From the NCBI GenBank assembly GCA_949317995.1, contig OX439047.1:2466501-2530500 (forward strand): a DNA stretch of 64,000 nt, written 5' to 3'. The translations under genes were made by a program, and so were the position numbers. Under the pieces are notes generated by a model, which saw only the letters and a list, made by a program, of their open reading frames with translations, did not search any database and was not told the origin of the DNA. The DNA comes from Acholoe squamosa. Its lineage: Eukaryota; Annelida; Polychaeta; Phyllodocida; Polynoidae. This document shows positions 1 through 64,000 of this stretch, piece after piece. The number at the start of each line of letters is the position of its first letter. The stretch's first letter is position 1.

Positions 1-337
1 GTGCATTCTACACGCATCCAGCACATTTCTCAAAATTGAGTTTTTGGGAATATCTCTCGAACTACCCGTCAGATCTATGACCCCTGAATTTGAAGCTCTT
101 AATGCATACGACAAAGTATAAGAAAAAGTTCAAAATGAAATGTCGGAATCACTCAAGTAGGAAAGGTACTTCATAATACTTAAAACAATTTTGTTGAGAT
201 ATATACATATCAGGTCGAGCTAGCTGGCAATTTCCTCACTGCTTCACAGCCTGAAAATTTCTTTTCATCTGGTACCCCAACGGTACTCTAGGCTGAAGCA
301 GTAAAAAGAAATCATAGTTCATAACCAGCTAATTTTA

Positions 338-512
338 CAGTGGCGGATTTAGAGTGGGGCGCGGGGCACGCCCCCCCCCCTTTTTCCCAGTACTTTAATT
401 TAGTTTAATTAGATATTTTGCACCCCTAAAATTTTCTCAGAAAAAGGGGGTTTCCCCCTCTTTTATGGCCACGCCCCCCCCCCCCCTTTTCCATATCCTG
501 GATCCGACCCTG
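338..512. mobile_element. MITE-like inverted-repeat element with poly-C tracts
   Basis: The two ends are imperfect inverted repeats: CAGTGGCGGATTTAG on the left, and on the right the complement of CAGGGTCGGATCCAGGATATG. The interior holds two poly-C runs. The structure suggests a short non-autonomous DNA element in the lipase gene's upstream intron. No ORF is visible. The surrounding 1-840 shows no other recognisable feature and reads as intron. Confidence 0.5.
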
Positions 513-840
513 TTTTATATATGGGGTAAGAAGACAATATCCCTCATATAAGGTGCACAGGTCAGGGTTAGCTGTTGCAGCTTTATCTAGAGCTGGGCAA
601 GGTGTACCTACAGAAATATAAGGTAACCCAGTTAAAAGGTGACTGTGTTTGCCTACAGTAATGTTTCAAAATAACAGTAAGGTTTATCTTGTGTTAGATT
701 AGGTCATATTATAGAATATTGTTCCTTACTTACAGGAAGACAGTAATTGAGGTAAATGTTACCGAGTTACCTACAGTTAGGTTTTACTGAGTGTTTAATA
801 CAGTAATACTATGGAATACAGTAATGTTTCTTACATACAG

Positions 841-1000
841 AAAGACGGTAAATGAAGGGGAGGACATTTTGCCTAATTCAGACTCCCTCAGTAGGACCGC
901 CTTCAACCCGGTAAACAACGTGACAATATTTGCTCATGGCTACCTCGGTGCAGGCTGGAACTGGTATATCCACGACCTGAAGAACGCCTTATTGTCTGAG
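841..1000 (+). CDS. Pancreatic-type lipase, exon with oxyanion-region HG motif (partial gene)
   Basis: This exon of a secreted triacylglycerol/phospholipase-type lipase starts after the acceptor at 839-840 (ttacatacag) and ends at the donor CTGAG|GTAGAT at 1000/1001. It encodes the stretch around VTIFAHGYLGAGWNW, which matches the 'F.iHG(f/y)' oxyanion-loop region of the pancreatic lipase family, preceded by a typical 'RKxxxEGEDIL' strand. Earlier exons (signal peptide, N-terminus) lie outside the window. The exon ends in phase 0, compatible with the next exon. The last 24 bases of the exon, plus the donor, are the seed of the tandem array that follows. Confidence 0.8.
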
Positions 1001-1420
1001 GTAGATATATTATATACAACATGAAGAACGCCTTATTGTCTGAGGTAGATACATTATATACAACATGAAGAACGCCTTATTGTCTGAGGTAGATATATTA
1101 TATACAACATGAAGAACGCCTTATTGTCTGAGGTAGATATATTATATACAACATGAAGAATGTCTTATTGTCTGAGGTAGATATATTATATACAACATGA
1201 AGAACGCCTTATTTTCTGAGGTAGATATATTATATACACGAACTGAAAAATGCCTTATTGTCTGAGGTAGATATATTATATACACAAACTGAAAAATGCC
1301 TTATTGTCTGAAGTACATATATTATATACAACATGAAGAACGCCTTATTGTCTGAAGTAGATATATTACATACACAAACTGAAGAATGCCTTATTGTCTG
1401 AGGTAGATACATTATATCTG
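977..1420 (+). repeat. Minisatellite built from exon end plus splice donor (about 10 x 44 bp)
   Basis: About ten tandem units of roughly 44 bp run from the 3' end of the lipase exon into the intron. Each unit contains GAAGAACGCCTTATTGTC followed by TGAG|GTAGATA, so it repeats the coding end and the 5' splice site. Later units (from about 1236) are variants with an ACGAACTGAAAAATGCC start. The first unit is the real exon end. Confidence 0.9.
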
Positions 1421-1445
1421 TTAGTGTTATTGTTGGTGATTTCAG

Positions 1446-1487
1446 CATGACATGAATTACGTTGTTGTCGATTGGAGTGAGGGTTCT
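1446..1487 (+). CDS. Pancreatic-type lipase, exon with VDW motif (3' boundary uncertain)
   Basis: The exon follows the acceptor ggtgatttcag (ending 1445) and encodes NYVVVDWSEGS, the 'V(i)aVDWs.Gs' strand that precedes the nucleophile region in pancreatic-type lipases. The reading frame stays open to 1685. The donor could be G|GTTCTG at 1482 (phase-compatible with the next exon), TCT|GTGGAC at 1487, or CAG|GTCACA at 1553, and sequence alone does not decide. The phase-0 start fits the previous exon. Confidence 0.7.
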
Positions 1488-1689
1488 GTGGACTGGCTTC
1501 CTGATGCCTACACAGAGAGAAGAACACTGATCGCTTTGACGCATACTGCACAGGTCACAATTTGTCTCCCACATGACATGTATGAAGGCATGTCAAATGA
1601 GGTTGACCCTCTCATATTTGGTTCGTCAACTCCATTTGACATGCGTAATGAAGACACGTCACATATTTCTGATCCATTCACCTGAGTGC

Positions 1690-2480
1690 TAGGTCATACT
1701 GTGAGACAATTATGTAAGGGTCAAGAGCAGTCAATAACTATGTACCAATGGTTCAATCAAGGGAGGCCTATAATAGAAGGCAGGGGATATCATAGTCCCA
1801 CAGGCCTGCAACACTAAGGCACTTTTTCCTCCTATCTACAGAACTCCTACTTGACTGAGGACCTCTATGCAGTCTATAAGACAAGGGCATGGAGGTGCAT
1901 GGCAATGCCATATGTCTCCCTGTACTGTAGATACTGAGATTATAGATTGTGGGTTAGAATACAGTCCTTTGGTATTTTTACTGACCCACACATAAGGTGT
2001 CTAACCACTCCAGTTGGAGTATTCAGGATGGTGGGTGTCTATTTTGATATTCAATAACAAATGCAGATTTAACAATGAAATAGAATTCACTACCATTCAT
2101 TGATAGTATTTACAGACCTTAGTGATCTATTCTTCATGAAAACAAAATGACACAGATACATCAAATGTCTCAAGTGTTGGTAGTACTTCTTGGTAGTGAT
2201 TAGTCCTGGTACCAAAATGGTTGATTGCTCCATCTAGTGGAATATCCTAGAACAATTATGTATGTCAAACCATCACATGTCAAGTGCCTTCGACATGGCC
2301 GTGACCCTAGTCAACTCACAGATGACATGGTATTTTGAGGCATGTCAAATCATATGAGGATTACTGTGAGCTACAGTTGTCATGGTGACATATGTGCACA
2401 TGTCCCAATGACGTGTGCTCTCTGTGTCAAATCAAGTTGACATGGGTATACATGTCATTTTGTCAGGAAGACTTTTTTCA
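1690..2480 (+). other. Lipase intron, no recognised feature
   Basis: A/T-rich unique sequence with several CATGTCAA-type short repeats. It has no ORF, tandem array or inverted repeat that I can support. It ends in a good polypyrimidine tract and acceptor (acttttttcag) at 2481. Confidence 0.6.
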
Positions 2481-2481
2481 G

Positions 2482-2552
2482 TGTATGATAAAGCTAAGAT
2501 AGCAGCAAAAAAGGTGGCCTCCTTCATCACGCTGTTTAAGGAGGTCTACAAG
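2482..2552 (+). CDS. Pancreatic-type lipase, short helix exon
   Basis: The 71-nt exon lies between the acceptor acttttttcag and the donor CTACAAG|GTGGGT at 2552/2553. It encodes a helix ending AAKKVASFITLFKEVYK, matching the amphipathic helix (usually '..N.r.vg..ia.fi..L') between the VDW strand and the GHSxG nucleophile elbow. It ends in phase 0, which fits the next exon. The terminal part of the exon seeds the array that follows. Confidence 0.65.
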
Positions 2553-3140
2553 GTGGGTTATGAAGCTGTTTAAGGAGGTCTACAAGGTGGGTTATGAAGC
2601 TGTTTAAGGAGGTCTACAAGGTGGGTTATAAAGCTGTTTAAGGAAGTCTGCAAGGTGGGTTATGAAGCTGTTTAAGGAAGTCTGCAAGGTGGGTTATGAA
2701 GCTGTTTAAGGAGTTCTACAAGGTGGGCTATGAAGCTGTTTAAGGAGGTCTACAAGGTGGGTTATGAAGCTGTTTATGGAGGTCTACAAGGTGGGTTATG
2801 AAGCTGTTTATGGAGGTCTACAAGGTGGGTTATGAAGCTGTTTAAGGAGGTCTACAAGGTGGGTTATGAAGCTTGTTAAGGAGGTCTACAAGGTGGGTTA
2901 TGAAGCTGTTTAAGGAGGTCTACAAGGTGGGTTATAAAGCTGTTTAAGGAGGTCTACAAGGTGGGCTATGAAGCTGTTCAAGGAGGTCTACAAGGTGGGT
3001 TATGAAGCTGTTTAAGGAGTTCTACAAGGTGGGTTATGAAGCTGTTTAAGGAGGTCTACAAGGTAGGTTATGAAGCTGTTTAAGGAGGTCTACAAGGTGG
3101 GTTATGAAGCTGTTTATGGAGGTCTACAAGGTGGGTTATG
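2533..3140 (+). repeat. Minisatellite of exon end plus donor (about 18 x 34 bp)
   Basis: Roughly eighteen units of 34 bp run through the start of the intron. Each unit carries CTGTTTAAGGAGGTCTACAAG, the coding end of the preceding exon, joined to GTGGGTTATGAAG, the donor and first intron bases. Variants include AAGGAAGTCTGC and TTTATGGAGG. Confidence 0.9.
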
Positions 3141-3319
3141 ACTGTCAGACATGTTGATAAAACTAACCAATGTGAATTTGCTAGATATTCTTTCATGTTG
3201 ATAATTCGCCATAAAATGGGATAGTAGGCCTAGTTTTGTTGGCATGAAGTATAAACATATTGTCTGATTATATAATTATTCTCTCCATGCTCTTGTCACC
3301 AATTCATTCTGACTTTCAG

Positions 3320-3422
3320 ATACCAATGTCGGCTCTTCACCTCATCGGACACTCCATGGGGGGCCGAGTCATGGCGCTTGCTGTAGAGACGTTCAAGAAC
3401 CCTCTGGTTGGCAGAATCACAG
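3320..3422 (+). CDS. Pancreatic-type lipase, catalytic serine exon (GHSMG)
   Basis: The 103-nt exon lies between the acceptor gactttcag (3319) and the donor ACAG|GTAACT. It encodes ALHLIGHSMGGRVMALA, containing the nucleophile elbow G-H-S-M-G with the catalytic serine, and ends in VGRITG. It starts in phase 0 and ends in phase 1, joining the next exon to give the conserved 'ITGLDP' with the catalytic aspartate. This is the best evidence that the gene is a lipase of the pancreatic/hepatic/endothelial class. Confidence 0.9.
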
Positions 3423-3442
3423 GTAACTGTTGTAACCATATC

Positions 3443-3722
3443 CATGTCACTCCCCATGTCACTCCCTATGTCACTCTCAGTGTCAATCCCCATGTCACTC
3501 TCTATGTCACTCTCTGTGTCACTCTCCATGTCACTCTCCTTGTCACTCTCCGTGTCACTCTCCGTGTCACTCTCCGTTTCACTCTCCGTGTCACTCTCCG
3601 TGTCACTCTCCATGTCACTCCATGTCACTCCCTTTGTCACTCCCAGTGTCACTCCCAGTGTCACTCTAAGTGTCACTCTCCATGTGTCACTCTCTGTTTG
3701 TCACTCTCTGTGTCTATCTAGT
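3443..3722 (+). repeat. TGTCACTC-type minisatellite directly after the donor
   Basis: About 23 short units (10-12 bp, TGTCACTCTCCG and variants) begin about 20 bp after the splice donor of the serine exon. Long open frames on both strands here are by-products of the repeat. Unlike the two upstream arrays, the unit does not contain the splice site. Confidence 0.9.
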
Positions 3723-3995
3723 GTCTTGTAGTTAGTTCTTCAATGGCTCAGTAAAAATATGAAAAAATATGCTTAATATGATGTTTAATCATTTCCATCC
3801 AAACAAAGACCTTGACCCTGAATGTATAGATGGGCTGCCCATATTATATCTATGTATATCAAACCACAGGCCTGGTTCATTTCCCAGTTGTACATAGATC
3901 CACATGTATTTACTATAAGTATAAACGTCCATTAAGGGTCTTTGTCCAATACTAGATATATACAAGGTCTGTCTATGATATGACTATCATAGCTT

Positions 3996-4179
3996 CTATT
4001 ACACGGTTAGACCTGTTACCATGTAAGTAAAAGGGACTGGCCATGAAATGATTACTATTTATAACCACTCTGTATATGATATGATAACAAAACCTGTCCA
4101 TTCCAGGCCTGGACCTGTTAACAGGTAAATACAAGGGACTAGCCATGAAATGACTACTATAACTGCTATTACATTCCAG
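3996..4179 (+). repeat. Upstream tandem copies of splice acceptor plus exon start
   Basis: Two degenerate copies of the junction that opens the next exon lie just upstream of it. One, near 4104, reads ATTCCAGGCCTGGACCTG and continues to GGTAAATACAAGGGAC. A more diverged one, near 4005, reads GACCTGTTACCATGTAAG. Both then continue with CCATGAAATGA. The real exon start at 4180 is the third member. Here the 3' splice site and exon 5' end were duplicated, mirroring the donor arrays. Confidence 0.75.
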
Positions 4180-4423
4180 GCCTGGACCCGTTACCGGGTA
4201 AGTACAAAGGGCTAGCCACGTTCACAGACATCATCCACACCACCTTCCTGGCTGATGATGCGGAGGCTGACGCTGACTTCTGGCCCAATAACCTGGACAT
4301 AGGAGGAGACATCCCATGGGTGTCACCCCACATGTACGCAGTCTACATGTATACTGTATCTGTGTCACGATGCGACTTTGTGGCACACGAGTGCAGCACC
4401 TGGGACGACTACCAGGACGGGAA
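4180..4423 (+). CDS. Pancreatic-type lipase, exon with catalytic Asp and His regions
   Basis: The 244-nt exon lies between the acceptor acattccag (4179) and the donor GGGAA|GTAAGT. It begins with the catalytic-aspartate segment GLDPLPGKYKG, then DIIHTTF, and has SPHMYAVYMYTVSV, the usual 'H..a...y..si' catalytic-histidine region. It ends in the C.sW.dyq.GkC cysteine loop. The lid between the Asp and His is short. The phase-2 end fits exactly with the last exon at 16020, so the large minisatellite lies inside one intron. Confidence 0.9.
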
Positions 4424-4456
4424 GTAAGTTTACACCTATTATATTCTCTCCATTAG

Positions 4457-4458
<2 letters not shown>

Positions 4459-4521
<63 letters not shown>

Positions 4522-4543
4522 TTATATATATATATATGTATAT
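4459..4543. repeat. (TA)n microsatellite
   Basis: An uninterrupted TA run of about 55 bp is followed by a broken TA tract, 35 bp downstream of a lipase splice donor. Confidence 0.95.
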
Positions 4544-4566
4544 TTAAACTGGTGCATAAGTTTTCC

Positions 4567-4732
4567 TATTAAAGCGGGGCTAGCACGACTAAGACGTACC
4601 CGCCTTAGCAAGTCATGTAACCACCTAGAACAATCAGATCGTCGCAAATTTTTAGCTGGTACCCGCGAATTTGTGTGTGATCTTTGAAGCGGTACCCATG
4701 TTGAAATTGTCCGTGCTAGCCCTCCTTTAAAT
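4567..4732. mobile_element. TTAA-flanked MITE (piggyBac-type ends)
   Basis: Terminal inverted repeats (AAAGCGGGGCTAGCACG on the left, CGTGCTAGCCCTCCTTT on the right) are flanked by TTAA on both sides, the target site of piggyBac transposons. The element is about 162 bp and non-coding. Its interior (AAATTTGCGACGATC on one strand) recurs at about 14540. The stretch 4733-5280 shows only unique intron sequence. Confidence 0.65.
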
Positions 4733-5289
4733 TAGACCTTTAAAATGCAAGGAGGTCTCACTTTTAGCTCTGCGAGTACAGGCAGTCCATAGGGCTTAGT
4801 AGGAGCATTATATAGCACCTTGGTCATTGTCAAATCAGGAGGCTACTATAAATGGTACAATAACCTAATTGATAGGGATTATTCTATGGATATAAGGGTC
4901 CATTGACCCGTTTGAACTTTTAAGATTGCATTTGTGGTTAAGTCACCAGCTCAAAATCTTATTAAGGTTCCAAGGGAAAGGAAAAATAAGTAATTTCACA
5001 AACGTTCACTCAACCTTTTATAATTATGATATTGAATAATTGAATGCATCTGTAATATTTTCCAAATCTATTGATGTATTGTGCGGAACGTAAGCCCACT
5101 TGTAGTCACAATATTCCAAGTAATCCTTGACCTTGTCATATCTAAAACATAGAGATTGAAAACTATTGAACCTTATTTCATTAATGTCAAGAAACAACTG
5201 CTTTCTCTTTGATACTTTTTGAGATACTTAAATGTAAAACCCTGGTATTTTAATCTATCAAGCCGTTTGGCTGCACGCAATGTGGCCAC

Positions 5290-8200
5290 TTCACGCATCA
5301 ATGACTACAATGTACAGGTGCCACAGGCCTCATACATCACTGACTACAATGTACAGGTGCCACAGGCCTCATAGACTATTTACTGACTACAATGTACAGG
5401 TGCCACAGGCCTCATAGACTATGTACTGACTACAATGTACAGGTGCCACAGGCCTCATAGACTATGTAAATCACTGACTACAATGTACAGGTGCCACAGG
5501 CCTCATAGACTACGTACATCACTGACTACAATGTACAGGTGCCACAGGCCTCATAGACTATGTACTGACTACAATGTACCGGTGCCACAGGCCCCATAGA
5601 CTATGTACTGACTACAATGTACAGGTGACACAGTTCTCATAGACTATGTACATCACTCACTACAATGTAAAGGTGCCACAGGCCTCAGAGACTATGTACT
5701 GACTACAATGTACAGGTGCCACAGGCCTCATAGACTCTGTACATCACTGACTACAATGTACAGGTGCCACTGGCCTCATAGACTATCTACTGACTACAAT
5801 GTACAGGTGACACAGTTCTCATAGACTATGTACATCACTCACTACAATGTACAGGTGCCACAGGCCTCATAGACTATGTACTGATTACAATGTACAGGTG
5901 CGACAGGCCTCATAGACTATGTACTGACTACAATGTACAGGTGCCACAGGCCTCATAGACTATGTACATCACTGACTACAATGTACAGGTGCCACAGGCC
6001 TCATAGACGATGTACTGACTACAATGTACAGGTGCTACAGGCCTCATAGACTATGTACTGACTACAATGTACAGGTGCTACAGGCCTCATAGACTATGTA
6101 CTGACTACAATGTACAGGTGCCACAGGCCTCATAGACTATGTACATCACTGACTACAATGTACAGGTGCCACAGGCCTCATAGACTATGTACTGACTACA
6201 ATGTACAGGTGCTACAGGCCTCATAGACTATGTACATCACTGACTACAATGTACAGGTGCCACAGGCCTCATAGACTATGTACTGACTACAATGTACAGG
6301 TGCCACAGGCCTCATAGACTATGTACATCACTGACTACAATGTACAGGTGCCACAGGCCTCATAGCCGATGTACTGACTACAATGTACAGGTGCTACAGG
6401 CCTCATAGACTATGTACTGACTACAATGTACAGGTGCCACAGGCCTCATAGACTATGTACTAACTACAATGTACAAGTGCCACAGGCCTCATAGACTATG
6501 TACGGACTACAATGTACAGGTGCCACTGGCCTCATAGACTATGTACATCACTGACTACAATGTACAGGTGCTACAGGCCTCATAGACTATGTACATCACT
6601 GACTACAATGTACAGGTGCCACAGGCCTCATAGACTATGTACTGACTACAATGTACAGGTGCCACAGGCCTCATAGACTATGCACATCACTGACTACAAT
6701 GTACATGTGCCACAGGCCTCATAGACTATGTACTGACTACAATGTACAGGTGCCACAGGCCCCATAGACTATGTACTGACTACAATGTACAGGTGACACA
6801 GTTCTCATAGACTATGTACATCACTCACTACAATGTAAAGGTGCCACTGGCCTTATAGACTATCTACTGACTACAATGTACAGGTGCCACAGGCCTCATA
6901 GACTATGTACTGACTACAATGTACAGGTGCCATAGGCCTCATAGACTATGTACATCACTGACTACAATGTACAGGTGCCATAGGCCTCATAGACTATGTA
7001 CATCACAGACTACAATGTATATGTGCCACAGGCCTCATAGACTATGTACATCACTGACTACAATGTACAGGTGCCACAGGTCTCAAAGACTATGTACTGA
7101 CTACAATGTACAGGTGCCACAGGCCTCATAGACTATGTACATCAATGACTACAATGTACAGGTGCTATAGGCCTCATAGACTATGTACTGACTACAATGT
7201 ACAGGTGCCACAGGCCTCATAGACTATGCACTGACTACAATTACAGGTGCCACAGGCCTCATAGACTATGTACATCAATGACTACAATGTACAGGTGCTA
7301 TAGGCCTCATAGACTATGTACTGACTACAATGTACAGGTGCCACAGGCCTCATAGACTATGCACTGACTACAATGTACAGGTGCCACAGGCCTCATAGAC
7401 TATGTACATCACTGACTACAATGTACAGGTGCTACAGGCCTCATAGACTATGCACTGACTACAATGTACAGGTGCCACAGGCCTCATAGCCTATGTACAT
7501 CACTGACTACAATGTACAGGTGCCACAGGCCTCATAGACTATGTACTGACTACAATGTACAGGTGCCACAGGTCTCATAGACTATGTACATCACTGACTA
7601 CAATGTACAGGTGCTACAGGCCTCATAGACTATGTACATCACTGACTACAATGTACAGGTGCCACAGGCCTCATAGACTATGTACTGACTACAATGTACA
7701 GGTGCCACAGGCCTCATAGACTATGTACTGATTACAATGTACAGGTGCGACAAGCCTCATAGACTATGTACTGACTACAATGTACAGGTGCCACAGGCCT
7801 CATAGACTATGTACATCACTGACTACAATGTACAGGTGCCACAGGCCTCATAGACTATGTACATCACTGACTACAATGTACAGGTGCCACAGGCCTCATA
7901 GACTATGTACTGACTACAATGTACAGGTGCCACAGGCCTCATAGACTATGTACATCACTGACTACAATGTACAGGTGCTACAGGCCTCATAGACTATGTA
8001 CTGACTACAATGTAAAGGTGCCACAGGCCTCATAGACTATGTACATCACTGACTACAATGTACAGGTGCCACAGGCCTCATAGACTATGTACTGACTAGA
8101 ATGTACAGGTGCCACAGGCCTCATAGACTATGTACATCACTGACTACAATGTACAGGTGCCACAGGCCTCATAGACTATGTACTGACTACAATGTACAGG

Positions 8201-11200
8201 TGCTACAGGCCTCTTAGACTATGTACATCACTGACTACAATGTACAGGTGCTACAGGCCTCATAGACTATGTACTGACTACAATGTACAGGTGCCACAGG
8301 CCTCATAGACTATGTACATCACTGACTACAATGTACCGGTGCCACAGGCCTCATAGACTATGTACTGACTACAATGTACAGGTGCCACAGGCCTCATAGA
8401 CTATGTACTGACTACAATGTACAGGTGCTATAGGCCTAATAGACTATGTACTGACTACAATGTACAGGTGCCACAGGCCTCATAGACTACGTACATCACT
8501 GACTACAATGTACAGGTGCTACAGGCCTCATAGACTATGTACTGACTACAATGTACAGGTGCTACAGGCCTCATAGGCTATGTACATCACTGACTACAAT
8601 GTACAGGTGCCACAGGCCTCATAGACTATGTACTGAGTACAATGTACAGGTGCCACAGGCCTCATAGACTATGTACATCACTAACTACAATGTACAGGTG
8701 CCACAGGCCTCATAGACTATGTACTGACTACAATGTACCAGTGCCACAGGCCTCATAGACTATGTACATCACTGACTACAATGTACAGGTGCTACAGGCC
8801 TCATAGACTATGTACTGACTACAATGTACAGGTGCCACAGGCCTCATAGACTATGTACTGACTACAATGTACAGGTGCTACAGGCCATATAGACTATATA
8901 CCGACTACAATGTACAGGTGCCACAGGCCTCATAGACTATGTACTGACTACAGTGTACAGGTGCCACAGGCCTCATAGACTATGTACTGACTACAATGTA
9001 CCAGTGCCACAGGCCTTTTAGACTATGTACATCACTGACTACAATGTACTGGTGTCACAGGCCTCATAGACTATGTACTGACTACAATGTACATGTGCCA
9101 CAGGACTCATAGACTATGTACTGAGTACAATGTACAGGTGCCACAGGCCTCTTAGACTATGTACTGACTACAATGTACAGGTGCTAAAGGCCTCATAGAC
9201 TATGTACTGACTACAATGTACAGGTGACACAGGCCTCATAGACTATGCACTGACTATAATGTACAGATGCCACAGGCCTCATAGACTATGTACATCACTG
9301 TCTACAATGTACAGGTGCCACAGGCCTCATAGACTATGTACTGAGTACAATGTACAGGTGCCACAGGCCTCATAGACTATGTACATCACTGACTACAATG
9401 TACAGGTGCCACAGGCCTCATAGACTATGTACTGACTACAATGTAAAGGTGCTACAGGCCTCATAGACTATGTACGGACTACAATGTACAGGTGCCACAG
9501 TCCTCATAGACTATGTACTGACTACAATGGACAGGTGCCACAGGCCTCATAGGCTATGTACATCACTGACTACAATGTACAGGTGCCACAGGCCTCATAG
9601 ACTATGTACTGACTACAATGTACAGGTGCCACACGCCTCATAGCCTATGTACATCACTGACTACAATGTACAGGTGCCACAGGCCTCATAGACTATGTAC
9701 TAACTACAATGTACAAGTGCCACAGGCCTCATAGACTATGTACTGACTACAATGTACAGGTGCCACACGCCTCATAGCCTATGTACATCACTGGCTACAA
9801 TGTACAGGTGCCACAGGCCTCATAGACTATGTACTAACTACAATGTACCGGTGCTACAGGCCTCATAGACTATGTACTGACTACAATGTACAGGTCCTAC
9901 AGGCCTCATAGACTATGTACATCACTGACTACAATGTACAAGTGCCACAGGCGTCATAGACTATGTACTGAGTACAATGTACAGGTGCCACAGGCCTCAT
10001 AGACTATGTACATCACTGACTACAATGTACAGGTGCCACAGGCCTCATAGACTATGTACTGACTACAATGTACAGGTGCCACAGGTCTCATAGACTATGT
10101 ACATCACTGACTACAATGTACAGGTGCCACAGGCCTCATAGACTATGTACTGACTACAATGTACAGGTGCCACAGGCCTCATAGACTATGTACATCACTG
10201 ACTACAATGTACAGGTGCCACAGGCCTCAAAGACTATGTACTGACTACAATGTACAGGTGCCACAGGCCTCATAGACTATGTACATCACTGACTACAATG
10301 TACAGGTGCCACAGGCCTCATAGACTATGTACATCACTGACTACAATGTACAGGTGCCACAGGCCTCATAGACTACGTACATCACTGACTACAATGTACA
10401 GGTGCCACAGGCCTCATAGACTATGTACTGACTACAATGTACAGGTGCCACAGGCCTCATAGACTATGTACATCACTGACTACAATGTACAGGTGCCACA
10501 GGCCTCATAGACTATGTACTGACTACAATGTAAAGGTGCTACAGGCCTCATAGACTATGTACATCACGGACTACAATGTACAGGTGCCACAGTCCTCATA
10601 GACTATGTACTGACTACAATGGACAGGTGCCACAGGCCTCATAGGCTATGTACATCACTGACTACAATGTACAGGTGCCACAGGCCTCATAGGCTATGTA
10701 CATCACTGACTACAATGTACAGGTGCCACAGGCCTCATAGACTATGTACTGACTACAATGTACAGGTGCCACACGCCTCATAGCCTATGTACTGATTACA
10801 ATGTACAGGTGCGACAAGCCTCATAGACTATGTACTGACTACAATGTACAGGTGCCACAGGCCTCATAGACTATGTACATCACTGACTACAATGTACAGG
10901 TGCCACAGGCCTCATAGACTATGTACATCACTGACTACAATGTACAGGTGCCACAGGCCTCATAGACTATGTACTGACTACAATGTACAGGTGCCACAGG
11001 CCTCATAGACTATGTACATCACTGACTACAATGTACAGGTGCTACAGGCCTCATAGACTATGTACTGACTACAATGTAAAGGTGCCACAGGCCTCATAGA
11101 CTATGTACATCACTGACTACAATGTACAGGTGCCACAGGCCTCATAGACTATGTACTGACTAGAATGTACAGGTGCCACAGGCCTCATAGACTATGTACA

Positions 11201-14200
11201 TCACTGACTACAATGTACAGGTGCCACAGGCCTCATAGACTATGTACTGACTACAATGTACAGGTGCTACAGGCCTCTTAGACTATGTACATCACTGACT
11301 ACAATGTACAGGTGCTACAGGCCTCATAGACTATGTACTGACTACAATGTACAGGTGCCACAGGCCTCATAGACTATGTACATCACTGACTACAATGTAC
11401 CGGTGCCACAGGCCTCATAGACTATGTACTGACTACAATGTACAGGTGCCACAGGCCTCATAGACTATGTACTGACTACAATGTACAGGTGCTATAGGTC
11501 TCATAGACTATGTACTGACTACAATGTACAGGTGCCACAGGCCTCATAGACTACGTACATCACTGACTACAATGTACAGGTGCTACAGGCCTCATAGACT
11601 ATGTACTGACTACAATGTACAGGTGCTACAGGCCTCATAGGCTATGTACATCACTGACTACAATGTACAGGTGCCACAGGCCTCATAGACTATGTACTGA
11701 GTACAATGTACAGGTGCCACAGGCCTCATAGACTATGTACATCACTGACTACAATGTACAGGTGCCACAGGCCTCATAGACTATGTACTGACTACAATGT
11801 ACCAGTGCCACAGGCCTCATAGACTATGTACATCACTGACTACAATGTACAGGTGCTACAGGCCTCATAGACTATGTACTGACTACAATGTACAGGTGCC
11901 ACAGGCCTCATAGACTATGTACTGACTACAATGTACACGTGCTACAGGCCATATAGACTATATACCGACTACAATGTACAGGTGCCACAGGCCTCATAGA
12001 CTATGTACTGACTACAGTGTACAGGTGCCACAGGCCTCATAGACTATGTACTGACTACAATGTACCAGTGCCACAGGCCTTTTAGACTATGTACATCACT
12101 GACTACAATGTACAGGTGCCACAGGCCTCTTAGACTATGTACTGACTACAATGTACAGGTGCTAAAGGCCTCATAGACTATGTACTGACTACAATGTACA
12201 GGTGACACAGGCCTCATAGACTATGCACTGACTATAATGTACAGGTGCCACAGGCCTCATAGACTATGTACATCACTGTCTACAATGTACAGGTGCCACA
12301 GGCCTCATAGACTATGTACTGAGTACAATGTACAGGTGCCACAGGCCTCATAGACTATGTACATCACTGACTACAATGTACAGGTGCCACAGGCCTCATA
12401 GACTATGTACTGACTACAATGTAAAGGTGCTACAGGCCTCATAGACTATGTACGGACTACAATGTACAGGTGCCACAGTCCTCATAGACTATGTACTGAC
12501 TACAATGGACAGGTGCCACAGGCCTCATAGGCTATGTACATCACTGACTACAATGTACAGGTGCCACAGGCCTCATAGACTATGTACTGACTACAATGTA
12601 CAGGTGCCACACGCCTCATAGCCTATGTACATCACTGACTACAATGTACAGGTGCCACAGGCCTCATAGACTATGTACTAACTACAATGTACAAGTGCCA
12701 CAGGCCTCATAGACTATGTACTGACTACAATGTACAGGTGCCACACGCCTCATAGCCTATGTACATCACTGGCTACAATGTACAGGTGCCACAGGCCTCA
12801 TAGACTATGTACTAACTACAATGTACCGGTGCTACAGGCCTCAAAGACTATGTACTGACTACAATGTACAGGTCCTACAGGCCTCATAGACTATGTACAT
12901 CACTGACTACAATGTACAAGTGCCACAGGCGTCATAGACTATGTACTGAGTACAATGTACAGGTGCCACAGGCCTCATAGACTATGTACATCACTGACTA
13001 CAATGTACAGGTGCCACAGGCCTCATAGACTATGTACTGACTACAATGTACAGGTGCCACAGGTCTCATAGACTATGTACATCACTGACTACAATGTACA
13101 GGTGCCACAGGCCTCATAGACTATGTACTGACTACAATGTACAGGTGCCACAGGCCTCATAGACTATGTACATCACTGACTACAATGTACAGGTGCCACA
13201 GGCCTCAAAGACTATGTACTGACTACAATGTACAGGTGCCACAGGCCTCATAGACTATGTACATCACTGACTACAATGTACAGGTGCCACAGGCCTCATA
13301 GACTACGTACATCACTGACTACAATGTACAGGTGCCACAGGCCTCATAGACTATGTACTGACTACAATGTACAGGTGCCACAGGCCTCATAGACTATGTA
13401 CATCACTGACTACAATGTACAGGTGCCACAGGCCTCATAGACTACGTACATCACTGACTACAATGTACAGGTGCCACAGGCCTCATAGACTATGTACTGA
13501 CTACAATGTACAGGTGCCACAGGCCTCATAGACTATGTACATCACTGACTACAATGTACAGGTGCCACAGGCCTCATAGACTATGTACTGACTACAATGT
13601 ACAGGTGCCACAGGCCTCATAGACTATGTACATCACTGACTACAATGTACAGGTGCCACAGGCCTCATAGACTACGTACATCACTGACTACAATGTACAG
13701 GTGCCACAGGCCTCATAGACTATGTACTGACTACAATGTACAGGTGCCACAGGCCTCATAGACTATGTACATCACTGACTACAATGTACAGGTGCCACAG
13801 GCCTCATAGACTATGTACTGACTACAATGTAAAGGTGCTACAGGCCTCATAGACTATGTACATCACGGACTACAATGTACAGGTGCCACAGTCCTCATAG
13901 ACTATGTACTGACTACAATGGACAGGTGCCACAGGCCTCATAGGCTATGTACATCACTGACTACAATGTACAGGTGCCACAGGCCTCATAGGCTATGTAC
14001 ATCACTGACTACAATGTACAGGTGCCACAGGCCTCATAGACTATGTACTGACTACAATGTACAGGTGCCACACGCCTCATAGCCTATGTACATCACTGGC
14101 TACAATGTACAGGTGCCACAGGCCTCATAGACTATGTACTAACTACAATGTACAGGTGCCACAGGCCTCATAGACTATGTACATCACTGACTACAATGTA

Positions 14201-14466
14201 CAGGTGCTATAGGCCTCATAGACTATGTACATCACTGACTACAATGTACAGGTGCCACAGGCCTCATAGACTATGTACTGACTACAATGTACAGGTGCCA
14301 CAGGCCTCATAGACTATGTACATAACTGACTACAATGTACAGGTGCCACAGGCCTCATAGACTATGTACTGACTACAATGTACAGGTGCCACAGGCCTCA
14401 TAGACTATGTACATCACTGACTACAATGTACAGGTGCCACAGGCCTCATAGACTGTGTACATCACT
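5290..14466. repeat. Giant intronic minisatellite (about 9.2 kb, 43/48-bp units)
   Basis: About 200 head-to-tail units lie inside the last lipase intron. The core reads TGACTACAATGTACAGGTGC, then CACAGGCCTCATAGACTATG and TAC. Two length classes, 43 bp and 48 bp (an extra ATCAC), are interleaved. Point variants (GCTACAGG, TAGAATG, ATATACCGAC) mark individual units. The short open frames near 6919 and 10250 are repeat artefacts. A block of about 3.06 kb is duplicated within it (see findings). Confidence 0.98.
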
Positions 14467-14534
14467 GAGCATGCATCTACATCTATTCTAAATCACCATC
14501 TATATGTATTATAGCATGCATCTACATGATGCAT

Positions 14535-14630
14535 CGACAAATTTGCGACGATCTGCTTGGTCAAGGGGTGGTCATGTTACTTTTTAATTTGGGCATGCAT
14601 TAGCAAGCTAGGCCCCCTTTGAAATTAATT
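14535..14630. mobile_element. Decayed second copy of the TTAA MITE, opposite orientation
   Basis: AAATTTGCGACGATCTG, then GGTGGTCATGTTAC and AGGCCCCCTTTGAAATTAA, match the reverse complement of the interior and end of the element at 4567-4732. The copies are inverted relative to each other and flank the giant array. Confidence 0.5.
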
Positions 14631-14639
14631 TTTGAAAAT

Positions 14640-15850
14640 TTGATGTCACACAATCCCTGACACCCCCCCCCCCACCCACCTGTCACACCTGGTCACAATA
14701 ATAAATTCCCCCCAACCCCCTCCTGTGTGATGTTATTTATCATATATAGGAGCCAAGGGCAATATATGCTACTACTTCCTGCAGGTGTCTTAGCAAAGTC
14801 ATATATAGGCCCTAGGTATCAGAGTGACATAATAGATTGCCTATGGTGGTGCACAGTGCAGCCCCCTTCATTTGGCATTTGGAGTATTGTGCACTCAGCT
14901 TTGACCAGGTCCTTTACTGCAATGTACAGGTAGTTAGCAGGGTGGGAGCAGTGGGGGCATGGTGATCAAAAGTACAGGGCCAGCCCAGGCATATATGTCG
15001 CCTGGGGGTCAGAGGCTGGGACCGGCCCTAGCTATAGCTTCTTTCAGTAGTATATAGACTAAAATCTTAGGGAATGTTCAACAATCATGTCACTGTTTTC
15101 TTTTTGGCAGTTTTTAGGACCCCCCCCCTCACCCCAATGTCACTGTCTGTCACTGGTACCAAAAGAGCCCCCTCCACCCCCTAAGCAGTGATGCAATTGT
15201 AACATTCCCTTGTATTATATGATTTTGTTTCTCATTTTGGCTAAATAACTTCCATCTATCAAGCACTGTACATGGGAGTTGTTTATTGCTGAAGGGGTGC
15301 CCAAGAACCCAAGAACCCTCACTTGGCCCTTGGCCTCCCTCTACTGAAAATGGGCATCCAAGGCTGCCAATTTTATAGCATCAAAAGTCACAATTAAAGA
15401 CCGGTCCAGGCCCTAAGTATGGGCCTGGATTATCGCGGCTGGGCCGGCCTAGGCAGTATGTTCCAATACCGCCTTGGGGTCAGAGGCTGGTGGCTAGTGT
15501 GAGTATGTCTGGTGGGATGCTGCTGCTTTACATGAAGTCAAGTGATCACATTTACCAAGTATGTGAGGCCTGGACTGGTATACTCAAGGTGCACTCATCA
15601 TGTCACGACTGCCCTGAGAGGAATCTGGATAAAAACCTAGAGAATCAGTAATAAAGCTGGCATTTTTCCTGTGTACAACTTGATTCATGTCGTGCTCTTC
15701 ACCAGGAACTTTACAAAATATCCGATAATTTGCCCACTCTCCCAACTCCAAGGTTTTTTCAATATCAAAAAGAAAAATCTGTAATCTCAAAATACACGGA
15801 CAATCAAATGAAAACAAAGGCTCATGGACTACATACAAATCAGCAGCTGG
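14640..15850 (+). other. Lipase intron with C-rich tracts and GGCC-rich foldbacks
   Basis: There are two poly-C stretches (near 14668 and 15120). Two related segments, 14978-15035 and 15400-15495, have complementary ends (AGGGCCAGCCCAGGC against GGCTGGGACCGGCCCT) and share GGGGTCAGAGGCTGG. They look like fragments of one SINE- or MITE-like family. A minus-strand open frame at 15584-15946 has no supporting motif. Confidence 0.45.
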
Positions 15851-15852
15851 TT

Positions 15853-16019
15853 TGAGTGTGTGTGTATACTGCTTATTTCCATGTGTGTGTTTAACCATGG
15901 TTAACAAGTGTGTATACTGCTTATTTCCATGTGTGTATTGTACCATGCTTTAAGTGAGTGTTTACTGCTTATTTTGATGTGTGTATTATACCATGCTTGT
16001 ATACTCTGCTTATTTCCAG
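15853..16019 (+). repeat. Minisatellite ending in the lipase splice acceptor
   Basis: About four units of roughly 50 bp contain TATACTGCTTATTTCCATG and TGTGTATTATACCATG. The last unit carries TGCTTATTTCCAG|GTGTG: a T-to-G difference from the array consensus gives the AG acceptor of the final lipase exon. The same unit occurs inverted at 16445-16935. Confidence 0.8.
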
Positions 16020-16122
16020 GTGTGCGGGTAACAGAGAGAGTAGAATGGGGCACAAGGCAGTCGTGTATCCGGGTCGTGGGAAGATGTTCCTGAAGATTAA
16101 AAAGGAGCCGCCTTTCTGCTGA
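16020..16122 (+). CDS. Pancreatic-type lipase, last exon
   Basis: After the acceptor at 16018-16019, the frame dictated by the phase-2 exon at 4423 reads CAGNRESRMGHKAVVYPGRG and ends KIKKEPPFC followed by TGA. This matches the conserved C-terminus of pancreatic-type lipases (C....rMGy.Ad...G.yfl.t....PFC). A poly(A) signal AATAAA at 16235-16240 suggests the transcript ends near 16255. The exon is too short to stand out as an ORF. Confidence 0.85.
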
Positions 16123-16234
16123 TACACCCTGTCATCATAGCACATTAATAGTAACAAGAATCCCTACATTTCTACTGACACACGTGGAGTGTCATCAAAG
16201 CATGTCAATTAGTAACAACAATTACAGCCTCCAT

Positions 16235-16240
16235 AATAAA
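16235..16240 (+). terminator. Poly(A) signal of the lipase gene
   Basis: AATAAA lies 113 nt after the lipase stop codon, in an A-rich stretch. It is the first canonical hexamer after the stop. Confidence 0.6.
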
Positions 16241-16444
16241 AAATAGATTTATAGTTCATCAATGTATTGGACTTGTTGCTCATTATTTGTTTTTGTATGA
16301 ATTGTTATCCCTCGCCAGATTTCTAAAATTATTAGAGACTGAATTTTCTGTTTTTTCATGAAAAGTAAGAAAAAGTCCTCATGAAAGAATGGAATGCCTT
16401 ACAGTGTAGCTTACATGGCATAGAACAGAGGGAGCCTGCTATAC

Positions 16445-16935
16445 TGATATGAATAATGTACACACACTCAAACCATGGTATAATACACACATGGAAATAA
16501 GCACTATACACACACTCAAACCATGGTATAATACACACATGGAAATAAACACTATACACACACTTAAACCATGATAACTCACACATTGAAATAAGAAGTA
16601 TGCACACACTCAAACCATGATAACACACACATTGAAATAAGAAGTATGCACACACTGAAAACATGATAATACACACATTGAAATAAGCAGTATACACACA
16701 CTCAAACCATGATAACATGCACATTGGAATATGTAGTATATACACACTCAAACCATGGTATAACAGACACATTGAAATAAGCAGTATACACAAACTTGAA
16801 CCATGGTATAACATACATGGACATGAGCAGTATACACACACTCAAACCATGTTTAAACACACACATGGAAATAAACACTATACAGACACTTAAACCATGG
16901 TATAATACACACATTGAAATAATCACTATACACAC
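16445..16935 (-). repeat. Minisatellite in the GPCR intron, inverted copy of the lipase array unit
   Basis: About ten units of roughly 50 bp (CACACTCAAACCATGGTATA, then ATACACACATGGAAATAAG). Read on the minus strand they equal the unit at 15853-16019. The array begins immediately at the 3' end of the minus-strand GPCR exon, so the exon's probable donor (AACT|GTGTGTATAG) lies in the first unit. Confidence 0.9.
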
Positions 16936-17156
16936 AGTTCCAAAAAGATCCAGGTCAGCCCCAGCGGTACAATGATGCCGGCAGCACCCAGAAGGGGAAC
17001 TTGATGCTGACGCTCTTTGACTTCTCCGACTTCAACTTGTTCCACTGGAGGCTGGACTTGTAGAGAACAACGCCAAACACGGCACCATTCAGGATAAAGA
17101 TGAGGGCCACAAGAGCCATAACAGCAACCAGGAGGGGGATATGAGCTAACCAACAT
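16936..17156 (-). pseudogene. Adhesion-type GPCR exon, TM5 to TM6, with a frameshift
   Basis: The exon lies on the minus strand after the acceptor ttctttcag (17157-17158). The first frame gives CWLAHIPLLVAVMALVAL and NGAVFGVVLYKSS: the ECL2 'CWL' and TM5 of class B2 receptors. A conserved TM6 (AAGIIVPLGLTWIF) follows in a different frame, the shift falling near the CCCC run around 17005. The single-base break may be a sequencing error or a real lesion. The probable donor is at 16936, where the minisatellite starts. Class assignment rests on CWL, the TM pattern and the 'LGLTWIF' signature. Confidence 0.65.
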
Positions 17157-17342
17157 CTGAAAGAATCATGATCGGATAAAACATTGAGTCACAACTAAGC
17201 ATGTCAGACTTGGTTTTGAGTATCTCCTCATTAATTTTCAGCATCACAAACACACTATGAATCATTAAAGGAATGAGAAAAGAAAGTCAGCTAATGTAGA
17301 TTTACGATGGAGTTTGTTTAAAGTGGAATAATCTGTTTTATT

Positions 17343-17410
17343 TTCCCCTTGTAGTCCATAGTTGTCCCTGCTGATCCCCACCGTTATACCAACAACAACT
17401 ATTGGAATGC
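17343..17410 (-). CDS. Adhesion-type GPCR exon, TM4
   Basis: The minus-strand acceptor atattcttag precedes codons for IPIVVVGITVGISRDNYG, matching TM4 ('G.P.lvvgit......dnYg') of adhesion GPCRs. It sits directly upstream of the TM5-TM6 exon in the same orientation. The donor is not clear: GTAAAT near 17307 is possible. The rest of the gene would lie further right but is interrupted by the LTR element that starts at 17614. Confidence 0.55.
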
Positions 17411-17613
17411 CTAAGAATATAAAAAAAATATGAGAAATAATGCTTCTAATGTGTGACTTGCAGGAATATATGATTGGATTGAATTGAAGAGCTTTTAAAT
17501 GTTAACAAATATTTTTCTCTAACAAAGATGTGGGTGAAATAGTTAAGAATAACATTGATAGGAAAGCATTATTGAACAAAATCATTGTGACACATACAGT
17601 CAGGATATGGGTG

Positions 17614-18970
17614 TGTCATACTAGTAATTGTGCATGATCAAGTTGTCATATGAGAAATATCATATGACTAGTGGTATATAGTGTAAATCCAACAAGCTCT
17701 TATAAATAGTGTTAATTCCAGTTATCACTGGTTTATTCAGCTTTAGGCAACATGTAAGAAATATCAATCACACAGTTGTAGTATGCAGGTAATTTCCACA
17801 TACAGTAAATATACAATTGTTCATAGAGTATAATGTTCTGTTCCACTCCACCTGTGAGGTAATAATAATAATAATACAATGTCCAGTATAGTTCTAGGTG
17901 GGTTCCCACACCTAGCTCCTGACCTGCTGCTTAGAAGAGTAATATAATAATGTATAACTTTACCCTCTGGTAGATGTCTTGCAGGAGATAGCCTCTGGCC
18001 ACTAGTGGTTGAGCCCTATGCCTGTCTAGCATAGTCTAACCATAGTGTAGAGCTATAGCAGGTAGCAGGAGTGATGACTGGAGATGTTACCTCTGGAGTG
18101 GTTCTGGTGATTCTGATTTCTAGGAGGAGCAGCCAGTGCTATTTGTACCATTTCTTGGCTTTGCTCCTCAGACTGACTGGAGCCAGTGGCATCTGCCTAA
18201 CTCTGCACTTGTTTGAGGGGAGTCTTTCATGTGTCACTGGGTGCACAAAGGACCCCCATGGACGCCGCCATGTCCCCCATTGTCTTGGTCGGTTCTGTAA
18301 CTTCAAACCCTCATATCTCGGTGGTTTACACCGTTACAACCGCCATTTTGGGCATGCGCGGAGTTGAATATGTCAAGTTACAAATGCCCGCTTGCCGGGC
18401 GCGTAACTTGCGCTGGTTTGTCTATAGCGCATTCTGAGGTCGAATTAGTCTACATGGCGTAACTTCCTAATAATAAGTGTTCCACCTTGTTTTTGGGCTC
18501 ATTTTGACCGTCTAATTATGGGCTTTCCATAAATGCTTTGATATTTGACCTAGGTTGCTCAGGAGCGACGCTAGAGCGACCGGAAGGTTATGGCGTCATG
18601 ACTTATGTAAGCTTTTGTTCAGTGTTTGGGTGCTCAGACACCTGTGACGGCGTCAGCGGTGCCCAGGCACCCCTAACGGCCGGTTGCATTCAGTTACAAG
18701 TTATTAAATTGTGCACTGGACCATGAGGTTGGTCACTTAGACCCTTAAAAGCATTATATTATGCAGTGGACCATGAGGTCGGTTCCTTTGGTGATGTAAC
18801 TTATGTATATTTGATAAAGCTGGTGTGCAGTGGAGCATGAACGCTCTTGTATAAAGTTTGAGCGCTCTTATCTGCTTATAGCTCTTATAACCAACCTATG
18901 TATTAATTTCTTATACATTCTTTGATTAATACAATAATATGTCACAATTTATGGAATAATAAAATGGTAT
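17614..18970 (-). repeat. 3' LTR of copy 1 (LTR-A)
   Basis: About 1.36 kb, starting TGTCATACTAGTAATTG and ending near AATAAAATGGTATACGATA. It is matched by LTRs at 40835 and 55531. A minus-strand AATAAA (plus-strand TTTATT, about 17730) near the left end fits a poly(A) signal in R for a minus-strand element. The 5 bp outside (gggtg) have no matching duplication that I could find. Small open frames inside are not genes. Confidence 0.85.
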
Positions 18971-19189
18971 ACGATAGAATACTCCCTCTCCCCCGAAAAA
19001 ATGCGAAACTCCGTCATTTCGCCGAGGGAATGTACAATATGTTTTTACCTTATTAGAAGTTATATACTGTTTGTAAGAGGATTTGAAGTAATAGGGAGTG
19101 CTTCAAATACAATTTTTTTGTGGTAGAGCTTTGTCAGTATATATAAACATTTTTCTCTGGGTAAAAGTACATTTCCTTAATTCTATATT

Positions 19190-19745
19190 TTACCATACAT
19201 TGGTGTATTTGCTTATGCATTTTCAATTTTGGGTACAAATTTCCAATTTTATGTACAACATACAATTTGGCAAATATCATATAATTTTGGCGTGCAATTT
19301 TGGCATTAAATGTCCAATTTAGTGTGCAAATTGAGCATAAATGATAATTTTAGTGTGCAAATATACAATTTCGCGTGTAATTGCGTTCAAGTGGCAATTT
19401 TAGTTTGCAAATATACAATTACGCGTGTAATTGGTCACACATGATATTTTTAGTTTGCAAATATATAATTTTGTGTGTAATTGGTCGCAAATGATAATAT
19501 CGATTTGCAAAAATCCAATTTAGTGTGTGAATTGGGTACAAATGTACAATCTAATGTGCAATATACATTTTAGTGTGCAAGTTGGGTACAACGTACAATC
19601 TAATGTGCAATATACATTTTAGTGTGCAAGTTGGGTACAAACGTACAATCTAGTGTGCAAACATACAATCTAGTGTGCAAACATACAATTTAGTGTGCAA
19701 ATTGGGTACAAACGTATAATTTCGGTATACAAAATACAATACGAG
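19190..19745. repeat. AT-rich degenerate tandem repeats inside LTR element copy 1
   Basis: Units of about 22-44 bp built on TTTAGTGTGCAAATTGGGTA and CAAACGTACAATC lie between the 3' LTR and the opposite-strand gene. They are strongly A/T-rich and non-coding. The same region is present in copy 2. The flanking sequence to about 20400 is AT-rich with homopolymer runs. Confidence 0.8.
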
Positions 19746-20427
19746 GGCCGGAAAAACAAAGTACTTCATGTACAATAGGCTCGTTTGTCTCTGAGTTACT
19801 CTGTAATTTGCTATATGGGTGTATTGATTGGCAATTTCGGCAGTGGGCCGCTGCTCTTAATTGACTTTTCCCTAGCCTTTTTGAGTATGTGTCCCTGAAA
19901 GAGATCATTTGGTGAGTATCTTAAGTAAACATTTTTTTATGTCAACAATTTTTCTCATCATCTTTTTTTTTTCAAATAATTTTTCTAACAATTTCTTGGT
20001 TACCTAAAGTGTGTTACTTTAAGTAAACCTTGGTATAGTATACAAGTGCTAGTGGGTACAAAAACTGTATTAGTTATCTACCTTGCATTCATGTATATTA
20101 ATGTTAGATTTGTACAATTTACAATTTGCAATTTGCGCGTGTATGCGTGCATTAATCATCGATTTTTGTGAGAATACCATAGATTTTCATATTATACATC
20201 AACAAGTGGCTGTGTATATATTTTTTTTTTCTAAATCAATTTTCTTTTTTCAATACTTTGATAATTTCATTGACAGTGGAGATGTGTCAGGAATGAGATG
20301 TGAATCTCTTCCCTGATGTGCTCATGCAGTGGTGGCACTCTGAGGTGTTAGGTGCCAGATTTTGACATGTGTCTGTGGCAGTGCCTAGCTTGGTGTCAGT
20401 GGGCAGTTCAGGGTGGGGGGTCGGTCC

Positions 20428-20465
20428 ATTAAAGGAGGGAGTGGCTGGTATTGGAGTATCAGTTT
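20428..20465 (+). promoter_or_regulatory. TATA-like box and initiator of the opposite-strand gene, copy 1
   Basis: ATTAAAGG (20428-20435) is followed 33 bp later by TCAGTTT (adenine at 20461), an initiator-like sequence, and by the ATG at 20493. Copy 2 has a better box (CATAAAAG) and the initiator TCAGTTC at equal spacing. Confidence 0.55.
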
Positions 20466-20492
20466 TTCACTGGAATCCTTTGCTGCTACATC

Positions 20493-20966
20493 ATGGCTCA
20501 CTTTCAAGCTATCCTTGAATTGCCTGTGTCACAGGTGATGGTGGTGGGGAGTCCGGCTAGGGCCCGGGTGGAGGCCAACCAAACCCTACACTATGGCTAT
20601 ATAGTGAAAAATCACAGAGAAATCTGTGAGCATGGTGATGTGCTGGTCGGTATGTACTCCTGCCGCTACTTTTTAGGTTCAGCTTTACGTCGGGGGGCCA
20701 CTGTGGCCCTCTTGGCCAGGGCCTTGACTAATATAGGGTCCTGGCCCATGAATACTAACCTTGGGCCACGTGAGCGAGTGTTGTGGGACTACCTGATGGC
20801 AGTCTCTTTTTTCGATCTTGCTGTGTCTGGGAATCCTTCTGTGGCTGCTGAGTATGGACTGGGATCGATGGAGGCCCGATTTCTTGAGTGGGATCGTGAT
20901 CACGGCCACATGTATGGATCGAGCCCCTACCGTCCCGCCATCATTGAGCCCGAGGCTCTTTGGTAA
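20493..20966 (+). CDS. Opposite-strand accessory gene of the LTR element, copy 1 (unknown protein, 157 aa)
   Basis: An intronless ORF, opposite in strand to gag-pol-env, lies between env and the 3' LTR. The product starts MAHFQAILELP, is rich in aliphatic residues with a central hydrophobic stretch (GATVALLARALTNIG), and ends PEALW. I recognise no domain, signal peptide or histone fold. The copy-2 counterpart aligns without indels: by my count 19 codons differ by replacement and 16 synonymously, fewer replacements than neutrality would give. The start is the ATG about 32 nt after the initiator. A histone-type stem-loop follows 46 nt after the stop. Confidence 0.75.
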   Translation: MAHFQAILELPVSQVMVVGSPARARVEANQTLHYGYIVKNHREICEHGDVLVGMYSCRYFLGSALRRGATVALLARALTNIGSWPMNTNLGPRERVLWDYLMAVSFFDLAVSGNPSVAAEYGLGSMEARFLEWDRDHGHMYGSSPYRPAIIEPEALW

Positions 20967-21011
20967 AACCGACTGACTGAAACCTAGGGTGTAAAAACCC
21001 GCCATCCCAAA

Positions 21012-21045
21012 GGCCCTTTTCAGGGCCGGCAAATTGTCCGAAAAG
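21012..21045 (+). terminator. Histone-type 3' stem-loop plus purine-rich downstream element, copy 1
   Basis: GGCCCT-TTTC-AGGGCC at 21012-21027 has the 6-bp stem and UUUC loop of replication-dependent histone mRNAs. The preceding CCCAAA matches their usual A-rich 5' flank. CCGAAAAGTTCTG begins about 10 nt downstream, where the U7 snRNP-binding element normally lies, and resembles AAAAGAGCUG, the complement of the U7 5' end as I remember it. The orientation and the 46-nt distance from the stop fit the plus-strand ORF. Confidence 0.75.
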
Positions 21046-21109
21046 TTCTGAATTCTGTCTCTGATATGTTATCTCCTGGTGGTGGACTGGGGGAAGTCTA
21101 GGCTGTTTC

Positions 21110-23724
21110 CACAGTCACCGGGGAGGGCTGGTGGTTTAGAAAATTAGCAATAGTCTGCATGTTTGACCTTGCGGTCTCCTCCTGGTGTTCGTCAATAATT
21201 ATATCTGTTGTATTTTCCAGTGCTGTCATGGTCACCGGGCTGGTGCCACAATCATTCTGGAGAAGCATGGAGTAGTACAGTCCTTTGTTCTTAAGGGCTG
21301 GTATGGTGCTGAACCTAGTGCGTCAAGGTAAGTGTATCACCTGAGGGAGGTGATAAGCAAATTCTCCTCTCTGTATTGTTATAACTGCTGGTCCATTCCA
21401 GGTAAATATAGCCTTAGGTAGTGGGAAGGTTTTAACCACTATATCCTTATAGGTTGGGGCAGCTGCTGAGTTAATCTCATCAAATTCATGTGGTATTGGC
21501 CTCAAGGGTAGCGCGAAGTTTGAGTCTCCGCAATATATTTTAAAATATATTGTGGGATTTGTGCGCTTGGCCACATTTTTCTTGCCACAGTGTGTTTGTG
21601 CAAATTTCTTAAGGTACTTCATTATTCTGTAAGCTGAGTAGATGGTCAGGGTGAATAATATAGCAATTATCAGGGTGTGGGTTTCCTGAATTGTGAGGAA
21701 AGGGGTGTGGGTTTCCTCTGTAGGGGTAATTTTGGTAGGATTCTTATCTGGGAGCAATTTGTGTAGGGGCAGCTCGGTGACTAGTCTAAATGCTTTGGCT
21801 GTAGGCAGGTAGGCCACAGTCCCTCCTAGTCTGTACAGTTTGAGTAGTATGTATACTATAAAAATGTGAGCTGATATCCCTAGGATGAGTCCTAAGCTTT
21901 GAAGGATTGGATGCTCTGTAACTCGACGTAGGTGTGATTCTACGTAGCGTGTTTCCATTGCCTTATCAAGGTTGGAGGCATCTTTTAATAATGTTTTGGC
22001 AAAGGGCTCTAGATTTAGTTGAGTAATATCATCCATGATTGGATTTTCCTGTAGTTTCTCTAAGGTTCTAGAAAGGTTTACTACTGGAAAATTAGGAAGA
22101 TTCTCTCTTCCATCTGGTTTGGTTTCAGAAATTTGGTTAAGTGCTGCCATGAATGGTAAATAATTCTCTTGAGAATGTAATGAAATGATAAGGTTACAGG
22201 GCAACCTTGTGTTTGGAAGAGAAAATTCTCCTACACTGATTGTGCACCCACAGGGTACACCTATGATTGAGTAGGACTGGGCTTTTCGAGTTTCAGACGT
22301 TTTACCATGGCAGTTGATAAAGTAATGGGGTTCATTAGTAGTGACCAGATACTCATCTTCAGAAATGGAAATAGCATGGGTGGTAGGTGCTTGCAGTGGT
22401 GAAACTGTAAACTTGCAATGTTCCTTAATCTGTTGAGCCTGGTTAGTGAAAATGGCTACAGGGCATGTAGGCCTGTGTTTATGAATTCTACCATCTACAT
22501 CTCTGCATACCTTTACTGGAGTACTTTCACATGCCTGCATATCAGCTGAGTCCAATTCGATGAATAATGATTCGTCGTAAGATACTGCTAGAAACTCAGT
22601 TGTGGTTTGCAATCTGGTGACTCCTCTGGTGGGGGTCTCCTAGGCATGGGTGATGTAATCATTTGGTACAGTTTGAAGGTAGAGGTAGTAGATTGAATTA
22701 TAATGTCCAGATGAATATATATATGGTGAGCTGAGTAAGTGTATGAGGTCAGCTTCTGTGAATAATAGAAATCTAAGTCATTAATTGCGACTTGTGCTCC
22801 AGGGTGTGTATTCCTAAGTTTGTTATTAATGTCAATTAAGTATCTAGCAAGGTCTGAGGGTGGTACTATATCAGGGGTCAGGATTCCTGATGATAGCATC
22901 CTCAGGGCTGCATTTGTTCTTTGCAGTGATTGAACTGTATTCATTCTTGCTGCTATGATGATTAATGCATCATTTAATACTTGCATTTTCTCCCTTTGAG
23001 TTTTCTCGTGCCTTGAATATGAGTCAAGAGACCTGGACATGTTAGAGGCCCATAGGTTGACGGTGTCACCTATGGTGTTGATGGTACTGTCCAGTACCAT
23101 TTTATCTTGGATATATGCTTTAACAAACTTATCTTGTCTGTCTGTGATCTTCTCAATGAGACTTGCTGCTTCCTGATCTTGTTTAGCAAATTTTCTTAGT
23201 ATTTCATCTATGTTTTTAAGCTGTCCCATGACTTGGTTTACATCTTCTACTGTGGCTAGACCTAGCACACCGCGAAACAGGGGTGCTAGAAAACCCAGTA
23301 TGGCCTCTCTTTTGGCCTTGTCCAATGTGTTTATGGGGTTGGATAAGAACAATTTGATGGAGGCTAATGTTTCATTTATCTCCTTGTCTGCAATTTCCAG
23401 CAAGGTGTCAAGCTCCTTGGCTTGTTGGATAATTTGACCAGAGGTATGATCTTGTAGAGTAGGAGTGGTCAATTGGAGTATTCTATCCCTTATGGATCCT
23501 TGGGTAACGGGTGCCCGAGGTATCTTGTAGGGGATAGCTAACAACAGTGTTGTGGTTGTATGTCCATTGACCAATCGTTGAGGGCTAGGTTTGAATACTA
23601 CTCCTATGTTTTGTCTCACCACAGGTGTATATCCTGCAGTAAGTGGTTCTATAATATATAATAACAGCATAGTTAGCAGTATGGGTGCAACTCTCAGTCT
23701 TCCCATGGTGCTTGTGTAAAGCAA
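21110..23724 (-). pseudogene. env: Envelope-like (F-type) glycoprotein gene of LTR element, copy 1
   Basis: On the minus strand, an N-terminal part (23724-22588, 378 codons) and a C-terminal part (22612-21323) lie in different frames. Copy 1 lacks about 10 nt near 22640 that copy 2 has. A TGG-to-TGA stop near 21327 also cuts the tail. The N-terminus has a signal peptide. A basic KAKR site is followed by a hydrophobic fusion-peptide-like segment and a heptad-rich helix. The C-terminal part carries hydrophobic segments at about residues 240-258 and 312-328 of its ORF. The architecture resembles the fusion proteins of errantiviruses and baculoviruses; I infer this from layout only. Confidence 0.75.
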
Positions 23725-24531
23725 ATTTGCTGTTTAAAGTTTTGTCAAATTTGTAGTAATTTGGTGCTGGTAAAGTCTAAGTGTATGGTGTAACACTTTA
23801 AATGGAGTGGTTCAAACTGTACCTTTGCAAGATTGAGCTGTCTTGGCAATATGTCCGGTGAGTCTATAGAGATTGACCAGTAAATGGTAGGGTCAGGTTG
23901 AAGGTGAAGTAGGTGTGTTCTTTATCCTAGTTCAGTCTCTCCTAATGGAGAAGTGGGCTGGCTAATTCCCAAGTGGGGTCCTGTAGACTTGTGTTCCAGA
24001 CTGCAGCTGGATGAAGACTGATGGTGGGCTATGGTCCACAGTGCTTCTTATGTAGCCTACCCTACCCACATCCATTGTGGGCCTGGTATTGTTTCTCTGG
24101 AGTCATTTACATAATCTCCAGTGTCTGCAACTGTGGGGTTCTATTGTGTAATCTGTGTACTGGTAATTAGCTGCTCTTGTCATCCAGGACAGCCATTCAT
24201 GACCGTCTAGACAGTTGTCTGAGGGTAGCTTATAAGGTCAATTGATCTCTATAGACTGCTATGTTGGCATAGCGTGCTCTTTTATATGGGGACTAGGCTT
24301 TAGACACTCCATTGTGTTACCCTTACTCTTCTTAGACTTCATGTCTGCTTTACTTGGAGGGTCCCAGTCTTTGACCATTCAGTGGCAATAACCTACTGAT
24401 ATGTCTACAAATTTGATTGGCTTCATATATATAAATAATTCATTATCAGTCACACATGCCTATGTGTGGATGAAGAGAATTTGTAATCAATTTTGAAAAT
24501 CTTATGTTCTTTTAGGTATCTCAATATGTTT
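23725..24531 (-). other. Spacer between integrase and env, copy 1
   Basis: About 800 bp with no open frame, conserved at nucleotide level with 47833-48630 of copy 2. It may hold the env mRNA splice acceptor or an internal leader, but no specific site can be assigned. Confidence 0.5.
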
Positions 24532-26742
24532 CTAATTTCTTGAAACTGCACCACATTTAGATGTTTTTCTTAGTATGTGGTGTGCAGGGCTAGGCTTGAT
24601 AGGGCCTATACCTGTGGTTTCTCTTGTAAGGGTGATATAATTTTTGTTCCTTACAATTTTGTTGTAGTATTTGGCTTCATGTGGAATAAGCCTGTGTGCA
24701 AATTCATTGTTCCTGACAGCTACAACCTTTTTCAGTCTGTCTATGTGTACAGGTCTTTCCACCAATAGATTGGTGTCCAAGTTTTTGAGTTTGGCACTTG
24801 TCAAACTAGGTCTATCTACTACAACATATGGTCCCATAAAAAGGGGTTGAAGCTTCTTACACTCTGTGTTGGTCAGGATTCTTAGTATGTTTAGGTACAC
24901 CATGTCGGTGACCTTGATTTCCTGTGGTGTAAGTTTCTTATCATATCTATCCTTTCTTTCCTTTTGCAGCTTGGCGACCCTTTCTATAGCTTTCCTCCTA
25001 GAGGTATCTTGATTTGTTATCATGTTAGCTACATGGTCTGCTACGGTGGATATGTCTTCCTGTATTCCCAGCCCTAAGTCCATTGGGGTGGCTGGGTTTC
25101 TTCCATGGAGTAGGAAGAAAGGGGTGAATCCTGTGGTTTGGGATTCTGTGTTATTTAATGCAAAGGTTATGGGTTCAATAAATGAATCCCAATTATTCTG
25201 ATGCTTTGAGCAGAATGCTCTGAGCGCTGTGCCAATGCTAGCATTGAATCTCTCTACAAGCCCATTGGATTGTGGCCTGTATGGTGAGGAGAATTTATGT
25301 TTGATCTTGAGGTGTTTAGTTAGCTTTGTGAACTTTGCACATGTATAACATGTTCCATTGTCTGTTTGAAGTGTGGCTGGTGTTCCATGATGACAAATTA
25401 TATTCTTGTAGAACTCTGCTGCTGTTGTTTCAGCTTTTAAGTCAGTAGTAGCCCAAGCTGTTGCATATCTGGTAGCATAATCTATGCAGACTTGTATATG
25501 TTTGTTTCCCCTGGCAGTTGTGGGAAGTGGTCCCACCGCGTCGAGGTTTAGGAACTTCATTGGTGAAGCCATGTACTCTCTCACTGTCATTGGTGTTTTG
25601 TGTGAGTGTACTTGCCTTTTTGCTGTGAGGCATGTGTGGCAGGTGGAAACATATTTTGTTGTGTCTGCTAGCATAGACTTCCAATATACCCTAGGTCGGA
25701 GGGCTGACAGCATCCTACTTGAACCAAGATGGCCACCAGTAGGTGAGTCATGGAAATACTGTAGTGTACTTGTTACCCATTGCTGTGGTATAACAATTTG
25801 AAGTGGTACAGTATTGGTTTTTCTCCAATTTATGGGGCATATATGGACTAATGTACCATTTACCAAGGTGTATGTCTGGCCTTGGTTGATGATTCTATTT
25901 CCTTGTGCTTTTGGTGCAGGCAAGGTCCCATCCTCAAGATATTGTATGAGGGGCAATAGTTCCTTGTCCTTCCTTTGTTCCAAGCCAAGGTTTGTACCTG
26001 AGATGGATGTGTCGGGAATCTGATCCAGCAGTTGGTTTATATCTAGCACATGTTGTTTTATTCTGTCTCTTTCTTTTTCTTTTTCATCGACTATTGGCCT
26101 ATCTTGTGCCTTTTGTTGGGGTGTGTCACTCTTGTTTTGGTGTGTAGGCTCCTTTGGAGGGCCTATTCTCGCCTTGATGGGAGTGGCAACCTTTTTCTTT
26201 AAAGGCACATTTTGCTTATTGTCATTCTTCTGTCTCTCAGAGTTCTTTGGTTTATTAGATGCAGTGTCTTTTGTGACATTTTTCTTGGCAGGTGGGGTTT
26301 TGGTAGGTTTGTTCCGTGTGACCTTTTTCTCTTTTAGAATAGTTTGTGATTGTGTGGGGGGCTTTGGTGTGCCCTCCCGAATCATTTCTCTAGTCTTTGA
26401 GCATGTGGTCATAGGACACAAATGGTTTGATGTTTCCTCTCCCGGCATTGATTCAAAGAATCTGACTGATTTGGAAGTTTCTTGAGTAATAGCATATAAT
26501 GTGTCTTCTGAATCTTCATCATCTGAGTCAGGTGGGGTGAAGGGTGGCTCCTTAGGAGTTGCCTTCAGCATCTGATTGAGTGATGAGAATTCAATAGGCT
26601 CGAAGTCATTATCTGGAAAGAGTTGTGAGTATTCTCTCTCACAATGGCAAAACACATAGTGTGTAGATTGCTTCAAGATACCCCTAATGGGTGTCTCTGG
26701 CCTTTCAATGGTGTTGGGTGGATCATCCCTTTTGAATGGCAC
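24532..26742 (-). CDS. pol: Integrase portion of pol, copy 1
   Basis: The open frame of 736 codons begins with a Pro/Lys/Thr-rich linker (about residues 1-250), then the HHCC zinc-binding domain (HDSPTGGHLG near 330, CHTC near 370). The catalytic core follows, with D in LDAVGPLP (about 404), D in TDNGT (about 462) and E in VERFNA (about 498), i.e. D,D-35-E. The C-terminal part resembles gypsy integrase tails, with no chromodomain seen. A deletion of about 23 bp at 26750-26760 relative to copy 2 puts it out of frame with RNase H. Confidence 0.9.
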   Translation of the reverse strand: MPFKRDDPPNTIERPETPIRGILKQSTHYVFCHCEREYSQLFPDNDFEPIEFSSLNQMLKATPKEPPFTPPDSDDEDSEDTLYAITQETSKSVRFFESMPGEETSNHLCPMTTCSKTREMIREGTPKPPTQSQTILKEKKVTRNKPTKTPPAKKNVTKDTASNKPKNSERQKNDNKQNVPLKKKVATPIKARIGPPKEPTHQNKSDTPQQKAQDRPIVDEKEKERDRIKQHVLDINQLLDQIPDTSISGTNLGLEQRKDKELLPLIQYLEDGTLPAPKAQGNRIINQGQTYTLVNGTLVHICPINWRKTNTVPLQIVIPQQWVTSTLQYFHDSPTGGHLGSSRMLSALRPRVYWKSMLADTTKYVSTCHTCLTAKRQVHSHKTPMTVREYMASPMKFLNLDAVGPLPTTARGNKHIQVCIDYATRYATAWATTDLKAETTAAEFYKNIICHHGTPATLQTDNGTCYTCAKFTKLTKHLKIKHKFSSPYRPQSNGLVERFNASIGTALRAFCSKHQNNWDSFIEPITFALNNTESQTTGFTPFFLLHGRNPATPMDLGLGIQEDISTVADHVANMITNQDTSRRKAIERVAKLQKERKDRYDKKLTPQEIKVTDMVYLNILRILTNTECKKLQPLFMGPYVVVDRPSLTSAKLKNLDTNLLVERPVHIDRLKKVVAVRNNEFAHRLIPHEAKYYNKIVRNKNYITLTRETTGIGPIKPSPAHHILRKTSKCGAVSRN

Positions 26743-27890
26743 TTTCTTTGTTACTTTTGCAAACTCTCCTTGGTGGGGGTGGAGGGTTAGTCATGGGTCC
26801 AGAATCTGGGTATTCTCTTCTAGACATAGCATCTGGTGGTGTGTTATCATCACCTTTCACGTGCTGGATGGTGAATGAAAATTGCTGTATGTCTAGAGCC
26901 CATCTGGCCCATCTATGTGTGAGTCCTGTATTGGTTAATAGTGGGATTAGGGCTGCATGGTCTGTGTATAATTGGAAGTGTCTAGTTTCTAGATAGTGTC
27001 TGAAGTGTAATACTCCATACACTACTCCCAGTAGTTCTCTCTCTGTGGTATTGTAATTTCTCTCATGTTTGGAGAGGGTTCTACCTGCAAAGGCTACTGG
27101 TCTGAGCACTCCTTCATTATCTCTCTGTGAGAGCACAGCTCCTAAACTCACATTGGAAGCATCAGTTGCCAAACTGAACTCTTTCTCATAGTTTGGATAT
27201 CTGAGAAGAGCATTGGTACAGAGGGCATGCTTTAATGTTTTGAAAGCATTATCTGCATCCTCTGTCCAGACAAATGCTTTGAGATGTGTCTGTAGATCAT
27301 ACAATGGTCTAGCAATTTGGACATAACCTTTGATAAACATTTTGAAGTATTGGCATAGGCCTGTGAAGGATCTGACATTTTTGACTGATTTTGGTGTTGG
27401 GAAAGTTTTGATTGATTCCACCTTTGTGGGAGATGGTTGCAGTCCCATGGGTGTGACTCTCATTCCCAAGAAGTCTATTCTGTCTATGAAGTATTCACAT
27501 TTTGATTTCTTCAATTTGAGTTTACCAACTCTTAAGCTGTTGAAAACATCTTCCAGGTCATGGAAGTGTTGTTCGATTGATGGTGATAATACTAATATGT
27601 CATCTAGGTATGGTAGGGCACATTTGTATTTGAGTTTGTTCAGAATTAATGTAACTAGATGGCAAAACCCCGCCGGGGCTGTCGCTAATCCCATCGGCAT
27701 CCTTTGTTAGACATATTTTTTGTCATTTTGTCCCTGTTGGGCATCCAGCTTACTGAATACTCTTGGTCTGAGTGACCCTATCATGTCTAGAGTGTCATCG
27801 GCCCGGGGTGTAGATAAGGCTTGATTGATCGTGTTTTGGTTCAAATGACGAAAATCTGTTACGAGCCTATGGCCTCCCGATGATTTTTGT
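26723..27890 (-). pseudogene. pol: Reverse transcriptase and RNase H portion of pol, copy 1
   Basis: The main frame (27700-26723) has the RT motif PMGLATAPAGF, the active site YLDD (residues 31-34), the 'FLG' region, and RNase H with LATDAS (about 178-181) and a later YTDHAAL. The upstream RT motifs (VTDFRHLNQ and KLDAQQG regions) lie before a stop near 27705, and the sequence between them is altered relative to a normal gypsy RT. This copy cannot make a full pol. Confidence 0.85.
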
Positions 27891-27891
27891 A

Positions 27892-29148
27892 CTAAAAAGG
27901 ATCTGGAAGCCCAGGGGCCCTCAGCACATTCTCTATTGCGGCCTGTTTTTCTGGTGTTTGTCTATATGGTAGGAAATGACATGGTACTGCTTCAGGTTTT
28001 ACATGTATCGAGTGGGTATACAGGTGTGTAGCCCCAATGTCTCCATCTTTTCCTACAAATATATCATCATACTTGGTCAGCAGTGATTCTAACCTATCAT
28101 GCTGATCTTTTGATGTGAGCACAGATTTTGGTGGAACATTCTCTTCCAATTCTGGCTCGAGGTCATGTGCCTCGCTATGTATAGCAGCTATTTCAGAGAG
28201 TCTGATTGAGTTGGGTTTAGGGTCAGCATATGTAGACTCACAGTCTGAGTCTGTGTCACTGAATTGAGTTTCATCCTCAGGCCGTATGGCTGAAATGGAT
28301 TGATCAGTGTGTGTGGTAGTGTCTGACACCTGTTGAGGTTTTTCTAAATCAGATTCCTTGACTTCCTGAAATAGAGCTATGATGGCACCCTTTTTGATTT
28401 TATGTGGGCGCCTGCTGGTGTTGAGTAACACTAGGGGGTGTTTGTTATTTTCCCTGGGGGTTACTGCTGCTCTTTGAACTAGATATGGGGCATTGTTATT
28501 TCTTTGGAGGTTATCTACTACTCCAGTTTTGCCTTGCAGTGATTGAGTAGATGTGACTTTACCCAATACTGCAAGTTCAGAGAATGGAGGGATGGTAAAA
28601 TCCCTCACTGCCCTAATGGGTTTTAGAATTTGTTCAGGATCAACATTAAATTCAATTTGAGATTTTGTAGTGCTTAAGAAATCTGTGCCGAGAACAACAG
28701 GCTGTGTGAGGTTGGGTATTACAGCAAATTGGTATTGGAATCTGACACCTTGGATTCTAAAGTTCAGCATAGCTGAATGTCTAACATGACACACCGATCC
28801 ATCTGCCAAATGGATGTTGATTTTTGATTTCCTCAGTTGGATATGGAATCTCTTTTGGAGATCCATGAGGAATGATTGTCTGACACAGGTGATAGTAGCA
28901 CCTGTATCAACCAAACATTGTACATCTGAAACATCATACAGATTTGCATTGATACAGCCATTTTGAAGAAGTACAATAGAAAGCTTGGTACTCTCACCTG
29001 TATCCTTTGATGATAAATCTGGTGGGGTGATGTGTATCACTGATGGACGTCTCTGTCTGTTAGATGGTAGATTGGCACTAGCAATTGTCTCTGGTTGGAT
29101 CTTTGTTAATCCTGATTGATTGTTTGTATGTGGGGTGTCACAGTGCAC
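27892..29148 (-). CDS. pro: Retropepsin-type protease and RT N-terminus, copy 1
   Basis: The 418-codon frame has the aspartic protease active site LVDTGATITCV (DTGA at 81-84), the later flap region, and VVLGTDFL (family 'LG.dfl'). It then runs through an acidic linker into the RT thumb-proximal HVKPEAVPCHFLPYR segment before a frameshift ends it. Its 5' neighbour is the low-complexity gag tail. Confidence 0.85.
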   Translation of the reverse strand: MHCDTPHTNNQSGLTKIQPETIASANLPSNRQRRPSVIHITPPDLSSKDTGESTKLSIVLLQNGCINANLYDVSDVQCLVDTGATITCVRQSFLMDLQKRFHIQLRKSKINIHLADGSVCHVRHSAMLNFRIQGVRFQYQFAVIPNLTQPVVLGTDFLSTTKSQIEFNVDPEQILKPIRAVRDFTIPPFSELAVLGKVTSTQSLQGKTGVVDNLQRNNNAPYLVQRAAVTPRENNKHPLVLLNTSRRPHKIKKGAIIALFQEVKESDLEKPQQVSDTTTHTDQSISAIRPEDETQFSDTDSDCESTYADPKPNSIRLSEIAAIHSEAHDLEPELEENVPPKSVLTSKDQHDRLESLLTKYDDIFVGKDGDIGATHLYTHSIHVKPEAVPCHFLPYRQTPEKQAAIENVLRAPGLPDPF

Positions 29149-29188
29149 TGGCCCATCGGCACTGTGACATCCTAGTTTTCCTGGTTCT

Positions 29189-29516
29189 GTGGGGCGGTTG
29201 CGATGCTTGCTACCAGGAGCTTGGAGAGTTGGTCCATCACTTGAGGTATTGATTGGGGGTTACTGTGTTGGTTCCCCTGGTAGCCTCTTGTGTTGGGTTT
29301 GTGATCCTCCTGATGTGAGTTGGAACCCTGGTTATATTGACCAGAGTTGCTGTATTGCCCAGAGTTATTTGAACCCTGGTTGCTGTAGGATCCAGAGTTG
29401 TTGGATCCCTGATTGTTGTAGGCACCATTGTTGTTGTAGGATCCACTGTTGTAGTTCCTATGTGGACTATGGCTCCTACCGTTGGATCCTTGGTTATATG
29501 ATCTGTCATTACTTGA
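29189..29516 (-). repeat. Repetitive Gly/Asn/Ser-rich gag tail, left part (copy 1)
   Basis: Repeats of about 30 bp (TTGTTGGATCCCTG, GTTGTAGGATCCA) encode a low-complexity RNA-binding-like tail on the minus strand. The corresponding segment to the right of the Penelope-like insertion is 35377-35580. Open frames in other phases here are artefacts. Confidence 0.7.
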
Positions 29517-29665
29517 AGGTACTCAAACCTCTCAAAACACACCAATTAATCAGGTAAGCAACATACGCCAAGATTCTATTCATAATTATTTCACGCCGAT
29601 CGGCCCTTCGCCGAGCGACATCATTCATTCCAAACCAAAACAAATGCACGCGGGACTCTTGACCT

Positions 29666-30232
29666 GTGCGCTATGAATCGCGTAACCTAGCAACGACACC
29701 CTCTCGTCATAACAACAATAACGTTGCGTTGACGACCGTGTCGTCGTCATCTTTTGAATCAATCTCAATGATAGAAAATGAAACGATCCCTAATATCTAT
29801 ACACCCACAGTTATAACTAGAACTATAACTCGGTTTGTTGATTCTAATTCAACCCAGGCCACCCCAGCACGCGAACTAGAGACGCAGTTCTGGGCAGACC
29901 CTAACCGGACCGACTACCAACACGCCAGCACCAGTCATGCTGCCGACCCGGGTTGGTGGCCCACTGAAACAGGCACGAAGGTAAGACCATATACAATGAA
30001 TATGAATACAAATAAATCACTTACCTCCCCACATCCTGTGACACTCCGAACCATCGGCACTGATCCTATCAGTGAGCTAAATATCCCAACATCGGGCGCC
30101 TCAACGCCCACCCCGGGACCGTCTTCCCCAAATAATACGGGACTTCCCCCAAATGCGGCGACACAACCTGTGACGTCACGGGTCTCCCACGCCCCGCCCC
30201 TCCACCGTTTCCCGCCACAACTCACCGGGTAA
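29666..30232 (+). other. Thr/Ser/Pro-rich open frame in the 5' part of Penelope-like element 1
   Basis: The 188-codon open frame lacks a convincing ATG and is of low complexity. It contains a good splice donor (AAG|GTAAGA at 29980). It may be 5' UTR or an upstream exon of ORF1; I cannot join it in phase with ORF1. Confidence 0.3.
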
Positions 30233-30315
30233 CTACCGAGGGTACCAACACAAGCACTTGTGTTACCAATACTAATGCAGGCACACTAACTTATGTTACT
30301 AATTACTCAACTATC

Positions 30316-31712
30316 ATGCCCTCGCAACCAACCATAAGCAATTTCTTCATGCCCAGAAATTCGACTGCAATGACCACTGTCACTAGTACTACCAACACAA
30401 GAGGTACCACAGCTGACACTACTGCGAACAGCCCACTCTCACCTCCACCCCCTGCCCCTCAAAAACTCCCAGTGGTCATTTCCGATTTCTCTCCCACTAA
30501 AGAAAACAGACTACCACTAAAGGTAACCTTCAGCATGAATGAAAATTTGGACCTAATCACCAACATTCTGTCCTATTTCAGAGAAATGAACCAATGGACA
30601 CTGCAACAGCCACCACTACCGGGGCCATACCATCAGTCACCATCACTCCACCAATTTCTACGTTGGCAGCACCATCACAGAATGTGGGATCCACTTTCCC
30701 CACTTTTGTCCCTGACAGGAATTTGGTTGCAACTCCCACCCTCACCCACTTTGGCGACCTAAGCATTGATGGACAAGCTGACCTACTACGCCGGGCCATT
30801 TCCCAAACATTTAGGGACTCCCAGGTTGAAAACCTAGATCGTCTGGACATGAGAGCTCTAGCCACAGCCCTCTCTGCCCAGCAATTAACCTCATCCACCC
30901 CCCAGGGCCAACCCACTGGCCCCACCCAACCAGTCATCATACCACTTGACCCCATAACAACACCTGCACCTGTGCTCACTAACAACACAGCCGACCAACC
31001 CACCCCCACCACTAACCCCATCCAACCTACCCCGGGGCTCTCACCAGTGCCTCAAGGCACCAACGCTGACATAATTCCTGCACACCAGGTCCCCATTGAT
31101 CTGGCAACTGCAGGTGCTAGACAGGCCTACTACACCAGGATCCTTCCTGAGGCCATGGACTCTTGGTGCCATTACCGCACCATTTACCAAAGGTCAGCCT
31201 TTTGCCGTATAAGAGCGGACTACTTCTGCCACATGGCAAGAGCTGGCCGCTTCCCTATGTGGACCAGTGGCACTATGCCTCCCACTGGGATTGTCACTAC
31301 AGTAGAAGGGGCCCTCCTACTTGTCTCACTACGAAGACAACAGGCCACTTCCACCCTCAACACCCTGGCATCGGTCTTGGATGACCGAGCCTCTGCATTA
31401 CGCCAGTCGTCTGATAGCTACTATCAGGCAGTTAGTGACACTTATGCAAGACAGACTATCAGACCAGGACAGCCAGGCCACTATGACCTGGCAGGTGCCA
31501 ATCTGCTAGCCCGCCAATTGGTGGAACGTGAGAGTTCTACTCTCAATGCCAAACTCTGCGAGGAGGGTGACAATCTGAAAAAGACCCCTGAGGACTCCCT
31601 ATGGGTGGGCATCCCAACCAACCTACATCCAGGCTACCAAGCCCCCCTCACTAACCAAACCATTCCAAACACCACCCCCGCAACACCAACCTATGCTGGT
31701 GTCCTACACTAA
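30316..31712 (+). CDS. Penelope-like element 1 ORF1 (PIP-box-like N-terminus, 59-nt intron)
   Basis: The start ATG is at 30316. The protein begins MPSQPTISNFFMPR, containing Q-x-x-I-x-x-F-F, the PCNA-interacting (PIP) consensus. A 59-nt intron (30523-30581, AAG|GTAACC to CCTATTTCAG) keeps the frame and joins it to the 372-codon frame ending at 31712. The C-terminal half has a helical, Cys- and Arg-containing region around WCHYRTIYQRSAFCRIRADY and a long alanine-rich helix. A neighbouring frame (31805-32095) is Asn/Gln/Arg-rich and ends in a helix, and could be a displaced C-terminus. Function unknown. Confidence 0.55.
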
Positions 31713-34650
31713 TTATAACCCATTGACCACCACCCAACCACCAAACCTGACCCCTGCTGCACAAGCCTATCCTGCCAATAACCTCCCACCTAACCAGGGA
31801 CCCGGTGTACCCCCTAATGCCCCCCAGTCTGCGGTTTTTTGCCACAGCTTGGACCAGGCCTGTGACCAACAGAAGGCAACGCCGCCGGCAGGATGCCCAA
31901 CCAAGCTCACCAAACAACCGCCAGTGCAACAACCAACCACGCCAGCAACAACCAACCAATCAACGCAACCGACAGCCTGGCAATGCCCAGAACCCCCCTC
32001 AGGGCAACAACCAGGGCAACGCCAGAAGCAACAACAACAATTTGACGCGCAACGAAATGGAACAACTGAGGCAACTAATCCAACGCCGTCAGTAAATTCA
32101 CACCGACCCATTTATGGGCGTGCTAGAGACTCTGTTTTATCATACTATGAACAATACAACTTAGACTTGTTCAATGACACTGATTTTCTAGCCAGTCTAT
32201 CAATCTATTGTATCGACTACCTTCCAATTCTACAGTCACATAGAAACCAAAATTGTAATTCACACAATATTGATAAAAATGCCCCAACTGATAACCACTC
32301 AGGTGTTGTTAATCTCTCTTCCCATCAACTTACAGAGGGAGAGTACAGCCTCTTACAAAAAGGACTAACCTTTGTGTGCACCCCCCGACCCCCTGACCCA
32401 GGCATTCTATTTGAAGATCTAGCAAAATTTCACTTAAGCATCAAAAGGGAATTGGCTATTGCCAAATTCACAGATGGTAAAACGGTTGACCCTCCGCCAC
32501 CCGTTTTTCCACCTAGGGAAATAGAGGCCCCTTTCCGCAATAATAAATTCAAAAATCCCTCACTCTGGAAGCCCCCAGGCCCAGCAATTGTGGAACACAT
32601 GTGCCTACTAAATCAGACACAGTTAGAAAACACCCCCATCACACCTTACCACAGATCCAACATTACCACAGCTGAAAAAGAGGCTAAACTCTCCCTGTCC
32701 GCCAATGAAGATATCATTATTAAAAAGGCTGATAAAGGCTCAGCTGTAGTAATACAGAATCGATCTGACTATATCAATGAGGGTCTCCGACAATTAAATG
32801 ACAGAGATTTCTACAGATTGCAGGAAACAAATCTAACGAGTTTCCACCAGGCATTGGTGAAAAGCCGGGTTTCAAAAATGCAGAAAGATGGTGAACTCAG
32901 TCAGGAGGCAGCAGATTATCTCATAATCCCCAAACAGAGAACCGCCAAACTTTACTTACTGCCCAAAATACATAAAAATAAATTGCCTCCACCCGGCAGA
33001 CCCATTGTGTCAGCCAATGACTGCCCGACGGAAAGAATCTCTCAATTCGTAGATTACTTCCTACAACCTCTAGTAGCATCACTTCCTTCCTACTTGAGAG
33101 ACAGCAGTGATTTTCTAAATCAAATAAAAGATTTAAAAATCCCTGCCAACTCTATCCTAGTCACTCTAGACGTAACCAGCCTCTATACCAACATTCCTAC
33201 CAATGATGGCATAAAGGCTGCCAGAGGGATTCTGAACACTCATAGACATCCCTATCAGAATCCATCGACCTACTCAATTTGTGATTTACTACACTTAGTA
33301 CTAACATGTAACAATTTCGAGTTCGATAACAAACACTTCCTACAAATCAGCGGCACTGCGATGGGAACAAAGGTGGCCCCTTCGTATGCCAATATTTTCA
33401 TGGGAAGTTTTGAATCTAAATTCGTATATCCATATCACACTCAACCTCTGATCTGGAAGAGATTCATTGATGACATCTTCATGATTTGGACCCATGGGGA
33501 AGAATCTCTCTTGATGTTTGTGGAACACCTAAACAGCTGCCACAAAACCATCAAGTTCACATTAGAACACTCCAGATCAGAAATTAATTTCCTTGATGTA
33601 AAAGTCCTTCACGACCAACAGGGAAATATTGCAACCACACTATATTGCAAACCCACAGATAGCCACAACTATCTACTGTACTCTTCTGAACATCCAAGAC
33701 ACGTACTCAAGGGGATCCCCTATTCACAATTCCTCAGAGTACGACGCATTTGCTCAAACACCCTGGAATTCAGACGCAATGCACTAATGCTATGCACCCA
33801 CTTCCTACGCAGGGGGTATCCAAGAAAACTGGTTATAACTTCATTAATTAGAGCTGAAGAACAACCTAGGAATGATCTACTCAAAATCAAAGAAAAGGTC
33901 ACTGACTCAGCAAAATCATTCTACTGCATTGTCACTCACAACCCAGCAAACCCACCAGTGGAGAACATAATACGCTCCCATTGGGATTTGATGCTGAAAT
34001 CTAAGAAAACCAGAGTGTACCATAATGCCCGACTAATATTTGGCAAACGCCGCAATAAATCACTGGGTGATGAATTGGTCAAAGCTTCTACAAGCACTGA
34101 TCCCCCAGACGGGCGTAAAATCCCACATGTCAGAAGACATCCATGCAAGAGACCCCACACGTGCAATTATTGTCCAAAATTAAACAGAGATGGATATATC
34201 TATTCACTACGGGACGGCAAAAGATATAGAATATTGATCAACGTCAATTGCCAGACTGCTAATCTGATCTATGCTATCACTTGCAAACACTGTGGCATAC
34301 AATATGTAGGCCAAACAGAAAAGAAGCTACTGGAAAGGTTCAAAGGCCACATGGGTGACATTAAAAACATCAGCCATGACACAACAGTAGCCAGACACTT
34401 CAGATCATGCCCAAACAGCAACAGATTACCTGAAGAATGCTGGCAAGACGGCCCCATCATCTCGATCTTAAATTTCATTAAAAACCCTGCCAACTCCAGA
34501 GAGGGTCAACAAGAAAGGAACCAAGAGGAAAAAAATGGATGCACCGTTTGTGCACTATCATTCCTCAAGGGCTTAACGTTCTCGACTAAAGAATCAGAAA
34601 GCCAATCTAGTCACAAACAACCGGAACCAATCAAGCTAAAAGCAGACTAG
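31693..34650 (+). CDS. Penelope-like element 1 ORF2: reverse transcriptase with GIY-YIG endonuclease (985 aa, intact)
   Basis: An uninterrupted frame. Gln/Pro-rich residues 1-135 may be ORF1 overlap rather than enzyme. The RT core includes VTLDVTSLYTNIP (about 489-501), TAMGTKVAPSYAN (about 553), the catalytic FIDDIF (about 590) and INFLDVKV (about 630). A Cys-rich linker (CKRPHTCNYCPK) leads to the GIY-YIG nuclease with IYAITCKHCGIQYVGQT (about 858-875) and a following ERFKGH. This order is diagnostic of endonuclease-bearing Penelope-like elements. It overlaps the ORF1 end by 20 nt in another frame. It is the only long enzyme ORF in the window with no visible lesion. Confidence 0.92.
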   Translation: MLVSYTNYNPLTTTQPPNLTPAAQAYPANNLPPNQGPGVPPNAPQSAVFCHSLDQACDQQKATPPAGCPTKLTKQPPVQQPTTPATTNQSTQPTAWQCPEPPSGQQPGQRQKQQQQFDAQRNGTTEATNPTPSVNSHRPIYGRARDSVLSYYEQYNLDLFNDTDFLASLSIYCIDYLPILQSHRNQNCNSHNIDKNAPTDNHSGVVNLSSHQLTEGEYSLLQKGLTFVCTPRPPDPGILFEDLAKFHLSIKRELAIAKFTDGKTVDPPPPVFPPREIEAPFRNNKFKNPSLWKPPGPAIVEHMCLLNQTQLENTPITPYHRSNITTAEKEAKLSLSANEDIIIKKADKGSAVVIQNRSDYINEGLRQLNDRDFYRLQETNLTSFHQALVKSRVSKMQKDGELSQEAADYLIIPKQRTAKLYLLPKIHKNKLPPPGRPIVSANDCPTERISQFVDYFLQPLVASLPSYLRDSSDFLNQIKDLKIPANSILVTLDVTSLYTNIPTNDGIKAARGILNTHRHPYQNPSTYSICDLLHLVLTCNNFEFDNKHFLQISGTAMGTKVAPSYANIFMGSFESKFVYPYHTQPLIWKRFIDDIFMIWTHGEESLLMFVEHLNSCHKTIKFTLEHSRSEINFLDVKVLHDQQGNIATTLYCKPTDSHNYLLYSSEHPRHVLKGIPYSQFLRVRRICSNTLEFRRNALMLCTHFLRRGYPRKLVITSLIRAEEQPRNDLLKIKEKVTDSAKSFYCIVTHNPANPPVENIIRSHWDLMLKSKKTRVYHNARLIFGKRRNKSLGDELVKASTSTDPPDGRKIPHVRRHPCKRPHTCNYCPKLNRDGYIYSLRDGKRYRILINVNCQTANLIYAITCKHCGIQYVGQTEKKLLERFKGHMGDIKNISHDTTVARHFRSCPNSNRLPEECWQDGPIISILNFIKNPANSREGQQERNQEEKNGCTVCALSFLKGLTFSTKESESQSSHKQPEPIKLKAD

Positions 34651-34741
34651 ACCCGCATTCTGACTGCGGAATTAAATAACCCTCATGTTATTCGGACAAT
34701 GTCCTACCACCTTTACATCACTGCTGTCGACAGCACATACA

Positions 34742-34768
34742 AGCCACCTTTTATTCAAAAAGGTGGCT
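34742..34768 (+). other. Hairpin in the 3' UTR of Penelope-like element 1
   Basis: AGCCACCTTTT and AAAAGGTGGCT form an 11-bp perfect stem with a loop of about 5 nt, some 90 nt after the ORF2 stop. It may be an RNA recognition structure. It is not of histone type (wrong stem and loop). Confidence 0.6.
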
Positions 34769-34769
34769 G

Positions 34770-35376
34770 ACCCCCAGTTAATAAAACCCGGGTGTCACCC
34801 ATCCCCCACAGGAAACTGAAAACCTGGTTTTTTTTCACACAAATAATATATCACTTCATATTTTATTGATCATGTGCTGCCACCAAAACCTACTCAGTCA
34901 GCCATACCATGACATAATTCAAACCTATTCACAGACCATTGCAATAATTAACAATGAATAAATAATTAAAATTAGTTTGGACATCAATCCAAATTACAAT
35001 TCTTGTTAATTGTTCAAATTTATTCCCCAGTTGTACTGTAGTTCTATATTAAGCTCTACTACCAACTGGATCAATCACGCCTGATGAGACACTTAGATTG
35101 AGACCACACTAAAACTCCCCACTACAGGGCTAAAACAGTCTGTGAAAATCACACCAAAATCCCCTAAACATCAGTTTAGTTACATTTTGATGTCAGATAC
35201 AATCTCCAAGCACTATCTCTGCTAGAGCCTCATTCTGACATACAGTTGGGTCACATGAGCAATTTGCTGCCTCCTCATTGGTCAGCATTTTGGTTGCCAT
35301 GGTATATATAGTGGATGCAAAAGTCAAACTTGACACTTTGTGGTAGCGTACAGAAGGGTACAGACACACCGCTCTC
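34770..35376 (+). promoter_or_regulatory. Penelope-like element 1 3' region with promoter-like end
   Basis: Non-coding. Near the end, an inverted CCAAT (ATTGGTCAG, about 35278), TATATATAG (about 35303) and then GCGTACAGAAGG occur in the same order as in the 5' region of element 2 (CCAAT, TATATATTGG, GCGTACACAGC). This indicates a pLTR-type promoter segment placed at the 3' end. Confidence 0.5.
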
Positions 35377-35579
35377 TACCGTTGGATCCTTGACTATAGG
35401 ATCCAGAGTTGTTGGAACCCTGGTTGTTGTAGGAACCGTTGTTGTAGTTCCTATGTGGACTATGGCTCCTACTGTTGGATCCTTGGTTATCATAGGATCT
35501 GCCATTACTTGGGGTTCTGTCTCTCCTATCACTGTATGAAGAGTTACCATTGTTGGAGTTGGATGAGTTGTTGTCTTTT

Positions 35580-36581
35580 CTACTGTTGTGTAGCTTCCTG
35601 TTGCCTTACATGGGCACTAAACATTAGGTTAACATCTTCATCTGAACTAGTGGTGATTTCCTGGACCTTTTTCTTAGTAGGCTGTGGGTTAGACTCTGCA
35701 TCCCTTGTTTTCCTAGATCCTTCTTGGGTCTCAACCTCTAAGGCTAGGTCTAGGGCTTGGTCAAAAGAGTCTATTTTCTTGTTTTCAAGAGCTACAGAGA
35801 TCCAGGGCCTCATGCCTTGGGTGAATGCTTTGCTTAAGATTTCATCGTTTTGGCGTTGGGCATTACACACTTTTCTGAGATGGCATGCATAGTCTAGGAC
35901 AGGTTCATCTATCTTTTGTGCATGGAGTGCAGTCCTGGAGATGATAATGTCTTGAGTAGCAAAATACTCTTTTAATTTATACACTACATTGGTCCATGTC
36001 AACATATCAGGTGTGGCACTTTCCCTGAAGGATTCAAACCAAGCTATTGCTTGTCCTTCAAGGTACTTGGGTAAATATGTAACCATGGTGTCACTGTCTG
36101 TTACTTTGTACTTATCCTTCAGATATTCTGGGAATTTGTGATCAATGAATAATGCTGTTGACATGAGTGGTGATGGGTGAGAAAAAGTTTTGGGTTTTGT
36201 TACCTCATGTTGCCTGATCTTTCTGTCGTCATGTTGTTGTCTGTCTATGAGCTTGGTCACGTTGGACACCATAGAGATTATGATGTCATCCTTGGATCCA
36301 GAGGCAGATGGTGTGACAACAGGTGTGGTTGTGGGTGTGGGAGGCTGGGCTGATACCATCTTCATGAGATCTGCTATCTGTTGTTGTTGTCTATCCAGGG
36401 CCTTCTCCTGGGTGTCTATCGCCGCATTCCTCTCTGCCAATTGTTGGCTGAGGATCCTCTCCCTCTCCTCCTGCTGGGACTTGTTGGTCTCTAGGGCAGT
36501 AACTGCATCTTGGATGGCCTTCTCATAGGCCCTAATCTTCTCAACTGTCTGATTAGGTTGGGGGCCTTCATCGGTGTCCAT
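35580..36581 (-). CDS. gag: Gag polyprotein of LTR element, copy 1 (tail deleted)
   Basis: 333 codons starting MDTDEGPQPNQ. An N-terminal coiled coil rich in Gln and Glu (about residues 13-78) is followed by a Pro/Thr linker and the capsid-like retrotransposon-gag domain with YLPKYLEGQAIAWFESF (about 169-185). The frame ends early because about 110 bp present in copy 2 (encoding an RGG-rich tail) are missing between two TTGTG repeats. No zinc knuckle is seen in either copy. Confidence 0.85.
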   Translation of the reverse strand: MDTDEGPQPNQTVEKIRAYEKAIQDAVTALETNKSQQEERERILSQQLAERNAAIDTQEKALDRQQQQIADLMKMVSAQPPTPTTTPVVTPSASGSKDDIIISMVSNVTKLIDRQQHDDRKIRQHEVTKPKTFSHPSPLMSTALFIDHKFPEYLKDKYKVTDSDTMVTYLPKYLEGQAIAWFESFRESATPDMLTWTNVVYKLKEYFATQDIIISRTALHAQKIDEPVLDYACHLRKVCNAQRQNDEILSKAFTQGMRPWISVALENKKIDSFDQALDLALEVETQEGSRKTRDAESNPQPTKKKVQEITTSSDEDVNLMFSAHVRQQEATQQ

Positions 36582-37153
36582 GATGGAGGGTGTGGGAGAT
36601 GTGTCTCTGGAGGAGTGGCTGTCAGAGGCAGGTGCTGGGGTGGAAGATCTAGATGAGGGTGTGGATCCACCCCCTGAGGCAGATCCTTCTTCCCCTGAGG
36701 TAGATAGCGTGAGTTGAGCGTCCTGTAGAGATCCCTGGGAAATGTTGGATCCCTGAGAACTGGTTGTTCCCTGAGTAGACAGGGTGGGTGGTGTGGGGTC
36801 TTCTGAGTGTGGGTCTGTTGTATTGGAGGCTGAGTTGCCCCCTGTGGGTCTCCTAGATCTAGGTGGGAGGGAGACCTCTTCAACAGGTCCCTGACTACGT
36901 AAGGTCTTTGTGTGTTGTTCTGCCAGCTTGACTGATAAGAACTTGATGTGTGGGAGACCTCACTGACGTGTGTGGGAGACCTCATTGATATGTGGGTGAT
37001 CTCACTGGTGACCTTATTGAACATGGTGTCAAGGTCACTGGGTGGGTGGAGTGGGATTTACTGTGTGTGTGATTGTTTTTAGTAATGTTGCCAGCTTGAC
37101 TTATAAGAGCCTGTGAGAATTGGGATCTTAGTAGGATGTTCTCCATACTTTGT
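36582..37153 (-). other. 5' leader and PBS-like site of LTR element, copy 1
   Basis: The non-coding leader carries GTGTGGGAGACCTCA repeats. On the minus strand it begins AAG-TATGGAGAACATCC, corresponding to the copy-2 primer-binding-site candidate TGGTGGAGAACATCC. Homology with copy 2 stops at the TGT of the LTR end (37151-37153). Confidence 0.55.
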
Positions 37154-37779
37154 ATGATACACATTTTACATGTATCTAAATAACGGATTAGAATACTTGC
37201 CCCATGCAATAAGAGAACGTTTTAGCAAGAACTTGGAAAAACCGGGGTGGAATATCCGTACAAGGGCCATGTACATGTTGAACACAAGTTCCACTGTGCA
37301 TAAGCTTGGTAGACAGGTTCACATGTTGTATATACATGCAAACTGAGCGCATAGCTACAGCTACTAACTGGGTTATGACCTACTTGCAGAACGGAAGTGA
37401 CCCCATTTGACCTAGTTTTAACCAATCAGAAGCCAGGATTTGACAGGAAGTGATGTCATTGGGTCAAGACCTAGTTTTTTCAACCAATCAGAGAGCTGGA
37501 ATATATGTCATGACATAGTTACATAAATTACATATAGGTCATGAAGTGACCTCATGGAAATGTATGAGCTACGTATGGTATTGTGCAATATTGCTAGGAA
37601 GTTACAAAACACCCATGACGAAATAGCAATGGGGTATTGCACAACTTGCTGATCACTAAGGATTTACGCAATATGACAAAGACACAACACGATACTTTTA
37701 AATTTCATTTGTTTTATTTTACACTTCAAGCAGAGTACATGGTGTGGATTACATGTTTTTTAAGTTGATTACATGATGA

Positions 37780-38178
37780 CTATATGGAAAATGAGTTTTT
37801 GTTGCAGTACCAACTGCACTCAGGCTTAGCTGGAGTTGGACTTTGGCTACGATCCTCTAATGCTCGCATTCTCTCCATTAAATCCTTCAGGGCAGTTCTT
37901 CCTATGCTGCTTTCCTCAAGGGCAAGTACTTTCTCCATGAAATCCCCCATCATGGACAAAACTTTGTCTATCACTTCTGCTGTGCTCTGAAGACCGTCTA
38001 TCATGTCCAATTCAAGTTTGACTTTGCCCCTAACCAACAGGTTTCTGGACTTGTTTGAAAAATCCATCTCCTCTTCTTCTCTTGTCACCTCAACCACGGG
38101 CTCACAATTTTGTCCAGTAAATTGAACAGTAGCTGAGAAAATGTTTCCACTATGTGATACGGGTCCTTGGTCCGACAT
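37780..38178 (-). CDS. Small unknown ORF downstream of the protease (132 aa)
   Basis: Begins MSDQGPVSHSGN and has an acidic/basic middle (EVTREEEEMDF) and a predicted coiled-coil helix (about residues 70-115). It has no recognised family. It is on the same strand and close to the virion genes, so it is probably part of the same viral fragment. Confidence 0.4.
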   Translation of the reverse strand: MSDQGPVSHSGNIFSATVQFTGQNCEPVVEVTREEEEMDFSNKSRNLLVRGKVKLELDMIDGLQSTAEVIDKVLSMMGDFMEKVLALEESSIGRTALKDLMERMRALEDRSQSPTPAKPECSWYCNKNSFSI

Positions 38179-38221
38179 GTTTCTATCAGAAAGTTGATGC
38201 AGTATGCTCCACACATTTTAG

Positions 38222-38448
38222 CTAATAAGTTTTGTACTTGTTGTTCATTAAATCAAAGTAGTACACGTTCCCTTTGGGGGAAACATAAAGTGCCATCCAA
38301 TGTTGTCCAGGTTTAGAACTTGGGTGAGTGTTACTAACAAAACATGTGGATGTTCTTTAGGACATTGGTTGCTGGCAAATGTTCCCATGTAGAAGCACCT
38401 GGTGTGCATATGATTGGCAAGTACTGCAGTTATGTCTGAAGTCTTCAT
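38222..38448 (-). pseudogene. Adenain-like cysteine protease, truncated and frameshifted
   Basis: The start ATG is 5 nt after the capsid-gene stop. The first part (MKTSDITAVL... GTFASNQCP) matches the N-terminus of adenovirus-type proteases found in adintoviruses. After a frameshift near 38335 the other frame gives SSKPGQHWMALYV, the catalytic-histidine region ('pG.HW.a.y'), and YYFD. The C-terminal half with the Gln and Cys of the active site is missing. Confidence 0.65.
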
Positions 38449-38452
38449 TCTC

Positions 38453-39612
38453 TTAGTACATGTGGTAGTGTGTGACAGGAAGACAGCAGGCAGTGAGTTG
38501 AACGTTGTTGTCATAGAAGGAGCACAGGACTGTAGATATCGCATGAGTAGTCAGGGCAGCAAACCTAAGGTAAATGCCCAGCTTGCCTTGCTTGATGACG
38601 TTTATACGACCCTCTTCAGGTGCTCTGTCTGGGGTTAGGTCGAAAATGAAGAAAGAATACCCGTCCTTGAACTCTTCTAGAGTTATTCCGCAGTCTTGAC
38701 CCAGAGCCAAAAGTCTGCTGTCTCTGAACATTTGACTGTCTGCTCTTATGCAGACAATCAAATTGACGTTGAAGTGTTTGCAGTTGAAGGGATTTTCTGT
38801 TTTAGTTCCAGCAGCCGCTGTTTCCTTTATCATACACAGGAGTATTCTTGTGGGAATTTGAGTAGTGTCCGGTTGAGTCCAAGTGTAGTCTTGTGAACCA
38901 CCGTCCAGTGTGCACTTTGTCATTTTACATCTTGCATTTCTGCACTCCTCACACTTATAGCATGAGTTTCCACCACCTCGTTGTCGACACTCCTCTGAAG
39001 CAGGGACATTTTAGCTTTGGTGATTTTGATCGTGTAGTTTTGATTGGCTGCTTGCATCATGTAGAAGTTGGGCTGGTTCCTCTCAAAGATGAACTAGATT
39101 TCACAGTGAGGTGGTAACACCTTGCACTGCTTAATTAAATCCAGATGTGGCCTCATGACTAAGGCGTGCTTGTGACCACTGGTGTCTTTCATGTACTTTT
39201 GACAACCTTTCAGGCGAGTTTTTTTGTCTTCTTCATTGCTACAGAGAGTGTCCAAAATGTGTGCCTTGAGGGCGTAGTCTTCGTTGTTCCCGGTCACCTT
39301 CTTCCCATTAATGAGAAGTTGGAAGGAGGCAAAGAGAGCATGTCCGAAGTTGTTGACCAGCGCCGCTTCTATGTCCGCGGCCAGGTGAGTGGTTCCATCG
39401 TCCGCCACAGCTTCCAGTTCCAGGTACAACTCTGTTTCCGACAGGTCTGTGTACAAGTTGGTTGCTTTGGTTTCAGTGTGTAGAGTGAGTGTGTTGTTGG
39501 TAGTTTTGGTTACCACCTGACTTTTGATGATGTCCTTTTGAGTGACAGGTAAGGCATGTAGGTGCAGTTCCCCTACAGCACATATCTGACCCTTGGGATG
39601 AAGGAGACTCAT
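38453..39612 (-). pseudogene. Major capsid protein (double jelly-roll, adintovirus type), broken
   Basis: The N-terminus MSLLHPKGQICAVGELHLHA and the middle (VNNFGHALFASFQLLINGK) match the capsid-like family widely annotated in invertebrates as 'F54H12.2-like', a name I give from memory. The C-terminal frame (38923-38453) has NPFNCKHFNVNLI and FFIFDLTPD, the family's hallmark motifs. The gene is split into three frames (39612-39094, about 39093-38924, 38923-38453), so it is dead. Known role: hexon-like capsid. Confidence 0.75.
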
Positions 39613-39716
39613 AACTAGAACAAAGTTTTTCCTCGTCCTCTTTGTTGACCCTTACGTCCTCCACGTTTGGTGGTTGCTCGTCGTTTGGCTGGAGAAGGTC
39701 CAGGTCCACCTTTTAT

Positions 39717-40101
39717 GTACACTTGAGCTAAAGCAGCAGCCCTTTTGAGTAACTCATGACCTGTTGCTTTGCTTCTTCTCACTATACTTTAGATATTTTC
39801 CTGCTACGACATCAGCCAAAACTCCAGCTCCTGTAGAGAGTAAAGCCTTACCTGCTGATTTGGCAGAGGAACAGCACTTTTCAGTAAACCTCCTATTAAT
39901 GAACCCAGTCCACGTCCTCCTTAGGCTGGTAGAAGTCTGTGTCCAAACTGTGATTTTTTGGTAGTATTGCAGATACTGACCCTTGGGGGCCAGGTAAGGA
40001 GGGGTTCCATAGTAATAAAGCATGGCCATACTTCTACTGTAAAAGAGGTCTGAAGGCAAGTACCACCGACACCGATCCGCTTTCAAATGGTATGGGTTCA
40101 C
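39717..40101 (-). pseudogene. Short virion-type protein of the adintovirus-like fragment, frameshifted
   Basis: One frame reads YYYGTPPYLAPKG and ends with an Ala/Gly helix (SAGKALLSTGAGVLADVVAG), resembling the small Gly-rich/helical proteins encoded between penton and capsid genes in adintoviruses. It overlaps the penton-like gene end and contains at least one frame change. Confidence 0.4.
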
Positions 40102-40562
40102 CTGTGTTGTCTCTTAAATATATCCCTATCTGTCTGAAGGTGGTCTTGGTGACTGGAACGTACACTAAATTTTGAAAACTTAGAGTTTGAATTTCACCGT
40201 TGAAGGGGTTGATGTTAATTTGTCTGAGAAGGGGAGCTTTAGAGTCTTCCACTAGACTGTGTTTAACTATGTCTGAGTCGATGTACGCCGATCAACTTCT
40301 GTACTGGAGGTCGACCACATAGGGGCTTTGTGTTTTACCACTGAGAAAAATACTTCCCCCAAAACCTAGTTGTGTTCCTAAGTTTTTTGGAAGTTGCAGA
40401 ACTACCCCAGGAGGCAAGGAAACCACACATTTCATTGTGTATTTGTTGTAGTGAAAGACGGTAGCTTTGTTGTTTATTCTGAAGGTTCTCAGTTTCCTTA
40501 ACAGCAACGTGTTTTGTTTGTTGATGCACCTGTTCAGGTATCCTATTAACTCTGAGTTGCAT
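40034..40562 (-). pseudogene. Penton-like minor capsid protein, broken
   Basis: The first part (40562-40292) includes VFHYNKYTMKCVVSLPPGV and LGTQLGFGG. The second (40252-40034) includes LVYVPVTKTTFRQIGIYL and PIPFESGSVSVVLAFR, the conserved C-terminal signature of this family ('yvpv....f..i.i.i.d..g.pvpFe.G.v...l.Fr'). Frame changes occur near 40500 and 40255-40290. Confidence 0.65.
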
Positions 40563-40609
40563 TCCAGGTGAACACCTTATAAGGAGAACATTCTGTAGGT
40601 ACTGCCTTT

Positions 40610-40777
40610 TTAAAATAAATATTTGGAGAGAAATCTGCTTATTTCTTTGAAACGTGTAGCTATTTTAACAGCCTGTAACTGACTTGCAGACAGTTCAGAA
40701 ATGACGGCAGAGTCTGTGAAAACTACATTTTCTTCGTAATATGACAGTGACCTTTTGTCCCTTTCATCTAGGGACAT
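40610..40777 (-). CDS. Small ORF at the right end of the viral fragment (55 aa)
   Basis: Starts MSLDERDKRSLSYYEEN and is charged and helical. The frame also has upstream open codons to about 40805. It may be the tail of an upstream viral gene cut off by LTR-B at 40835. No family recognised. Confidence 0.3.
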   Translation of the reverse strand: MSLDERDKRSLSYYEENVVFTDSAVISELSASQLQAVKIATRFKEISRFLSKYLF

Positions 40778-40834
40778 TACTTCAGGTACAGCTCGAGATA
40801 TTTACCTCTTTTCTCTGCTCGTCGTGGCACATAC

Positions 40835-42188
40835 TGTCATACTAGTAATTGTGGATGATCAAGTTGTCATATGAGAAATATCATATGACTAGTGGTATAT
40901 AGAGTAAATACAGCAAGCTCTCATAAAATAGTGTTATTTCCAGTTATCACTGGTTTATTCAGCTTTAGGCAACATGTAAGAAATATCAATCACACAGTAG
41001 TTAGTATGCAGGTAATTTCCACATACAGTAAATATACAATAATTCATAGAGTATAATGTTCTGTTCCACTCCACCTGTGAGGTAATAATAATACAATGTC
41101 CAGCATAGTTCTAGGTGGGTTCCCACACCTAGCTCCTGACCTGCTGCTTAGAGGAATAATGTAATAAAAAATAACTTAACCCTCTGGTGGATGTCTTGTA
41201 GAAGATAGCCTCTGGCCACTAATGATGGAATCCTATGCCTGTCTAGCATAGTTTCACCATAGTGTAGAGGTATAGCAGGTAGCAGGAGATGACTGGAGAT
41301 GTTACCTCTGGAGCGGTTCTGGAGATTCTGATTTCTAGGAGGAGCAGCCAGGCTATTTGTAGCAAATCTTGGCTTTGCAACTCAGACTGACTGGAGCCAG
41401 TGGCATCTGCCTAACTCTGCAATTGTTTGAGGGGAGTCTTTCATGTGTCACAGGGTGCACAAAGGACCCCCATAGACGCCGCCATGCCCCCCATTGTCTT
41501 GGTCGGTTCTGTAACTTCAAACCCTCATATTTAGGAAGTTTACGCAGTTACAACCGCCATTTTGGGCATGCGCGGAGTTGAATATGCCAAGTTACTAATG
41601 CCCGCTCGCCGGGCGCGTAACTCGCGTTGGTTTGTCTGTAGCGCATTCTGAGTTTAAATTAGTCTCCATGGCGTAACTTCCTTAATAATAGGAGTTCCGC
41701 CTTGCTATTGGGCTCATTTTGACCGTCCAATTATGGGCTTTCCATAAATGCTTTGATATTTGACCTAAGTTGCTCAGGAGCGACGCTAGAGTGACCGGAA
41801 GGTTATGGCGTCGTGACTTATGTAAGCTTTTGTTCAGTGTTTGGGTGCTCAGACACCCGTGACGGCGTCAGCGGTGCCCAGGCACCTCTAATGGCCGGTT
41901 GCATTCACTTACAAGTTATTAATTTGTGCACTGAACCATGAGGTCGCACACTGAGACCCTTCAAAGCTTTATATTATGCAGTGAACCATGAGGTCGGTTC
42001 ATTGGTGATGTAACTTATGTATATTTGAATATAGCTGGTGTGCAGTGGAGCATGAACGCTCTTATACAAAGTTTGAGCGCTCTTATAGCTCTTAGAACCA
42101 ACCTATGTATTGATTCCTTATACAACACATTATTTGATCAATACAACAATATGTCACAATTTATGGGATAATAAAATGGTATATGATA
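40835..42188 (-). repeat. LTR-B (3' LTR of copy 2)
   Basis: Starts TGTCATACTAGTAATTG. Its right border is near AATAAAATGGTATATGATAG, followed by TCTCCCCCGAAAAAATG, whose complement is purine-rich (CGGGGGAGATGGAG) and fits a polypurine tract next to the 3' LTR of a minus-strand element. In sequence it is closer to LTR-A than to LTR-C. Confidence 0.85.
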
Positions 42189-42399
42189 GAATACTCCATC
42201 TCCCCCGAAAAAATGCGAAACTCCGTCATTTCGCCAAGGGAATGTACAATATATATATTTTTACCTTATTTGGAGTTATATACTGTTTGTAAGAGGATTT
42301 GAAGTGATGGGGAGTGCTTCAAATACAATTTTTGTGGTAGAGCTTTGTCAGTATATATAAACAATTTTTCTCCTGGGTATAAGTACATTTCCGTAATTC

Positions 42400-43835
42400 T
42401 ACATCTTCCCATACATGGGTGTATTTGCTTATGTAATTTCAATTTTGGGTACAAATTTCCAATTTTATGTACAACATACAATTTGGCAAATATCATCTAA
42501 TTTTTGGCGTGCAATTTTGGCATTAAATGTTCAATTTAGCGTGCAAATTGAGCATAAATGACAATTTTAGTGTGCAAATTTACAATTTCGTGTGTAATTG
42601 CGTTCAATTGACAATTTTAGTATGCAAATATACAATTTTGCATTCAATTGACAATCTTAGTATGCAAATATATAATTTTGCGTTCATTTGACAATTTTAG
42701 TATGCAAATATACAATTTCGCGTGTAATTTTTGTCAAATGGCAATCTTAGTTTGCAAATATATAATTTCGCGTGTAGTTGGTTACACATGATGTTTTTGG
42801 TTGTGCAACTATATAATTTCACGTGTAATTGGTCACAAATGATAATATTGATTTTGCAAAAATCCAATTTAGTGTATGAATTGGGTACAAACGTACAATA
42901 TAATGTGCAACATACATTTTAGTGTGCAAATTGGGTACAAGCGTACAATCTAGTGTGCACATAGCAATTTAGTTTGCAAATTGGGTACAAACATACTGTC
43001 AATGGACCATTCTGGGTATTACAATTATTTTTCATATTTACTAAATTCTTCGCCATATAAAACCTGAGCTCTGCCCATGATCTACACTCAATAACATCCT
43101 GCATTCCCCAACAGGAACCAGGATCCATTACTCATCACAAACACACTTCCTCGATGACACTCTGTGACATAAGGTACAAGGATGTAATAACATTCCAACC
43201 TTATCTACGCATACACAGTGTAACTGGAGGAAGTGCGATCCACCTGTGGTGCCATATTTGGAATGAGAGAATATTTCACAATCTCCTCTCAATCCTCATC
43301 AACATGACTAACACACAGGTGGCAATCTCTCCCTATGACACGTGTCCCTATTTCATTGAGCCACGTGTATAGAATATTTCACAACACTGTGAGCTGCTCA
43401 AGTCTTTCATATAAAAGGCAGCTTGAGCAGCTCCCAGTCATCTCTCCCAACTTACACCTTACACCTATACCTAGAACCTACGACAGGTTGAGCTATAGGA
43501 TCAGAGGCAGAGCTTAGATCTTGGCGAGTGTTATCATTGTTACCACCTTTATGAAACACTCATGTCAGCTATGCAATAAAAGGATCAACTGAACTTCCCT
43601 GGATTCCGTGTATATTCACTTCACCACATGTAACCGTCCGTTGACAGTACAATCTAGTGTGCAAACATACAATTTTAGTGTGCAAATTGGGTACAAACGT
43701 ACAATCTAGTGTGCAAACATACAATTTAGTGTGTAATTGGGTTCAAATGTACAAACTGGTGTGCAACATACAATTTTAGTGTGCAGTTGAGTACAAATGT
43801 ATAATTTCGGTATACACTATGCAATTTTTGGGATT
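42400..43835. repeat. AT-rich degenerate tandem repeats in LTR element copy 2
   Basis: Same repeat family as 19190-19745 (GTGCAAATATACAATTTCG, GGGTACAAACGTACAATC), with extra units. It is interrupted at 42997-43646 by an unrelated solo LTR. Non-coding. Confidence 0.8.
42997..43646 (+). mobile_element. Solo LTR of an unrelated retroelement (about 650 bp)
   Basis: Starts TGTCAATGGACC and ends GTCCGTTGACA, absent at the same place in copy 1. The flanking bases ATAC and GTAC may be a 4-bp target duplication with one change. It contains TATAAAAGG (about 43412) followed by a start-like CAGTCATC and a poly(A) signal AATAAA (about 43575), the layout of a promoter-bearing LTR. No coding capacity. Confidence 0.7.
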
Positions 43836-44535
43836 TGAGACAAATTTTTCCGAGGACCGGAAAAACAAGGTACATCATGTACAATAGGCTCGTTTGTCTC
43901 TGAGTTACTCTGTAATTTTGCTATACGGGTGTATTAATTGGCAATTTCAGCAGTGGGCCGCTGCTTTTAATAGACTTTTCCCTAGCCTTTTTGAGTATGT
44001 GTCCCTAAAAGAGATCATTTGGTGAGTATCTTAAGTAAACAATTTTATGTCAACAATTTTCTCATTTTTTTTTTTTCCATTAATTTTTCCAACAATTTTC
44101 TTGGATACCTAAAGTGTGTTACCTTAAGTAAACCTTGGTATAGTATACAAGTGCTAGTGGGTACAAAAACTGTCTTAGTTATCTACCTGCATTCATGTAT
44201 ATTAATGTTAGATTTGTACAATTTACAATTTGCAATTTGCGCGTATATGCGCGCATTAATCATCAATTTTGTGAGAATACCATAGATTTTCATATTATAC
44301 ATCAACAAGTGGCTGTGTATATATTTTTTTTTTTCTAAATCAATTTTTTTTTCAATACTTTGATATTTTCATTGACAGTGGAGGTGTGTTAGGAATGAGA
44401 TGTGAATCTCTTCCCTGATGTGCTCATGCAGTGGTGGCACTTGAGGTGTTAGGTGCCAGATTTTGGCATGTGTCTGTGGCAGTGCATAGCTTGGTGTCAG
44501 TGGACAGTTCAGGGTGGGGGGGGGGTGTGTGTGTC

Positions 44536-44574
44536 CATAAAAGGAGGGAGTGGCTGGTATTGGAGTATCAGTTC
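44536..44574 (+). promoter_or_regulatory. TATA box and initiator of the opposite-strand gene, copy 2
   Basis: CATAAAAG (44536-44543) and TCAGTTC with its adenine at 44570 are spaced as in core promoters (TATA about 31 bp upstream of the start). The predicted 5' UTR is 32 nt to the ATG at 44602. Confidence 0.65.
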
Positions 44575-44601
44575 CTCACTGGAAACCTTTGCTGCAACAT
44601 C

Positions 44602-45075
44602 ATGGCTCACTATCAAGCTATCCTTGACTTGCCTGTGTCCCAGGTGATGGTGGTGGGGAGTCCGGCTAGGGCCCTGGTGGAGGCCAACCAGACCCTACAC
44701 TACGGCTATATAGTGAAAAATCACAGAGAAATCTGTGAGCACGGTGATGTGCTGGTCGACATGTACTCATGCCACTACTTTTTGGGTTCAGTCTTACGTC
44801 GGGGGGCCACTGTGGCCCTTTTGGCCAGGGCCTTGACTAATATAGGGTCCTGGCCCATGGATTCTAACCTCGGGCCACGTGAGCGAATGTTGTGGGACTA
44901 TTTCATGGCAGTCTCCTTTTTTGATCTTGCTGTGTCCGGGGACACATCTATGGCTGCTGAGTACGGACTGGGATCGATGGAGGCCCGACTTCTTGAGTGG
45001 GATCGTGACCACGGCCACATGTATGGATCGGACTCCTACTCTCCCGCCATTGTTGATCCCGAGGCTCTGTGGTAA
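44602..45075 (+). CDS. Opposite-strand accessory gene of the LTR element, copy 2 (unknown protein, 157 aa)
   Basis: Intact, intronless, same length as copy 1, without indels, while env and pol next to it carry several. It starts MAHYQAILDLP, and the central REICEHGDVLVDMYSCHYF and GATVALLARALTNIGSWPM segments are nearly invariant. No domain is recognised; it is not a histone. It is convergent with env: the stem-loop ends about 87 nt before the env stop. Opposite-strand genes are known in retroviruses (HTLV-1 HBZ), but no sequence relation is implied. Confidence 0.8.
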   Translation: MAHYQAILDLPVSQVMVVGSPARALVEANQTLHYGYIVKNHREICEHGDVLVDMYSCHYFLGSVLRRGATVALLARALTNIGSWPMDSNLGPRERMLWDYFMAVSFFDLAVSGDTSMAAEYGLGSMEARLLEWDRDHGHMYGSDSYSPAIVDPEALW

Positions 45076-45122
45076 AAACCCGACTGACTGAAACCTAGGG
45101 TGTAAAAACCCGCCATCCCAAA

Positions 45123-45160
45123 GGCCCTTTTCAGGGCCGGCAACTTGTCCGAAAAGTTCT
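45123..45160 (+). terminator. Histone-type 3' stem-loop plus purine-rich downstream element, copy 2
   Basis: GGCCCT-TTTC-AGGGCC at 45123-45138 is identical to copy 1, 47 nt after the stop, preceded by CCCAAA and followed by CCGAAAAGTTCTG. Histone mRNAs are cleaved just after this structure, bound by SLBP and U7 snRNP; by analogy the transcript would lack a poly(A) tail. Confidence 0.8.
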
Positions 45161-45224
45161 GAATACTGTCTCTGATCTGTTATCTCCTGGTGGTGGACTG
45201 GGGGCAGTCTAGGCTGTGGGCAGC

Positions 45225-47832
45225 CTAGGCTGTTTCCACAGTCACCGGGGAGGGTTGGTGGTTAAGAAAATTAGCAATAGTCTGCATGTTTGACCTTGCG
45301 GTCTCCTCCTGGTGTTCGTCAATAATTATATCTGTTGTATTTTCCAGTGCTGTCATGGTCACCGGGCTGGTGCCACAATCATTTTGGAGAATCATGGAGT
45401 AGTACAGTCCCTTGTTTTTGAGGGCTGGTATGGTGCTGAACCTAGTGCGCCAAGGTAAGTGTACCACCTGAGGAAGGTGATAAGAAAATTCTCCTCTCTG
45501 TGTTGTTATAACTGCTGGTCCATTCCAGGTAAATATTGCCTTAGGTAGTGGGAAGGTTTTAACCACTATTTCCTTATAGGTCGGGGCAGCTGCTGATTTA
45601 ATCTCATCAAATTCATCACGTATTGGCCTCATGGGTAGCGCAAAGTTTGAGTCTCCGCAATATATTTTAAAATATATTGTGGGATTTGTGCGCTTGGCCA
45701 CATTTCTCTTGCCACAGTGTGTCTGTGCAAATTTCTTAAGGTACTTCATTATTCTGTAGGCTGAGTAGATGGTCAGGGTGAATAGTATAGCAATTATCAG
45801 GGTGTGGGTTTCCTCTGTAGGGGTTGATTTGGTAGGATTTTTATCTGGGAGCAATTTGTGTAGGGGCAGCTCGGTGACTAGTCTAAATGCTTTGGCTGTA
45901 GGCAGGTAGGCTACAGTTCGTCCTAGTCTGTATAGTTTGAGTAGTATGTATATTATAAAAATGTGTTATCCCTAGAATGAGTCCTAAGCTTTGGAAGATT
46001 GGATGCTCTGTAACTCGACGTAGGTGTGATTCTACGTAACGTGTTTCCATTGCCTTATCAAGGTTGGAGGCATCTTTTAACAATGTTTTGGCGAAGGGCT
46101 CTAGATTTAGTTGAGTAATATCATCCATGATTGGATTTTCCTGTAGTTTTTCTAAGGTCCTAGAAAGGTTTACTACTGGGAAATTTGGAAGATTCTCTCT
46201 TTCATCTGGTTTAGTTTCAGAAATTTGGTTAAGTGCTGCCATGAATGGTAAATTAATTGTCTTGTTAATGTAATGAAATGATAAGGTTGAGTTACAGGGC
46301 AACCTTGTGTTTGGAAGAGAAAATTCTCCTACACTGATTGTGCACCCACAGGGTACACCTATGATTGAGTAGGACTGGGCTTTTCGGGTTTCAGACGTTT
46401 TACCATGGCAGTTGATAAAGTAATGGGGTTCATTAGTAGTGACCAGATACTCATCTTCAGAAATGGAAATAGCATGGGTGGTAGGTGCTTGCAGTGGTGA
46501 AACTGTAAACTTGCAATGTTCCTTAATCTGTTGAGCCTGGTTAGTAAAAATGGCTACAGGGCATGTAGGCCTGTGTTTATAAATTCTACCATTTACATCT
46601 CTACATACCTTTACTGTAGTACCTTCACATGCCTGCATATCCGCTGAGTCCAATTCGATGAATAATGATTCGTCATAAGATACTGCTAGAAACTCAGTTG
46701 TGGTTTGCAATCTGGTGACTCCTCTGGTGGGGGTCTCCTGTGTGTCTATAGGCATGGGTGATGTAATCATTTGGTACAGTTTGAAGGTAGAGGTAGTAGA
46801 TTGAATTATAATGTCCAGATGAATATATATATGGTGAGCTGAGTAAGTGTATGAGGTCAGCTTCTGTGAATAATAGAAATCTAAGTCATTAATTGCGACT
46901 TGTGCTCCAGGGTGTGTAATCCTAAGTTTGTTATTAATGTCAATTAAGTATCTAGCAAGGTCTGAGGGTGGTACTATATCAGGGGTTAGGATTCCTGATG
47001 ATAGCATCCTCAGGGCTGCATTTGTTCTTTGCAGTGGTTGAACTGTATTCATTCTTGCTGCTATGATGATTAATGCATCATTTAGTACTTGCATTTTTTC
47101 CCTTTGAGTTTTCTCGTGCCTTGAATATGAGTCAAGTGACCTGGACATGTTAGAGGCCCATAGGTTGAGGGTGTCACCTATGGTGTTGATTGTGCTGTCC
47201 AGTACCTTCTTATCTTGGATATATGCTTTAACAAACTTATCTTGTCTGTCTGTGACCTTTTCGATGAGACTTGCTGCTTCCTGATCTTGTTTAGCAAATT
47301 TTCTTAGTATTTCATCTATGTTCTTAAGCTGTCCCATTACTTGGTTTACATCTTCTACTGTGGCTAGACCTAGCACACCGCGAAACAGGGGTGCTAGAAA
47401 ACCCAGTATGGCCTCTCTTTTGGCCTTGTCCAATGTGTTTATGGGGTTGGCTAAGAACAATTTGATGGAGGCTAATGTTTTATTTATCTCCTTGTCTGCA
47501 ATTTCCAGCAAGGTGTCAAGCTCCTTGGCTTGTTGGATAAATTGACCAGAGGTATGATCTTGTAGAGTAGGAGTGGTCAATTGGAGTATTCTATCCTTTA
47601 TGGATCCTTGGGTAACGGGTGCCCGAGGTATCTTGTAAGGGATAGCTAACAACAGTGTTGTGGTTGTATGTCCATTGACCAATGGTTGAGGGCTAGGTTT
47701 GAATACTACTCCTATGTTTTGTCTCACCACAGGTGTATAACCTGCAGTAAGTGGTTCTATAATATATAATAACAGCATAGTTAGCAGTATGGGTGCAACT
47801 CTCAGTCTTCCCATGGTGCTTGTGTAAAGCAA
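45225..47832 (-). pseudogene. env: Envelope-like (F-type) glycoprotein gene of LTR element, copy 2
   Basis: The minus-strand frame of 649 codons (47832-45883) is followed by a second frame (45854-45225), separated by a short deletion near 45965 in the membrane-proximal region. Visible features: signal peptide (about 1-31), basic site KAKR (136-139), hydrophobic fusion-peptide-like segment (140-157), long heptad helix (about 160-260), a Cys-containing domain (about 400-500) and C-terminal hydrophobic segments in the second frame. By layout it is a class I-like fusion protein of errantivirus/baculovirus F type. It is a broken copy, though more complete than copy 1. Confidence 0.8.
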
Positions 47833-48630
47833 ATTTGCTGTTTAAAGTCTTTTCAAATTTGTAGTAATTTGGTGCTGGTAAAGTCTAAGTGTATGGTGTA
47901 AATGAAGTGGTTCAAACTGTACCTTTGCAAGGTTGAGCTGTCTTGGCAATATGTCCGGTGAGTCTATAGAGATTGACCAATAAATGGTAAGGTCAGGTTG
48001 AAGGTGAAGTAGGTGTGTTCTTTATCCTAGTGCAGTCTCTCCTAATGGAGAAATGGGCTGGCTAATTCCCAAGTGGGGTCCTGTAGACTTGTGTTCCAGA
48101 CTGCAGCTGGATGAAGACTGATGGTGGGCTATGGTCCACAGTGCTTTTTATGTAGCCTACCCTACCTACATCCATAGTGGGCTTGGTATTGTTTCTCTGG
48201 AGTCATGTACATAATCTCCAGTGTCTGCACCTGTGGGGTTCTATTGTGTTATCTGTGTACTGGTAATTAGCTCCTCCTGTCATCCAGGACAGCCATTCAT
48301 GACCGTCTAGACAGTTGTCTGAGGGTAGCTTAAAAGGTCAATTGATCTCTATAGACTGCTGTGTTGGCATAGCGCGCTCTTTCATGTGGGGATTAGGCTT
48401 TAGACACTCCATTGTGTTACCCTTACTCTTCTTAGACTTCATGTCTGCTTTACTTGGAGGGTCCCAGTCTTTGACCATTCAGTGGCAATAACCTACTGAT
48501 ATGTCTACAAATTTGATTGGCTTTATATATATAATTAATTCATTATCAGTCACACATGCCTATGTGTGGATGAAGAGAATTTGTAATAAACTTTGAAAAT
48601 CTTATGTTCTTTAGGTATCTCAATATGTTT
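47833..48630 (-). other. Spacer between integrase and env, copy 2
   Basis: Non-coding, about 800 bp, strongly conserved with 23725-24531. Its length is unusual for an errantivirus-type element, where pol and env usually lie close. Confidence 0.5.
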
Positions 48631-50982
48631 CTAATTTCTTGAAACTGCACCACATCTAGATGTTTTTCTTAGTATGTGGTGTGCAGGCCTAGGCTTGATA
48701 GGGCCTATACCTGTGGTTTCTCTTGTAAGGGTGATATCACTTTTGTTCCTTACAATTTTGTTGTAGTATTTGGTTTCATGTGGAATAAGCCTGTGTGCAA
48801 ATTCATTGTTCCTGACAGCTACAACCTTTTTCAGTCTGTCTATGTGCACAGGTCTGGCCACTAATAGATTGGTGTCCAAGTTTTTGAGTTTGGCACTTGT
48901 CAAACTAGGTCTATCTACTACAACATATGGTCCCATAAAAAGGGGTTGAAGCTTCTTACACTCTGTGTTCGTCAGGATTCTTGGTATGTTTAGGTACACC
49001 ATGTCGGTGACCTTGATTTCCTGTGGTGTAAGTTTCTTATCATATCTATCCTTTCTTTCCTTTTGTAGCTTGGTGACCCTTTCTATAGCTTTCCTCCTAG
49101 AGGTATCTTGATTTGTTATCATGTTAGCTACATGGTCTGCTACAGTGGATATGTCTTCCTGTATTCCCAGCCCTAAGTCCATTGGGGTGGCTGGGTTTCT
49201 TCCATGGAGTAGGAAGAAAGGGGTGAATCCTGTGGTTTGGGATTCTGTGTTATTTAATGCAAAGGTTATGGGTTCAATAAATGAATCCCAATTATTTTGG
49301 TGCTTTGAGCAGAATGCTCTGAGCGCTGTGCCAATGCTAGCATTGAATCTCTCTACAAGCCCATTTGATTGTGGCCTGTATCGTGAGGAGAATTTATGTT
49401 TGATCTTGAGGTGTTTAGTTAACTTTGTGAACTTTGCACCTGTATAACATGTTCCATTGTCTGTTTGAAGAGTGGCTGGTGTTCCATGATGACAAATTAT
49501 ATTCTTGTAGAACTCTGCTGCTGTTGTTTCAGCTTTTAAGTCAGTAGTAGCCCAAGCTGTTGCATATCTGGTAGCATAATCTATGCAGACTTGTATATGT
49601 TTGTTTCCCCTGGCAGTTGTGGGAAGTGGTCCCACCGCGTCGAGGTTTAGGAACTTCATTGGTGAAGCCATGTACTCTCTCACTGTCATTGGTGTTTTGT
49701 GTGAATGTACTTGCCTTTTTGCTGTGAGGCATGTGTGGCAGGTGGAAACATATTTTGTTGTGTCTGCTAGCATAGACTTCCAATATACCCTAGGTCGGAG
49801 TGCTGACAGCATCCTACTTGAACCAAGATGGCCACCAGTAGGTGAGTCATGGAAATACTGTAGTGTACTTGTTACCCATTGCTGTGGTATAACAATTTGA
49901 AGTGGTACAGTATTGGTTTTTCTCCAATTTATTGGGCATATATGGACTAATGTACCATTTACCAAGGTGTATGTCTGGCCTTGGTTGATGATTCTATTTC
50001 CTTGTGCTTTTGGTGCAGGCAAGGTCCCATCCTCAAGATATTGTATGAGGGGCAATAGTTCCTTGTCCTTCCTTTGTTCCAAGCCAAGGTTTGTACCTGA
50101 GATGGATGTGTCGGGAAACTGATCCAACAGTTGGTTTATATCTAGCACATGCTGTTTTATTCTGTCTCTTTCTTTTTCTTTCTCATCGACTATTGGCCTA
50201 TCTTGTGCCTTTTGTTGGGGTGTGACACTCTTGTTTTGGTGTGTAGGCTCCTTTGGAGGGCCTACTCTTGCCTTGATGGGAGTGGCAACCTTTTTCTTTA
50301 AAGGCACAATTTGCTTTTTGTCATTCTTCTGTTTCTCAGAGTTCTTTGATTTATTTGGTGCAGTGTCTTTTGTGACATTTTTCCTGGCAGGTTGGGTTTT
50401 GGTGGGTTTGTTTCCTGTGACCTTTTTCTCTTTTAGAATAGTTTGTGATTGTGTGGGGGGTTTTGGTGTGCCCTCCTGAATCATTTCTCTAGTCTTTGAG
50501 CGTGTGGTCATAGGACACAAATGGTTTGGTGCTTTCTCTCCCTGCATTGATTCAAAGAATCTGACTGATTTGGAAGTTGCTTGAGTAATAGCATATAGTG
50601 TGTCTTCTGAATCTTCATCATCTGAGTCGGGTGGGGTGAAGGGTGGCTCCTTAGGAGTTGCCTTCAGCATCTGATTGAGTGATGAGAATTCAATAGGCTC
50701 GAAGTCATTATCTGGAAAGAGTTGTGAGTATTCTCTCTCACAATGGCAAAACACATAGTGTGTAGATTGCTTCAAGATACCCCTAATGGGTGTCTCTGGC
50801 CTTTCAATGGTGTTGGGTGGATCATCCCTTTTGAATGGTACTTTCTTTGTTACTTTTGCAAACTTGGTTCTACTGGCTGCTCTAACTCTCCTTGGTGGGG
50901 GTGGAGGGTTAGTCATGGGTTCAGAATCTGGGTATTCTCTTCTAGACATAGCATCTGGTGGTGTGTTATCATCACCTTTCAC
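48631..50982 (-). CDS. pol: Integrase portion of pol, copy 2
   Basis: 783 codons. It continues directly from RNase H (HVKGDD, PDAMSRREYP) through a Pro/Lys-rich linker to the HHCC zinc domain (HDSPTGGHLG, CHTC) and the DDE core (LDAVGPLP, TDNGT, VERFNA). It is separated from RT/RNase H only by one stop (CAG to TAA, 50987-50989). It shows that integrase is part of one pol frame in the ancestral element. Confidence 0.9.
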   Translation of the reverse strand: MKGDDNTPPDAMSRREYPDSEPMTNPPPPPRRVRAASRTKFAKVTKKVPFKRDDPPNTIERPETPIRGILKQSTHYVFCHCEREYSQLFPDNDFEPIEFSSLNQMLKATPKEPPFTPPDSDDEDSEDTLYAITQATSKSVRFFESMQGEKAPNHLCPMTTRSKTREMIQEGTPKPPTQSQTILKEKKVTGNKPTKTQPARKNVTKDTAPNKSKNSEKQKNDKKQIVPLKKKVATPIKARVGPPKEPTHQNKSVTPQQKAQDRPIVDEKEKERDRIKQHVLDINQLLDQFPDTSISGTNLGLEQRKDKELLPLIQYLEDGTLPAPKAQGNRIINQGQTYTLVNGTLVHICPINWRKTNTVPLQIVIPQQWVTSTLQYFHDSPTGGHLGSSRMLSALRPRVYWKSMLADTTKYVSTCHTCLTAKRQVHSHKTPMTVREYMASPMKFLNLDAVGPLPTTARGNKHIQVCIDYATRYATAWATTDLKAETTAAEFYKNIICHHGTPATLQTDNGTCYTGAKFTKLTKHLKIKHKFSSRYRPQSNGLVERFNASIGTALRAFCSKHQNNWDSFIEPITFALNNTESQTTGFTPFFLLHGRNPATPMDLGLGIQEDISTVADHVANMITNQDTSRRKAIERVTKLQKERKDRYDKKLTPQEIKVTDMVYLNIPRILTNTECKKLQPLFMGPYVVVDRPSLTSAKLKNLDTNLLVARPVHIDRLKKVVAVRNNEFAHRLIPHETKYYNKIVRNKSDITLTRETTGIGPIKPRPAHHILRKTSRCGAVSRN

Positions 50983-50985
50983 GTG

Positions 50986-51950
50986 TTAGATGGTGAATGA
51001 AAATTGCTGTATGTCTAGAGCCCATCTAGCCCATCTATGTGTGAGTCCTGTAATGGTTAGTAGTGGGATTAGGGCTGCATGGTCTGTGTATAATTGGAAG
51101 TGTCTAGTTTCTAGATATTGTCTGAAGTGTAATACTCCATACACTACTCCCAGTAGTTCTCTCTCTGTGGTATTGTAATTTCTCTCATGTTTGGAGAGGG
51201 TTCTACCTGCAAAGGCTACTGGTCTGAGCACTCCTTCATTATCTCTCTGTGAGAGTACAGCTCCTAAACTCACATTGGAAGCATCAGTTGCCAAACTGAA
51301 CTCTTTCTCATAGTTTGGATATCTGAGAAGAGCATTGGTACAGAGGGCATGCTTTAATGTTTTGAAAGCATTATCTGCATCCTCTGTCCAGACAAATGCT
51401 TTGAGATGTGTCTGTAGATCATACAATGGTCTAGCAATTAGGGCATAACCTTTGATAAACTTTTTGAAGTATTGGCATAGGCCTGTGAAGGATCTGACAT
51501 TTTTGACTGATTTTGGTGTTGGGAAGGTTTTGATTGATTCCACCTTTGTGGGAGATGGTTGCAGTCCCATGGGTGTGACTCTCATTCCCAAGAAGTCTAT
51601 TCTGTCTATGAAGTATTCACATTTTGATTTCTTCAATTTGAGTTTACCAACTCTTAAGCTGTTGAAAACATCTTCCAGGTCATGGAAGTGTTGTTCGATT
51701 GATGGTGATAATACTAATATGTCATCTAGGTATGGTAGGGCACATTTGTATTTGAGTTTGTTCAGAATTAATGTAACTAGATGGCAATAGGAATTTGAAA
51801 AAAATCCCTGTTGGGCATCTAGCTTACTGAATACTCTTGGTCTAAGTGACCCTATCATGTCTAGAGTGTCATCGGCCCGGGGTGTAGATAAGGCTTGATT
51901 TATCGTGTTTTGGTTCAAATGACGAAAATCTGTGACGAGCCTATTGCCTC
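50986..51950 (-). pseudogene. pol: Reverse transcriptase and RNase H portion of pol, copy 2
   Basis: The frame 51918-50986 has KLDAQQG, YLDD, RNase H LATDAS and YTDHAAL. A deletion joins KLDAQQGFF directly to CHLVTL, removing the PMGLATAPAGF motif that copy 1 keeps. A nonsense codon separates it from integrase. Inactive. Confidence 0.85.
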
Positions 51951-52005
51951 CCGATGATTTTTGTACTAAAAAGGATCTGGAAGCCCAGGGGCCCCCCTCA
52001 GCACA

Positions 52006-53259
52006 TTATCTCAGAATGCCCTGTTGTACTAGCCTTTCACATTCTTCCCCTATTGCGGCCTGTTTTTCTGGTGTTTGTCTATATGGTAGGAAATGACATG
52101 GTACTGCTTCAGGTTTCACATGTATTGAGTGGGTATACAGGTGTGTAGCACCAATGTCTCCATCTTTTCCTACAAATATATCATCATACTTGGTCAGCAG
52201 TGATTCTAATCTATCATGCTGATCTTTGGATGTGAGCACAGATTTTGGTGGAACATTCTCTTCCAATTCTGGGTCGAGGTCATGTGCCTCACTATGTATA
52301 GCAGCTATTTCAGAGAGTCTGATTGAGTTGGGTTCAGGGTCAGCATATGTGGACTCACAGTCTGAGTCTGTGTCGCTGAATTGAGTAACATCCTCAGGCC
52401 GTATGGCTGAGATGGATTGATCAGCGTGTGGGGTAGTGTCTGACACCTGTTGAGGTTCTTCTAAATCAGATTCCTTGACTTCCTGAAATAGAGCTATGAT
52501 GGCACCCTTTTTGATTTTATGTGGGCGCCTGCTGGTGTTGAGTAACACTAGGGGATGTTTGTTATTTTCCCTGGGGGTTACTGCTGCCCTTTGAACTAGA
52601 TATGGGGCATTGTTATTTATTGGAGGTTATCTACTACTCCAGTTTTGCCTTGCAGTGATTGAGTAGAAGTGACTTTACCCAATACTGCAAGTTCAGAGAA
52701 TGGAGGGACGGTAAAATCCCTCACTGCCCTAATGGGTTTGAGAATTTGTTCAGGATCAACATTAAATTTGAGACTTTGTAGTGTTTAAGAAATCTGTGCC
52801 GAGAACAACAGGCTGTGTGAGGTTGGGTATTACAGCAAATTGGTATTGGAATCTGACACCTTGGATTCTAAAGTTCAGCATAGCTGAATGTCTAACATGA
52901 CACACCGATCCATCTGCCAAATGGATGTTGATTTTAGATTTCCTCAGTTGGATATGGAATCTCTTTTGGAGATCCATGAGGAATGATTGTTTGACACAGG
53001 TGATAGTAGCACCTGTATCAACCAAACATTGTACATCTGAAACATCATATAGATTTGCATTGATACAGCCATTTTGAAGAAGTACAATAGAAAGCTTGGT
53101 ACTCTCACCTGTATCCTTTGATGATGGATCTGGTGGGGTGATGTGTATAACTGATGAACGTCTCTGTCTGTTAGATGGTAGATTGGCACTAGCAATTGTC
53201 TCTGGTTGGATCTTTGTTAATCCTGATTGATTGTTTGTTTTTGGGGTGTCACAGTGCAC
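52006..53259 (-). pseudogene. pro: Retropepsin-type protease and RT N-terminus, copy 2
   Basis: The frame 53259-52762 has the active site LVDTGATITCV and VVLGTDFL. Small deletions near 52765 and 52620 break it. The acidic linker and the first RT segment continue in 52548-52006. Same order as copy 1. Confidence 0.8.
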
Positions 53260-53299
53260 TGGCCCATCGGCACTGTGACATCCTAGTTTTCCTGGTTCT

Positions 53300-53640
53300 G
53301 TGGGGCGGTTGCGATGCCTGCCACCAGGAGCTTGGAGATTTGATCCATCACTTGAGGTGGTATTTGGGGGTTACTCTGTTGGTTCCCCTGGTAACCTCTT
53401 GTGTCGGGCTTGTGATCCTCCTGACGTGAGTTGGAACCCTGGTTATATTGACCAGAGTTGCTGTACTGACCAGAGTTGTTGGATCCCTGGTTGTTGTAGG
53501 CACCATTGTTGTTGTAGGATCCACTGTTGTAGTTCCTATGTGGACTATGGCTTCTGCTGTTGGATCCTTGATTATAGGATCCAGAGTTGTTTGAACCCTG
53601 GCTGCTGTTGTAGGAACCATTGTTGTTGTAGGATCCAGAG
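53300..53640 (-). repeat. Repetitive Asn/Gly/Ser-type gag tail region, copy 2
   Basis: Repeats of about 30-60 bp (GTTGTTGTAGGATCCAG, GTTGGATCCTTG) lie between gag and protease and extend the low-complexity tail. They correspond to the site used by the Penelope-like insertion in copy 1. Confidence 0.65.
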
Positions 53641-54849
53641 TTCTAGTTCCTATGTAGACTATGGCTCCTACTGTTGGATCCTTGATTATTATAGGATCTG
53701 CCATTACTTGGGGTTCTGTCTCTCCTATCACTGTATGAAGAGTTACCATTGTTGGAGTTGGAAGAGCTGTTGTCTTTTCTACTGTTGTGACCCCCCCGGT
53801 TGTTGCTGTTGCCCCCTCTACCTCTACCTCTACTGGATTGGTAGTTGGGGTCATAGTTATTTCCTCTATATCTACCGGTAGGGTCTTTTGATGTAGCCTT
53901 AGCTTCTTGTTGCCTTACATGGGCACTAGACATTAGGTTAACATCTTCATCTGCACTAGTGCTGATTTCCTGGACCTTTTTCTTAGTAGGCTGTGGGTTA
54001 GACTCTGCATATAATGTTCTCCTAGATCTTTCTTGGGTCTCAACCTCCAAGGCTAGGTCTAGGGCTTGGTCAAAAGAGTCTATTTTCTTGTTTTCAAGAG
54101 CTACAGAGATCCAGGGCCTCATGCCTTGGGTAAATGCTTTGCTTAGGATTTCATCGCTTTGGCGTTGGGCATTACACACTTTCCTGAGATGGCATGCATA
54201 GTCTAGGACAGGGTCATCTATCTTTTGTGCACGGAGTGCAGTCCTGGAGATGATATTGTCTCGAGTAGCAAAATACCCTTTAATTTATTCACTACATTGG
54301 TCCATGTCAACATATCAGGTGTGGCACTTTCCCTGAAGGATTCAAACCAAGCTAATGCTTGTCCTTCAAGGTACTTGGGTAAATATGTTACCATGGTGTC
54401 ACTGTCTGTTACTTTGTACTTGTCCTTCAGATATTCTGGGAATTTGTGATCAATAAATAATGCTGTTGACATGAGTGGTGATGGGTGAGAAAAAGTTTTG
54501 GGTTTTGTTACCTCATGTTACCTGATCTTTCTGTCGTCATGTTGTTGTCTGCCTATGGGCTTGGTCACGTTGGACACCATAGAGATTATGATGTCATCTT
54601 TGGATCCAGAGGCAGATGGTGTGACGACAGGTGTGGGTGTGGGAGGCTGGGATGATACCATCTTCATGAGATCTGCTATCTGTTGTTGTTGTCTCTCTAG
54701 GGCATTCCGCTGGTCTGCCAATTGTTGGTTGAGGATCCTCTCCTCAACTTGTTGGCCTCTAGGGCAGTAGCTGCATCTTGGATGGCCTTCTCATAGGCCC
54801 TTATCTTCTCAGCTGTCTGATTAGGTTGGAGGCCTTCATCGGTGTCCAT
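53640..54849 (-). pseudogene. gag: Gag polyprotein of LTR element, copy 2
   Basis: The start ATG is at 54849 (MDTDEGLQPNQ). The coding region is split by short indels into 54721-54518, 54472-54218 and 54179-53643. The last part keeps the C-terminal tail lost in copy 1: Arg/Gly-rich (SRGRGRGGNSNNRGG) and Ser/Asn-rich, an RGG-type RNA-binding tail instead of a CCHC zinc knuckle. Confidence 0.8.
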
Positions 54850-55530
54850 GATGGAGGGTGTGGGAGAAGTGTCTCTGGAGGAGTGGCTGTCAAAGGCCGG
54901 AGCTGGGGTGGAAGATCTAGATGAGGGTGTGGATCCACCCCCTGAGGCAGATCCTTCTTCCCCTGAGGTAGATAACGTGAGTTGAGCGTTCTGTAGAGAT
55001 CCCTGGGGAATGTTGGATCCCCTGAGAACTGGTTGTTCCCTGAGTAGACAGGGTGGGTGGTGTGGGGTCTACTGAGTGTGGGTCTGTTGTATTAGAGGCT
55101 GGGTTGCCCCCTGTGGGTCTCCTAGATCTAGGTGGGAGGAAGACCTCATCAACAGGTCCCTGACTACGTAAGGTCTTTGTGTGTTGTTCTGCCAGCTTGA
55201 CTGATAAGACCTTGATGTGTGGGGAGACCTCACTGACGTGTGGGAGACCTCACTGACGTGTGGGAGACCTCCCTGACGTGTGGGAGACCTCTCTGACGTG
55301 TGGGAGACCTCACTGACGTGTGGGAGATCTCACCGGTGACCTTGGTGGGTATGGTGTCAAGGTCAAGGTCACTGGGTGGGTGGAGTGGGTCTTACTGTGT
55401 GTATGATTGTTCTTAGTTGCGGTACCAGCTTTAATTTACTGTGTGCATGATTGTTCTTAGTTGTGTTACCAGCTTTAATTTTTATGAGCCTGTGAGAGAT
55501 GGGATCTTAGTAGGATGTTCTCCACCACTT
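54850..55530 (-). other. 5' leader with tandem repeats and PBS candidate, copy 2
   Basis: Next to LTR-C, the minus strand reads AAG then TGGTGGAGAACATCC (55527-55513). It starts with TGG, as expected for pairing to a tRNA 3' CCA end, so it is the likely primer-binding site. At 55220-55335 five to six units of about 20 bp (GTGTGGGAGACCTCACTGAC) form a tandem array; copy 1 has about two. Confidence 0.6.
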
Positions 55531-56874
55531 TGTCATACTAGTAATTGGCATGATCAAGTTGTCATATGAGAAATATCATAAGACTAGTGGTATATAGTAT
55601 AATTATCTCAAGGCTCTTATAAATAGTGTTATTTCCAGTTATCACTGGTTTATTCAGCTTTAGGCAACATGTAAGAAATATCAATCATACAGTAGTTAGT
55701 ATGTAGGTAATTTGTACATACAGTAAACATACAGTAATTTATAAAGTACAATGTTCAGTTCCACTCCACCTGTGAGGTATTAATAATACAGTGTCCAGCA
55801 TATTTCTAGGTGGGTTCCCACACCTAGCTCCTGACCTGCTGCTTAGAGGAATAATGTAATAATGAATAACTTTACCCTCTGGTGGAAGTCTTGAAGGAGA
55901 TAGCCCCTGGCCACTAATGATAGAAACCAATGCCTGTCTAGCATAGTTTCACCATAGTGCAGTGGTATAGCAGGTAGCAGGAGATGACTGGAGATGTTAC
56001 CTCTAGAGCGGTTCTTGGTGATCTCCCTTCTGGAGGTGCAGACAGGCTATTTGTAGCAAATCTTGGAAAAGCATCTCCAGACTGACTGGAGCCAGCAGCA
56101 TCTGCCTAACTCTACAATTGTTTGAGGGGAGTCTTTCATGTGTCACAGGGGGACAAAGGACCCCCATGGACGCCGCTGTGTCCCCCTTTGTCTTGGTCGG
56201 TTCTGCATCTTCAGACCCTCATAACTCGGTCGTTTATGCGTTTATAACCGCCATTTTGTGCATGGCCAGAGTTGAATATGCCAAGTTTATAATGCCCGCT
56301 GGATAGGCGCGTAACTCCCGCCGGTTTGTCTGTAGGGAACTCGGAGCTCCTTTCAGTCTCCATGGCATAACTTCCTTAATAATGAGAGTTCCGCCTTGAT
56401 CTTGGGCTCATTTTGACCGTCTAATTATGGGCTTTTTATAAATGCTTTGATATTTGACCTAGCTTGCTCAGGAGCGACGCTAGAGCGACCGGACGGTTAT
56501 GGCGTCGTGCTTATGTAACCCATTGTTCAGTTATTAGAGTTCTCAGACACTCATGACGGCGTCAGCGGTGCTCAGGCACCCGTGACGGCCGGTTGCATTC
56601 ACTTACAAGTTATTAATTTGTGCATTGAACCATGAGGTCGCACACTGAGACCCTTATTCTTATTATATTGTGCAGTGAACCATTAGGTCAGAGCCTTTGA
56701 TGTCATAAACTCTGTCTAACTGACTGTGGCTGGTGTGCAGTGGGGCATGAACGCTCTTATATAAAGTTTGAGCGCTCTTATAGCTCTTAGAACCAACCTA
56801 TGTATTAATTTTATAGATATTCTTTGATTAATACAATAATGTTAGAATTTATGGAATAATAAAATGGTATATCA
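55531..56874 (-). repeat. LTR-C (5' LTR of copy 2)
   Basis: 1344 bp from TGTCATACTAG to GGTATATCA. It aligns with LTR-A and LTR-B over its length but is visibly more diverged from both (for example GGAACTCGGAGCTCC against GCGCATTCTGAG). It retains the minus-strand AATAAA. The 5 bp outside are tagtt. Confidence 0.85.
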
Positions 56875-56962
56875 TAGTTTAAGGGAACTAGGGTAGATAT
56901 ATGATTAAGCTTATGCCCAAATTCTTCCAGTCTACAGACAACTTTTCTTCTAGCTCAACAAA

Positions 56963-57259
56963 CTACGTTTCTACTTTCCAAGCCTCTGGAGGTATTTCAC
57001 AATGCTGCACCATGTCATAGTAATCCATCAACCATCTGCAGTGATGATTTAAATCATAACAACCTATGTCACTTAGAGCGTGTCTTAACACCATCCACTT
57101 GCAAGGTACATTTTTCCTGTACCAGGATCTCAACATTTCTCTGCCCATAGAAGGAAGGGTAGTTCCACTTTTCATGTACTCCATTAGACTAAGTCTCAGT
57201 CCTAAATGAACCCCTAGACGAGTGTGGTTTTCCATAGGAATTTTTTCACTGACTTTCAT
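56963..57259 (-). CDS. Death-domain protein, last exon (partial gene)
   Basis: The minus-strand frame ends in TAG at 56963. It reads NHTRLGVHLGLRLSLMEYM, then REMLRSWYRKN, KWMVLRHALSDIGCYDL, the Death-domain helices ('W..LG..LGL......ML..W......w..L..AL..ig..dl'). The exon start is probably at one of two AG sites (57248 or 57252). Such domains act in apoptosis and innate immune adaptors and are strongly expanded in amphioxus. Other exons would lie to the right, beyond the transposon; none is recognised in the window. Confidence 0.6.
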   Translation of the reverse strand: MKVSEKIPMENHTRLGVHLGLRLSLMEYMKSGTTLPSMGREMLRSWYRKNVPCKWMVLRHALSDIGCYDLNHHCRWLMDYYDMVQHCEIPPEAWKVET

Positions 57260-57285
57260 AAAGGTAATGATCCATGATTTAAGCT

Positions 57286-57315
57286 GGTAGGTAGGTAGGT
57301 AGGTAGGCAGGCAGG
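57286..57315. repeat. (GGTA)n microsatellite
   Basis: GGTA/GGCA tetranucleotide run of about 30 bp next to the Death-domain exon. Confidence 0.9.
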
Positions 57316-57346
57316 ATATGACAAACTAGAAAGAACACAAGAGGAG

Positions 57347-58984
57347 TATATGGGTGATTCTTCTCAACTGCCCCACCATTTGTTTTTTTTTTGGGGTCCT
57401 TTTGGATACAAATTATCTAACCATTCTTCCTATTTCTGGTGTCATTTGCAAGAAAACACCTAGGGCTTCAAAAAGAGGGCAAATTTGCATATGTCGGACC
57501 GATATTTTTCGAGATATGGTGGCCCAAAATTGGAAAATGGCCTGAAATTGGCTTTTTCTTCAATTTCCACCTTATTCAATGCACTATATTATTAATCCAA
57601 CCAGTTACAAACCACCATAATTTCATCTTATCCTTAGAAGGGGGATCCTATCCAACATTTCCATGTTTTTCGGAGGAGTTATGTCTCAAATTCTTTTTGC
57701 CCTAGCCATTCTTATAACTTGAAAACAGTGATGTAAGGGGCATGATGAATCATTTATGGCATACGATCAGTTATAAATATATTATCCTCAAGCTTCTTAT
57801 CTATCACCATCAAGGGGGTCTGTATAGGGGATTTTTTGGTAAAAAAATCTTTTTGGGTACCACACACTGTATGCGGGCAATATACTTTCAAGTATTTTTC
57901 AAGTCGACCCCAAACTCCCTTAAAGAGCACCTGTGTATGTACAGCCTATAATATTCATTTTTGGCTTTTCTTACTCATCATATGGTAGATATCTATTGAT
58001 GAGATACCATTTAAAAAAGAAGAAATTAGTCTGTACATGCCTTGGTTGCCCCAAACCAGAGTTGCTTGCCTTATGTAAGGGGCATGATGAATCGTGTAAG
58101 GGGCGTGATGGAATGATTCCTGATCCTATTGCTACCCTGTTACAGCCAAATGCATACATATTTGTGGTGTATATGATAGAATAAGGCCCTGGCTTTGATT
58201 TTAAGCACTTCTAGGGCACCCCCAGCCATTCTGATACTCCCCAGCCCCTGGAAAGCACTTTTTTTGGTAGCCCCACCTTTGTTTTCAATTATTCACTATT
58301 TACACGCTTTTCTCTGGTTATTTATATCCTCTTTGTGTTTCTCATTGTTTTATTGTGTTAGATAACTGCTGGGTCTGGTTATTTTGGCACATTAGCCATG
58401 ATATTAAAATGTGTAGACGATTCATCACGCCGCTTACAGAGTAATTAGGGCCATTTTGAGAGTGAACCATACAGAGCAAGTACTAAATAAGTGGTAAATA
58501 ATGATTGTTACAAGATGTGTACAAGTTGAAGATTAAATAAATTGATTTTTATGCTTATCTACAGGTTTTGCGTCTTTGAGTCTAAAGTTCTGGTTGTGTG
58601 GAAAAAATCTAGAGAAATCACAAACTCCGCTAGATGATATATTGGACAATTTCGGGAGTTTTGAAGCCACAGTTATATTTTTTTGTACACACATTCTTGG
58701 GTATTGTACTAGTTCAGACATGTAGTTTGGTAACGATAGGATGATTTTTGAAGGTGAACTGTGTTGCATAGGGTATGTGTAAGGGGCGTGATCAATCAAT
58801 TTTCTGATTTTACTGAACTGCGATAAAAACTGACCCCCTGGCAGCTCATGACTTGAATGGACCTTTTCATAAAGCCAAGATATAGGGCTATCAATAAAAT
58901 AAAGTCTTAATATGTAATGCTGAGTTTGTCATATTCACCCCCTGACCCCCATAGGTGGGGCAGTTCATAGTAATGACCCATATA
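57347..58984. mobile_element. Non-autonomous DNA transposon (1.6 kb) with about 32-bp TIRs
   Basis: The left end TATATGGGTGATT... CAACTGCCCCACC and the right end GGTGGGGCAGTT... TGACCCATATA are imperfect inverted repeats. The element may be flanked by a TA target. No transposase frame is seen. Four to five copies of GTAAGGGGCATGATGAATC lie inside (57733, 58075, 58097, 58425 inverted, 58775). Confidence 0.7.
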
Positions 58985-59165
58985 GGGTAGGTAGGTTAGG
59001 TGGGTGGGTTAGGTGGGTTAGGTGGGCTGGTGGGTTGGCCCCCTGTAGCCCCCCCCCCATACTTGAGGGGTGCCCCCACCCCCCAACCCCTTTACTTTAT
59101 ACCCCACCCCCCCAACCCTACCCTACTTAACCCTACTTTACCCTACCCTACCCCCTATCCTACCC
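58985..59165. repeat. G-rich then C-rich simple repeats
   Basis: TTAGGTGGG/GGTAGG units (58985-59035) are followed by poly-C and ACCCTACCCTA-type units (59045-59165). The two are roughly complementary and could fold back. Confidence 0.8.
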
Positions 59166-59222
59166 TGTCTTATTTTTATTTAGTCGTATTGCATTTGTTT
59201 TTTTGAAATTTTTGTCTTTCAC

Positions 59223-59271
59223 CTCCTAAGGGGGTTACTAGAAAAAAAAATTCTAGTTACCCCATTAGGAG
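59223..59271. other. Long near-perfect hairpin
   Basis: CTCCTAAGGGGGTTACTAGAA and its near-perfect complement TTCTAGTTACCCCATTAGGA (plus G) surround a 7-A loop, giving a 21-bp stem with two mismatches. The stretch 59272-59480 shows nothing else. Confidence 0.75.
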
Positions 59272-59479
59272 ATATCGCCTACGCCACGCCCAGCTTCAGT
59301 ACTTGTCTCGAGCAATATTTTTTCCAACAACAATACAAGGTGTGTAATCCAAACACACTTTTTTGCCCACACTATTCCATAGAGGCCAGTGGTTGCACGC
59401 AGGTCCAGCCTGAAGAGACCAAGCTTGGTTGAAACCACGCTTTGGGGAGCAAGCAAGCCCCCTCACCCCTTTGGACTTC

Positions 59480-60394
59480 AGCTGCTCTTCCCTCCCTAAA
59501 GTTCTGGAAACTCAGTCTGGGTACCAAAATCCCCTATGATAGTGGGATAAGGACCACAGACTACCTCTGCTGCCACCTACTGTGGTAGCTGCACACTAAC
59601 ATCTACACTGGCACCCACTGGCAGTATGCCTTTTAATGGGAACCAATGTACCAACCAGGGCGCCATCTAGATGGTCACTGACACACTAGTGGACTCCAGA
59701 GCTGGGAATGGACAGGTACAGTACTATACCAAGTCCACATGCTGGGACTAGCAAATGAGCGGGAGGCTGATGGCCAATCAGAGCACTCCTTGCAGCACTG
59801 TCATAACAAAAAATGCTGACAGCCAATCAGCTGAGGCCTAGTGTTGGAGTTAGGCAGCCCCACTCCTAGCTATAGACGGAACCATCGCTAAAGGAGCGAT
59901 GGTAAGCGGTGGCACTAGTGTTGTGGTGGTGGAACTTTCAGAGTAGTTCCCAAGCCCCCAATGAAAACTGGGTCCCTAGTCTTAACTGGGGTTAGTCTTT
60001 GATATCTCAACTCTAGGACCTACCTACTTGTTGTGTATTGTTTTGAAATGTAAAATCATATGCCAAGCCTTTGCTTTTTGTAACGTGATATCTGGGGCCC
60101 AGGAAGACTAGGCTGAGCCCTCTGCAGACCCAGTGGACATCAATTGCTGGGCCTCTGAATGAACATATCAGGGCCCAGTTAGCTGGGTATCCTAGCTATA
60201 TATTGGAAGCACAAGGGCAGCTGGCGTACACAGCATGGTCACATACAGTAGCGTTAGCAGCCAGAAACACACCTCGTCTCACATGCCACTTTGTCTCTAC
60301 TCAACATAATTGTTCATCATTCAGGTATTTCATTTATTACACACCACTCTACTCTTCCTCACCACCAATCTTTTATATCTTACAGTAACTCGCC
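59480..60394 (+). promoter_or_regulatory. 5' (pLTR-like) region of Penelope-like element 2
   Basis: Two GCCAATCAG CCAAT boxes (59773, 59823), a perfect 9-bp hairpin (ACCATCGCT/AGCGATGGT, 59881-59903) and a TATATATT box (60197) precede the ORF. A 61-nt intron is plausible at 60325-60385 (TTCAG|GTATTT to ATCTTACAG), 9 nt before the start codon. The exact left border of the element is unclear. Confidence 0.5.
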
Positions 60395-62526
60395 ATGAGT
60401 GACACTGACAACGAAATGGAGACCGATCACCGCGGTCACGACACCGCGGGGAACACCGGTCCGGTCGGAGGAGCCAGCGGGGTGAACGGCAACACTAGCA
60501 GCACTCCGTTCTGGGACGTAGGAAACCGGACTCTTCCATGGGAATTACCCGGTAATAACTTCTCCTCAGATGAGGATGAATTTGCCACGGTCAAGATTGG
60601 TAAAACCGGTAGTGACCTTCCCCCGACCGCGGAAGGGGAAGAGGTGAGTTCTAGTATTGTGTCAAAAAACCAAAACCCTAGAAATTGTAGTAGCTCTACC
60701 TCTAGCAGTGTCAATTACCAATATACTCAGCCTAAATTAACCCACCTATGGGACACTCTCTCACTCAGGCCGAGAAGTAAACACACTAGAGTGGAGACAT
60801 CCACAATATCTGAATGTAACACTGGGGACAAAACTTTTAGTAGGGCCCAACCAAGTACGGGATTGGAGCCTTTACTGAACTGTGAACAAAACCCCAATCT
60901 GGAGACTAGTGTCTCACAAAACTCAAACAATGCATGGGAATTGGCAAAAAGTGGGACAAACACCAAGCAAGGTGCACCCACCCACAACACCAATGGCAGC
61001 AACACTGAAAAAAATCCAACTAACAGTAGTCATTTCTCCAACAAAGGGGACAGCACAGTAAAAACTGTCACCCCACATATGAGTGTATCAAACCAAGGGG
61101 CCTCTCCTGTCGAGCATGACACAAGCCCCCTCCTTGACCAAAACACTCGAAAAAATCATCATCAAAAACATCAAAAAAACAAAAACCATCAAAAAAATAA
61201 GGAAAATTCCAAAAATCCACAGAATGGTTCAACCCCATTAGAATCCACTGTAGTAAGCCCCCTCACTATGGGCACTACTAAAGCTAACAACAACACTCTA
61301 AAAAAGTGTATAAATGCTAGCAAAGAAATACCCACACACAGAAAAAGAAAAATACCCCCAACCGACAATCAGACATTGGAGACCCTCAAATATCTGGACT
61401 GTTTTGACAGCCCCAGTAAGAGGAATAGAAGATCTCCAATGGATGACTGGCCCCTAGCCAGTGAAGTTTGGGAGGTAGATGAAACCATAGAAACATATAT
61501 GCATAGTAAGAAACCAAGTAACAGCATGTCTAGTCAATCCTCTGAAAGTTATGTCAATATACAATGTAATATGCAAACCAAACTGAACTTCCAGCCTTTC
61601 AAAAAAACATGGGAGAAAAGTGTTAGTGATAAGTTTCTTGAATCTGTGGCAGAATCTGACAAAGAACTGAAAAATATGTTCTTGCATGTGGAAATTGACA
61701 AACCCATTTTTCCCTCACAGGGCATCTACCAGATGTTCCCACCTGCAGCCACCGACATGATCAAGAAGGCCAAGAAGGCAGCAGTGGTCGCCACTCACTT
61801 TGGCCTCCAAGCAGGGCTACACTGGAGAACCACCTTGAACCCTGGACTCTGGGGATCACGGACATCCCTCCAGATCTGTCGGATGAATTCCTTGAAATCA
61901 TCCGACAGAAGGCCTGCGCCGACATAATGGTGGCCACCCGCAACTACCAAGGAAGCTGCCGAGCTCAAGTAGAGAGACCAATACAGGTCGGTTACGGACA
62001 TTGGCACCCGTCACAATACTGATAGGGAACTAGATGAAAAAATGACTTCTTTGCATAAATATGTAAAACGGGCATGTTCCAATGATAGTAAGAACCGCAA
62101 AAATGAACTGTTGTTCTCACTCAAAGATCTACCAGATAGAATGATAGCTCCCCGTGAGTTCAATGATGTAGCATTAGCAGGTCGTAAGAGACATAAGAAG
62201 ACATCTTCTACAGAGACTAATGCCCCTTAACCACCAACCTCACGAGCCCCTCAGGTTTTTCAGCAAAACCAGCCTCTGCCAGAACCGCAAGGCCCACCAG
62301 CTCAGAGGAGACCAATACCTCCACAGCCACAGGTACCCCAAGGCAGTGTGGACCACCAAAACAGGGACCCACGTCTGGGGCAACAGAGGGGGCAACCCAG
62401 AGGAAGAGGCTGCAGACCGAGGGCCCAGATGCGGGGCAACAGATACGTACTGTACCAGCCTCGCAACCACCAAGACTGGTGGGAAGACAACACTCCTCAA
62501 GAACAGATCTCCAACACCAAACTGTA
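60395..62526 (+). pseudogene. Penelope-like element 2 ORF1, frameshifted
   Basis: Begins MSDTDNEMETDHRGHD, with a long Ser/Thr/Asn/Lys-rich region to about 61720. It holds TQPKLTHLWD, comparable to the PIP-like SQPTISNFFM of element 1. The frame then shifts near 61800, continuing in other frames with DLSDEFLEIIRQKA, then HKYVKRACSND and an Arg/Gly/Gln-rich tail (GQQRGQPRGRGCRPR) ending near 62526. The order low-complexity, helical domain, basic tail parallels element 1. Confidence 0.45.
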
Positions 62527-64000
62527 AAACATTTTGGCACAAAAGAAAGCCAGTTTGAACATTCCAAAAACAGTGGCACAAAAGAAAGCCACAAATACTC
62601 TGTTCGAGATCAAAATAAAAAACATGAACCTTACACTGATTTGTCTATCCCTTATTATGGTACCAAACGAACCAAAAAAATGAACCATAGTCATATGAAA
62701 CGAAAAAGAAACAAAGAGACAGTCAAAAATAAAACCTCAAATCAGGATCAGAAAAACGGGGGACCCGGTTTAGGGCAGACCTCCGTAGTAAATCTACCCA
62801 GTAGAGTTCTGAAAAAAGCTGAACAATCCTTGTTGGAAAAAGGCCTAAATTTCTGTCCTACACAGACTAGAATCAATGAGGGGTCCCTGAAACAAGAATT
62901 GGATAGGTTTCATTGGAATCTTAGAATAAAACAATTCTTTGGCAAGGATAGTGACATAAGAGAGGGGACAGTATATAGCACCCCCACCCAGGCACCAGGT
63001 GCCAATATGGGAACGTTCCTACCCTTTGAGGATGGTAAACTCCTCAAAAACCTCAAAGAGACTTCATCCTGGGTGCCCCCCCAAGGCTCCCAAAATCTTG
63101 AGGTCTTCATAGCCATGAATGAAATCTAACTGTCTAGTACTAACAATAACAATAGGAGGATCATTCAGAATCTCACTAAAGAGAAGAGGCAAGCTCTAAA
63201 AGAACTAACAAGGGATAAGGTTCTGGTCATTAAGCCAGCAGATAAAGGGGGAGCCACAATGGTCCAGGACACTTTGATGTACATACAAGAAGCCATGAGA
63301 CAACTAGGTGACACAAATGTATATTAACCCCTAGAAAGAGACCCTACTGGAGAATTCTACTAAGAGGTTGAAAATAAAATAGAAGACACGGTCACGGAGG
63401 AAGAAATCACAAACAAAATGGCTGGGGGTCTTAAAACAAAAAAAAAACTCAGCTCCATCAATCTACTTCCTTCCGAAGATACACAAGGGGACACACCCGC
63501 CCCCTGGCAGACCTGTGGTCTCAGCCAATAACTGTGGCACTGAAAAAATATCTGCCTTTTTGGACAATTTTTTGAAACCACTGGTACCAGGGATAAAATC
63601 ACATGTGAAAGACACTAATGATTTTATCCAGAAAATTGAAGCACTGGGGACCCTACCCAAGGGGGGCATTATAGGCTCCCTGGATGTGACTGCACTATAC
63701 ACCAATATCCCGAATGACGAGGGACTAAGGTGCATCCTCAAGAGACTGACGGACTACAGAGGGAATAATGTTAAACCCTCAAACCAGTCCCTAGTGGATC
63801 TAGCAGAGCTAGTCCTAAAAAGGAATAACATCGAATTCAATGGGAAACATTTCCACCAAATCAGTGGAATGGCAATGTGCACTAGACTGGCGCCTTCATA
63901 CGCCAATTTATTCATGGAAAAAATAGAGGAGGAGATCCTAGAATCCATACATCTAAAACCAACATTATGGTTGAGATTTATTGATGATATATTCTTCATC
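62479..64000 (+). pseudogene. Penelope-like element 2 ORF2, reverse transcriptase (decayed, runs off the window)
   Basis: The first frame (to 63129) has SVVNLPSRVLKKAEQSLLEK, matching the region before the RT core of element 1 (VVNLSSHQLTEGEYSLLQK). After stops, other frames give IKPADKGGATMV, SLDVTALYTNIP, QISGMAMCTRLAPSYAN and FIDDIFFI at the very end of the window. The GIY-YIG part would lie beyond 64000. Several stops and frame changes make it inactive. Confidence 0.8.

Follow-up and report, generated by a model that had tools for sequence, protein, structure and literature searches.

In the stretch of DNA analysed here, 64,000 nucleotides in length and referred to below as the window, an LTR retroelement carries between its env and its 3' LTR, on the strand opposite to pol and env, a gene that is probably built like a replication-dependent histone gene, an architecture from which processing by SLBP and the U7 snRNP as well as expression in S phase would follow. 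With somewhat less assurance, we also favour the reading that this non-histone mobile-element gene uses the histone 3'-end pathway, which would yield an accessory protein timed to S phase from an antisense mRNA that lacks a poly(A) tail.

The sequence CCCAAA-GGCCCT-TTTC-AGGGCC is found on the plus strand at 45117-45138 and at 21006-21027, once in each of two copies of the element (copy B and copy A, respectively), and CCGAAAAGTTCTG begins 10 nt past the stem in both. The earlier note, which had drawn attention to this hairpin, described the two copies as identical. This holds for the hairpin, CCCAAA and CCGAAAAGTTCTG, but the spacer between the hairpin and CCGAAAAGTTCTG differs at one base between the copies, and the identity therefore does not extend over the whole stretch. 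Likewise, the distance of 46-47 nt that had been given between the stop codon of the antisense ORF and the hairpin fits copy B, where the stop-to-stem gap is 47 nt, but not copy A, where it is 45 nt.

The histone genes of the host provide a yardstick for these ends. A Pfam Histone search of the host genome gave 31 matches, most of which belong to a tandem cluster (C6:82.68-82.77 Mb), and one fetched histone unit, L134, encodes H3, H4, H2B and H2A, as named from their sequences. A 5S rRNA gene (119 bits) was also observed at positions 3926-4044 of L134, on the minus strand; as it sits inside the histone repeat unit, L134 shows linkage of 5S with core histone genes. The 3' ends of the H3, H4, H2B and H2A genes read CAAA GGCCCT nnnn AGGGCC CCAYTCTCTCWC AAAAGTT, and that of the element reads CAAA GGCCCT TTTC AGGGCC GGCAAnTTGTCCG AAAAGTT. 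Stem, CAAA flank and AAAAGTT core are therefore equal in the element and in four of four host genes, with the core lying 13 nt past the stem in the element versus 12 nt in the host. Differences are confined neither to the loop, which is TTTC in the element and CCTA, TTAC, CTAC and CTAC in the four genes, nor to the spacing: the 3' flank of the stem is GGCAA in the element versus CCATT or CCACT in the host, and what the downstream parts have in common is limited to the seven-nucleotide core AAAAGTT, without its borders. At the level of sequence, the histone-type 3' end proposed in the earlier note is thus borne out, since histone genes of this very genome have the same stem, 5' flank and downstream core, and the anatomy of the gene resembles that of a histone gene.

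Covariance models were applied to the same ends. The Rfam histone 3' stem-loop model (RF00032) gives the element hairpin a score of 21.4 bits (E=0.0011 when 301 nt are searched), and over the whole 64-kb window no Rfam family reaches its gathering score. A score below threshold had been named beforehand as grounds for giving up the proposal, and formally 21.4 bits does fall short of the gathering score of 34; yet we do not regard this as a refutation, as the host's own histone ends score 23.1 (H4), 19.6 (H2B) and 17.8 bits (H3), with H2A unlisted at E values up to 1. Because host histone ends fall below 34 bits too, the gathering score does not separate true from false in this host, and we dropped it as an arbiter. 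When the 64-kb window was searched with a covariance model trained on the four L134 histone ends alone, the two element copies took ranks 1 and 2 of five matches (23.7 and 23.3 bits, with rough E values of 0.006 and 0.008), while rank 3 was an unrelated match with 16.3 bits and an E value of 0.31.

Further copies were collected from the genome, of which 1.48 Gb in 63 contigs were searched. The exact 19-mer composed of AAA and the hairpin occurs 1312 times genome-wide, versus 0 times for the reversed control, and these sites do not come from genes like the four of L134, because the loops of those are not TTTC. All eight hairpin-found sites that were fetched (L001-L008) follow a relative of the antisense ORF. 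A protein search, in which 150 of 1670 candidates were scored (identity 83-100%), led to the fetching of 110 of those 150 places; copy B (L009) is among these protein-found copies, copy A is not. L001-L008 were left out of the retention counts, the 107-copy diversity analysis and the inherited-variant analysis, while five of them contributed to the protein alignment and to the dN/dS set. Copies with a disrupted stem, which the earlier note had held to speak against its proposal, do exist, though as a minority: the 19-mer is perfect in 97 of the 110 protein-found copies, carries one or two mismatches in 10, and is lost or cut in three (L030, L063 and L117, whose 3' side is lost or cut, and which were counted as misses in the 110 and kept out of the 107-copy alignment). 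A perfect 19-mer followed by AAAAGTT exactly 13 nt later is retained in 90 of the 110 copies, an ATG-to-stop ORF of at least 155 aa in 99, and the complete set of TATA-like box, initiator, ORF and 3' signal in 81.

The positions of these parts in the window are compiled in Table 1. In the 108 copies that have both a TATA-like box and an initiator, the spacing between the two is 33 nt in 106 and 34 nt in two. The distances are close to those of the host histone genes, with 67 nt from the TATA-like box to the ATG in the element versus about 44-74 nt in the host, and 47 nt from stop to stem in copy B versus 28-46 nt. Downstream of the stop, neither AATAAA nor ATTAAA is present within 1.5 kb in either window copy, and within 300 nt AATAAA was found in two and ATTAAA in none of 118 copies (the 110 together with the eight hairpin-found ones). 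This result bears on the possibility of dual 3' ends, namely that the hairpin is recognised while a large part of the mRNA reads through to other signals and is polyadenylated there, as in the dual processing reported for H2A.X (PMC7807067). A mobile element may also need expression outside S phase; nevertheless, with these canonical signals, the ones searched for, missing from both window copies, we consider this explanation unlikely.

Table 1. Features of the retroelement copies and their antisense gene, in positions of the window.
Feature	Position	Strand	Basis
Histone-type stem-loop GGCCCT-TTTC-AGGGCC, copy B	45123-45138	+	sequence, Rfam, host-trained covariance model
Same stem-loop, copy A	21012-21027	+	sequence, host-trained covariance model
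5' flank CCCAAA, copy B	45117-45122	+	sequence; CAAA invariant in four host histone ends
GGCA, predicted cleavage after CA	45139-45142	+	CA cleavage rule from PMC6303110
HDE-like core AAAAGTT, copy B, 13 nt past stem	45152-45158	+	host ends: AAAAGTT at 12 nt
HDE-like core AAAAGTT, copy A	21041-21047	+	sequence, host-trained covariance model
Antisense accessory ORF, copy B, 157 aa, one open frame, stop TAA 45073-45075	44602-45075	+	
Antisense ORF, copy A (aa 2 to stop)	20496-20966	+	88% identity to copy B, without internal stop
TATA-like box CCATAAAAGG (CCATTTAAGG in many copies), 67 nt before ATG	44535-44544	+	sequence; 109/110 copies
Initiator-like TCAGTT, predicted transcription start	44568-44573	+	sequence; 109/110 copies
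env-like reading frames (two adjacent), convergent with antisense gene	45225-47832	-	Baculo_F 23.6 bits (cut-off 24.1)
pol: RT, RNase H, integrase	48631-52005	-	RVT_1, RT_RNaseH_2, Integrase_H2C2 and rve above Pfam cut-off
3' LTR of copy B	40835-42189	-	self-comparison with 55531-56877, 87.4% identity
5' LTR of copy B	55531-56877	-	self-comparison

The antisense protein is acidic, with a pI of 5.0. Pfam searches returned no family for it, whether with the two window copies (E values up to 1) or with four relatives (E values up to 10); the product of the antisense ORF thus has no histone family match, in agreement with the earlier description of the protein as non-histone. PHROGs contained no family matching it, and a search of 5.8 billion proteins gave 264 word-sharing candidates but no homologue at E values up to 1. 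When viral contigs were searched with a peptide pattern of the antisense protein, eight stretches matched and none was confirmed as a relative, and the best PDB sequence match had an E value of 0.052. An AlphaFold2 model calculated from the L001 protein together with 22 other copies was all-helical with a mean pLDDT of 51.7, a quality insufficient for searching by fold, so that the protein is perhaps helical, according to a model of low confidence. A regulatory function is possible for this accessory protein.

Both copies of the element lie on the minus strand of the 64-kb window. Copy B spans 40835 to 56877, about 16 kb, with LTRs of about 1.35 kb, and its LTR pair, RT, RNase H and integrase identify it as an LTR retroelement (Gypsy-like), while the Baculo_F match in its larger env-like frame remains just under the cut-off. 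Copy A starts at 17614 and shares 93-96% identity with copy B over the main inner stretches; a Penelope-like element (29663-34650), whose RT and GIY-YIG matches are near-threshold, interrupts it near 29.5-35.4 kb, and the 5' LTR of copy A was not found in the self-comparison of the window. By eye, ORFs at 60395-63129 resemble the Penelope-like element. Between the LTRs of copy B the difference is 12.6%, although most of the interior is 93-96% identical between copies A and B; the LTR divergence suggests an old insertion, the exchange of one LTR or a mosaic copy. Elsewhere in the window we observed a 9-kb tandem array at 5302-14468 with periods of 43 and 91 nt, comprising about 100 copies of the 91-nt unit, as well as two ORFs of 156 and 172 aa at 38453-39612 on the minus strand, outside the mapped retroelement, which perhaps derive from a DNA virus-like element, although this is a guess.

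The antisense ORF is under purifying selection, its median dN/dS being 0.226 (243 of 253 pairs with dS > 0.05, drawn from 23 copies, five of them hairpin-found). Mean diversity in the 107-copy alignment amounts to 0.008 in the hairpin and 0.040 between the stop and the hairpin; third codon positions have a value of 0.086, and the region lying 42 to 200 nt beyond has one of 0.029. In the same alignment, the hairpin window ranks 18th of 899 in conservation, meaning that other windows are as conserved, and the whole 3' region is fairly conserved.

Such a rank would also be expected if an ancestor of the element had captured a histone 3' end, or an entire promoter-to-end frame, and the hairpin persisted as a relic only through the youth of the copies. 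Most hairpin variants in the 107 copies are private to one copy, as a relic would predict, and eight chosen copy pairs differ by 10-28% in the promoter and 13-26% in the ORF versus 2-6% on the env side, which may mean that the ORF is older than the 3' region. This divergence pattern of promoter and ORF versus env side looks mosaic, and conservation is therefore weaker as proof of function. On the other hand, hairpin and core together hold two shared (inherited) variants among the 107 copies versus seven expected from the flanks (P 0.018), in a test of moderate strength whose P value was obtained by drawing sites, with their linkage left out of account. In the eight pairs, no difference is seen in the AAA flank or the AAAAGTT core, whereas the same zero for the 16-nt hairpin arises by construction, because the hairpin was located by its exact letters. 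Moreover, the spacing is 13 nt in 90 of 90 copies that have both parts, while 10-16 nt were allowed. Taken with these observations, the relic appears improbable to us, and we continue to favour a 3' end that is in use. As an observation of its own, the antisense promoter and ORF (positions 44440-45600) appear as if they formed an exchangeable or fast-evolving module.

As the stem is a perfect palindrome, the hairpin might also act on the other strand, in the genomic RNA of the element, where its loop reads GAAA and could form a GNRA-type tetraloop. The host-trained model still assigns 10.4 bits to that strand, versus 23.7 and 23.3 bits for the same hairpins on the plus strand, in keeping with the earlier claim that the consensus is fitted on one strand only. 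A role on the minus strand would leave the CAAA flank, the AAAAGTT at fixed distance and the identity with the host histone genes unexplained, and is in our view very unlikely.

A chance or convergent G+C-rich hairpin is scarcely credible and is strongly disfavoured by the host histone genes. The 19-mer, with up to three mismatches allowed, is expected 0.01 times per window and was found twice; 140 strand-positions in the window carry a perfect hairpin with a 6-bp stem and a 4-nt loop, and AAAAGTT follows 10-15 nt downstream in only two of them, the two element copies; and in 20,000 dinucleotide shuffles of the 60 nt downstream of the element's hairpin, AAAAGTT landed at 10-15 nt in a fraction of 0.0004. 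In favour of chance, the same 19-mer turned up in eight viral-contig stretches (L066-L073), in four of which it lies 5-9 nt past the stop of a long ORF, but none of the eight has AAAAGTT in the 61 nt after the hairpin. These matches are perhaps phage terminators and were set aside.

The element thus carries an independent antisense gene, in which a TATA-like box, an initiator and a short leader precede the 157-aa ORF and the histone-type 3' end. If this gene is indeed processed as a histone gene, host SLBP would bind the hairpin of the element, and the U7 snRNP would pair with the AAAAGUU core, CCGAAAAGUUCUG being the candidate U7-pairing stretch of the element. For histone mRNAs, PMC7026596 describes pairing of the U7 snRNA 5' end with the downstream element and cleavage between that element and the stem, and in the histone RNA examined in PMC6303110 the cuts fall at CA, 5 and 7 nt past the stem. 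The transcript of the element would presumably be cut at the CA about 4 nt past the stem and left without poly(A). In a search for the host U7 snRNA (RF00066; 65 of 302462 candidates scored), the best match reached 25.9 bits versus a cut-off of 34, and none of seven matches lay above it; the sequences of these seven candidates were also inspected by eye, and none was convincing.

Given histone-type processing, the antisense protein would therefore be made mainly in S phase. The element might gain from this in two ways, firstly by expression while the nuclear genome is copied, and secondly by a short transcript that ends before running far into env on the opposite strand. With 1312 genomic 19-mers, and with all eight of those fetched belonging to this gene, the element could therefore compete with histone mRNAs for SLBP and U7. 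Poly(A)-selected RNA-seq would miss such an mRNA, which may partly explain why genes of this kind go unnoticed.

According to PMC6303110, no protein-coding mRNA of animals other than histone mRNA is known to be of this kind, a rule that a mobile gene with a histone-type ending, if true, would break. Among the matches listed in a search of the open-access literature, covering titles and the beginnings of abstracts, none concerned a mobile element with a histone-type mRNA end. If the present reading is true, the element would offer a natural experiment on which features suffice for entry into the pathway, and a route by which a retroelement ties itself to S phase.

With regard to its overall build, the element resembles Gypsy-like elements with a Baculo_F-type env, which we take to be an errantivirus-like clade, in its pol domains and its near-threshold Baculo_F env frame, and departs from them in its length of about 16 kb, its 1.35-kb LTRs and its antisense gene. 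Plant Retand-type Gypsy elements (PMC11963269) resemble it in having antisense ORFs between pol and the 3' LTR, along with tandem repeats in the stretch from the sense genes to that LTR. Retand, however, is a plant lineage with TRP28 proteins according to the same text, whereas the antisense protein described here has no TRP28 match in Pfam, and a histone-type end is not mentioned for Retand elements in the passages of that article considered. Deltaretroviruses, which the same passages name, have antisense genes as well, for instance HBZ of HTLV-1, and these can be likened by description, being antisense genes in a retrovirus-like genome; for them, too, the passages make no mention of a histone-type end. 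The metazoan replication-dependent histone 3' end (RF00032, SLBP/U7) has in common with the element a 6-bp stem, a 4-nt loop, CAAA and AAAAGTT at 12-13 nt, and histone genes, like the element gene, consist of a single frame with a TATA-like box and a short 3' UTR. Unlike histone genes, the element gene encodes an acidic product without a Pfam family, is mobile and runs antisense to pol and env, and unlike host histone ends its own end has the 3' flank GGCAA and shares only the 7-nt downstream core. Among the systems considered, the nearest layout is that of the plant Retand elements, and the nearest 3' end is that of histone mRNA itself.
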